NCBI GenBank assembly: GCA_035712245.1
Contig: DASTBC010000064.1
Location: 1 to 34,443, forward strand
From: Candidatus Eisenbacteria bacterium
GTDB lineage: Bacteria > Eisenbacteria > RBG-16-71-46 > SZUA-252
Length of the DNA stretch: 34,443 nucleotides
Direction of reading: 5' to 3'
The notes beneath the pieces were generated by a model. That model worked only from the letters and a program-made list of their open reading frames with translations, did not search any database and was not told where the DNA came from. The stretch's first letter is position 1; each line of letters starts with the position of its first letter. Positions 1-34,443 of this stretch are shown here, in pieces. The position numbers and the translations under genes are program-made.

Positions 1-25
1 GAGCCGAAGCGTGCGCCAGGGCGCT

Positions 26-201
26 AGTTGACATAATCACTTGCCCCGGGGCAAGTGGTGGCCTCTGGCGGTTTGTCGCTCCGGCGCAGGGCTGCGCGTC
101 CGGCCCATTCCCAAGTTGACATAACCACTTGTTCTGGAGCAGGTTGCTCTTGGGTTTGTTGTGTTGAGCAAGGTCTCGCGCCTACTTGCCCCGGGGCAAG
201 T
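26..201. repeat. Palindromic repeat cluster (three units, one degenerate)
   Basis: Positions 38-57 form a perfect 20-bp palindrome, and 184-201 carry its 18-bp core ACTTGCCCCGGGGCAAGT exactly. Positions 127-144 match that core with five mismatches. An 18-bp direct repeat, AGTTGACATAATCACTTG, precedes the first unit (26-43) and recurs at 114-131 with one mismatch in front of the degenerate unit. The core also occurs inside the HNH gene at 31950-31965 and 32084-32101. This looks like a dispersed REP-like element. Each direct repeat contains TTGACA, but I see no matching -10 hexamer 16-18 bp downstream, so I do not call a promoter. No gene was found in 28-270. Confidence 0.75.
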
Positions 202-270
202 TGAGGAAACTCCGGCTCCTTTCAAGCGAGCTGGGTTCGGATCCGGGGAGCACCTCTGAAAGGAGACACG

Positions 271-996
271 ATGCGGCGAGCCGGTGCCCTTGCATCGATC
301 TGGATGCTCTTCCGTTCCCTTCCGCTTCTCGGCACGGTGACGCTCGCCATCGCCGCCACGCTCGCGCTCGTTCCCGGCATCGCCCGTTCCCAGTGGAGCA
401 CCGACCCACCTCCGCCGCCCACGGTCGAGCAGACCGCGGCCGACGTTCATCCCCATCGGGTCGAGATCACGCCCGTCGCGGGTTGGCAGTTCGGTGGAGG
501 ATTCAGCGGCAGCGAGGGGGAGATCGAGATCCCTGCCGCGTTCCTGTACGGGGCCATGCTGGATCTCTGGGTCCGGCCGGATGCGCAGGCCGAGTTCCTC
601 TACACGCGCCAGGAGACGAGTCTTCGCTTCGATCCCGCCGGGCCGTCACCGGAGATCGACCTGGGCGACCTGACCATCCACGAGTTCCAGCTCGGCGGGA
701 ACGTCGATTTGCGTCCCGGCCGCTTGCGTCCCTACGCGCTCGGGACCTTGGGCGTCACGTGGTTCGACCCGGCGGGGGACTATGACGGCGAGAGCCGGTT
801 CTCGAGCACGCTCGGCGCCGGGATCCGCGCGCCGTTGAGCGACCGGTTCGGGCTCCGGCTCGAGGGACGCTGGATCATCAACTTCTTCAACTCCTCGGGG
901 AGCCTCTTCTGCAGCTCGGGGGGATGCCTCGTCAACTTCTCGGGCGATTTCGTGTCCCAGGGCGCGTTGAGCGGGGGGCTCAGCATCGGGTTCTAG
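271..996 (+). CDS. Outer-membrane beta-barrel protein (OmpA-like porin fold)
   Basis: 241 aa. The ATG follows a GAAAGGAG Shine-Dalgarno at about 258-265. Residues 1-40 read as a signal peptide (MRRAGALAS..., hydrophobic core, then ...GIARSQ). The mature part alternates polar and hydrophobic residues in about eight strands with turn-like Gly/Asp/Asn linkers and ends in a terminal Phe (GGLSIGF), the classic outer-membrane barrel signature. A cysteine pair (FCSSGGC) sits in the last large loop. The segment RPYALGTLGVTWFDPAGDYD and the following ESRFSSTLGAG closely match the 16187-16837 barrel, so the two are paralogues. It is transcribed alone, convergent with the lipoprotein gene ending at 1051. 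Transport or adhesion substrate cannot be told from sequence. Confidence 0.85.
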   Translation: MRRAGALASIWMLFRSLPLLGTVTLAIAATLALVPGIARSQWSTDPPPPPTVEQTAADVHPHRVEITPVAGWQFGGGFSGSEGEIEIPAAFLYGAMLDLWVRPDAQAEFLYTRQETSLRFDPAGPSPEIDLGDLTIHEFQLGGNVDLRPGRLRPYALGTLGVTWFDPAGDYDGESRFSSTLGAGIRAPLSDRFGLRLEGRWIINFFNSSGSLFCSSGGCLVNFSGDFVSQGALSGGLSIGF

Positions 997-1050
997 CGCT
1001 CGAGGGCTGAGCGTCGGATGTAGCGCCCGCGCCAGGCTCCACGCCGCGGC

Positions 1051-1926
1051 CTAGCGCCCGCGCGGGACACCGCGGTCCCCGGAACCGACCACCGAATCCG
1101 CGAACGCCGCCATCGCGTCCCGGACCGCCCAGACGAGAGGCGGCGGCTCGAGATAGAGCATCGTGGGGGCGGTCATCGCCTCCCGCGCCCGGTCCTCCGG
1201 CGTCGACCAGTCCTGGAGCGGTGGCCGCTCCGGCATGGGGAGGCTGTCCGACGGCGCCCCGCGCTCCGCGTACCCCGTGATCTCCCCCGAGCAGACGAGC
1301 CCGCGCGTCGCGAGATCGTAGAGGTGCAGCGACACGTCGCTCTCGAGAATCGTGACGCGGATCTCGACGCCCCGCGAGGACCTGTCGACGCGCTCCGTCT
1401 CGCGATCCTCGGTCCGGACGCGCTTCGTTCGGACGCGCGCGAGGACGCCGTAGCGCGCCGAGTCGGCGAGCGCGTCCGCCGCGCGGCCCAGCCACAGGGG
1501 CTCGGCGCGCCCATGGAGCTGGTAGCCGAGAAGCAGGAGCCGAGCCGTCGAGTCGTCGAGCGCCGCGCGAACGCGCGCGTGGCGCAGGATCGGAACGCCG
1601 GCCCACCTCGCCGCGAGCACGCTGTCGAGCGCGGCGATCAGGGGCGGCCTCACCTGATCCACCTCGTCCACCTGGACCGCGCCCAGGACCGCGACTCCTC
1701 CCGCGCGAAGCGATTCGAGTGCCGCGGGCGCACCCCAGGCGCCGGGAGCCGCCACGCTCACGACACCGGATGCCGCCACGGGCTTCTCGCCGCCTCCGGA
1801 GCTCGCGCAGCCGGCGCACGCGAGCACGGAAGCCGCGAGGGCGGAGCCGGCGAGGAGCAGAGGGGCGAACGGCACGCGGGCGACCGAACGGCTGGGGAAA
1901 GGCAAGCGCCGCCGCGATTCCCTCAC
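1051..1926 (-). CDS. Putative lipoprotein of unknown function
   Basis: 291 aa from a GTG start at 1926, chosen because GTGA overlaps the stop codon of the upstream aminotransferase by 4 bp, implying translational coupling. TTG at 1905 or GTG at 1875 are alternatives. The N-terminus is arginine-rich, then a hydrophobic run (APLLLAGSALAASVLA), then Cys in VLAC/CAGC, consistent with a lipoprotein signal. The mature chain has a region around GGVAVLGAVQVDEVDQVRPP and strand-like stretches (RYGVLARVRT, VEIRVTILESDVSLHLYDL, GLVCSGEITG). These resemble envelope lipoproteins that evaluate as synthase/CsgG-like folds, but I do not recognise the family. It is likely anchored in the outer membrane facing the periplasm. 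Function unknown. Confidence 0.75.
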   Translation of the reverse strand: MRESRRRLPFPSRSVARVPFAPLLLAGSALAASVLACAGCASSGGGEKPVAASGVVSVAAPGAWGAPAALESLRAGGVAVLGAVQVDEVDQVRPPLIAALDSVLAARWAGVPILRHARVRAALDDSTARLLLLGYQLHGRAEPLWLGRAADALADSARYGVLARVRTKRVRTEDRETERVDRSSRGVEIRVTILESDVSLHLYDLATRGLVCSGEITGYAERGAPSDSLPMPERPPLQDWSTPEDRAREAMTAPTMLYLEPPPLVWAVRDAMAAFADSVVGSGDRGVPRGR

Positions 1927-3239
1927 GCGCCCGTCACCTGCGCGATGGAATCGCGAAGCGCCGTCGCGATCTCCACGATGGAATCGTCCTCCGTGACGAG
2001 CGGCGGCGCGAGGACCACGAAGTCCCCCCTCGTGCCGTCCACGACTCCAGATCCCGCGTGCACGAGAACGCCCCGTTCCCGGCAAGCCGCGGCGACGCGT
2101 TCCGCGACGCCGGCCTCCCGAGGGAACGGCGCTCCCGCGCGGCTCTCCGCGAGCTCGATTCCCCAGAGAGCGCCGAGGCCGCGCACGTCGAACACGGAGT
2201 CGAGCGCCCGAAGCGGCTCGAACGCCTCCCGGTAGATCGCCTCCGCCTCCCGCACGCGCTCGTAGAGTTTCCCGGACTCCAGCGCGTCGAGCACACGGCT
2301 TCCCACGGCCGCGGCCACGGGGTTCCCTCCGTACGTCTGGACGTGCCGGAACTCCTCGGGCTCGAGCGTACGGAGGATCCGGTCTGCGATCAGCACGCCG
2401 GCCAAGGGAGCGTAGCCCGCGCCGGCGCCCTTCCCGAACACGACCAGGTCGGGCTCGGCCTTCGCGTCGGGGCTCTGCTCCGCGAGCCGCTGCCATGAGA
2501 AGAGCGCGCCCGTTCTCCCGAATCCGGTCAGCACCTCGTCCGCGATCCAGAGCGCCCCCGATCCGTCGCAGAGCGTGCGCACGCGGGCCAAGTAGCCGGG
2601 AGGCGGCACCACGACCCCGAGACCCGCCCCCGGGATGGTCTCGAGGATGAACGCGGCGGGCGGCTCGGTTCCCACCGCCGCGTCGGCGCACGCGACGCGG
2701 CACGACGGATAGGAGAGTCCGCGAAAGCAGCGCGCGCAAAACGCCGATGGGCCGCCGCGACCGGGACCGACCGCGGCCTCGTACGGGGCGCGGCGCGTGG
2801 AGTATCCCGTGACGCTCAGCGCCCCGAGCGTCGCGCCATGGTAGTGGCCGGCGAGGTAGGCCACCCTCGTGCGCTCCGGATTCCCGCACGCGACCTGGTA
2901 GCGATGCGCGATCTTCAGCGCGACGTCGACGGCCTCGCTTCCCGAGGACGTCAGCACGGCCCGCTTGTACGGCGCGCCCGCGGCCGCGAGGAGCCGCCTG
3001 CGGTACGCGCGCGCATGCTCGGAATCGGAAATCGAGGGTCTCGCGTGCGGCACGCGGGACGCCGCCTCGCTCATCGCCTCCACGAGATCCGGCCGCGAGT
3101 AGCCGAGTTGGGCGCAGAACGCGCCGGACGTGGCGTCGAGGTAGCGCCTTCCGGCGCTGTCCCACACGTGGACTCCCTCCGCTCGCGTGAGGAGGAGGAG
3201 CGGGGCCGGAACGGAAAGGGTTCGTGGCGCGTGTGGCAT
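1923..3239 (-). CDS. Class III PLP-dependent aminotransferase
   Basis: 438 aa, usual length for the family. Fold-type I landmarks are visible: SSGSEAV near residues 98-104 (phosphate binding), GHYHG at 131-135 (ring stacking), WIADEV with Asp234 (pyridine N) and the Schiff-base lysine Lys270 in VVFGKG. Residues 168-184 hold a CX2CX8CX3C pattern (CARC...PSCRVAC). I recall a comparable Cys-containing insert in some class III aminotransferases such as Bacillus YodT, so this may mark that subfamily. Substrate is not predictable; omega-amino acids or amines are typical. ATG at 3239 has a weak AAGG upstream. The downstream lipoprotein gene overlaps the stop by 4 bp. No pathway partners are nearby, so its metabolic role is open. 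Confidence 0.9.
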   Translation of the reverse strand: MPHAPRTLSVPAPLLLLTRAEGVHVWDSAGRRYLDATSGAFCAQLGYSRPDLVEAMSEAASRVPHARPSISDSEHARAYRRRLLAAAGAPYKRAVLTSSGSEAVDVALKIAHRYQVACGNPERTRVAYLAGHYHGATLGALSVTGYSTRRAPYEAAVGPGRGGPSAFCARCFRGLSYPSCRVACADAAVGTEPPAAFILETIPGAGLGVVVPPPGYLARVRTLCDGSGALWIADEVLTGFGRTGALFSWQRLAEQSPDAKAEPDLVVFGKGAGAGYAPLAGVLIADRILRTLEPEEFRHVQTYGGNPVAAAVGSRVLDALESGKLYERVREAEAIYREAFEPLRALDSVFDVRGLGALWGIELAESRAGAPFPREAGVAERVAAACRERGVLVHAGSGVVDGTRGDFVVLAPPLVTEDDSIVEIATALRDSIAQVTGA

Positions 3240-3346
3240 GGGGACCGACCTTACCCTGCGGGGTGGGCTACGTCACCCCCGCGAGCGAACCGCGGGGTCC
3301 GGCGATGGGGACTACCGGACCGCAGGCAGCTGGCCGCCGCCTGGAC

Positions 3347-5077
3347 CTATCGCGCCCGCTCGACGGGTTCCGCCACCCCTACCGAGGCGACACGGATGGC
3401 GGCGCGCTGGAGCGCGGAGTAGCGCTCCTTCTGGGGTCGCATGGCGCTCGCGAGGAGGAGGCACACCTCGGCGCGCGTCAGCTTCTTCTCCGACTGGGCG
3501 AGCGACTCGAACCCCGGGTCCAGAATCGGGACCGGCCTCACCTCGGGAACGGACTTCGACTTCACGCGCGAGGGGCTCTTGCCCGCCGCCTTGGCCTGCT
3601 TCCGTGCCTTCGCAACGCGATCGGCCTCGGCCTTCTTCTTGAGGCGCGTCTCCTCCTCGGCCGCCGCCTTCGCTTCGCGCTCCGCTCGGTCCGCCGCGTC
3701 GCTCCCCGCGAAATGGCGGTTGAAGTCCCGCGACACGGCCATGGCGTCGAGCGAGCCCAGGTTGTGGGCACGAGCCCGGTGGCGGTCCAGGCACCGCAGC
3801 AGGATCTCGAGCGCCTCGGATCGCGTCACGGTCTCGCGCTCCCGCTCGACACGCGCGGCCTCACCGCTCACCACCCCCGCGTCCACGAGAGAAGCCAGGG
3901 TCGAGGACCAGTCCCGCGACGGGAACGCGGTGGACAGGCCGAACGCGGACACGAGCGAGGCGTAGTAATCCCCGCGGGTCACCGCATCGTCGGGCTCGAA
4001 CTCGTCCCCCTCCGCGAACGCGAGACCGTCCCGGCATGCCGCGAGCGCGTAGCGAGCTTCCCAGGATCCCGGCTCGAGATCCTCGTACCGGCGAACGTGG
4101 CCGTCCAGGAATGCGAGCGGATCCACCGTGTCGAGCCTCGCGAACGTGCGCGACTGGACCGTGGACCGCTCGGCAACCGCAACCGCAACCGCATCGGCAT
4201 CCGCGCCCTCGTCCTCGTCGGCGTCCCCATCCTCCTCGCCCTCGTCCGCGGGAGCGTTGCGCCGCAGCTCGAGGTGGAGGTGGGGCGAGCTCGCGCGCCC
4301 GGACTTCCCGACCTTGCCGATCGGCTCGCCCGCCACGACGATGTCTCCCGTCTTCACCGTCACCGACTTCGGCGCGAGGTGCGCGTAGAGCGAGTACACG
4401 GTCTCCCCGTTCGGGAGGAGATGCCGGAGGACCACGTAGTTGCCCCAGCCGGTCCGCCACTTCCAGGTGGTGCGCGTCTTCGTGACGGTCTTGTAGGTCT
4501 TCTTCGGCTTCGCGCCCTTCGCACTCTTCCCGCCCTTCGCAGCCTTCGCGCCCTTCGCGCCGGCGCCCTCCTTCGGAGTCACCGCCACCTTCACGCGCTT
4601 CTTCGTCACGACCTTCACGAGCGCGTTCGCGTCCGCGACCATCACGACGCCCGATCCGATCGCCCGCACCGGATCGCCTCCGCGTCCGCACGAGAGATCG
4701 ACGCCGTAGTGCATGCGCTGCTTCTTCGAGCCCCGAAGCGCGAGGTAGGGATCGGAGACGTACCACCCGTATGCGGAGCCGGACGCGGCCTTCTTGAAGT
4801 CGAGCTCGTCGCCCACCGGGTAGACGAACGCGCCGGCCACCGGCATGACCCGGTCATCGGAGGAGGGAGGCTTTGCCGAGGCCGCCGCGGATCCCTGCGT
4901 CCCCGGCTCGGCGAGGGCGGCGCCCACGAGCATCGCGCCCGCGAATGCCGCGCCGAGGAACGCGGCGCCCGAGGAGAGGAAGCCCGCGACGAGGATCGCG
5001 GCGCTCGAGACGACGATCTGGATGACGTCGAGCCCCCGGAAAGCGCGTTCGAGGCGCGTTCCTGGGAGCCGCGGCAA
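3347..5077 (-). CDS. M23 (LytM-type) peptidoglycan endopeptidase with SLH-like repeats
   Basis: 576 aa from a TTG codon that directly abuts the carboxypeptidase stop (TAGTTG), so translation is probably coupled. Residues 1-56 are a long hydrophobic export or anchor sequence. The M23 zinc site is complete: HxxxD at His123/Asp127 (MHYGVDLS) and HxH at 266-268 (SSPHLHLEL), with YAHL near 231-234. A Lys/Ala/Gly-rich insert at about 158-195 (GAKGAKAAKGGKSAKGAK) interrupts the domain. The C-terminal half has three motifs resembling S-layer-homology repeats (PDDAVTRGDYYASLV, VTRSEALEILL, KLTRAEVCLLLA), normally used to bind cell-wall polymer. The likely role is cutting peptide cross-links in the periplasm together with the carboxypeptidase upstream. 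Confidence 0.85.
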   Translation of the reverse strand: MPRLPGTRLERAFRGLDVIQIVVSSAAILVAGFLSSGAAFLGAAFAGAMLVGAALAEPGTQGSAAASAKPPSSDDRVMPVAGAFVYPVGDELDFKKAASGSAYGWYVSDPYLALRGSKKQRMHYGVDLSCGRGGDPVRAIGSGVVMVADANALVKVVTKKRVKVAVTPKEGAGAKGAKAAKGGKSAKGAKPKKTYKTVTKTRTTWKWRTGWGNYVVLRHLLPNGETVYSLYAHLAPKSVTVKTGDIVVAGEPIGKVGKSGRASSPHLHLELRRNAPADEGEEDGDADEDEGADADAVAVAVAERSTVQSRTFARLDTVDPLAFLDGHVRRYEDLEPGSWEARYALAACRDGLAFAEGDEFEPDDAVTRGDYYASLVSAFGLSTAFPSRDWSSTLASLVDAGVVSGEAARVERERETVTRSEALEILLRCLDRHRARAHNLGSLDAMAVSRDFNRHFAGSDAADRAEREAKAAAEEETRLKKKAEADRVAKARKQAKAAGKSPSRVKSKSVPEVRPVPILDPGFESLAQSEKKLTRAEVCLLLASAMRPQKERYSALQRAAIRVASVGVAEPVERAR

Positions 5078-6127
5078 CTAATCCGTCTCCAGGGTCTCGG
5101 TTCGGGACAGTCCGAAGCGGAAGGTCCAGTCGAGAATGCGTCTCGCTTCGGCAAAGCGCAGAGCGTTGCTCGGAGCGCCGAGCACCACCGCGGTGATGTC
5201 GGCGCCGGTCGGGGCCTTGACGTTCGTGACGAGGCAGTAGCCGGCTTCACGGATGAATCCGGTCTTGCCGCTCGTGACGGTCCACTGGCTGGCACGGAGC
5301 AGCCGGTTCGTGTTGACGAGCTGATGGAGCTTCTTGTTCGAGACGAACTTGTACTCGGTCTTCTGCGTGATCGCGCCGATCACGGGGTCCTGGGAAGCGA
5401 GGTTCAGGATCTTCGCCATGTCCTGCGCGGTCGAGACGTTCCGCTCGCTCAGGCCCGTGGGCTCCACGAAGTGGGAGCCGGAGAGTCCCAGCGAATCGGC
5501 CATCGAGTTCATCCTCGAGATGAAGTCGATGTGTCCGACGCCGCACGTGCGGACGAGCGCCTTGGTCGCCGCGTTGTCCGACGACATGAGCGACATGTGG
5601 AAGAGGTCGCGCACCGTGATCTCCTCCCGGGAGCGGATCCGGGTCTTGCTGGAATTCCGGATGTCTTCGGGGGTCATCTCGATCACGCGATCCCAGTCGG
5701 GATCCGTCTGGAGGAACACCATCGCCGTGACGAGCTTGGTGAGGCTCGCGATCGGAAGCACCTGCTCCGGGTTCTTGGTGAAGAGGACCCGGTTGTTCGT
5801 GGCGTCGACCACGTACGCGGCCTTCACGTTGAGGCGCGGAATGCCGTACGGGGTGACGGCCGGGAGGCGTAGCGGAGCGGGCCGGCGGCGCTTCCGGGTG
5901 GACCGCTTCCGGCGCTTCTTGGTCGTCGAGGCGGTCGGGGCGGCGGCCAGCAGGACCGTGCCCGCGCCGAGGCTCGGGGCGGACGCCCCTCCGGAAGACG
6001 TCCCGGCGGAGGCCGGCAGGGCGGGGTCGACCCCCTGGCCGCGGGCCTCCGTCAGGGCGGAGCCTTCCAGCAGGAACAGCGCCCCCAGGACCAGCGCCGC
6101 AGATCGGACCACAGGTTGTTTGAGCAT
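5078..6127 (-). CDS. Penicillin-binding D-alanyl-D-alanine carboxypeptidase (peptidase S11)
   Basis: 349 aa. All three serine penicillin-binding motifs are present: SxxK at Ser128-Lys131 (ASLTKLV), SxN at Ser183-Asn185 (SSDNAA) and KTG at 288-290 (TSGKTGFIREAG). Residues 1-30 are a signal peptide. The enzyme trims the terminal D-Ala of peptidoglycan stem peptides in the periplasm (DacA/PBP5-type family). Two features differ from PBP5: a very basic stretch at about 70-82 (KKRRKRSTRKRRR) between signal and domain, and a chain ending soon after the catalytic domain, without an obvious PBP5-like C-terminal beta domain or amphipathic anchor. The basic stretch might hold the protein to anionic membrane or wall polymer (inference). 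It is the first gene of a pair with the M23 peptidase. Confidence 0.92.
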   Translation of the reverse strand: MLKQPVVRSAALVLGALFLLEGSALTEARGQGVDPALPASAGTSSGGASAPSLGAGTVLLAAAPTASTTKKRRKRSTRKRRRPAPLRLPAVTPYGIPRLNVKAAYVVDATNNRVLFTKNPEQVLPIASLTKLVTAMVFLQTDPDWDRVIEMTPEDIRNSSKTRIRSREEITVRDLFHMSLMSSDNAATKALVRTCGVGHIDFISRMNSMADSLGLSGSHFVEPTGLSERNVSTAQDMAKILNLASQDPVIGAITQKTEYKFVSNKKLHQLVNTNRLLRASQWTVTSGKTGFIREAGYCLVTNVKAPTGADITAVVLGAPSNALRFAEARRILDWTFRFGLSRTETLETD

Positions 6128-6173
6128 CGCTAGTTAGCCCTCATCCGTTGACTTCCCTGTCGGCGGGTGAAAC

Positions 6174-6193
6174 GGGGGCAAACGATTGCCCCC
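6174..6193 (-). promoter_or_regulatory. Small perfect hairpin in the leader of the carboxypeptidase gene
   Basis: GGGGGCAA and TTGCCCCC are separated by four bases, an 8-bp perfect stem lying 47 bp ahead of the carboxypeptidase ATG. A second 7-bp inverted repeat (ATGAAGC / GCTTCAT) lies at 6223-6246. These could be a protein-binding site or leader structure; there is no T-run, so a terminator is unlikely. Otherwise 6128-6335 shows no gene. Confidence 0.35.
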
Positions 6194-6335
6194 TCCAGGG
6201 TTATCGGACTGGGCAGGCCGATATGAAGCGGAAAGTGAGGCTTCATGCCGTTGGAGGTGTCCGGCAACAAGGATCTTACCACATCCTCTGGATCGCGGCC
6301 AACCCCCAAACCCATCCCAACCGCCCAAGAACTAC

Positions 6336-6390
6336 ACGGGCGGCCCGCCGGGGTGTTCTTCGGGCCAGGGCCCCCGGTCGTGCCGCCCGT
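6336..6390 (-). terminator. Possible terminator or RNA stem after the PDZ gene
   Basis: ACGGGCGGC (6336-6344) is exactly complementary to GCCGCCCGT (6382-6390), giving a 9-bp GC-rich stem 16 bp past the PDZ-protein stop codon. The intervening 37 bases are also GC-rich and can fold further. In the minus-strand reading only a short T-containing tract (GTAGTTCTT) follows, so intrinsic termination is plausible but not textbook. Confidence 0.4.
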
Positions 6391-6405
6391 AACTGCCGGG
6401 TACCG

Positions 6406-7071
6406 TTAGTCTTCTCGGCTCTCGTTCCGGGCCCGGAGCTCTTCCCGCAGTTCCCGGACTTCTTCCTGCAAGCTCTGGACCTCGCGCTCCAGGTCATCCA
6501 GCTGGCGGCGGACCTCGTCCCGGCCCACCCGGATCCGCTCCATCCGCTCGGGCAGGTCGTCCAGTTCCCTCACGTGCCAGCGCGTCACGTCTCCGTAGCG
6601 CTGCGGGGGGCGGGTGCCGAGCGTGACCTCGAAGTTCTTGCGCTCGCCCGCACGGACGGCCGCGATCTGGATCGTCGCGCCCGGCTTCTTCTCGCGCATC
6701 TCGCGGATCAGCTCGGCGGAGTCCTCGATCTCCTCGCCGTCGAGACGCACGATCACGTCGCCGCGCTTCAGGCCGGCTTTCTCGGCCGGGCTCTCATCCT
6801 CCACGCGGTTCACGAGGGCTCCCTCGGTGCTCGGGAGATCCCGGGCCTGCTTCAGCTCGGGGTCGATGTCCTGGACACGGACGCCGAGATAGCCCCCCTG
6901 GACCTGGGCTTCCTCACCGCTGTGGCCGCGATCGACGCGGACGCGCGGCGGCGTCGAGTGAGCGTCGTCCTCCTCGTGTGGGTGGGCCACCGCGGGCGCC
7001 GCCGAGAGCGCCAGGCACAGGGACCCTGCCGCCAGACCCAGCAGGGGCCAGCGGGCGACCTTCGTGTTCAT
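6406..7071 (-). CDS. Secreted PDZ-domain protein with C-terminal coiled coil
   Basis: 221 aa. The start at 7071 is set by an excellent AAGGAGG six bases upstream. Residues 1-29 are a signal peptide ending in PAVA. After a His/Glu/Asp-rich linker, a single PDZ domain spans about 60-145: GGYLGVRVQDI (carboxylate-binding loop region), ESPAEKAGLKRGDVIVRLDGEEI, and the later strand GATIQIAAVRAGE. Residues about 165-215 are heptad-rich (RRQLDDLEREVQSLQEEVRELREEL), a coiled coil likely to make it an oligomer. No protease domain is attached, unlike DegP/HtrA, so it is probably a periplasmic adaptor or chaperone. It has a 178-bp upstream gap from the beta-helix gene, so it may have its own promoter or belong to the end of that operon. 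Confidence 0.88.
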   Translation of the reverse strand: MNTKVARWPLLGLAAGSLCLALSAAPAVAHPHEEDDAHSTPPRVRVDRGHSGEEAQVQGGYLGVRVQDIDPELKQARDLPSTEGALVNRVEDESPAEKAGLKRGDVIVRLDGEEIEDSAELIREMREKKPGATIQIAAVRAGERKNFEVTLGTRPPQRYGDVTRWHVRELDDLPERMERIRVGRDEVRRQLDDLEREVQSLQEEVRELREELRARNESRED

Positions 7072-7249
7072 GGTTTCCTCCTTGAACTGGTTGGGATCGG
7101 CTGGGTCTTCCCGGCAGTGCCCCCCGGCCTCCATTTCGTGTACCGGCAAGGGCGACGCGAAGTTCCAGCGTCCGGTCGGGCGAAACGCGAAACCCGTCCC
7201 GGTTCGCCCCGGACGTACTCTGATTGGACCGGAAATCCCGAGGGACCGT

Positions 7250-8560
7250 TTACTTCGAGGGGACCATCTTGAAGCTGGCGCACTTCTTCGGGAGCGCGCC
7301 GATCGGGCCGCAGCTCGCGAGGACCGCGGGGGAGAGGTCCCGGAGGTAGAAGTCCCCCTTCGCTTCGTCGCAGAACAGAGGATCGCCGACGAGGGTGTCC
7401 GCGGACGGCAGGCTCGCCAGCGCCGCCCCGCTCGGATCGTGAACCAGGTTGCACTCGAAGTGCGGCGTGGACTGCTGGATTCCCACGAACGTCCTCTGCT
7501 GGGGCGCCATGACGAAGATGTTCTTCACGATCTCGGGCGAGACCCGTTCCGCGGCCCAGATGGTGCCACCGCCCTCGGCGGCGGCGTTCCGGTAGAAGGT
7601 GTTGCTCTGGATGGTGGGATTCACGCCCGCGGGACCTCTTCCGACGATCGTCATCGCCGCTCCCGCGGCGCCCTTCGCGCGGTTCAGATCGAACACGCAG
7701 AGTCCCGCGGTCAACGTCGCCTGATCGACCTGGACGGCCCCGCCCGTGGAGGCTTCGTTCTCGGTGAACCGGCTGCGGGAGAGCGTCACGCGCGATCCGC
7801 GCACGACCGCGACGGCGCCCCCCGCGAGCTTGGCCGTGTTCTTCTCGAACCAGCCCTCGAGGACGAGCGCCTCGGACGAATCGGCGAGGATCGCGCCGCC
7901 GTTCGCTCCGTCCGCGTGATTTCCTTCGAAGTTGCACCCGCGGATCGGGAAGAGGATCCGCGAGGAGACGAGCGCGATCGCGCCGCCCGAGTTCCCGCGG
8001 TTCCTCAGGAATTCGCACGAGCGGATGAGACCCGTGGACGAGGTCATCGTGATGGCGCTCCCCTGGTTCTCGATGAACCGGCAGTCGCGCACGTCCACGT
8101 TCTCCGACTGCCAGATCGAGATCGCGCTCTCCCAGTTCTTCTCGAGGATGTTTCCCGCCACGAGGAAGCCCGAGGAGCGGACGATGTGGATGCCGCCTCC
8201 CGAATTGGATCGCCCGCGGCGAATCGTGAATCCGACGATGCCGCCGCCCGAGACGCCCTCCACCGAGAGAACACGCGCGGCGTCGCCGCCGTCGAGGATC
8301 GTCGTGTCCGGGCCTTGAGCGCCGAAGAGGAGGACCTTCTTCTTGATCGTGAATGGGCCCGTGTAGGTCCCGGGAGACACGAAGATCGTGTCGCCGGCCG
8401 AGGCCGCGTCGATTCCGGCCTGGATCGTGCGGTGCGTGCGCGGAACGTGGACGGCCGCATCGGCGGGCGTGGCCGCCGAGAGGAGGACCGTGACCGCGAG
8501 CATCCCCGCGAGCGCCAGGCATCCTGCCGTCGTGAGGATCGCGGGGCGATCAGCTCGCAA
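7250..8560 (-). CDS. Secreted right-handed parallel beta-helix protein (pectin-lyase-like fold)
   Basis: 436 aa from a TTG at 8560, preceded by AGGAGG six bases upstream and overlapping the preceding M16 gene by 11 bp. Residues about 8-35 form a signal peptide. The mature chain opens with HVPRTHRTIQAGIDAASAGD and then IFVSPGTYTG, the typical start of NosD/DUF1565-type beta-helices. It continues with many 20-25-residue coils rich in Asn, Gly, Val and Ile (for example GNILEKNWESAISIW, NVDVRDCRFIENQGSAITM, CNFEGNHADGANGGAIL). No catalytic residues of polysaccharide lyases are recognisable, so binding to a polysaccharide or surface is as likely as catalysis. It is the last gene of the methyltransferase-M16-M16 operon. 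Confidence 0.85.
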   Translation of the reverse strand: MRADRPAILTTAGCLALAGMLAVTVLLSAATPADAAVHVPRTHRTIQAGIDAASAGDTIFVSPGTYTGPFTIKKKVLLFGAQGPDTTILDGGDAARVLSVEGVSGGGIVGFTIRRGRSNSGGGIHIVRSSGFLVAGNILEKNWESAISIWQSENVDVRDCRFIENQGSAITMTSSTGLIRSCEFLRNRGNSGGAIALVSSRILFPIRGCNFEGNHADGANGGAILADSSEALVLEGWFEKNTAKLAGGAVAVVRGSRVTLSRSRFTENEASTGGAVQVDQATLTAGLCVFDLNRAKGAAGAAMTIVGRGPAGVNPTIQSNTFYRNAAAEGGGTIWAAERVSPEIVKNIFVMAPQQRTFVGIQQSTPHFECNLVHDPSGAALASLPSADTLVGDPLFCDEAKGDFYLRDLSPAVLASCGPIGALPKKCASFKMVPSK

Positions 8561-9857
8561 CGGCGCCCTCCTCGACGGGTCCCGCGGTGACCAGCGCGTA
8601 CGCCTCGGTGCGCAGGAACTTCCGCGCGGCCTGGTGCGCCTGATCCCGTGTGACGCCGCGGATGATCGAGAGGTAGCGCTCGATGTAGTCGAGCCCGAGT
8701 CCGTAGAGCTCGGCCGTGAGGAGCTGTCCCGCGACGCCGGCATTCGTCTCGAGCCGGACGGGGAAGACGCCCGTGAGATAGCCCTTCGCCTCTTCCATCT
8801 CCTGCTCCGTCGGTCCGTCCCGGTGGAGCTTCGAGATCTCCTCCAGGATCGCGGCGGTCGCGCGTCCCGCGTTGGCCGGGTTCGTCCCCGCGCGGATCTG
8901 GATCGGTCCCGCGCCGATCCCCGACATCAGGCCGGAGTAGACGCCGTAGACGAGCCCTTCGCGGTCGCGAAGGCTGTCCATGAGCCGGCTGGAGAGCGAC
9001 GCGCCGCCGAGCACGTAGTTCATCATCATGGCGGCGTAGAAGTCGGGATCGGTGCGGGCCACGCCGGGGAGCGCGACGACGACATCGGTCTGCGACTTTC
9101 CGGGGCGCGGCACCGCCATCGTGCGCGGCGCCTTGGGCGCGGGCACGCCGGGAACGCGGAAGGGCGGCGCGTCCTTCGCGCGCTCCCACGACCCGAACGC
9201 CGCCTCGACGAGCTCCGATGCCCGGGCCGCCGTCACGTCTCCCACGAGCACGAGCAGCGTCCGCTCGGGGCCGTAGTGGCGCGCGTGGAACCCGGCGAGG
9301 TCGTCGCGCGTGATCGCGAGGAGCGAGGACTCCGTTCCCGCGGGCGGATGGTGATACGGATGCTCCGAGGGATAGAGGAGCTCGTTCGCGCGCCGGGCCG
9401 CGACGCTGGACGTGTTGTTCTCCGCGATCCGGTACTCGTTCACGAGCTCGCCCCGGATCTGCTCGATCGGCTCGGGCGGGAACACGGGATTGCGGAGCGC
9501 GTCCGCGAGCGCGGCGAGCACTTCCTCCAGGTCTCCGGACAGCATGTTCCCGTGGAACGAGACGGTCTCGGAGCCTCCCTCGAATCGGAGGGACGCGCCC
9601 AGGCTCTCGACGGCCGAGGCCTGCTCGAACGCGGTTCGCGTGGCGGTGCCCTGGTCGAGCATGGCCGCGACGAACGCGCCGAGCCCGCTCTTCCCGGGCG
9701 GATCGAAGAGCGCGCCGGCCTTCACGAGTCCCTGGAGCGCGATGGACGGGTTCGCGTGGTTCTCGCGAACGATCAGGACCAGGCCGTTCGGAAGGACCAC
9801 CCGGCTGGTCTCGACGGTCACGGCCACGGCGGTCTCGACGATCGGATCGGGCGTCAT
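8550..9857 (-). CDS. M16 (insulinase/pitrilysin) family protein, non-catalytic subunit
   Basis: 435 aa. It has the two-domain M16B layout, starting with VVLPNGLVLIVREN. Where the zinc motif HxxEH should lie it reads GLGAFVAAMLDQGT, so the metal ligands are missing. It keeps the second-domain segment SLRDREGLVYGVYSG, which in M16B pairs supplies the substrate-binding Arg/Tyr. The upstream gene has the complementary pattern, an intact zinc site. Together they look like a heterodimer of the kind described for bacterial M16B pairs. Start ATG at 9857 overlaps the partner's stop (ATGA). No signal peptide is evident, so the pair is probably cytoplasmic or exported by an unrecognised route. It probably degrades peptides. 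Confidence 0.9.
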   Translation of the reverse strand: MTPDPIVETAVAVTVETSRVVLPNGLVLIVRENHANPSIALQGLVKAGALFDPPGKSGLGAFVAAMLDQGTATRTAFEQASAVESLGASLRFEGGSETVSFHGNMLSGDLEEVLAALADALRNPVFPPEPIEQIRGELVNEYRIAENNTSSVAARRANELLYPSEHPYHHPPAGTESSLLAITRDDLAGFHARHYGPERTLLVLVGDVTAARASELVEAAFGSWERAKDAPPFRVPGVPAPKAPRTMAVPRPGKSQTDVVVALPGVARTDPDFYAAMMMNYVLGGASLSSRLMDSLRDREGLVYGVYSGLMSGIGAGPIQIRAGTNPANAGRATAAILEEISKLHRDGPTEQEMEEAKGYLTGVFPVRLETNAGVAGQLLTAELYGLGLDYIERYLSIIRGVTRDQAHQAARKFLRTEAYALVTAGPVEEGAVAS

Positions 9858-11125
9858 GGGGCCTCCCCGGGAACGGGATCGTAGTGCCCGACGGTGCGCG
9901 TCTCCTCGGTAAGGTACTCGCGCGCCACGCGTTGCACTTCATCCGTTCCCACGGCCCGGACGTGGTCGAGGTAGGTTTCCAGGTATCGGTAGGTGGCCAC
10001 CGTCTCGAAGTACCCCAGTTGCTGCGCCAGGCTCCGGATCGAGTCCTTCGCGTACACGAACGACGCCTCCACCTGGCGCTTCGCCCGGCTCATCTCGGCG
10101 TCGGTGGCGGGCTCCCGCTGGAGCCGCTCCACCTCGCGATAGAGTCCCTGCTCCACCTGATCGAGCGTCGCGCCCGGCGCCACCGTGGCGCGCGCGATGA
10201 GGAGGAACGGGTCGCGGGCCGTCTCGTTCCCGGCGTCGACCTCGGTCGCGAGCTTCCCCTCGACCAGGGCGCGGTAGAGCCGGGACGTGCGGCCGTGTCC
10301 CAGGATCATGCTGAGGACGTCGAGCGCGTAGTTGTCCGGGTGCACGAGCGCGGGATTGCGCCAGGACACCATGAGGTAGCGCGTATCGCCCGATTTCCGG
10401 AGCTTGAACCGGCGCTCGCCGCGCTGCGGCGGCTCCACGATGCGCATGGGCGGGGGCTCGGGCCCTTTCGGGATCCCGCCGAAGGACCGCTCCACCAGAT
10501 CGAGCGCCCGGTCCGCCGGAACGTCGCCCACCACGACCACCGTGGCGTTGTTCGGCACGTAGTGGGTGCGGTAGTAGTCGCGGATCTCCTCGGTCGTGAT
10601 CTGCTCCACGTCCGTGCGCCAGCCGATCGTCGGCCAGTGGTAGGGGTGTGCCTGGAAGGCCTGCGCGAAGGTCTCCTGGTAGAGCGCGCGGTGCGGATTG
10701 TCCTCGTTCCGCTCGAGCTCGGAACGGACCACCGTCATCTCGAGGCGGTGCTCCTCCTCGGGGATCGACGCGTTCACCATCCGGTCCGCCTCGATGTCCA
10801 TCGCGATCTCGAGGCGATCCTTCGCGAGCACTTCGTAGTAGCAGGTGTAGTCGAGCGAGGTCCCCGCGTTGAAGGAGGCGCCGTGTCTTTGAAGCGTGCG
10901 GGCGATCTCGCCCTTCCCGTAGCGCGGCGTGCCCTTGAACATCATGTGCTCGAGGAGGTGCGAGATGCCCGTGATCCCCGCGTTCTCGTTTCGCGAGCCC
11001 ACCTTGTACCAGACCATGAAGGAGACGACCGGGGCGGTGTGGACCGGCTGGACGAGAACCGTGAGGCCGTTCGAGAGCTTCGTTTCCCGAACGGGAGAAG
11101 CGAATGCCGTGAGCGTGTCGGTCAT
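9854..11125 (-). CDS. M16 zinc metallopeptidase, catalytic subunit
   Basis: 423 aa. The inverted zinc motif HxxEH is intact at His56-His60 (SHLLEHMMFKGT), and the third ligand fits Glu136 (VVRSELE), 76 residues after His60 as usual in the family. Start ATG at 11125 was chosen because it overlaps the methyltransferase stop as ATGA and has AGGAA upstream. A longer in-frame reading to 11179 would run into that gene. The second domain lacks the Arg-Glu-Gly-Leu-x-Tyr segment found in the neighbouring subunit, supporting a division of labour between the two proteins. Homologues include mitochondrial processing peptidase beta and PqqF/YmxG-type enzymes. It clears peptides; the physiological substrate is unknown. 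Confidence 0.93.
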   Translation of the reverse strand: MTDTLTAFASPVRETKLSNGLTVLVQPVHTAPVVSFMVWYKVGSRNENAGITGISHLLEHMMFKGTPRYGKGEIARTLQRHGASFNAGTSLDYTCYYEVLAKDRLEIAMDIEADRMVNASIPEEEHRLEMTVVRSELERNEDNPHRALYQETFAQAFQAHPYHWPTIGWRTDVEQITTEEIRDYYRTHYVPNNATVVVVGDVPADRALDLVERSFGGIPKGPEPPPMRIVEPPQRGERRFKLRKSGDTRYLMVSWRNPALVHPDNYALDVLSMILGHGRTSRLYRALVEGKLATEVDAGNETARDPFLLIARATVAPGATLDQVEQGLYREVERLQREPATDAEMSRAKRQVEASFVYAKDSIRSLAQQLGYFETVATYRYLETYLDHVRAVGTDEVQRVAREYLTEETRTVGHYDPVPGEAP

Positions 11126-12702
11126 GGGATCGATTCCTGTGGTGATGCGGATGGGGTGCGCTCCAGTACCGCGACGCATTCGATGTGGGACGTGTGCGGA
11201 AACATGTCCACGGCCCGGACCCAGAGCGGACGGTAGCGGCGCTCGCAGAGGAGCGCCAGATCGCGGCCGAGCGTGCTGGGATTGCAGGAGACATAGACGA
11301 GGCGCGGCGCGCCGAGATGGATGAGCCGGCTCACGACGCCGGGATGGAGCCCCGCGCGCGGCGGATCGACGAGCACGGCATCGATGTCGTGGAGGGCGCC
11401 CCCGCCGGCGTCGGCGCGGAGGACGCCGGTCCCGGGGCGCATGGAGCCGCCGGGGGCTGGCGCGCGGCTCGTGCCCCGGCCTCCCCCCTGGGGCGTTCCG
11501 AGCCCGAACCGATCGCGCAGGATCTCCATCGCCTCCCCCGTCCAGAATCGCGCGTTGGCGATCCCGTTTCGCTTCGCGTTCCGCTCGGCGTCCCGTACGG
11601 CGACGTCCGAGGACTCGATCCCGATCGCCTCACGGGCGTGCTTCGCGATCGGCAGCGTGAAGGTTCCCGTGCCGGAGTACACGTCGAGCACGCGTTCCGC
11701 TCCCGTCAGCCCGAGCCCTTCGATCGCGACCTCGAGGAGCCGCTCCGCCTGTTCCGTGTTCGTCTGGAAGAAGGAGCTCGAGGAGATCTCGAACGTGAGC
11801 CCGCCCAGGGTCTCGAGGATCGTCGGGCTCCCCGCGAGAATCCTCTCTTCTTCACCCGTGGCGACCTGCGCGCGGCGCCGCGTGAGGTTCAGGAGAACGC
11901 TCCGGACCCGCGGAAACGCGCGGACGATCGCGGGCGCGATCCGCTCGAAGAACGGATGCGGCTCGGTCGCGACGAAGTTCACCATCACCTCGCCGGTGCG
12001 GATGCCCTCGCGAATGGCGAGATACCGGAGAAGTCCCTCATGGCGCCGCGTGTCGTACGCGGTGAGGCCCTCGCGGCGGGCGGCATCGCGCACGAACGCG
12101 ACGATGCGGCTCGAGACCGGGGTCGCGATGTGGCAGCGCATGAGGTCGAACGTGCGGTCGAAGAAGCCGCGCACGTGGAGCCCGAGCGCGAGCCGCCCCG
12201 AGGCGTCCTGCGCGAACGAGTACTCCATCTTGTTCCGGTAATGGAAGAGCCGCGGCGCGGGGATCGTCGGGCGCAAAGGGACCCGCAGCCCGCCGAGGTG
12301 CTCGAGCGCGGCCTCGACCTGCCGCTCCTTGTGGCGGATCTGCTCCTCGTAGGCGAGATCCTGCGTGCGGCACCCGCCGCAGACCGGCACGTGCTCGCAG
12401 CGGGGCTCGACGCGGGTGGCGGCCGGACGGAGCACGCGCAGCGCGCGGGCCTCCGCGTACCGGCGGTGCTTCCGGTAGACCGTCGCGGTCACGCGGTCCC
12501 CCGGGAGCGCGTTCTCCACGAAGACCACGAAGCCGTCGATCCGCGCGAGCGCCCGGCCGCCGAAGGCGAGGTCTAGGACCTCGATCTCCAGGGTGTCGCC
12601 GCGCCGGATGGGCGCCGAGCCGGAGGGGGCCGCGGCGTCCGGCGGGGCGGCGCCGGCGGTGCGGTCCGGCAGGGCTTCGGGGGCGCTCTCGAAGGCGGGC
12701 AT
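11122..12702 (-). CDS. RNA m5-uridine methyltransferase, TrmA/RumA family
   Basis: 526 aa from ATG 12702 (no good SD; a start up to 12816 cannot be excluded but would collide with the divergent sensor gene). Residues about 33-90 form a TRAM RNA-binding domain (GDTLEIEVLDLAFGGRALAR). An iron-sulfur site follows with Cys102-x5-Cys108-x2-Cys111 (CEHVPVCGGC). The SAM-binding segment is VLDVYSGTGTFTLPIAKHA, and the catalytic cysteine lies in YVSCNPSTLGRDL near the C-terminus. These fit RlmD/RlmC/TrmA enzymes that methylate C5 of uridine in 23S rRNA or tRNA; the exact nucleotide cannot be assigned. An insert of about 40 Gly/Arg/Pro-rich residues lies between the SAM motif and the DPPR segment. It heads an operon with the two M16 subunits and the beta-helix gene. 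Confidence 0.93.
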   Translation of the reverse strand: MPAFESAPEALPDRTAGAAPPDAAAPSGSAPIRRGDTLEIEVLDLAFGGRALARIDGFVVFVENALPGDRVTATVYRKHRRYAEARALRVLRPAATRVEPRCEHVPVCGGCRTQDLAYEEQIRHKERQVEAALEHLGGLRVPLRPTIPAPRLFHYRNKMEYSFAQDASGRLALGLHVRGFFDRTFDLMRCHIATPVSSRIVAFVRDAARREGLTAYDTRRHEGLLRYLAIREGIRTGEVMVNFVATEPHPFFERIAPAIVRAFPRVRSVLLNLTRRRAQVATGEEERILAGSPTILETLGGLTFEISSSSFFQTNTEQAERLLEVAIEGLGLTGAERVLDVYSGTGTFTLPIAKHAREAIGIESSDVAVRDAERNAKRNGIANARFWTGEAMEILRDRFGLGTPQGGGRGTSRAPAPGGSMRPGTGVLRADAGGGALHDIDAVLVDPPRAGLHPGVVSRLIHLGAPRLVYVSCNPSTLGRDLALLCERRYRPLWVRAVDMFPHTSHIECVAVLERTPSASPQESIP

Positions 12703-12814
12703 CCGCCGAGTGTACAACACGCTCCGACCCTCGAACGCGCTTGAGAACGGCCGGTTCTGGCCGATCTCGGAACCGGGGTTCCGGTCGCCATCGCGCTCCT
12801 TCGGGGAATGCGTC

Positions 12815-14677
12815 ATGTCCGTTTCGACGTCCTCTCGTCCGAGTCCTTCGCTGACCTGGTGGATCTTCGCGCTCGCGCTGGTTCCGATGCTCGGAGCCGT
12901 GGGGTGGGCGCTGCTCGCGCTCTCGCGCCATCCCGAGAACGCCTCCGACCGCGAGGCGGCGGCCGCGCTCCTCCGGGTCGCTCCCGCGGTGGAACAGGCG
13001 CTCGACGAGCAGGCGGAACAGCTCGCCCGCCTCGGCGCCGTGATCGCGCGCGATCCGAAGTTCTACGCGGTGCTCACGCTCCCGAGCGCGTCGCGCGCGA
13101 ATCCGGAGTACCGCGAGGCGCTGGACGCGGTGCTCCGGGACTTCCAGCGGGAGGCCGACGTGCCCGTGTTCGCGGTCACGAACCCGCGCGGGAAGCTCCT
13201 CGGCCGGGCCGCCGAGCCCGGTGTCGGCGCCGTCGATCCGAGCGAGGCGCCGTTCGTGCGCGCGGCGCTCCAGGGCAAGGTCGGATCGGGCTACCTGGTC
13301 GAGCGGGAGGGGATCTACCGCGTGTCGGCGGTGCCGATCTCCGCGGGCGGCGTTCTCGTCGGAACGCTCCTGCTCGGCAGGCAGGTGGACGGCGAGCTGG
13401 GGGGCAAGCTCAAGACCGCGACCGAGGCCGACCTCACGCTCACGATCGGGCGCGACATCGCCGCGACCACGCTCGTCCCCTCGCCGCTTCGCAAGGCGCT
13501 GGCCCAGCGTCTCTCCGAGCCCACGTGGGGCGTGGCGAAGGACGCGGACGCCCCGGTCGTCTCCGCCGGCGGCAGGCGATATCTCGCGGTGAGGCGCGAG
13601 ATCCAGGGCCCCGCGGTCGGGGGCCGGAACCTGGGATACGTGCTCACCCGCGCCATTGGATCCGACGCCTCTCCGCTCGCCAAGCTCGAAGCCGATCTCG
13701 TGCGCGCCGCCGGCGTGGGGGTGGCGCTCGCGCTCGTCTGCGGAGGGGTCGTGGCCCTCGCGGTGCGCCGGCAGCGCCGTGCCCAGGAGCGCGCGCACGC
13801 GGAGGAGATCGGTGTGTGGTCGGAGAGGGAGCGCGCGCGAACCGCGCTTCTCGCCTCGGTGGGACGGCGCGTGCTCGACCCCGCCGAGACCGTGTACACG
13901 ATCACGGACCTCGTGGCGGACGGCGCGCTCGGGGATCTCTCCAGTCCGCAGCGCGAAGGACTTCTCGCCATCCGCCGGGCCTCGCGAGGGCTGACGCGCC
14001 TGGGCCAGGATCTCTCCACGGTGGCCTTGCTCGGGCGAGGAGACCAGGCCCTCTCACCCGCGTCGGTCGATATCGGAAACCTGATGGAGCAGGCCGCGAC
14101 GATGCTGATCCCGGTCGCGTCCGAGCGCCGGCAGATGGTCGAGCTCTCGGTGGAGCCCGGCCTGATCCACCCGCACGCCGACCCGCGCCTTCTCGCCCGC
14201 GCCGTCGAGGCGCTCGCGCTCGATCTCGTGGAGCGCGCTCCTGGCGCCACCAAGGTCGTGCTCGAGGCTCGCCGGACTTCCTCCGGAGTCGAGATCCTCA
14301 TCGCCGGTGCCCGGCCGGAGCAGGGGGACGGTGCGGCAGCCGGCTCCCCGGATGGGGACTCCCCGGGTGGAACGGCATCGGTCGCGTCCACGATGGCCGG
14401 TCTCGTGGCCGCCGGGCACGGGGGAGCGTTCGAGGTCCACCTGGGAGAGGGGCTCGCGTACCGGGTCTGGATCCCCGTACCGGCCGCGTTCGAGACGCGC
14501 CAAGCGATGCCGGCTCCTCCGGCGCACCCGTCCGTAACCCCTGTGGCACCCACTCCACTGGCCGTGCCCGCTGCCGAATCCGCAGCGCCCGCCGCACCCG
14601 CAGCGCCCGCCGCACCCGCAGCGCCCGCCGCACCCGATACCACCGACCTACCCCCTGATCCGGCTCGGGCCGCCTAG
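12815..14677 (+). CDS. Membrane sensor resembling a histidine kinase without the phospho-accepting histidine
   Basis: 620 aa; start ATG 12815 has GGGGAA upstream. Two membrane helices (about 14-36 and 295-317) flank a 258-residue periplasmic sensor region. Its CACHE-like strands read ADVPVFAVTNPRGKLLGRA and GIYRVSAVPISAGGVLVGTLLLG. Residues 340-405 align in pattern with a HisKA helix pair, but the expected S-H-E-L-x-x-P reads G-R-R-V-L-D-P, with Arg351 where His should be. The following ATPase-like region (415-555) lacks an evident N-box Asn and the glycine-rich ATP loops, ending in HGGAFEVHLGEGLAYRVWIPV. It is probably a pseudokinase acting through binding, not phosphotransfer. The C-terminus is Pro/Ala-rich with repeats. 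No response regulator is adjacent. Confidence 0.8.
   Translation: MSVSTSSRPSPSLTWWIFALALVPMLGAVGWALLALSRHPENASDREAAAALLRVAPAVEQALDEQAEQLARLGAVIARDPKFYAVLTLPSASRANPEYREALDAVLRDFQREADVPVFAVTNPRGKLLGRAAEPGVGAVDPSEAPFVRAALQGKVGSGYLVEREGIYRVSAVPISAGGVLVGTLLLGRQVDGELGGKLKTATEADLTLTIGRDIAATTLVPSPLRKALAQRLSEPTWGVAKDADAPVVSAGGRRYLAVRREIQGPAVGGRNLGYVLTRAIGSDASPLAKLEADLVRAAGVGVALALVCGGVVALAVRRQRRAQERAHAEEIGVWSERERARTALLASVGRRVLDPAETVYTITDLVADGALGDLSSPQREGLLAIRRASRGLTRLGQDLSTVALLGRGDQALSPASVDIGNLMEQAATMLIPVASERRQMVELSVEPGLIHPHADPRLLARAVEALALDLVERAPGATKVVLEARRTSSGVEILIAGARPEQGDGAAAGSPDGDSPGGTASVASTMAGLVAAGHGGAFEVHLGEGLAYRVWIPVPAAFETRQAMPAPPAHPSVTPVAPTPLAVPAAESAAPAAPAAPAAPAAPAAPDTTDLPPDPARAA
14582..14635 (+). 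repeat. Three 18-bp tandem repeats encoding Pro-Ala linker
   Basis: GCAGCGCCCGCCGCACCC is present three times in perfect tandem and encodes (AAP)n near the C-terminus of the sensor protein. Such identical copies are prone to length variation by slippage; the polypeptide would be an extended, flexible tail. Confidence 0.9.
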
Positions 14678-14989
14678 ATCGGCTCGAGGAGACAAGCGCG
14701 CCCGACACTAGCAGTCAACATTTGATTACTTAGATAACTGCTTTAAACTCATTGGCTTGAGGTGTGGCGCCTAAAACGTCCAAATATGGCGACACTCTGA
14801 GCGCTTCACCCGCCTGTCGACCATCGCAAACCGCAACTCTCCAATTAATTGCTTGGCTTCAGCTTACATCGATCTTCATCGGGGCCATTGCAAGTGGCAC
14901 GACCGCTGCTCTAGCCAGTTCCCGTCAGCGCGCTCGTGAAGACGAGCAAAACGAAGTGAGAAACGAACTTCCAACCTGTGAGGTGAAAC
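14678..14989 (+). other. AT-rich intergenic stretch before the twin peptide genes
   Basis: No convincing protein is encoded in these 312 bases. From about 14710 to 14990 the base composition drops visibly, with runs such as TTTGATTACTTAGATAAC and CCAATTAATTGC, unlike any other part of the window. Possible elements: an inverted repeat AGCAGT/ACTGCT at 14710-14715 and 14737-14742; a sigma70-like pair TTGATT (14722-14727) and TAAACT (14744-14749) with a 16-bp spacer; a palindrome CAATTAATTG at 14842-14851; and the -24/-12-like site listed separately. It reads as a regulatory region or acquired DNA. A GTG-started frame from 14764 runs across both micro-genes but has no SD or recognisable domain and is not called. 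Confidence 0.6.
14895..14910 (+). promoter_or_regulatory. Possible sigma54-type (-24/-12) promoter
   Basis: TGGCACGACCGCTGCT matches the RpoN consensus TGGCAC-N5-TTGCW with one change in the -12 block. GG and GC are separated by exactly 10 bases, as required. Transcription would start near 14921, about 70 bases before the first micro-gene. Only a sequence match; no enhancer-binding protein gene is in the window. Confidence 0.35.
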
Positions 14990-15061
14990 ATGCTCGAACT
15001 CGCCCTGATCCTGATCGCGGTGTCCTTCGCTGGTGGCGGTGGTGGCAAGGCTGGCTGGTAA
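14990..15061 (+). CDS. 23-aa micro-protein 1, hydrophobic with FAGGGGGKAGW ending
   Basis: ATG at 14990 follows GAGGTGA (14980-14986) and an in-frame TGA at 14984, so the frame cannot be longer at the 5' end. The peptide has one acidic residue (Glu3), a hydrophobic stretch at residues 4-13 (LALILIAVSF), Ala14, five glycines, then Lys20-Ala-Gly-Trp23. The micro-gene at 15132 encodes the same last eleven residues with different synonymous codons, which argues strongly that the peptide is translated and selected. At 10-14 residues the hydrophobic part is short for a full membrane span. No leader with a cleavage motif is visible. I do not recognise the family; candidates are a signalling peptide, small membrane protein, toxin or leaderless bacteriocin. 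Confidence 0.8.
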   Translation: MLELALILIAVSFAGGGGGKAGW

Positions 15062-15114
15062 CGGACGAACGCAGTGGCAGTGCCGGTGAGACGAACCGAA
15101 CCCCGAACCAGACG

Positions 15115-15124
15115 AAGGAGGTGA
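15115..15124 (+). promoter_or_regulatory. Full-length Shine-Dalgarno for micro-protein 2
   Basis: AAGGAGGTGA is the exact complement of the ten bases near the 3' end of typical bacterial 16S rRNA and lies seven bases ahead of the ATG at 15132. Such a complete match suggests very efficient initiation. Confidence 0.85.
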
Positions 15125-15131
15125 ATCAAGA

Positions 15132-15200
15132 ATGGAAGCCATCGTCATCCTGATCGCGATCGCGTTCGCCGGAGGCGGCGGAGGAAAGGCCGGCTGGTAA
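15132..15200 (+). CDS. 22-aa micro-protein 2, paralogue of micro-protein 1
   Basis: ATG at 15132 sits behind a perfect AAGGAGGTGA. The peptide starts MEA, has a hydrophobic stretch at residues 4-13 (IVILIAIAFA), then five glycines and Lys19-Ala-Gly-Trp22, TAA stop. Compared with micro-protein 1, the eleven-residue ending FAGGGGGKAGW is unchanged while six of eleven codons differ silently and none differ in meaning. The shared ILIA core shows the hydrophobic part is also related. It lies 70 bases after the first copy and is followed by two hairpins (15217-15246, 15264-15299). Function unknown; high expression is expected from the ribosome site. The tandem arrangement suggests two subunits acting together or a duplicated signal. 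Confidence 0.85.
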   Translation: MEAIVILIAIAFAGGGGGKAGW

Positions 15201-15216
15201 GCAGGACCCGCAGCAA

Positions 15217-15246
15217 GTCCGCGGGAGCGGGCGAACCCCCGCGGAC
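15217..15246 (+). terminator. GC-rich hairpin downstream of the micro-genes
   Basis: GTCCGCGGG (15217-15225) and CCCGCGGAC (15238-15246) are exact complements around a 12-base loop. It begins 16 bases after the second micro-gene's stop. No T-run follows, so it may protect the 3' end of a short mRNA or assist termination together with the next hairpin. Confidence 0.5.
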
Positions 15247-15263
15247 CGAGCAGCAAGCGGATG

Positions 15264-15299
15264 GATGGGCCACCGAATGCACCCCCTTGGTGGCCCATC
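15264..15299 (+). terminator. Second perfect hairpin downstream of the micro-genes
   Basis: GATGGGCCACC (15264-15274) and GGTGGCCCATC (15289-15299) form an 11-bp perfect stem with a 14-base loop. It is followed by TGCGTTTCGG, a weak T tract. It most likely ends the micro-gene transcript. The rest of the gap to 15531 shows no gene, only a short GCCCC/GGGGC hairpin around 15334-15348 and a C-rich stretch. Confidence 0.55.
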
Positions 15300-15544
15300 T
15301 GCGTTTCGGACAACGGAGGGTCCGGTGCAGGGAGCCCCACGGTGGGGCGGCTAGCCGACGCGGGGGTGTCATCCGTCGCACGCTGTTCCGCCTCTCCCTG
15401 CACCTCCACTCCCCCTCGACATCACCCGCGGAGAACTCCTCCGCACTCCCGTCCTTCGTGCACGGCATCGCCCGTGATACCCTTCCGGTCTTCTCGCAGC
15501 CCGGATCGGGCTCGCTCCACCCACCCCTAGTAAGGAGGATCGGC

Positions 15545-16054
15545 ATGAAGACACTGCTCGCGCTCGCGGCGGCGCTCGCCTTTGCGTCCCCTGCGTTTGC
15601 CCAGGAGGGAACGACCTCGGCCCCCGCAACGACGCCGCCCCCGGCCACGGCCGACAAGCCGGCCGACAACATGGAGATGCTCCGGGACAAGCTGCGCGCC
15701 GACAAGAAGCTGATCGTCGCCGAGGCGATGAAGCTCACGGAGAAGGAAGGCGCCGCGTTCTGGCCGGTCTACGAGACCTACCAGAAGGAGCTCACCGCCC
15801 TGAACGACCGGACGATGAAGCTCATCAAGGACTACGCGACGAGCTACGGGGCGATGACCGATCCCGCCGCGAAGGGGATCATGGATTCGTTCCTCGCGAT
15901 CGAGAAGGATCGGATCCAGCTCATGACGAGCTACACGCCCAAGTTCCGGAAGGTGCTGCCCGAGGTGAAGGTCGCCCGCTACTACCAGGTCGAGAACAAG
16001 ATCCGCGCGGTGGTGAACTACGAGCTGGCGCAGGAGATTCCGCTGGCAAACTAG
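15545..16054 (+). CDS. Periplasmic helical protein (Spy/CpxP-like in outline)
   Basis: 169 aa; AAGGAGG (15532-15538) lies six bases ahead of the ATG. Residues 1-20 are a classic Sec signal with AFA-Q cleavage, followed by a Thr/Pro/Ala-rich linker to about residue 40. The remainder is almost entirely amphipathic helix, with LTEKEGAAFWPVYETYQKEL as the most characteristic segment. Similar L-T-x-E-E-A-x-x-F-W-P-x-Y proteins occur beside envelope stress regulators in several phyla, where they are thought to act as periplasmic chaperones or sensors; the assignment here is by resemblance only. It is transcribed alone and ends before a strong terminator. Confidence 0.8.
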   Translation: MKTLLALAAALAFASPAFAQEGTTSAPATTPPPATADKPADNMEMLRDKLRADKKLIVAEAMKLTEKEGAAFWPVYETYQKELTALNDRTMKLIKDYATSYGAMTDPAAKGIMDSFLAIEKDRIQLMTSYTPKFRKVLPEVKVARYYQVENKIRAVVNYELAQEIPLAN

Positions 16055-16112
16055 CGAGCCGCGACAGGCGGCCGGGCCGGATCGGCCGCCGCCACCAGGC
16101 CGCATCGCAAAC

Positions 16113-16163
16113 GACGAGGGCCGGCGCGCATCCATCGCGCGACCGGCCCTCGTCTCTTTTCTT
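16113..16163 (+). terminator. Strong rho-independent terminator
   Basis: GACGAGGGCCGG (16113-16124) and CCGGCCCTCGTC (16143-16154) form a 12-bp perfect stem, immediately followed by TCTTTTCTT. It lies between the convergent genes ending at 16054 and 16187 and is oriented for the plus-strand gene. Confidence 0.9.
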
Positions 16164-16186
16164 CGGCGCCGCCCGGCGCCGGGAGA

Positions 16187-16837
16187 TCAATCGCTTCCGA
16201 GCTTGTACGTGAGGCCCGCTGCGAACTCGCCCTGATCCAGATAGTCCGGATCGGACACCTGGTAGCAGTAGAACGGATCGCACCACACACCGCCGTAATC
16301 CTCATCGAGGTACGTCGGGTTGTACTTGCCCTGGATCTTGAGCCCGATCTTCTCGCTCGCCTCGATCTTCACGCCCGCGCCGATCGAGAACGAGAAGCGC
16401 GACTCGGTGTCGAAGTCGCCGGACGGATTGAAGAACGTCGCGCCGAGGCCGAGCAGGAAGTAGGGACGGGTCGTGCTGCCATAGCCGATCTTCTCGAAGA
16501 GGAAGTTGCCGTGGAGCTGGGCGACCTGGAGCTCAAAGGCCCTCTCGGCGCTCGGGTTGATGTTGTCGCCATTGATGCTGAGTTCGGTCTCTTGCTGCAT
16601 GTACGAAGCCTCGAACGTGAAACCGGGGCTCGCCGAGAAGCCGAGCTGGCCGCCCCAGGTGAGGCCGCCCTCGATCTTCACGTCGTCGAGATCCGCCTCG
16701 CCCAGATCGAGGCTTCCCGCGGTCGTGTAGCCGAACATCGGTGAGATGTAGATCTCGCGAGCCTCAGACCGCGAAGCCGCGCCCGCGAGCGCGAATGCGA
16801 GAGCGAAGATCGGGATCCAGGATTTTCTCGACCTCAT
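16187..16837 (-). CDS. Outer-membrane beta-barrel protein, paralogue of the 271-996 gene
   Basis: 216 aa; AAGGAA precedes the ATG. Residues 1-26 are a signal peptide (cleavage near SEA-RE). The remainder is an eight-strand-type barrel: alternating strands such as WGGQLGFSASPGFTFEASYM, PYFLLGLGATFFNPSGDFD and FSFSIGAGVKIEASEKIGLK. The last third contains a cysteine pair (WCDPFYC) in the loop before the final strands, at the same place as FCSSGGC in the first barrel. It begins 22 bp after the sulfatase stop, so the two are probably cotranscribed; the barrel may accompany the sulfatase's substrate uptake (inference). The C-terminus ends in GSD, not an aromatic residue, which is less typical for the barrel-assembly signal. 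Confidence 0.88.
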   Translation of the reverse strand: MRSRKSWIPIFALAFALAGAASRSEAREIYISPMFGYTTAGSLDLGEADLDDVKIEGGLTWGGQLGFSASPGFTFEASYMQQETELSINGDNINPSAERAFELQVAQLHGNFLFEKIGYGSTTRPYFLLGLGATFFNPSGDFDTESRFSFSIGAGVKIEASEKIGLKIQGKYNPTYLDEDYGGVWCDPFYCYQVSDPDYLDQGEFAAGLTYKLGSD

Positions 16838-16859
16838 GGTTCCGTTCCTTTCGTTCGGG

Positions 16860-19271
16860 TTAGGACGCCTGCGGCCTTTCGATCGTCACTTTCAAGATCT
16901 TTCCCGTGAATCGGTTGTCACCTTGCTTGTACTCCTCCGTCACCGGCGTCTCGTTGTCCATTCCGACGTCGACGCCCTCATCGGCGGAGTAGACGTACGG
17001 CATCGTCTTCGGAACGAGCGCCTCGGCCACCGGCTTCCCGTCCACGCTGAGGCGGCTCACTCCGCCGGAGCCCGGCTTGCCGCCTGCATAGGCGAAGTCG
17101 TACCGCACGGTGTGTTTCCCGGGCGCGAGCGCCGTGGGCGAGGACGCCGTGGTTCGTTCCAGGCCCCCGAAGTTGTAGACGTGGTGCACGCGTCCGCCCT
17201 TCATGTAGAGCGACCAGCCCCCGAACCGTCCTGCCTGGGCGATGATCACGCCGTTCGCGCCGCCCGCCGGAACTTCCACCTCCGCCGTGATCGAGTACGA
17301 GCGCCCCTTCACGTTGAGGAAGGCGTTCTCCGCGATCCCGTGCATCCCCTCGTACAGCGTGAGCGAGTTGCGCGGGCCCATGAGATCGGGCCGTCCCGCG
17401 ATCGCGGCGTCGAACCGTTCCGAGCGGCGGTCGTCGAGAGGGAAGACGTGGTTCCGGATCGCTTCCTTCTCGAACACTCCCTGGAGCTCCTTCAGCTTCT
17501 GCGGGTTCTTCGCCGCGAGATCGTTCGCCTGGCTGAAGTCCTCGTCCACGTGATAGAGCTCCCAGCGGTCCTCGGCAAAGCTCGGGAGCGGCACCATGAG
17601 CCACGGAATCGAGTGGCGCGTGGCCGCGACCCATCCCTCGTGATAGATGGCCCGGTTCCCGAACATCTCGAAGTACTGAGTCGTGCGGCGGTCCTTCGCC
17701 TTTGGATCGTCGAACGCGTACCGCATCGAGACGCCGTCCATGGGCCGCTGCTTCACGCCGTTGACGAAGGTCGGCTCCGGAAGCCCCGCCGCCTCGAGCG
17801 CGGTCGGCGCGACGTCGATCACGTGATGGAACTGGGACCGCACTTCGCCGTGAGCGTTCTGGATCCGCGCGGGCCAGTGGACCACCATCGGATTCCGGGT
17901 TCCGCCGAAGTGGGACGCGACCTGCTTCGTCCACTGGAAGGGCGTGTTCCCCGCGTGCGCCCAGCCGATCGAGTAGTGGGGGAACGTCATCGGGCCGCCC
18001 CACTCGTCGATGTGTCCGATCTGGGATGAGAGGTCGCTCACGATGCCGTTCAGCGCCAGCATCTCGTTGTACGAGCCCTCCGGCCCGCCCTCGGCGCTCG
18101 CGCCGTTGTCGCCCCAGATGTAGAAGAAGAGCGTGTCGTCGAGCTCGCCAATGTCCTCGAGCGCCTGGACGAGACGGCCCACCTCATGATCCGTGTGCTC
18201 CGCGAACCCGGCGAAGGTCTCCATCTGGCGCGTGAGGAGCCGCTTCTGATCGGGCGAGAGCGGATCCCACGCCGGGATCTCCGCCGGCCGGGCCGTGAGC
18301 TTCGTGTTCGGCGGCACGACGCCGAGCTGGATCTGGCGCGCGAGCGTCTCCTCGCGCAGCTTGTCCCAGCCCTGGTCGAACTTGCCCTTGTACTTGTCGA
18401 TCCATTCCTTCGGCACGTGGTGCGGCGCGTGGGTCGCGCCGGTGGCGAAGTAGATGTAGAAGGGTTTGTCCGGAGTGAGGGACTGCTGGAACCGGGTCCA
18501 CGCGATCGCCTGGTTCGTCATGTCGGTCGTGAAGTGGTAGTTCGGGTCCGCCGCGTGCTCCACGCGCGTCACGCCGTCGTAGATCGCCGGCGCCCACTGG
18601 TTCGTCTCCCCGCCGATGAATCCGTAGAACTTGTCGAAGCCGGAGCCCGTCGGCCAGCGATCGTACGGGCCCGACACCGACACCTCCCACGGCGCGGTCT
18701 CGTGGTACTTCCCGAACGCCGCGGTGCTGTAGCCGTTCATGCGGAGGATCTGCGCGAGCGGCGTGACGCTTTGCGGCCGCACCCCCGTGTTCCCGGGGAA
18801 GCCGGTCGCGAGCTCCATGATCGCGCCCGCGTTGTTCACGTGATGGTTTCGGCCCGTGAGGAGCGCGGTCCGCGTGGGGGAGCAGAGCGCCGTCGTATGG
18901 AAGCGGTTGAATCGCAGTCCGCGCGACGCGAGTCGCTCGAGGGTCGGCGTGTGGATCGGGCCGCCGAAGGCCGAGGACTGTCCAAACCCGGTGTCGTCGA
19001 TGAGCACGATGACGACGTTCGGCGCGCCCTGCGGCGCGTTCACCTCGAACCTGGCCGGTGCCTTCGCCTTCCTCGCGTCCATCTCGGCGATCGCGGGATA
19101 AGCCGGCTCCGCGATCGGAAGGACGGTGCGGTCCGGCTCGCCCGACGCGGCACGCTGCGCCGTGGAGCCGGCTCGGTGGCAGCCGGCGGCGAGGAGGACC
19201 AGACAGGCGAGCGTGCCGAGGCAACGGCTCAGGGGGCTGCGGGAAGACGCGACACTGCGAGCACGGCTCAA
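16860..19271 (-). CDS. Lipoprotein arylsulfatase (type I, formylglycine-dependent)
   Basis: 803 aa from a TTG at 19271 with AGGAGG five bases upstream; longer in-frame readings lack this. Residues 1-31 are a lipoprotein signal ending LLAAGC, so it is tethered to a membrane, probably facing the periplasm or surface. The metal site begins VVIVLIDDTGFG (Asp92/Asp93). The modification motif CSPTR (Cys130-Arg134, in LCSPTRTALLTGR) would be converted to formylglycine by a generating enzyme not in this window. The sequence around it strongly resembles mycobacterial AtsA/AtsD-type arylsulfatases of about 790 residues. The C-terminal 200 residues form a beta-rich, lectin-like module (SYSITAEVEVPAGGANGVII). 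It hydrolyses sulfate esters for sulfur or carbon scavenging; substrate unknown. Confidence 0.92.
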   Translation of the reverse strand: MSRARSVASSRSPLSRCLGTLACLVLLAAGCHRAGSTAQRAASGEPDRTVLPIAEPAYPAIAEMDARKAKAPARFEVNAPQGAPNVVIVLIDDTGFGQSSAFGGPIHTPTLERLASRGLRFNRFHTTALCSPTRTALLTGRNHHVNNAGAIMELATGFPGNTGVRPQSVTPLAQILRMNGYSTAAFGKYHETAPWEVSVSGPYDRWPTGSGFDKFYGFIGGETNQWAPAIYDGVTRVEHAADPNYHFTTDMTNQAIAWTRFQQSLTPDKPFYIYFATGATHAPHHVPKEWIDKYKGKFDQGWDKLREETLARQIQLGVVPPNTKLTARPAEIPAWDPLSPDQKRLLTRQMETFAGFAEHTDHEVGRLVQALEDIGELDDTLFFYIWGDNGASAEGGPEGSYNEMLALNGIVSDLSSQIGHIDEWGGPMTFPHYSIGWAHAGNTPFQWTKQVASHFGGTRNPMVVHWPARIQNAHGEVRSQFHHVIDVAPTALEAAGLPEPTFVNGVKQRPMDGVSMRYAFDDPKAKDRRTTQYFEMFGNRAIYHEGWVAATRHSIPWLMVPLPSFAEDRWELYHVDEDFSQANDLAAKNPQKLKELQGVFEKEAIRNHVFPLDDRRSERFDAAIAGRPDLMGPRNSLTLYEGMHGIAENAFLNVKGRSYSITAEVEVPAGGANGVIIAQAGRFGGWSLYMKGGRVHHVYNFGGLERTTASSPTALAPGKHTVRYDFAYAGGKPGSGGVSRLSVDGKPVAEALVPKTMPYVYSADEGVDVGMDNETPVTEEYKQGDNRFTGKILKVTIERPQAS

Positions 19272-19807
19272 GGAACCCTCCTGCGGATGTGCCCCACACA
19301 CGCAATAAAGCCGAGCGGGCCACGGGCCCGACCGGCTGGGGGGGACGCGCCTGCGCTGCTTCCTCGCATCACCAGGATGTCGAGTAAGGTGCGGAGTGTC
19401 CGCCATTTCGGGGCCCAGCGCAAGTGCTCCTCGCGACCAGGCCCAGGAGTATGGAGAGGGCGTCGCCGAGCCCGTTCGACCCCCGTCTCGGTGCGGGCGG
19501 TGCGGCGCGGACAGGTGACCACTCGCTCCGTCCACTCCGCGTGACCCAGCCCGCGCCGTGGCGTGCCTTCTGCCCGCCTTCGCCAGCGCACCGATCGGCC
19601 AGCGGCACGGGTGCAAGCTCAAGTGTTCTAGCGAAATGGCCGACCGCATCGAGCGCCGGCGCCCTCGACGGTCCACCGGAAAAGGTCCCGCCCGGACAGG
19701 CCGATAAAGCAATCGACCGTCCAGGGTACGCGCCTCCACGGGGAAGCGGGAGCGGGGTGTATGATCACGGTCGAGGATTCGTGACGTCGACCTCAGGGAG
19801 GGAACGG
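19272..19807. other. Divergent intergenic region between sulfatase and lon
   Basis: No protein with a plausible SD and composition was found in these 536 bases. A TATGAT hexamer at 19760-19765 lies 42 bp before the lon start and may be its -10 box, though no good -35 is visible at the right distance. CCGCCATTTCG near 19402 and CGAAATGGCCG near 19631 are approximate inverted copies of unknown meaning. Confidence 0.4.
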
Positions 19808-22417
19808 ATGAACCGACGACCGATGGCCGAGCTCGGACCGACTCTCGAGTGCGACGTCCCGCCGGTCATGCCGGTGCTCCCCCTGATGAGCACCATCATC
19901 TTTCCGCTCGGTGTCACGTCCCTCCAGATCCGCGTGGAGCAATCGAAAGCGCTCCTCAAGGACCACTCGGACCCCGACACCCTGATCGCCCTGGTCTACA
20001 GCCCCGCCCGGAAGGAGCAGGACATCCGGGCCGAGGAGCTGAGCCAGGTCGGCCTGGCCGCCCGCGTGATCCGGATCCTCAACATGCCGGGAGGGAACGT
20101 CCAGGTCACCCTCGAAGGTCTCCGCCGCGTTCGGATCGAGGAGATCCTCTCCACCGCGCCCTACATCTCCGCCCGCGTGAGCTGTCCGATCGAGCAGAGC
20201 GGCGATCCCGAGGAGGTCCGGGGACTCGTCGCGAGAATCCTGAAGTCGCTCCGGAGCCTCTCCCATCTCGACAACACCTATCCGCCAGAGCTCGACAACA
20301 TCTTCTCGATGAACCTGGGCGACCCCGGGCTCTTCGCGGACACCGTCGCCTCCATCGTCCGGCTGCCGCTCGAGACCAAGAAGGCGATCGTCGAGACGCT
20401 CGAGGTGCAGGCAAGGCTCGCGGTCGTCGCCGAGGCGCTCGACTCCGAGATCGCGCGGCTCAGCGTGGCCGAGGACGTCGTGCGCCGCACGAGCGCTCAG
20501 ATGGAGAAGAGCCAGCGCGAGTTCTTCCTGCGCGAGCAGCTGAACGAGATCCGCCGGCTCCTCGGCGAGGACGATCCCCAGGAGATCCTGGTGCGCGAGA
20601 TCCTGGACCGTGCGCAGGGGCTCGGGCTCCCGCGCCATGTCATCTCGGTCGTACAGGAGGAGACGAACCGGCTGCGGTATCTGCCCTCGTCATCCCAGGA
20701 GTCGGGCGTCATCCGCAACTACATCGACTGGCTGCTCTCCCTGCCGTGGGGCCGGCGCACGGCGAACGAGATCAACCTGGACGAGGTCGCGCGGCGCCTG
20801 GACGAGGAGCACTTCGGACTCGAGAAGGTGAAGGAGCGGATCCTCGAGTACCTCGCGGTGCTGAAGCTGAAGAAGGATCCGCGCGGGCCGGTCCTCTGCT
20901 TCGCGGGGCCACCGGGCACGGGGAAGACGTCCCTCGGCGCCTCGATCGCGCGAGCCATGGGACGCGTCTGCATCCGCATGAGCGTGGGCGGCGTGCGGGA
21001 CGAGGCGGAGATCCGGGGACACCGGCGCACGTACATCGGCTCCATGCCCGGAAAGATCATCCGGAGCCTCCGCGACTCCAACTCGAGCAATCCCGTCTTC
21101 ATGATCGACGAGATCGACAAGCTGGGGCACGACGCGCAGGGGGATCCCGCGGCCGCGCTTCTCGAGGTGCTGGATCCGGAGCAGAACGCGCACTTCATGG
21201 ATCACTACATCGAGATTCCGTTCAATCTCTCCGAAACGCTGTTCATCACGACGGCGAACGTGCTCGATTTCGTGCCCCCCGCGCTGCTGGACCGGCTCGA
21301 GGTCATCCCGATCCCCGGCTACATGGACGAGGAGAAGCTCGAGATCGCGCGGAAGCACCTCATCCCGCGCGAGGCGCGCGAGCACGGGCTCGCCGCCACG
21401 GACATCGCGTTCGACGACGCGGCGCTCGTGAAGCTGATCCGCGAGTACACCCGCGAGGCGGGCGTGCGGCAGCTCGAGCGCGCGATCGACAACTTCTGCC
21501 GGAAGGCCGCGCGGCAGCGCACGACGGGCTACACGGGGAACTGGCGGTTCACCGAGGACGACGTCGAGAAGATCATGGGCCCGCCGTACATCCTCCCGGA
21601 CCGTCCGGAAGGTCGCGCCGAGGTGGGCGTCGCGACGGGCCTCGCATGGACCACGACCGGCGGGGATCTGCTCCTGATCGAGGCGCTGAAGATGCGCGGC
21701 GCGGGGCGCGTGATCGTGACGGGGCAGCTCGGCGACGTGATGAAGGAATCCGTGCAGGCGGCGCACTCCTACGTGCGCGCGCGGGCCGAGATGCTCTGCA
21801 TCGATCCGAAGCTCTTCGACGAGTTCGACATGCACATCCACTTCCCCGAGGGCGCGGTCCCCAAGGACGGTCCCTCGGCGGGGATCACGATCGTGATGGC
21901 GATCGCGTCCGCGCTCGCGGAAGCGCCGATCCGCAACGACGTCGCGATGACCGGCGAGGTCACGCTTCGCGGGAAGGTGGTCGCGGTGGGCGGGCTCAAA
22001 GAGAAGGTCATGGCCGCGTACCGCGCCGGGATCAAGGTCGTGGTCTTTCCCGCGGACAACCAGAAGGACCTGGTCGAGGTGCCCGAGCCGATCCGTTCCA
22101 AGATGACGTTCGTCCCGGTCGCGGTCGTGGACGAGGTCTTCCAGCACGCGTTCGCCGGCGTGGCCGAGCGGATCGCGAAGCTCGAGGCACAGGAGGCGCG
22201 GCGCCGCGAGCGCGCCGCGACGCGGAACGGCTCGAAGGCCGCGTCGGGCCGCAAGGCCGCGGGACGGCGGGCCGCGAAGGGCGGCAGTGCGCGCCGGGCC
22301 GTGAAGGGCGCGGACAAGACCGAGCGCGCGGCCCGGAACGGCCGAGCCGCGCGCGCCGGGAAGACCCGCAGACGCGCCGGTCGCGTCAACGGCAGGGAGG
22401 CCGCGAAGCCTCGCTAG
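19808..22417 (+). CDS. lon: ATP-dependent Lon protease with basic C-terminal tail
   Basis: 869 aa; AGGGAGGG precedes the ATG. Domain order is that of LonA: N-terminal substrate domain (about 20-215, PVLPLMSTIIFPLGVTSLQI), coiled-coil, AAA+ module with Walker A GPPGTGKT near 366-373 and Walker B FMIDEIDKLG near 431, then the protease domain. The catalytic dyad is Ser690 in PKDGPSAG and Lys733 in GLKEK. Lon degrades misfolded and regulatory proteins in the cytoplasm. The unusual part is a 72-residue tail (about 798-869) almost free of hydrophobics and rich in Arg, Lys, Ala and Gly, absent from the well-known Lon enzymes. It might enhance DNA or polyphosphate binding, both known for Lon (inference). 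The 3' end overlaps the convergent gene by 32 bp. Confidence 0.96.
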   Translation: MNRRPMAELGPTLECDVPPVMPVLPLMSTIIFPLGVTSLQIRVEQSKALLKDHSDPDTLIALVYSPARKEQDIRAEELSQVGLAARVIRILNMPGGNVQVTLEGLRRVRIEEILSTAPYISARVSCPIEQSGDPEEVRGLVARILKSLRSLSHLDNTYPPELDNIFSMNLGDPGLFADTVASIVRLPLETKKAIVETLEVQARLAVVAEALDSEIARLSVAEDVVRRTSAQMEKSQREFFLREQLNEIRRLLGEDDPQEILVREILDRAQGLGLPRHVISVVQEETNRLRYLPSSSQESGVIRNYIDWLLSLPWGRRTANEINLDEVARRLDEEHFGLEKVKERILEYLAVLKLKKDPRGPVLCFAGPPGTGKTSLGASIARAMGRVCIRMSVGGVRDEAEIRGHRRTYIGSMPGKIIRSLRDSNSSNPVFMIDEIDKLGHDAQGDPAAALLEVLDPEQNAHFMDHYIEIPFNLSETLFITTANVLDFVPPALLDRLEVIPIPGYMDEEKLEIARKHLIPREAREHGLAATDIAFDDAALVKLIREYTREAGVRQLERAIDNFCRKAARQRTTGYTGNWRFTEDDVEKIMGPPYILPDRPEGRAEVGVATGLAWTTTGGDLLLIEALKMRGAGRVIVTGQLGDVMKESVQAAHSYVRARAEMLCIDPKLFDEFDMHIHFPEGAVPKDGPSAGITIVMAIASALAEAPIRNDVAMTGEVTLRGKVVAVGGLKEKVMAAYRAGIKVVVFPADNQKDLVEVPEPIRSKMTFVPVAVVDEVFQHAFAGVAERIAKLEAQEARRRERAATRNGSKAASGRKAAGRRAAKGGSARRAVKGADKTERAARNGRAARAGKTRRRAGRVNGREAAKPR

Positions 22418-22835
22418 CGCCAGCGTGGGGAGACCCCCGTGGTGCCTCGCGCCGCGTCATCCCCGTATCGATCAGCGCCAGCATCACGACGTATGCGGAC
22501 AGCACGACGAACCCCCGTCGCACGTCCGCGTTCGGCAGGACATCGAAGCAAAGAGCCGCCTGAACCGAGACGAGCAGGGCGAAGAGCGCGGTCCGGAGCA
22601 GGAGCCCTGGGATCATCGAGCGGATCCGCGCGGAGGGTGACGCGGTTTCTCCGCCCGTGACGCAGGCGGCTTCCGCCTCACGCCGATCCACATAGCGCCG
22701 TAGCGCCGCCGCATAGAGCGCCGAGCCCAGCAGGAGTCCGTCCGTCCAGCGGAAGGGCCAGGTCGCGGGCGCGGCCGCTCCCAGGAACGAGCCCAGCAGG
22801 ATGGATCCCGCCAGAACGAGAGCCCACGGTCGCAT
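22386..22835 (-). CDS. Small integral membrane protein of unknown function
   Basis: 149 aa; TAGGAGG lies seven bases ahead of the ATG at 22835, which is why the longer in-frame reading to 22940 is not used. Four hydrophobic segments are visible (about 3-20, 29-44, 80-99, 104-122), separated by a charged loop YVDRREAEAACVTGG. The last 20 or so residues are hydrophilic. The overall size and helix pattern resemble AtpI-like or other small accessory membrane proteins, but no motif identifies it. It follows the lipoprotein gene by only 10 bp and overlaps lon tail-to-tail by 32 bp, so the two transcripts are antisense there. Confidence 0.75.
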   Translation of the reverse strand: MRPWALVLAGSILLGSFLGAAAPATWPFRWTDGLLLGSALYAAALRRYVDRREAEAACVTGGETASPSARIRSMIPGLLLRTALFALLVSVQAALCFDVLPNADVRRGFVVLSAYVVMLALIDTGMTRREAPRGSPHAGASEASRPPCR

Positions 22836-22845
22836 CGAGAGCCTC

Positions 22846-23550
22846 CTATCGCGAGCCGAAGAGGCACTCGAGCCCGGCGATGGCCACTCCGACACCGCAT
22901 CCGATCGCCATCGCGTGCGGAACGTGGGGCGCGATCTCATCCGCGATCGACGCGAACGAGCTGCAGTATTGAGGCGCCCGCTCCGCCCAGCACTGGAAGA
23001 ACTTCGCCCAGTTCCTGCGCTCCGGTGAGAGCCGGATCATCCCGGCCGCGCCGGCCGCGTAGGGCGCGCCGGTCTTCACGTAGAGGACCCCGTCCCCCGA
23101 CCGGATCGGCGTGAACCCGGTCTCCGCGTGCGTCGGCGCGCGGCCCACGATCAGCTCGGCCGGCTCCGCGATCTCCTCACCCTCGTGCTCGTAGAGGGAG
23201 ACGAAGAAGGCATGCGTGGGGTCGCCGTTCACCGAGTACGGAAGGATCGTGACGCCGGCCTTCCTACCGCCGGTCGTACGGCCCTCGGCGCGAACCGCCA
23301 TGGACCAGACCGGCCTGGCTCCGGGAAACGGGGATTCCTCGACCACGCGCTGGACCAAGGGGCTCGTGGCCGCGCGCTGGATCGCGTCGTTCAGACCCTT
23401 GTCCCAGACCCAGCGCGCCTCGATCACCGGTGAAGCGGGCGCGGCGGGCGCGGGGCTGGTGACGCGATCGGACCCGGTTCGAGTTCGCTCGCACCCGAGC
23501 GTGATCACGGCGAGCGGCAGGATCCATGCGACGATGCGTACGGTCTTCAT
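22846..23550 (-). CDS. Putative lipoprotein with C-terminal four-cysteine hydrophobic module
   Basis: 234 aa; GAGGAGGG is eight bases ahead of the ATG. Residues 1-20 are a lipoprotein-type signal (LPLAVITLGC). The middle contains strand-like segments such as AGVTILPYSVNGDPTHAFFVS and GEEIAEPAELIVGRAP. The last 50 residues hold four cysteines (CWAERAPQYC, then IGCGVGVAIAGLECLF), with the last pair inside a glycine-rich hydrophobic segment. In outline this resembles the mature part of halocin-C8-like bacteriocins, which lie at the C-terminus of exported precursors, but the cysteine count is lower, and the resemblance is only suggestive. The ribosome site can be buried in a hairpin (see 23556-23613). 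Function not established. Confidence 0.75.
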   Translation of the reverse strand: MKTVRIVAWILPLAVITLGCERTRTGSDRVTSPAPAAPASPVIEARWVWDKGLNDAIQRAATSPLVQRVVEESPFPGARPVWSMAVRAEGRTTGGRKAGVTILPYSVNGDPTHAFFVSLYEHEGEEIAEPAELIVGRAPTHAETGFTPIRSGDGVLYVKTGAPYAAGAAGMIRLSPERRNWAKFFQCWAERAPQYCSSFASIADEIAPHVPHAMAIGCGVGVAIAGLECLFGSR

Positions 23551-23555
23551 GACGG

Positions 23556-23613
23556 CACCCTCCTCGTTCCGGCGCGGCGTCGCCGCGCCCGTGGGCGCCG
23601 AGGAGCGAGGGTG
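23556..23613 (-). promoter_or_regulatory. Leader hairpin that would bury the ribosome-binding site
   Basis: In the transcript of the lipoprotein gene, the SD region (complement of 23556-23566, containing AGGAGGGTG) pairs with the upstream segment complementary to 23603-23613. This gives seven pairs, one bulged base, then three more. Inside lies a second hairpin, GGCGCGG/CCGCGCC (23571-23577 with 23583-23589). Translation could thus be switched by melting or ligand binding, or the fold may be chance in GC-rich DNA. Confidence 0.4.
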
Positions 23614-23723
23614 TGCGTGGCCCGAGCATCATCCGTTCCATGCGGGGGAGGGGTGATTGCGAGGGAAGCGTGCTCGGAACGGATCTGGGCGGCAGCGTCG
23701 GAAGGCCGACGCCGTCACTGTCG

Positions 23724-26240
23724 CTACCGCGGTCCGAACCGCTGGCCGATGCTCAGCTCCACCGATCCTTCGACCGTCGTGTCGTCGATCGGGTCCTGAA
23801 GGTCGAGCCGGTCGACGCGTCCTTCCAGCGAGATCGCGTTGTCGCCGAGGCCCGGCACCTTCACCCACGTGAGCTGGAGCCGGCCCGTGAAACGCTCCTC
23901 GCGCCGGACGAACGTCTCGAGCTCGCGGTCGAGCCAGGAGACGAGCGGCGCGACGAGGAACGTGCCGGGGATCACCTCGTAGCGCAGCTCGAGCGCGGCC
24001 TGGAGCGTGAAGTCGGTGACCTCGATGTCCTTGTGGTCGTCCTTCTCCATCGAGAAGGAGATCGTCGAGGTCATGCGCTGCTCGTGCTTCCGCGTCGACA
24101 CGACGGACGCCGCGGTGACCTCGCGCTCGAACCCTCGCGAGAACCGGTCCTCGTATCGTCCGATGTCGAACCGCGCGCGGGTCCATCCGCCGCGCCGCTC
24201 CTGGAGCACGAGCTCTCCCGAGACCCGCGACTCGCGCAGGTTCTGCGCGTCGCCCTTGTGGTCCATGCGGATGAAGGAAGGCGTGACCCAGCTCTGCTTC
24301 CCGAGGGTGAGCTTCGCGCCGAAGACCCAGCGGTCCACGCGCACGTCGGGGGTTTCGGGCCGCTGGGTCTCCGGCTCCTCGCGCCGGAATCCGCCGAAGA
24401 CGCGCCACTTCATGACGTCCCGGGCAAGGTCCACGCCCGCCCCCTGCCGGTTCGAGAGCGCGTACGGGTTGAGAGACGTGGCCATGTCGGGCTGGTGGCG
24501 AAACGCCTCCGCCTTCGCCGCGATGCCCGCGACCTCGCCCTCCACGCTTCCACGCACGCCGGTTCGCGAGCGGCCGGGCTCGACGCCCTCGATCGCGCGG
24601 TGTTGCACGGTGACCGCTTCGGCGAGGAGCTTCCAGTCGCCCGCGAACCGCGCCCGGCCGGAGCCCCCGAACATCGCCTGCGTGCGCACCACCGAGTCCG
24701 CTCCGGCCACGCCGGGGAAGGAGCCTCCGCCGCCCAGGAAGCCGCCCCCCGCGCCGATGCCCGCGCTCGTCGTGCCCGCGGTCGGATCGTCGTGCGCATA
24801 GCCTCCGAACGCGGAGATCACGAGCCGGTCGCCGCCGAATTCCCGGGAGAGCCGTCCCGCGTAGAGGTCCGAGCGCACGGTGTCGAACGGACCCGCCGCG
24901 GAGCGCGGACGCGAGTCCAGCGCCACGTACGCGGTGAGATCCGCGAGGGAGCTGTTCCAGGAACCCTGGCTCGCGCGGCGCGGCACCGGCGCCGCGAGGA
25001 GGGGCGCCTCGGACGCGAGCGCCGGAGCCAGGTCGCCCCACTCGATCGAGTCGTCGTCGTGCCCCAGCCGGATGCGCGCCTGCTCCGGACTTCCGGTTCC
25101 GTTCTCGACATCGTCCGCGCGCAGACGCCAGGTCCCGTGCGCCTCGAGATTCACCTTCTCGGAGAACCGGTACCGCGCTCGGAGCGTGGTCCACGCCAGC
25201 GCGGCGGATTCCTCGTCCCGGAACCTGGACTTGCCCAGAGCGAGGTAGGTGCCTTCGAGCGTGAGCGCCCGGGGCGCGGCGGGAGGCGGCGTGAGATCGG
25301 CGAGGGTCGTGGGTGTGGCGGCGCCGGTGGAGTCCGAAACGCCGGTCGCGCCTGTGGCGCCGGTGGCGGCGCCGGTGGCGGTGCCGGTGCTGTCGGGTGT
25401 TCCCGGCGCGGTCGCGGTCGTGTCGGGTCGCTCTCCGCGGCGTGGATCGAGTCCGGCCGGAGGCGGCAGGCAGAGGAACGTGATCGGCCTCGAGGCGATC
25501 TGCTGGGGGCTCTCGATCGCGACGTGCAGGCGGCGCTCTCCGATCCGGCGCGAGGGGATCGGGCCCTGCGGCGTGATCGTCACCGGCCGGCCGTTGTCCA
25601 TGAACCCCTCCTCCATCGCGACCGCGGTGCCGTCCAGATAGAAGACCGCGCGGAACGGGCCCGTTCCGATGCCGGTCACCACCGCGCGCACGTGCACGCT
25701 GTCGCCGGCGGCGAATGCCGCGCCGGGGAGAGGCTCCTCGAGCACCACGTTCGTGATCACGATCGAGCCGGGCGCCGGCGGGTTCACGGTGAACAGGACG
25801 ATCGGGAGGTCGGTGGCGCTGCTATCGGCGGTCCGGATCAGGTTCACGATCATCCCGTGACGGTGGCCCGGGGTCATCGGGAAGCTCGGCTTCAGGAACA
25901 CCGTGTCGCCGAGCGCGGACCAGCGCGGCGCGTTCAGGTTGAGCAGCACGCCTCCGCCGGAGTCGAGATCCGCGACCGAGAACGAGCCCTGTTGGATCGT
26001 GGGCTCGTCGAAGACGAAGTAGAGCTCCGCGTCGGACGGCACGCGAGGGTCGCCATCTCGGGGGTAGCTCGCGATCTGCTCCGGGTATCCCGCCAGGGAG
26101 ACTCCCGGCGACGCGAGAAGCGCCGAGAGCGTGAGGGCGGTGAGGGCGGCGAGGGCGGTGAAGGTGGAGAGCCCCGCCGCCGAAGACGCACGCAGGGCCA
26201 TGGAACGCCGGGAACGGGGAATGACGTTGCGAGAGGACAA
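23724..26240 (-). CDS. Large outer-membrane beta-barrel protein with N-terminal Ig-like domains
   Basis: About 838 aa. The start is uncertain: TTG 26240 or ATG 26201, neither with a well-placed SD (an AGGAGGTGA lies 19 bases before the TTG). A signal peptide ends near GVSLAG-YPEQ. Residues about 40-260 look like one or two Ig-like strand domains, the first resembling a bacterial Big_5-type domain (DPRVPSDAELYFVFDEPTI). A Thr/Gly/Ala-rich linker follows (about 280-320, ATGAATGATGATG). From about 330 to the end, long amphipathic strands with charged loops alternate regularly (for example RYRFSEKVNLEAHGTWRL, KLTLGKQSWVTPSFIRMDHK), as in 16-22-stranded barrels. A Gly-rich loop (GAGGGFLGGGGSF) interrupts it. 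No plug domain or TonB box is seen. The cargo is unknown. Confidence 0.82.
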   Translation of the reverse strand: MSSRNVIPRSRRSMALRASSAAGLSTFTALAALTALTLSALLASPGVSLAGYPEQIASYPRDGDPRVPSDAELYFVFDEPTIQQGSFSVADLDSGGGVLLNLNAPRWSALGDTVFLKPSFPMTPGHRHGMIVNLIRTADSSATDLPIVLFTVNPPAPGSIVITNVVLEEPLPGAAFAAGDSVHVRAVVTGIGTGPFRAVFYLDGTAVAMEEGFMDNGRPVTITPQGPIPSRRIGERRLHVAIESPQQIASRPITFLCLPPPAGLDPRRGERPDTTATAPGTPDSTGTATGAATGATGATGVSDSTGAATPTTLADLTPPPAAPRALTLEGTYLALGKSRFRDEESAALAWTTLRARYRFSEKVNLEAHGTWRLRADDVENGTGSPEQARIRLGHDDDSIEWGDLAPALASEAPLLAAPVPRRASQGSWNSSLADLTAYVALDSRPRSAAGPFDTVRSDLYAGRLSREFGGDRLVISAFGGYAHDDPTAGTTSAGIGAGGGFLGGGGSFPGVAGADSVVRTQAMFGGSGRARFAGDWKLLAEAVTVQHRAIEGVEPGRSRTGVRGSVEGEVAGIAAKAEAFRHQPDMATSLNPYALSNRQGAGVDLARDVMKWRVFGGFRREEPETQRPETPDVRVDRWVFGAKLTLGKQSWVTPSFIRMDHKGDAQNLRESRVSGELVLQERRGGWTRARFDIGRYEDRFSRGFEREVTAASVVSTRKHEQRMTSTISFSMEKDDHKDIEVTDFTLQAALELRYEVIPGTFLVAPLVSWLDRELETFVRREERFTGRLQLTWVKVPGLGDNAISLEGRVDRLDLQDPIDDTTVEGSVELSIGQRFGPR

Positions 26241-26265
26241 GCGCGAACCGTATCATTCACCTCCT

Positions 26266-27486
26266 ATGCCGTCAAGAAAACGCACTGCCACAACGAGTTC
26301 GGGGCGAAGCGGCCGTGGCCGCGCGACCGGCGGCGCACGGAGAGCGCGTGCAAAGGACACCACGCGCGGAGTTGCGGGCCGGACCACGCGCGGAAGTGCC
26401 GGCGCCAACAGCCCCTCGCACGGAGGGAACGGGTTCACGCCCGGGCGGCGCATTCCGGTGGCCGTTCTCGGCGGGACCGGAACCGTGGGGCAGAGGTTCA
26501 TCCAGATCCTCGAATCGCACCCCTGGTTCGAGGTCACCGAGGTCATGGCCTCCGATCAGAGTGCGGGACGTCCGTACGTCGAAGCCATCGGATCACGGTG
26601 GAAGCTCTCCACGCCGATCCCCCCGGCGGTCGCGACGCTGCGCGTGAAGGGTCCCGGCGAATCCCTCCGGTCGCGCATCCTCTTCTCCGCGCTCGACGCC
26701 TCCGTGGCGGGGGATCTGGAATCGCGGTACGCGAGGCAGGGGCATCTCGTCTCGTCGAACGCGCGCAATCACCGGATGGATCCGCTCGTGCCGCTCGTGA
26801 TTCCCGAGGTGAATCGCGATCACATCGAGCTCCTCGACCGGCAGCCCTACGGCGCGCGCGCGGGCATCGTCACGAACCCGAACTGCTCCGCGATCGTGAT
26901 CGCGATGGCGCTCGCGCCGCTCCACCGCGCGTTCGGCATCGAGGCCGCGATCGTCACCACCTTCCAGGCCGCGAGCGGCGCCGGCTATCCCGGCGTGCCG
27001 TCGCTCGACATCCTCGGCAACGTGGTGCCCTTCATCTCCGGGGAAGAGGCGAAGATCGAGTCCGAGACGCACAAGATCCTCGGGCGGCTCGGCTCGAAGG
27101 GGATCGCGCCGGCGGAGTTTCCCCTGAGCGCCGCGTGCCATCGCGTGCCGGTGCTGGATGGACATCTCGTGGCGACGAGCGTGCGCTTCCGCCGCCCGGC
27201 CCGGGAGAAGGAGATTCTCCAGGCGTGGCGCGAGTTCCGTCCGCTTCGGAAGCTCGGGCTTCCGAGCGCGCCCGCCGATCCCATCCTCCCGCGCTCCGAG
27301 GAGGACCGCCCGCAGCCGCGTCTCGACGCGGACCGGAGCGGAGGCATGGGCGTCACCGTCGGCCGTCTCCGCCGCTGCTCCGTGCTCGAGTGGAAGTTCG
27401 AGGCGCTCGGGCACAACACGATCCGCGGCGCGGCGGGGGCCGCGATCCTGAACGCCGAGATCCTCGCGCGAGACGGGCGCCTCTAG
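26266..27486 (+). CDS. asd: Aspartate-semialdehyde dehydrogenase (archaeal/fungal-type)
   Basis: 406 aa if ATG 26266 is used; ATG 26221 upstream and GTG 26458 downstream remain possible because none has a clear SD. The NADP-binding loop is VAVLGGTGTVGQRF, followed by HPWFEVTEVMASDQSAGRPY. The catalytic Cys lies in VTNPNCSAIVIA. The conserved HRVPVLDGHLVATSVRF and GHNTIRGAAGA segments, with the catalytic His in the former, fit the archaeal/yeast branch. The enzyme makes aspartate semialdehyde from aspartyl phosphate, feeding lysine, methionine, threonine and diaminopimelate synthesis in the cytoplasm. The first 62 residues are an Arg/Gly/Thr-rich extension not found in the family. A histidine phosphatase follows 32 bp downstream. 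Confidence 0.93.
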   Translation: MPSRKRTATTSSGRSGRGRATGGARRARAKDTTRGVAGRTTRGSAGANSPSHGGNGFTPGRRIPVAVLGGTGTVGQRFIQILESHPWFEVTEVMASDQSAGRPYVEAIGSRWKLSTPIPPAVATLRVKGPGESLRSRILFSALDASVAGDLESRYARQGHLVSSNARNHRMDPLVPLVIPEVNRDHIELLDRQPYGARAGIVTNPNCSAIVIAMALAPLHRAFGIEAAIVTTFQAASGAGYPGVPSLDILGNVVPFISGEEAKIESETHKILGRLGSKGIAPAEFPLSAACHRVPVLDGHLVATSVRFRRPAREKEILQAWREFRPLRKLGLPSAPADPILPRSEEDRPQPRLDADRSGGMGVTVGRLRRCSVLEWKFEALGHNTIRGAAGAAILNAEILARDGRL

Positions 27487-27518
27487 GCGCCGCGCGAGAG
27501 CGGGCGCCCGGCTCGACC

Positions 27519-28115
27519 ATGACCGCATTCACTCCCGGCCGCGACGTCGTGTTCGTGCGTCACGGCGAGACCGACTGGAATCGCGAACGGCGCGTCCAGG
27601 GAAGCCAGGGCGCGTCGATCAACGAGGCGGGACGCGAGCAGGCCCGCGCGCTCGCGCGTCTCCTGTGGGAGGTGCCGCTCCAGGCGGTGTACTCCAGCAC
27701 GCTCGCGCGCGCGCTCGAGACGGCCTCCTACGTGGCCGGGCCGCACTCCCTCGGCGTGGTGACCGATCCGCGGCTGAACGAGATCCACCACGGAGACTGG
27801 GAGGGAATGGCCGAGTCCGATCTCCCGGATCTCGATCTCTATCTGCGGTGGCGCGCCGATCCGACGAGCGCCGCGCTCCCGAATGCGGAGCCTCTCGAGG
27901 CGGTGCACGAGCGCGCCGTGGCCGCCATGCGCGACATCATGGCGCGGCACCAGGAAGGGGACGGCCTCATTGCGATCGTGTCGCACCAGGTCGTGCTCGC
28001 GCTCCTCAAATGCTACATTTTGGACCGGCCATGGAGCGATCTCAGGCGCCATGCGCTGAGCGTGGCCTCGTACGAAGTGGTCACGGTCGGGGAGGGGTTC
28101 ACGCCGCGTCCGTGA
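27519..28115 (+). CDS. Histidine phosphatase superfamily (phosphoglycerate mutase-like) protein
   Basis: 198 aa. The phosphohistidine motif RHGETDWN is at 14-21, with catalytic His15. The supporting Arg lies in STLARALETA, the acid in LNEIHHGDWEG, and the second His in VSHQVVLALL. This is the compact cofactor-dependent branch that includes GpmB, CobC and many broad-specificity phosphatases. Specificity cannot be read from these motifs. It starts 32 bp after the aspartate-semialdehyde dehydrogenase stop without a strong SD, so it is probably translated from the same mRNA. No cobalamin genes are nearby, so a CobC role is not indicated. Confidence 0.92.
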   Translation: MTAFTPGRDVVFVRHGETDWNRERRVQGSQGASINEAGREQARALARLLWEVPLQAVYSSTLARALETASYVAGPHSLGVVTDPRLNEIHHGDWEGMAESDLPDLDLYLRWRADPTSAALPNAEPLEAVHERAVAAMRDIMARHQEGDGLIAIVSHQVVLALLKCYILDRPWSDLRRHALSVASYEVVTVGEGFTPRP

Positions 28116-28178
28116 GCAGGGGGCGGCGGGCGGGCGGAACCGATTCCATCCATGCAGGGTTCATTCCGGAGTAACGTC

Positions 28179-29222
28179 ATGACTCGTCGCCTCTTGATCC
28201 TCTTCTCAGCAGCTCTTGCCTCGCTGATCCTGGTCGCCGCGGGATCCAGCCCGGCCGCCGCCATCCAGTTCCGGGCTCTCCTCGCCGACACGTCCTCGCG
28301 TGACACCGATCCCGCCCCTTCGCCGGATGGCAAGTGGCTCGCGTTCCAGAGCAACCGGGGCGGTGGCAGCCAGATCTGGATCATGCCGGCGAACGGCGGG
28401 AAGCCGCGCCAGCTCACGAAGGAGCCCGCGACCGTCAAGGGCCCGGATGGAAAGATGATCCCGACCCGCGTGATGACGCCCACCTGGGCGCCGGACAGCA
28501 AGTCGCTTCTCTTCGTGTCGACGCGGGCCGGCGGATACAACATCTACTCGATCCCGCTCGAGGGCGGCACGCCGAAGGCCCTCTCGGCCGCCGCGGGAGC
28601 GCAGCGATACCCCAGCTACTCCCCCGACGGCACGAAGATCGTGTTCCCCTCGAGCCGGAACCAGCCCAGCTCGCTGTACGGATTCCAGCTCTACCTGATG
28701 GACGCGAAGGGTGAGGTGAACGGTCCTCCCGCGCGGCAGTTCACGCGCAGCAGCGGGAGTCCCGGCCATCCGATCTGGTCTCCGGACGGCAAGTGGATCT
28801 GTTACGTCGCGAAGGATTTCGACAGCACGCGCACGGTCGACATCGGCGGCGGCATGCAGGCGAAACAGAGCGCGATCTTCTCCGCGTTCCGCGTGTTCAA
28901 GAAGCCCGTCGCCGGCGGCAACGAGATCCGGCTCACCGGGAACCGCACGGATCCGGGTCAGGCCGAGGACACATGGCCCTCGTGGTCCCGCGACGGCAAG
29001 TGGATCGCGTTCGGGCGAAACATCAAGGGCAAGCAGAACCTCTGGGTGATCGACGTGCTCACGAGCCAGGCCTTCCCCGTCACCGAACTGGGGAACGCGC
29101 TCAAGCCGGAGTGGTCGCCCGACGGAAAATCCCTCTACTTCACGAGGATCAACGGCCAGGACGAGGACATCTGGGTGGCGACCGGCCTGAACCTCGTATC
29201 GAACGCGCGCGCGAGGAAGTAG
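28179..29222 (+). CDS. Secreted TolB-like WD40 (PD40) beta-propeller protein
   Basis: 347 aa; ATG 28179 has GGAG seven bases upstream and is preferred over ATG 28152. Residues 1-30 are a signal peptide (LILFSAALASLILVAAGSSP). Six PD40 blades are evident from repeats of S-P-D-G-K-x-hydrophobic: SPDGKWLAFQS, APDSKSLLFVS, SPDGTKIVFPS, SPDGKWICYVA, SRDGKWIAFGR and SPDGKSLYFTR. That makes a six-bladed propeller like TolB's C-terminal domain, without the TolB N-terminal domain or a dipeptidyl-peptidase domain. The likely role is a periplasmic binding scaffold. It is third in a run with the dehydrogenase and the phosphatase, 63 bp after the latter. Confidence 0.9.
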   Translation: MTRRLLILFSAALASLILVAAGSSPAAAIQFRALLADTSSRDTDPAPSPDGKWLAFQSNRGGGSQIWIMPANGGKPRQLTKEPATVKGPDGKMIPTRVMTPTWAPDSKSLLFVSTRAGGYNIYSIPLEGGTPKALSAAAGAQRYPSYSPDGTKIVFPSSRNQPSSLYGFQLYLMDAKGEVNGPPARQFTRSSGSPGHPIWSPDGKWICYVAKDFDSTRTVDIGGGMQAKQSAIFSAFRVFKKPVAGGNEIRLTGNRTDPGQAEDTWPSWSRDGKWIAFGRNIKGKQNLWVIDVLTSQAFPVTELGNALKPEWSPDGKSLYFTRINGQDEDIWVATGLNLVSNARARK

Positions 29223-29290
29223 CGCCTTCCTGTCCCATTTCGGAACCCCGACGCATCAACCTTCGGGTCGCTCCACCGTTCTAATCGAGC

Positions 29291-29423
29291 GTGAGAAGGT
29301 TCCGGGCCGTCATCGGCGTCCTTCTTTCCGGTCTTCTCGCCGCGGTCACGGTGGGGTGCGGCGCGGCGGCGTCCGCCCCCACCCCCGTGCTTTCGACGTG
29401 TTCCTGGGCAGGCTTCTGGAGGT
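29291..29423 (+). pseudogene. Possible truncated lipoprotein gene start
   Basis: A GTG at 29291 opens a frame encoding a textbook lipoprotein signal (MRRFRAVIGVLLSG then LLAAVTVGCGAAAS), with Cys23 after TVG. After about 44 codons it runs into DNA that codes, on the other strand, for the C-terminus of the ketosynthase, and the remaining translation is Arg/Ser-rich. It may therefore be the 5' remnant of a gene cut by rearrangement, or a chance match. The SD is weak. In the flanking gap 29223-29290, AACCTTC (29258-29264) and GAAGGTT (29295-29301) are inverted copies; nothing else is seen. Confidence 0.3.
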
Positions 29424-30803
29424 CTACTCCGCCGTCTGCAGCACGAGGCAGGCGTTCGAGCCGCCGAATCCGAAGCTGTTCGAGAGCACCGTGCGCACGG
29501 TCGTCGCGCGGCCGCGCCCGGGGACGTAGTCCAGATCGCACTCCGGATCGGGGTTCGTGAGGTTCGCGGTCGAGGGAACGTAGCTCTCGGCGATCGAGAG
29601 CGCGGCGATCGCCGCCTCGATCGCGCCGGATGCGCCCAGCGCGTGCGCGTGCATCCCCTTGGTCCCGCTCACCGGAACGCGACGGGCCCTGTCACCGAGC
29701 ACCGCCTTGATCGCGAGCGTCTCGATCCGGTCGTTGAGCAGTGTCGAAGAGCCGTGGGCGTTCACGTGCTCGATCTCGGCGGGGATCAGGCCCGCGTCCT
29801 CGAGCGCGAGCTGCATGGCGCGGACCGCGTCACGGCCTTCGGGGTGCGGCGCGGTCATGTGGTAGGCGTCGTTCGTGGTCGCGAAGCCGGAGATCTCGGC
29901 GTAGATCCTCGCGTCGCGCGCGATCGCGTGGTCGAGCCGCTCGAGGATCAGGATCGCGGCCGCTTCCGCCATGACGAATCCGTCGCGTGACGCGTCGAAC
30001 GGGCGTGATGCCTCGGCCGGCAGGTCGTTCTGGGTCGACATGGCGTGGATCAGCGTGAACGCCCCGAACGTGAGAGGCGCGAGCGGCGTTTCCACACCCC
30101 CCGCGATGACCACGTCGGCCTTTCCCTCGCGGATCAGCTGCAACCCTTCGCCAATCGCGATCGCGCCGGACGCGCAGGAGTTCGAGTTTCCAATCGTCGG
30201 CCCTCGCGCGCCGAAGTGGATCGCGATGTTGCACGCCCCCGCTCCCACGAAGACGCGCAGCGCGAGGCTGGGGGATACGGCCCGGATTCCTTCCCGGAGG
30301 AAGGCGGCGTGATCCTCTTCAGCTCCTGAAATGCCTCCGAGCGCGGATCCCACGGCCACGCCCACGCGCTCTGCGGGAACGCTCGCGCGCCGGCCCGTGG
30401 ATCTCGTGGTGACTCGACCGTTCGCACCGTTCCCCGCGTCATGTCCGTTGGTGTGCGCGCCATTGCGGATCGCGAGACCCGCGTCATCCAGGGCGAGCCG
30501 GGTCGCGGCAAGGGAGAACTGGGCGAATCGGTCCAGACGCGAGGGGCGCCGCGATTCGACGTAATCCGCGGGATCGAAACGGCCCACCTCGCCCGCGATT
30601 CGTGTGCGGAATCCCGAAGCATCGAAGCGCGTGACCTCCCGCACGCCCCTGCGCCCGGCGCGAATGCCGTCCCAGAACTCGACGTGGCCGATCCCGATGG
30701 GCGTGACGAGCCCCAATCCGGTGATGACAGCGCGATGGCGGGCGTTGCGCGCACCATGACCGGCCCCACCGGCGCGGCGAGGCGGGCGCGAGCCGTCGCT
30801 CAT
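29424..30803 (-). CDS. Beta-ketoacyl-ACP synthase II-type ketosynthase
   Basis: 459 aa, longer than FabF (about 410). The thiolase-fold triad is Cys210 (SNSCASGA), His350 (NAHGSST) and His387 (TKGMHAHALGASG), with Lys382 retained. The opening VITGLGLVTPIG and the closing NSFGFGGSNACLVL are family hallmarks. It condenses an acyl thioester with malonyl-ACP in the cytoplasm. Oddities are a low-complexity Asn/Gly/His/Arg insert at about 112-145 and a Gly/Arg N-terminus. The gene overlaps the preceding SRPBCC gene by 4 bp (ATGA), and no acyl carrier protein, malonyltransferase or reductase is next to it. That suggests a dedicated product such as a polyketide or modified fatty acid and not housekeeping FabF, though this is inference. 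Confidence 0.93.
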   Translation of the reverse strand: MSDGSRPPRRAGGAGHGARNARHRAVITGLGLVTPIGIGHVEFWDGIRAGRRGVREVTRFDASGFRTRIAGEVGRFDPADYVESRRPSRLDRFAQFSLAATRLALDDAGLAIRNGAHTNGHDAGNGANGRVTTRSTGRRASVPAERVGVAVGSALGGISGAEEDHAAFLREGIRAVSPSLALRVFVGAGACNIAIHFGARGPTIGNSNSCASGAIAIGEGLQLIREGKADVVIAGGVETPLAPLTFGAFTLIHAMSTQNDLPAEASRPFDASRDGFVMAEAAAILILERLDHAIARDARIYAEISGFATTNDAYHMTAPHPEGRDAVRAMQLALEDAGLIPAEIEHVNAHGSSTLLNDRIETLAIKAVLGDRARRVPVSGTKGMHAHALGASGAIEAAIAALSIAESYVPSTANLTNPDPECDLDYVPGRGRATTVRTVLSNSFGFGGSNACLVLQTAE

Positions 30804-31240
30804 CGAGCTTCCGCGAGTGACTTGAATCGTGCCAGCGTGCGTCCTGCGATGGGGTGGATGAACCCTCGGGCGATCACGTGCTCCGCGAACCAGGGGCCGA
30901 TCCAGGGCCAGCGGAGATCGAGGTCATGCCGGATGCTCGCGCGAGTTCCGCCTCGTTCGGGCTCGAGGGTCCAGAGGACCTCCATGCCGCGCGTGATCCC
31001 GCGCACGTGACGGAAGTGGATTCGCCGGGTGTCCGGCTCCGAACTCTGCACCGCATGCCAGAAGACCGGAATGGGCCCGCGCCGCGCGCTCATCGCCGCG
31101 TGCACCCACCCATCGGTCTCCCGGAGCACGCGCACATAGCGATAGTGCGGAAGGCGCTCGTTCCAGCGCGTGAGATCGGCCACCAGCGGGAAGACGCGCT
31201 CCGGAGGGGCATCGATCCAGATGGAGATGTCGGAACGCAT
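30800..31240 (-). CDS. SRPBCC (polyketide cyclase/START-like) protein
   Basis: 146 aa. It opens with the family signature MRSDISIWIDAPPERVFPLV and DLTRWNERLPHYRYV. It continues with the antiparallel sheet (WVHAAMSARRGPIPVFWHAVQ, RIHFRHVRGITRGMEVLWTLEP) and ends with the long C-terminal helix (GFIHPIAGRTLARFKSLAEAR). This is the helix-grip fold that binds hydrophobic ligands, as in aromatase/cyclases and COQ10-type proteins. Its stop codon overlaps the ketosynthase start, so the two are translated together. The pairing recalls type II polyketide gene sets, in which a cyclase folds the chain a ketosynthase makes, but the chain-length factor is absent. Confidence 0.88.
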   Translation of the reverse strand: MRSDISIWIDAPPERVFPLVADLTRWNERLPHYRYVRVLRETDGWVHAAMSARRGPIPVFWHAVQSSEPDTRRIHFRHVRGITRGMEVLWTLEPERGGTRASIRHDLDLRWPWIGPWFAEHVIARGFIHPIAGRTLARFKSLAEAR

Positions 31241-31353
31241 GCACTAAGGCTGCGCCGCCGGGACGGGGCCGTCAAGCGCGCAGAGATCGACGCTACCCGC
31301 CCCGGAAAACCAGGACGCGTTCGTGCCGCAGGACTGACGGGGTTGTTCGCGGA

Positions 31354-32562
31354 CTATTCGGGTGTGGTCAGATCCTGATTCGTGCCCTCGTCGGGGGAGT
31401 CCTCGAGGCCGCCGGACCGCTCGAGACGAACGGAATCATCCGCAGTCTGACGAGCTCGCTTCCGCGCCTCCGCGCGCTTCCGGTTCATGAACTTCGAACC
31501 GAACAGTCGCTCCGCCTCGTACTGGTTATGCGCTCGACAGCGCAGCCGGAGCCCTTCCAAGGTGTGCTTCCCCCCGCGCGCATAGGGCTGGACATGGTCG
31601 ATCTCGAGGAAACGCTTCGCCTCGCACCGATGACCGTTCGCCCCCACGAACGTGCACCTCGACTTGTCTCGCTCCCACACCGCGCGCCGAACCGAGGCGG
31701 GAACGTAGCGCGAGCGCTCGACGATGCGCTGGTACGTCCGCGAGCGGGTCCTCGAGCCGATCTTCTGCCTCTCGAGCTGCACGATGAGCGTGTCGAGCGC
31801 GCGATCGAGCACCTCGGCGACATCCCCGGTGGGAACGGCGTGACTGAGCAGCGCTTGCGCGTATCGCAGCTTGTCATGGAGATCTTTCCCGATCGTGAGC
31901 CGGACCAGATATCGCTCCGCGTACGGCAGCGGGGCGGAGGGTGCGCCAGCTTGCCCCGGGGCAAGTTCCGGGCGCTCCGGCTCCGGGGAAGTGACGCCCG
32001 CGGGGGAGCTCGGGTCGCCTGACTCGCCCAGGCCAAGCTGAGACCCCGCAACGTCGTCAAACGGTGGGTTCGCGCCCCGGCCAACTTGCCCCGGGGCAAG
32101 TGGCGGGCGAATCGCCGGGAGCGCTCGGACGGTCGGCGTGGGCTCGACGGTCCTCGTGTCCGGGAACAACCGCGCGAGGTGGACCTCGATCTCGGACTTC
32201 CGCCGGTGTGTCGCCGCGCTCATGAGCTCCTCGAGGTTCTGCGGCGTGAGATGCGGCGCAAGGAGGCAAGCCCCTGCCAGGTGCAGGCGGCCGTCGGCAA
32301 GTGCCTCGAACAGGACCGGGAACCGACGGGCGGCACGTGCTACCTGGATCCGCTTGAACGCGGCGTCATCGGAGAGCTTGAGCACGTTCACGCAATACGT
32401 GTGCATCGAGGAGTGTCCCGCCGGCAGGTACAGGCGCCGGGCGTCCACCTCCGCGATGTGCGCCAGGACCTCGGCCGTGGTCGCTCGCTCTCGAGCGATC
32501 AGCTCGGACAGATGACGCAGGAGGGTTTCATCACTGAGATGGGCAAGGGTGTAGCAGCGCAT
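31354..32562 (-). CDS. HNH endonuclease-domain protein with DUF222-like N-terminus
   Basis: 402 aa. Residues 1-135 are helical and resemble the N-terminal half of DUF222/13E12-type HNH proteins (DETLLRHLSELIARERATTAEVLAHIAEVD). A Pro/Gly-rich linker (about 140-215) holds two LAPGQ motifs encoded by palindromic repeats. Residues 216-290 are again helical and Arg-rich. The nuclease domain follows: WERDKSRCTF with Cys303, GHRC Cys313, the IDH motif with His323, then RLRCRAHN with Cys342, His345 and Asn346, a zinc-stapled HNH fold. Genes of this type are often multicopy in high-GC bacteria and have no settled role. A promoter-like site lies at 32631-32659. It is flanked by metabolic genes, with no restriction or toxin partner. 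Confidence 0.88.
   Translation of the reverse strand: MRCYTLAHLSDETLLRHLSELIARERATTAEVLAHIAEVDARRLYLPAGHSSMHTYCVNVLKLSDDAAFKRIQVARAARRFPVLFEALADGRLHLAGACLLAPHLTPQNLEELMSAATHRRKSEIEVHLARLFPDTRTVEPTPTVRALPAIRPPLAPGQVGRGANPPFDDVAGSQLGLGESGDPSSPAGVTSPEPERPELAPGQAGAPSAPLPYAERYLVRLTIGKDLHDKLRYAQALLSHAVPTGDVAEVLDRALDTLIVQLERQKIGSRTRSRTYQRIVERSRYVPASVRRAVWERDKSRCTFVGANGHRCEAKRFLEIDHVQPYARGGKHTLEGLRLRCRAHNQYEAERLFGSKFMNRKRAEARKRARQTADDSVRLERSGGLEDSPDEGTNQDLTTPE
31949..31966. repeat. Palindromic repeat inside HNH gene, copy 1
   Basis: CTTGCCCCGGGGCAAG is a perfect 16-bp palindrome at 31950-31965, with one mismatch to the 18-bp core at the flank. It is read in frame as LAPGQ (residues 155-159) in the linker of the HNH protein. 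Confidence 0.9.
32084..32101. repeat. Palindromic repeat inside HNH gene, copy 2
   Basis: ACTTGCCCCGGGGCAAGT, exact 18-bp palindrome, 135 bp (45 codons) from copy 1 and translated in the same frame as LAPGQ. The identical 18-mer occurs at 39-56 and 184-201. Confidence 0.9.
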
Positions 32563-32630
32563 GACGGGCCTTTCGTGCGGGGCGAGTTGTGGTTCGGCCC
32601 TGGGGGGTGGGTCGGTGTTCGGAGGACTTC

Positions 32631-32659
32631 CTTATAACACGGAGGATTCGATGCCACAA
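32631..32659 (-). promoter_or_regulatory. Sigma70-type promoter for the HNH gene
   Basis: On the minus strand TTGTGG (32659-32654) is followed after exactly 17 bases by TATAAG (32636-32631), matching five of six -10 positions. Transcription would start about 60 bases ahead of the HNH ATG. TATAA-like boxes are rare in this GC-rich DNA, which adds weight. Confidence 0.5.
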
Positions 32660-32720
32660 AGAGGCGAGAGTGGCTCCCGTCTCCTGAGAGGCGCGCGCGC
32701 CCGAGGATCCGGTCGCGTCG

Positions 32721-33956
32721 CTAGCTCGCGATCAGCTCCCGGGTGATCGCCCCCACGGTCGGACACCCCGAGAGGCCCATCGCCATGACGAGCTCCGAGC
32801 GCATCATCTCGAGCGTGAATCGCACGCCCTGCTCGCCTCCTGCCGCGAGGCCCCACAGCACGGGACGGCCGACCAGGACCGCGCGAGCGCCCAGACCGAG
32901 AGCCTTGAGCACGTCGGTGCCCCGGCGCACGCCGCCGTCCATCAGGACTTCCACACGACCCGCCACGGCTTCGACCACGTGAGGGAGCGCGCGCAACGTG
33001 GGCTCGCAGCCGTCGAGCTGCCGGCCCCCATGATTGGACACGACGATTCCGCTCACGCCGGCCTGGACCGCGAGATCGGCGTCCGCCGCCGCGATCACCC
33101 CCTTCACCACGATGGGGAGCTTCGTCTCCGACCGGATCCACGCCACCGAATCCCACGTGAGGGATGAGTCGATCAAACGGCTGGCCGCCACCGCGAACCC
33201 GGAGCCGGCCTTGGTGCGGGGCATGGTCGCGCGGTCTCCCTCGAAGTTTCGCAGCGTGAGCCCGGGAGGAAGCGAAAACCGGTTCCGCACGTCGCGCTCG
33301 CGCCTGCCGAGCACGGGCGTGTCCACGGTGAGGCAGATCGCGCGATAACCGGCCGCCTCGGCGCGCCGAAGGAGATCGCGGCAGATCTCCCGCTCGGGAG
33401 CCATGTAGAGCTGGAACCAGAGCGGCCCCGTGGCGGCCGCGGCGACCTCCTCCAGGCTGCACGTCGCGATCGTGCTCACGATCATGATCGTCCCCGCGGC
33501 GCCGGCCGCTCGCGCGGTGGCGAGCTCGCCGTCGGGATGCGCCATCCGCTGGTAGGCCGTGGGCGCGATCAGGACGGGCATCGAGACCGGGACGCCCAGC
33601 ACGCTCGTGGAGGGATCCACGGCGCTCACGCCGACGAGCGCCCGGGGACGAAGGAACACATGGCGGAACGCGTCGCGGTTCGCCTCGAGCGTCTGCTCGT
33701 CCTCCGCGCCGCCCGCGTAGTAGTCGTAGACGGAGCGCGGGAGGCGCGCCCGCGCGACCTCCTCGAGGTCCGTGACGCACGCGCAGGATTCGTATTCGGA
33801 CGCCGCGTCCCGGCCCGGCGTGGCACGGACGGCTTTCGCCGGCGTGGCACGGAGGGCTTTCGCGGGCTTGGCACGGACGGCTTTCGCCGGCTTGGCACGG
33901 ACGGCTCCCGCCGGCCTGGCGCGCAGGGCAGACGGCTTCGATCGACGCACGGCCAT
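32721..33956 (-). CDS. FMN-dependent 2-hydroxyacid oxidase/dehydrogenase with basic repeat N-terminus
   Basis: 411 aa. Residues about 60-411 are a complete alpha-hydroxy-acid-oxidising TIM barrel: YDYYAGGAEDE, PVLIAPTAYQRMAHPDGE, QLYM (Tyr184), TVDTPVLGRRERDVRN, the FMN-phosphate lysine in VVKG, and the catalytic His309 with Arg312 in VSNHGGRQLDG. Lactate oxidase, glycolate oxidase and LldD share these; the oxygen or quinone preference cannot be decided. The first 50 residues are five degenerate octapeptides (RAKPAKAV type) encoded by 24-bp repeats and resemble histone H1-like tails. Start ATG 33956 is preferred as it follows the upstream stop by 8 bp; no SD is obvious, suggesting re-initiation. 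Confidence 0.93.
   Translation of the reverse strand: MAVRRSKPSALRARPAGAVRAKPAKAVRAKPAKALRATPAKAVRATPGRDAASEYESCACVTDLEEVARARLPRSVYDYYAGGAEDEQTLEANRDAFRHVFLRPRALVGVSAVDPSTSVLGVPVSMPVLIAPTAYQRMAHPDGELATARAAGAAGTIMIVSTIATCSLEEVAAAATGPLWFQLYMAPEREICRDLLRRAEAAGYRAICLTVDTPVLGRRERDVRNRFSLPPGLTLRNFEGDRATMPRTKAGSGFAVAASRLIDSSLTWDSVAWIRSETKLPIVVKGVIAAADADLAVQAGVSGIVVSNHGGRQLDGCEPTLRALPHVVEAVAGRVEVLMDGGVRRGTDVLKALGLGARAVLVGRPVLWGLAAGGEQGVRFTLEMMRSELVMAMGLSGCPTVGAITRELIAS
33817..33912 (-). repeat. Four tandem 24-bp repeats encoding Lys/Ala/Pro/Arg octapeptides
   Basis: Units start at 33817, 33841, 33865 and 33889, each beginning GGC(G/T)TGGCACGGA on the plus strand, with a fifth decayed unit from 33913. 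They encode A-V-R-A-K-P-A-K-like octapeptides at the N-terminus of the FMN oxidase. Variation is mostly at one or two bases per unit, so the expansion is fairly recent. Confidence 0.9.
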
Positions 33957-33964
33957 CCCCGGGG

Positions 33965-34443
33965 CTACTTCGGCGCCGGCGCGGGCGGCTTCGGGTTCAC
34001 GTTCTTCTTCATGCGGGACGCCACGGCGTCGACGTTCACTCCGATCTCCTTGCCGATCGCGTTCCAATCCATGCCGGAGCGACGCAGCTCGACCACTTCG
34101 GCGGGCGTGGCTTTCTTGCGGCTCGCGCGCGAGAACCCGTACACCATCGCGAGGTCGCCGTAGCCGATGCCCCACGTCTGCTGCTGTTCGCGAAGCGTCT
34201 CGGGAGGAATCGCGAGCTGCTTCGAGAGACGGCTCACGACGGCTTCCTCGCCCTCGGGAGTGGACGCCTCGGTGTTGATCTTCGCGACCATCTTCTGGAT
34301 GCGCTGAAGCGAGGTCTCCTTGGTCGTCACGGGCTTCGTCTGGGCGGTCTTGGAATCCGCGGCGCACGAGCGAGGCGTGGCGAGAAGGCCGCCGATCAGG
34401 GAGAAGACCGTCACGAGGCACACGATCGAGGAGCGAAGCGGAG
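33965..34443 (-). CDS. Exported protein with C-terminal HTH-like segment (5' end outside window)
   Basis: The frame stays open to the right edge, so the start codon is probably beyond it; a GTG at 34421-34423 is the only internal candidate, and it would fall inside the hydrophobic segment. Visible at the N-terminus is a signal-like sequence (IVCLVTVFSLIGGLLA, cleavage near SCAA), then a Thr/Lys-rich linker. A helical region includes EEAVVSRLSKQLAIPPETL, and a C-terminal segment (TPAEVVELRRSGMDWNAIGKE, then IGVNVDAVASRMKK) has the spacing of a helix-turn-helix. It ends PKPPAPAPK. A secreted protein with a DNA-binding-like fold is unusual; the fold may serve protein or wall binding instead. It lies 8 bp ahead of the FMN oxidase gene. 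Confidence 0.75.
   Translation of the reverse strand, partial: PLRSSIVCLVTVFSLIGGLLATPRSCAADSKTAQTKPVTTKETSLQRIQKMVAKINTEASTPEGEEAVVSRLSKQLAIPPETLREQQQTWGIGYGDLAMVYGFSRASRKKATPAEVVELRRSGMDWNAIGKEIGVNVDAVASRMKKNVNPKPPAPAPK

Follow-up and report, generated by a model that had tools for sequence, protein, structure and literature searches.

A histidine-kinase-like membrane protein that has lost its catalytic motifs, beside tandem micropeptide genes in an Eisenbacteria genome

The window analyzed here, a stretch of 34,443 nucleotides (contig C64), belongs to a Candidatus Eisenbacteria genome (G000) of 3.54 Mb and 96.7% completeness. On its forward strand, at 12815-14677, lies a gene of 620 open codons with zero internal stops, encoding a histidine-kinase-fold pseudokinase of 620 amino acids (P0001). 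It is followed on the same strand by two micro-genes, one at 14990-15061 (MLELALILIAVSFAGGGGGKAGW) and one at 15132-15200 (MEAIVILIAIAFAGGGGGKAGW, with an AGGAGG ribosome-binding site), and the region is framed by two syntenic anchors. The left anchor is an ORF for a divergent RlmD/RumA-like RNA methyltransferase (11122-12816, reverse strand), whose true start is probably downstream. The right one is a Lon protease ORF (19424-22417, forward strand), with homology from about residue 121-129 and a true start that is probably near 19800; an assignment of this right-hand neighbor to PPDK was rejected, as the gene is Lon. A pair of M16 peptidases (8550-11179, reverse strand) also belongs to the conserved block, close to the peptide genes, and a role in peptide processing is conceivable. 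Three genes lie between the micro-genes and Lon, at 15545-19202, and encode a small protein that looks secreted, an outer-membrane barrel (OMP) and a sulfatase. They are absent from the other six family loci, where the Lon ORF starts no more than about 0.85 kb from the stop of the kinase gene.

All parts of the kinase-like protein are encoded on the forward strand. A first membrane helix (TM1, residues 14-36, 12854-12922; hydropathy peak at 17-35, helix 12-37 in the structure model) is followed by a dCache_3 extracytoplasmic sensor (residues 50-266, 12962-13612; Pfam PF14827, 1.7e-8), which at 34.8 bits is above the Pfam cut-off of 25.7, and by a second helix (TM2, residues 295-319, 13697-13771) placed by hydropathy (peak 299-317) and alignment. 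The alignment then defines a DHp-like two-helix region (residues 336-412, 13820-14050; helices 337-371 and 377-407 in the low-confidence model), where the codon at 13865-13867 puts Arg351 in the place of the phospho-accepting His. A degenerate CA (ATPase-fold) region, delimited by alignment and by Foldseek CA matches (residues 413-560, 14051-14494), has no N, G1, lid or G2 motifs: the place of the N-box reads ALALDLVERAPG (residues 466-477), that of G2 reads ASVASTMAGLVAAGHGG (residues 521-537), and G1 and the ATP lid are missing in the alignment with six syntenic orthologues. The sequence ends in an Ala/Pro-rich tail (residues 561-620, 14495-14674). The original prediction, made from the letters of the window, had proposed the order helix, CACHE-like sensor, helix, HisKA-like pair and ATPase-like fold, and hydropathy, Pfam dCache_3, the model and the alignment agree on it. 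The same alignment reproduces the predicted pairing of the phospho-accepting His with Arg351 and the lack of an N-box and G-loops.

Comparison by HMM and by structure, as had been suggested with that prediction, was carried out. Pfam HisKA and HATPase_c were unreported even at E-values up to 10, a null result to be read with the caveat that HMMER filters discard most weak matches, and still Foldseek matched the model to histidine kinase cytoplasmic structures, with ZraS (9jfj, 5.7e-7) as the best and DivL among them; the CA part alone matched PhoR (8h70) with a target TM-score of 0.77. The underlying AlphaFold2 model rested on two sequences and has a mean pLDDT of 46, with 67-80 reached only at about residues 420-500, and a model this poor gives no independent support to the fold of the sensor and stalk. 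Searched with phmmer against PDB sequences, the protein matched a histidine kinase (8u4x) at 2.5e-6 over residues 302-555 and DivL (4q20) at 0.0015.

A sequence search covering G000 and 38 relatives returned matches in 30 of the 39 genomes at E-values up to 0.001, many of which are other kinases. In six genomes (G001, G003, G004, G005, G006, and G007), the top match occupied the corresponding slot in the gene order, while in G002 it was found at a different locus, in 12 kb without any other homologue of the window. The protein is 45% identical to the orthologue of its congener G001 over residues 12-543. Intact H-, N, G1 and G2 boxes occur in four of the seven slot orthologues (G003, G004, G006, and G007), in the form SHEI[ILV]TP, an N-box, DTG or DSG, and GLGLS, and Pfam HAMP, HisKA and HATPase_c were all detected in the three of them that were scanned (G003, G007, and G004). 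At the position of the phospho-accepting His, these four have His, G001 and G005 have Glu, and G000 has Arg. The G001 protein combines the change to Glu with the loss of HAMP and a deleted ATP lid, but N-box, DTG and GLGLA are kept, and Pfam assigns HATPase_c at 1.5e-14 and HisKA at just 0.18. G005, from another genus, has kept a HAMP-like segment and has a reduced CA domain. Overall, a HAMP segment after TM2 is absent from the G000 and G001 proteins and present in G003, G004 and G007 (by Pfam) and in G005 and G006 (by alignment only), and the DHp proline (Pro356) is conserved in all seven orthologues, that of G000 included. As read from the aligned sequences, one slot thus holds a graded loss: His to Glu with the lid deleted (G001), His to Glu with the CA domain reduced (G005), and His to Arg with all boxes lost (G000).

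Since the slot orthologues with intact motifs anchor the alignment, the residue placement in the protein is settled, and an intact His elsewhere in it is ruled out. An assembly artefact is also unlikely, given that the congener G001 carries an independent non-His orthologue. In the kinase tree, G000, G001 and G005 cluster with support of 62/71, and the AU test on four neighbor proteins gave p=0.31; the loss of the His in G000/G001 and in G005 could represent one event or two.

Selection on each domain was assessed by counting changes under parsimony along the branch leading to G000, with G001 and one outgroup as references, and then again with a second, related outgroup; the counts were evaluated with one-sided Fisher tests. 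In the sensor, 34 of 158 second positions changed versus 44 of 106 third positions (p=4e-4), and 29/148 versus 56/120 with the other outgroup (p=2e-6). The DHp region behaved alike, with 13/58 second versus 18/34 third positions (p=0.003) and 11/51 versus 24/38 (p=8e-5), whereas no significant codon-position bias was found in the CA region with either outgroup (33/98 versus 31/69, p=0.10; 33/99 versus 34/85, p=0.22). Second positions also changed more in the CA region than in the sensor (p=0.04 and 0.02). Because divergence is high (near saturation, with third positions differing at about 0.5), the codon-position evidence is moderate, and genes may look constrained for some time after their function has been lost. 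Within these bounds, the sensor and DHp regions are probably under codon-level constraint and the CA region not measurably so, suggesting that the pseudokinase has been kept. This is consistent with functional importance of the sensor and the stalk, and with an ATPase fold that is a mere remnant.

The ancestry of the protein and its motif loss are established as above, together with a codon-level constraint on the sensor and DHp regions that is not measurable in the CA region. Our preferred reading, to which we give a probability of about 0.6, is that the protein is a binding-only membrane pseudokinase descended from a sensor histidine kinase in this slot. The starting point was a dCache_3-HAMP-HisKA-HATPase sensor histidine kinase in the same slot of the family ancestor. 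The G000 lineage has since lost, in the order that we infer, the HAMP segment, the phospho-accepting His, replaced by Arg351, and the boxes for ATP binding, while a membrane-bound sensor and a DHp-like stalk were kept. A ligand bound at the dCache domain would then rearrange a presumably dimeric stalk, whose action would be one of binding: it could dock a response regulator and keep hold of it, or form a pair with a putative partner kinase that is still active.

The main competitor, which we consider unlikely, holds that the gene is a dying relic of an ancestral kinase that is no longer needed, drifting with a frame that merely happens to be unbroken so far. The missing codon-position bias of the CA region on the G000 branch (p=0.10 and 0.22) speaks for such a relic, as do the long gene branch (0.95, versus 0.49 for G001) and the Ala/Pro repeat tail. 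However, drift would have to leave 620 codons open in G000, and ORFs of 612 and 598 amino acids persist in G001 and G005 after the loss of the His; moreover, the sensor still scores above the Pfam cut-off, and the bias between second and third positions in sensor and DHp is not what drift predicts.

In eight of the nine family genomes (all but G002), the two micro-genes downstream recur as a tandem pair. Each ORF is 18-26 residues long, has a ribosome-binding site and begins with a hydrophobic stretch. All 16 micro-ORFs of these eight genomes end in GKAGW-stop, although they were located by the GKAGW pattern and the shared ending is therefore partly due to the selection of the data. Among near-identical copies, 25 of 33 differences fall at third codon positions in five comparisons picked from twelve pairs, while the remaining pairs are less clear-cut (e.g., 9, 5 and 11 differences by codon position between two G004 copies). 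The concentration of differences at third codon positions in those five comparisons indicates that the micro-genes are coding, and we conclude that they are real. Streptococcal SHP pheromones, type I toxins and phenol-soluble modulins are peptides of about 20 residues with a hydrophobic or amphipathic first part and their own ribosome-binding site. The micro-genes resemble such peptides in size, hydrophobicity and ribosome-binding site, and they differ in the G[KR]AGW C-terminus, the tandem copies and a sigma-54-type box.

This -24/-12 box, TGGCACGACCGCTGCTC (GG-N10-GC; 14895-14911, forward strand), was recognized by alignment and from the sigma-54 promoter consensus, GG-N10-GC within TGGCAC-N5-YTGC. 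It falls in TGCAA[AG]TGGCACG.C..CTGCT, the longest conserved block upstream of the micro-genes, present in all seven regions that reach it (the contig of G008 stops short of it). A search of ten genomes with the exact 17-base degenerate form, which was derived from these same sites, gave one match per genome in the six of them that carry the micro-genes, with one-mismatch matches at control level. The RpoN domain PF04552 was found in all ten genomes searched, with two matches to the RpoN DNA-binding domain in G000 (C250 and C162) versus one in each of the nine others. Given that the box starts 217 bases past the kinase stop, the micro-genes appear to form a separate, predicted transcription unit. 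Upstream of the box, a palindrome like CTGTAAG-N7-CTTACAG was seen by eye in several genomes (in G005 just after the kinase), possibly an activator site.

Two conserved hairpins follow micro-gene 2 on the forward strand. The first (15217-15246) has the core GGGCGAAC[CT]CC in seven of eight family loci (not in G005), and the second (15264-15299), possibly a terminator, is paired in nearly all of the eight loci with few compensatory changes. RNAalifold on both gave 22 pairs, five of them with a compensatory change somewhere, and a small covariation term (-0.8). A consensus scan of 14600-15600 for intrinsic terminators returned no site, and the fold of the hairpin region is weakly better than that of shuffled sequences (z -1.9, 6/200 as good), so "terminator" is our reading of a conserved hairpin. 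No known RNA family of the Rfam type was found in 12000-17000 at E-values up to 1.

The ending of the micropeptides is not confined to this family. The pattern GGNAARGCNGGNTGGTRR was found in 20 of the 47 genomes of the class (all genomes of the phylum that are available), with two matches in total in the reversed control, and in 39 of 47 when second-place codons were relaxed (Lys, Arg and some others); since the reversed control of the relaxed pattern yields 0-6 matches per genome, single matches need context. Of 18 such places fetched, eight are hydrophobic micro-ORFs, four are lipoprotein-type ends, and six are unrelated or out of frame. In family f8, a micro-ORF upstream of an HD-domain gene is present in 18 of 20 genomes (the other two have no full-length match), 15 of the 18 ending in G[KR]AGW and the rest in TKAGW, GRASW and GKGGW. 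The order of genes in the f8 cluster is pfkB, a 272-aa protein, the single micropeptide gene, HD_5, purM, a sigma-54 activator, an oxidoreductase and lnt. The HD-upstream micro-ORF also occurs in f3 G010 (ending in GRAGW) and, without the motif, in f2 G009, and none accompanies the homologues examined in f1 (seven), f6 (two) and f11 (one). Single micropeptide genes were found in f7 (G014, G025, and G031), f4 (G011), f10 (G020) and f3 (G010), and f7 G014 also has three tandem micro-genes ending in GRAGW at about 6450-6760 (reverse strand) of locus L187, two of which encode the same peptide.

The same end is carried by a lipoprotein family with a lipobox in most reading frames shown and a domain ending in HFS[KRT]Y, for which Pfam gave no match on five members. 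Among 25 homologous places, one of which is cut, 23 of the 24 others end in G[KR]AGW and one in YRAGW, a count in which two rows are one protein. When 84,980 species genomes were scanned for AGGAGG with a micro-ORF ending in GKAGW, 33 stretches were obtained, nine of them in-frame hydrophobic micro-ORFs (eight labeled Eisenbacteria and one filed under Latescibacterota) and the others out of frame or not hydrophobic. An ssrA degradation tag is ruled out for GKAGW, as the tmRNA of the genome encodes ANNEFALAA. In the open-licence PMC literature, GKAGW was found solely in an enterocin, where the motif is internal, and nothing was found for Eisenbacteria with sigma-54, Eisenbacteria with small protein, or dCache with pseudokinase. 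By comparison of these endings, G[KR]AGW-stop is a shared C-terminus of Eisenbacteria micropeptides and of a lipoprotein family, and possibly a recognition tag.

The original prediction had also made the kinase-like protein a candidate receptor or regulator for the micro-genes and had noted that no response regulator is adjacent. The latter holds: no receiver domain was found in nine neighbors scanned, including the two M16 peptidases, the methyltransferase, the OMP, the sulfatase and Lon. The same nine include no peptide exporter; what lies nearby is the M16 peptidase pair and the dead kinase. As to the former, the adjacency stands and the role gains little. The kinase adjoins the micro-genes in all seven informative genomes of the nine in the family, the uninformative ones being G008 (contig ends before the kinase) and G002 (78% complete, neither found), and with the neighborhood conserved in seven genomes and no intact His elsewhere, neither of the results that could have refuted the prediction arose. 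Nevertheless, all seven also keep the methyltransferase, the M16 pair and Lon in position, and because the whole M16-to-Lon block is syntenic, adjacency is weak evidence of a functional link.

ZraS, the best fold match of the protein, has a sigma-54 activator as partner, which, together with the sigma-54-type box of the micro-genes, the RpoN domain in every genome searched and the adjacency in seven of seven, lends some appeal to a dedicated receptor or regulator of GKAGW micropeptides, in which the dCache domain would read the peptides or the protein would tune the sigma-54 activator of their promoter. We regard this as quite improbable: besides the synteny of the block and the promoter box that the micro-genes have to themselves, the peptides occur apart from the kinase. 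The f8 peptide gene lies between the 272-aa protein and the HD-domain protein, in the purM, sigma-54-activator and lnt cluster, and tblastn with the kinase gave nothing in nine f8 loci (up to 16 kb); in f7 G014 (13 kb), the three copies are flanked by genes for a VWA protein and for a class I tRNA synthetase, so that the check for kinase-free neighborhoods outside the family covers these nine f8 loci and one f7 locus. Conversely, kinase relatives from outside the family are not beside rlmD or lon in stretches of roughly 4 kb. Moreover, the peptides persist whether the kinase motifs are intact, partly eroded or gone, and as four genomes hold an intact-motif kinase in the same slot, the micro-genes do not require kinase inactivity. 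A wider scheme is more doubtful still, in which G[KR]AGW-COOH would be a phylum-specific C-terminal recognition tag on lipoproteins and on membrane-inserted micropeptides that display nothing but the tag, the twin micropeptides of this family would be made on demand from the sigma-54 promoter, and their state would be read by the neighboring dCache protein, a kinase first and a pseudokinase in this genus.

Returning to a binding-only pseudokinase, the protein can be set against known systems. An adjacent or fused response regulator is usual for active histidine kinases but not required, and orphan kinases exist. The protein lacks the His, the N/G1/F-lid/G2 boxes and the adjacent response regulator of an active HisKA-class kinase, and has what marks a histidine-kinase pseudokinase, namely homology over DHp and CA with the catalytic residues lost. 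A divergent nucleotide site that still gives the protein a chemistry is highly improbable: the CA-like fold, still recognizable, speaks for it, but the alignment lacks the N-box Asn, the G1 Asp, the lid and the G2 glycines. ZraS (9jfj), the class I histidine kinase that best matches the fold of the cytoplasmic part, is catalytically active and has a cognate response regulator, whereas no regulator lies among the nine neighbors scanned here.

DivL of Caulobacter crescentus is the closer parallel, a pseudo-histidine kinase which, according to two reports, acts in vivo without kinase activity (PMC4211667, PMC5361649). Both proteins have a histidine kinase fold with the phospho-acceptor His replaced and the DHp proline kept. 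However, DivL is described there as having Tyr at the His place and keeping the N, G1, F and G2 boxes, whereas the protein studied here carries Arg there and no longer has the N, G1 and G2 boxes or the lid; DivL also has PAS sensors and known partners, against a dCache_3 sensor predicted from sequence. In ChrS of Corynebacterium glutamicum, a CA-frameshift pseudokinase, the CA domain is likewise destroyed and the rest of the protein still matters, and a heterodimer with another kinase has been proposed (PMC9491836); that frameshift evolved in the laboratory and the His is present, while here the decay is natural and the His is lost.

The kind of protein is therefore already known, given that DivL keeps all boxes bar the His and that about 1% of histidine kinases are substituted at this position, with Arg among the replacements, as stated in PMC5361649, which also counts few bacterial histidine-kinase pseudokinases as studied; the complete loss within a graded orthologous series is a variant of it. 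The recurrence of the G[KR]AGW C-terminus across the phylum is unexpected and the more novel part: micropeptides and a lipoprotein family with the same C-terminus suggest a recognition system, undescribed in the literature searched, in a poorly known phylum. For the kinase family, one gene slot provides a natural series, from intact motifs, through loss of the His with part of the ATP site kept, to loss of everything, and this orthologue series makes it testable what remains of a kinase once catalysis goes.

Follow-up and report, generated by a model that had tools for sequence, protein, structure and literature searches.

A putative micropeptide family with a C-terminal tag shared with lipoproteins, and its apparent link to MASE9 sensors in Candidatus Eisenbacteria and other bacteria

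In the ComX-ComP and AgrD-AgrC systems, a short peptide gene lies beside the gene for its polytopic membrane receptor, which has a signalling output, while in MgrB-PhoQ and in the case of SafA a tiny hydrophobic peptide acts on a membrane sensor, and in the RcsF-IgaA and NlpE-Cpx relays a lipoprotein is encoded beside, or acts on, an integral membrane sensor component. The micropeptide genes described here resemble each of these in part. With ComX-ComP and AgrD-AgrC they have in common the gene arrangement, a small variable tail and tandem or multiplied units, but no gene for a modifying or processing enzyme was seen, MASE9 is the candidate receptor domain, HD-GYP and GGDEF-EAL are among the outputs, the peptide tag also ends lipoproteins, and release is putative. 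Like MgrB and SafA they are tiny and hydrophobic with a membrane sensor as likely partner, but they are shorter, operon-linked to MASE9 and carry a fixed C-terminal tag common to lipoproteins. The tagged lipoproteins, whose likeness to the RcsF-IgaA and NlpE-Cpx relays is by analogy, differ from these in their common C-terminal tag, which is a candidate contact. We know of no other case in which micropeptides and lipoproteins end in one and the same short tag.

The founding pair lies in a stretch of 34,443 nucleotides from Candidatus Eisenbacteria bacterium (contig DASTBC010000064.1 of assembly GCA_035712245.1), the whole of which we call the window. A first-pass annotation made from the sequence alone had reported two adjacent micro-ORFs with a common ending, each preceded by a ribosome site, and both frames were found at the positions it gave, with a perfect Shine-Dalgarno before the second and a GAGGTG before the first that is kept in all eight family members:

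14980-14985, + strand: ribosome binding site of micro-ORF 1, GAGGTG (sequence; kept in the 8-genome alignment)
14990-15061, + strand: micropeptide gene 1, encoding MLELALILIAVSFAGGGGGKAGW, 23 aa (sequence, family conservation)
15116-15125, + strand: ribosome binding site of micro-ORF 2, perfect Shine-Dalgarno AAGGAGGTGA (sequence)
15132-15200, + strand: micropeptide gene 2, encoding MEAIVILIAIAFAGGGGGKAGW, 22 aa (sequence, family conservation)

In each peptide a hydrophobic helix is joined by a short flexible linker to the C-terminal tag GKAGW-COOH. Over the last 11 codons the two ORFs differ by six silent changes and zero replacements, as the annotation had counted, and its view that selection acts at the level of the peptide is borne out. 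The pattern GGGGKAGW-stop occurs in its own genome at two places only, the two micro-ORFs, and the reversed pattern gives 0 matches. Synteny, the reversed-pattern controls and the silent-only tag changes rule out chance ORFs; we take both to be genuine micropeptide genes. The few matches to GGGGKAGW-stop outside the family (L009-L014; five in genome contigs and one viral) contain no such micro-ORF and were taken as chance, including the single hit on the viral contig, an open frame at L014:1022-1048 that ends SGNGGGGKAGW-stop.

The annotation had named absence from related genomes as grounds for rejection. When this check was run, the tandem pair ending GKAGW-stop was present at the same genomic place in 8 of the 9 family genomes, and the ninth (G046), in which no pair was found, is 78% complete. 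Across the family, KAGW-stop gave 34 matches compared with 4 for the reversed control. The tag has zero replacement changes among 16 family ORFs while its Gly and Ala codons vary, a count that includes only tag-keeping ORFs because the search pattern fixes the amino acids. The cores of the family peptides differ (AGGGGG, AGTVPPPP, AGPGPD, FSL) while the tag is constant. The surroundings of the pair are as follows:

12815-14677, + strand: dCache_3 sensor, conserved upstream neighbour, kinase degenerate in the window's genome (start inferred)
14895-14910, + strand: sigma54-type -24/-12 promoter, TGGCACGACCGCTGCT (exact match, family conservation)
15217-15246, + strand: conserved RNA hairpin after ORF2, element containing GGGCGAACCCC (z -2.46)
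15263-15300, + strand: terminator-like hairpin, GATGGGCCACC..GGTGGCCCATC (in relatives, a T run follows the hairpin)
19424-22417, + strand: Lon-like protease, conserved downstream neighbour (from sequence; ORF limits, true start further in)

Within the window the sigma54-type site has no second exact match; allowing one mismatch, the expected number is 0.53. In all 7 genomes that have upstream sequence, TGGCACG-N4-CTGC stands at the same distance, about 80 nt, upstream of ORF1, and the 6 exact TGGCACG-N4-[CT]TGC sites in the 302 kb of family loci examined are all promoter sites of the pair. Both hairpins after ORF2 are kept in most family genomes; a simple terminator scan missed the one at 15263-15300 because its T run is short in the window. 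No RNA family was matched in Rfam (best E 0.9).

Lon adjoins the pair in 8 of 8 family loci, directly after it in the relatives and with other genes inserted between the two in the window's genome. On the other side stands the dCache sensor in every family locus except that of G044, whose short contig is missing this side. The sensor of the window matches dCache_3 with no HisKA or HATPase_c match, both of which are matched in its G039 homologue (L076:7677-9545), and by this sequence comparison its kinase seems to have decayed in the window's genome. The first pass had read the two neighbours, a pseudokinase sensor and a periplasmic helical protein, as a hint of envelope signalling. We likewise judge this the likely field, and the upstream sensor is conserved; the periplasmic helical protein is no conserved neighbour, its place being taken directly by Lon in the relatives.

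Five other families of the phylum (f7-f11) carry single micro-ORFs, mostly ending ..G[KR]AGW-stop, directly upstream of a MASE9-HD-GYP gene. Those of the sister family f11 encode 16-18 residues, for example MDLLIEIVELFGKAGW, and related micro-ORFs in f7-f10 have other W-containing endings (NGGRAGW, SRGHW, SGGQSNWW, three GGHAWW units, YRAGWGPGGP). The order of a conserved uncharacterised gene, the micro-ORF and the MASE9-HD-GYP gene was found at 20 of the 20 f7-f11 loci examined; as these loci were selected for carrying a micro-ORF, the figure describes positional consistency and not the frequency of micro-ORFs at MASE9-HD-GYP genes. The peptide gene thus adjoins a membrane receptor gene at all 20 of these loci, but not in the window's family, where the pair is beside Lon and just one stand-alone MASE9 was found in the window's genome. 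In the window's family the micropeptide genes would have left the MASE9 operon and come to be driven by sigma54 next to Lon.

Several further features of these loci were observed. The conserved gene (L099:9015-9842 and equivalents; ..EPTEYVLRPTS..) always precedes the micropeptide and MASE9-HD-GYP genes in f7-f11 and has no Pfam or NCBIfam match. Between it and the f11 micro-ORFs (L094-L106) lie repeated AGCGAAGCG boxes and GACCCACC. The micro-ORF with three GGHAWW units is located upstream of MASE9-HD-GYP at L147:1319 (G015), and a similar ORF with three DWVW units and a weak ribosome site is found downstream of a MASE9 gene at L162:3596 (G012). Upstream of stand-alone MASE9 in L083 (G000) and L093 (G045), a further micro-ORF, MTRLPKRVLYRIALAGSSVVALVWF and MTRLPKKVLFRIAAAAATLIGLVSF respectively, may be another MASE9-linked peptide.

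The MASE9 assignment (PF20972) of the G000:C34 protein comes from a Pfam profile match with an E-value of 1.2e-6 and 29.1 bits against a cut-off of 24.3. MASE9 is found in 38 of 47 genomes of the phylum, above the Pfam cut-off in 32 of the 47. Of three other phyla searched, one has it in 38 of 251 genomes, the one that includes a Streptomyces in 81 of 247 and that of G048 in 0 of 297. Among cultured organisms, Thermotoga maritima and Thermus composti have MASE9. The linked MASE9 proteins carry HD-GYP, GAF-HK, HisKA_3 HK or GGDEF-EAL outputs and, as these differ, MASE9 is their common factor. In a table compiled by hand, a tagged protein or MASE9-linked micropeptide was present in 36 of the 38 MASE9-bearing genomes of the phylum and in 0 of the 9 that lack MASE9 (Fisher p 4e-8, ignoring phylogeny and completeness); among genomes at least 90% complete, the counts were 23 of 24 versus 0 of 2, again ignoring phylogeny, and both tallies lend weak support. 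In a separate family, f5 (G007-G011), no MASE9, tagged lipoprotein or micropeptide was detected.

The structural model of the G000 MASE9 domain has a pLDDT of 94.6, and its nearest folds in the PDB are ECF S-components (RibU, FolT; PDB 5kbw, 5d0y), with probabilities of 0.99-1.00 but E-values of 0.1-1, none below 0.1; the TM-score is about 0.5 when normalised to the query and up to 0.70 when normalised to the target. As modelled, MASE9 would resemble a ligand-binding membrane fold, although unlike the S-components it is fused to signalling domains. A PDB sequence search with the MASE9 alignment gave no match.

The same tag forms the C-terminus of lipoproteins in families f1, f2, f3, f4, f8 and f11, as HFSxY..G[KR]AGW-stop or close variants; a few deviate, with GTAGW or GGKGGW as the ending or with further residues behind the tag. 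Several tagged-lipoprotein genes are adjoined by a stand-alone MASE9 gene, while 3 of 12 short MASE9 genes had no tagged lipoprotein alongside in the sequence examined. A scan of 12 loci found no sigma54-type site upstream of the lipoprotein genes. A second kind of exported protein, ending PPGKAGW-stop and without the HFS motif, is encoded in L107 and L108 (G037).

By sequence, the tagged lipoprotein has no Pfam match. Its model, which has a pLDDT of 69 with a well-predicted core, matches ZU5 (Foldseek 3ud2_B, E 3.4e-4, probability 1.00), and the HFS motif is invariant in an alignment of seven lipoproteins. The fold and motif are those of the autoproteolytic ZU5 proteins PIDD, CARD8 and NLRP1; in PIDD, autocleavage takes place at HF/S, downstream of the ZU5 domains (PMC3210808), and it has been proposed that bacterial surface proteins undergo ZU5 self-processing too (PMC3482391). 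As the lipoprotein ZU5 domain has an HFS motif where PIDD self-cleaves, a peptide such as SRYSGGKAGW could be released. The tagged lipoproteins differ from PIDD, CARD8 and NLRP1 in that no more than about 15 residues separate HFS from the C-terminus and no UPA or death domain is present.

In two further groups, Actinomycetota among them, many MASE9 genes are likewise preceded by micro-ORFs, here with aromatic-ended tails of other kinds. Their products combine a basic N-terminus and a hydrophobic core with an aromatic residue that is terminal or nearly so (MKTKIIVLLTSLAALVLGGGAGWRW, MKARLMRLAVTLSTVAAAAIAGGASFKGF), some occur as tandem identical copies, and a signal-peptide-like N-terminus is confined to the peptides of Actinomycetota and the phylum of G050. 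Using a fixed criterion, an upstream micro-ORF that is Shine-Dalgarno-led, hydrophobic and aromatic-ended, 31 of 86 MASE9 loci from three groups qualified, whereas the reverse strand gave 2 and shuffling an expectation of about 1.4. Since examples were already known when the criterion was set, the enrichment describes the pattern and does not test a prior prediction. About two thirds of the 86 loci have no micro-ORF under this strict criterion. Near 365 ordinary gene starts it gave 16 hits, comprising 14 tag micropeptides and 2 beside stand-alone MASE9 genes. Within the Streptomyces phylum, the micropeptides adjacent to MASE9 in a low-GC lineage end in STVRW, a pattern with 16 genic matches before a stop codon versus 1 for the reversed control, and two micro-ORFs at distal sites, as well as one larger secreted-like protein, also end in STVRW-stop. 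At the level of sequence, this lineage is a repeat of the tag principle with an unrelated tag.

Adjacency in several lineages, the lineage-wise change of tag and the ending common to micropeptides and lipoproteins suggest that MASE9 reads the tag, and we judge it somewhat probable that the tag, brought by micropeptides and lipoproteins alike, serves the MASE9 membrane domain as a recognition signal, either ligand or docking. The tag would reach the extracytoplasmic side, dock via its terminal aromatic and a basic residue into a MASE9 pocket and thereby alter c-di-GMP turnover or phosphorylation as the output. The tag of the micropeptides may also come from lipoproteins, possibly after self-cleavage at HFS. 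Export of the tag is suggested by the lipoproteins and, outside the phylum, by N-termini that look like signals, and is less evident for f1. Being acidic, amphipathic and unlike signal peptides, the f11 peptides (MDLLIEIVELFGKAGW) do not suit it, so a single export route does not fit all. Points that count against our reading are the location of the window's pair away from MASE9, the high E-values of the S-component match, the f11 peptides, the loci that yielded no micro-ORF under the strict criterion and the short MASE9 genes that lacked a neighbouring tagged lipoprotein in the sequence examined. Both a secreted signal and a small membrane-protein regulator, which the first-pass annotation had put forward, agree with the data.

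Most f1 peptides have a hydrophobic stretch, which together with the adjacency of micropeptide genes to MASE9, the common factor, would also suit peptides that remain membrane-bound and act as small regulatory subunits of MASE9 proteins, comparable to MgrB and SafA, with no release and with the tag as an assembly interface that also tethers the lipoproteins to MASE9. The f11 peptides are without a transmembrane stretch and the multiplied tail units of G015, with three GGHAWW, look more like repeated ligand units, and we consider this account less likely than the one above. Less probable again is a C-terminal sorting or degradation signal for a protease, transpeptidase or Lon, with micropeptides as competitors or reporters: such a role would fit a short tag at the end of unrelated exported proteins and the neighbouring Lon in all eight family loci, but the neighbour in other families is MASE9, Lon works in the cytoplasm, from which the tagged lipoproteins are exported, and these lipoproteins do not have the hydrophobic and basic tail of known CTERM signals.

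The size, hydrophobicity and tandem copies of the peptides recall Ldr, Fst or PSM-like peptides, as would be expected of membrane-active toxins of type I toxin-antitoxin systems or of leaderless bacteriocins. A fixed tag common to lipoproteins, stable chromosomal synteny and an operon with a sensor make this very improbable; no immunity gene was seen in the loci, and the earlier suggestion of a paired leaderless bacteriocin gained no support. Its suggestion of a RiPP substrate fared no better, no modifying enzyme being recognised among the neighbours compared, part of which were scanned for enzyme domains. Leader peptides whose translation controls the downstream gene would fit micro-ORFs 5' of MASE9 genes and are the least credible proposal, since the pair of the window's family is located elsewhere and ends in a terminator-like hairpin, the tag codons vary silently and the same tag ends unrelated larger proteins.

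Recognition of the tag by MASE9, the reading we prefer, can be extended to a broader scheme that we put forward tentatively, as a possibility short of probable. In at least three bacterial groups, MASE9 receptors resembling S-components would receive one C-terminal peptide from two sources, micropeptides and self-cleaving ZU5 lipoproteins. The tags would be lineage-specific ([KR]AGW, STVRW, FKGF/FRGW and others), and the system would couple c-di-GMP turnover and histidine kinases to the sensing of peptides at the envelope or between cells.

The first-pass annotation knew of no described family with this ending, and among 14 distinct micropeptides scanned we likewise found no significant Pfam or NCBIfam match. 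A limited literature search returned no description of such micropeptides, no relevant MASE9 paper and nothing pertinent on small proteins with HD-GYP; together, these results are limited evidence of novelty. By sequence comparison, the window's pair appears to be part of a widespread peptide family, so far undescribed, whose members have 16-40 residues and are usually encoded beside a MASE9 sensor. No stimulus is known for the MASE-type sensor domains of c-di-GMP enzymes, as a 2022 review states for MASE1 (PMC8846402). The position of the micropeptides beside MASE9, and last residues that they share with secreted lipoproteins, suggest a hitherto unrecognised bacterial peptide-sensing system. 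If the tag is a MASE9 ligand, a sensor domain of several bacterial groups would gain a candidate ligand that is genetically encoded and can be synthesized, and the oversight of micro-ORFs that fall below the usual annotation length would be explained; a C-terminal tag common to micropeptides and lipoproteins would, to our knowledge, be a new principle.
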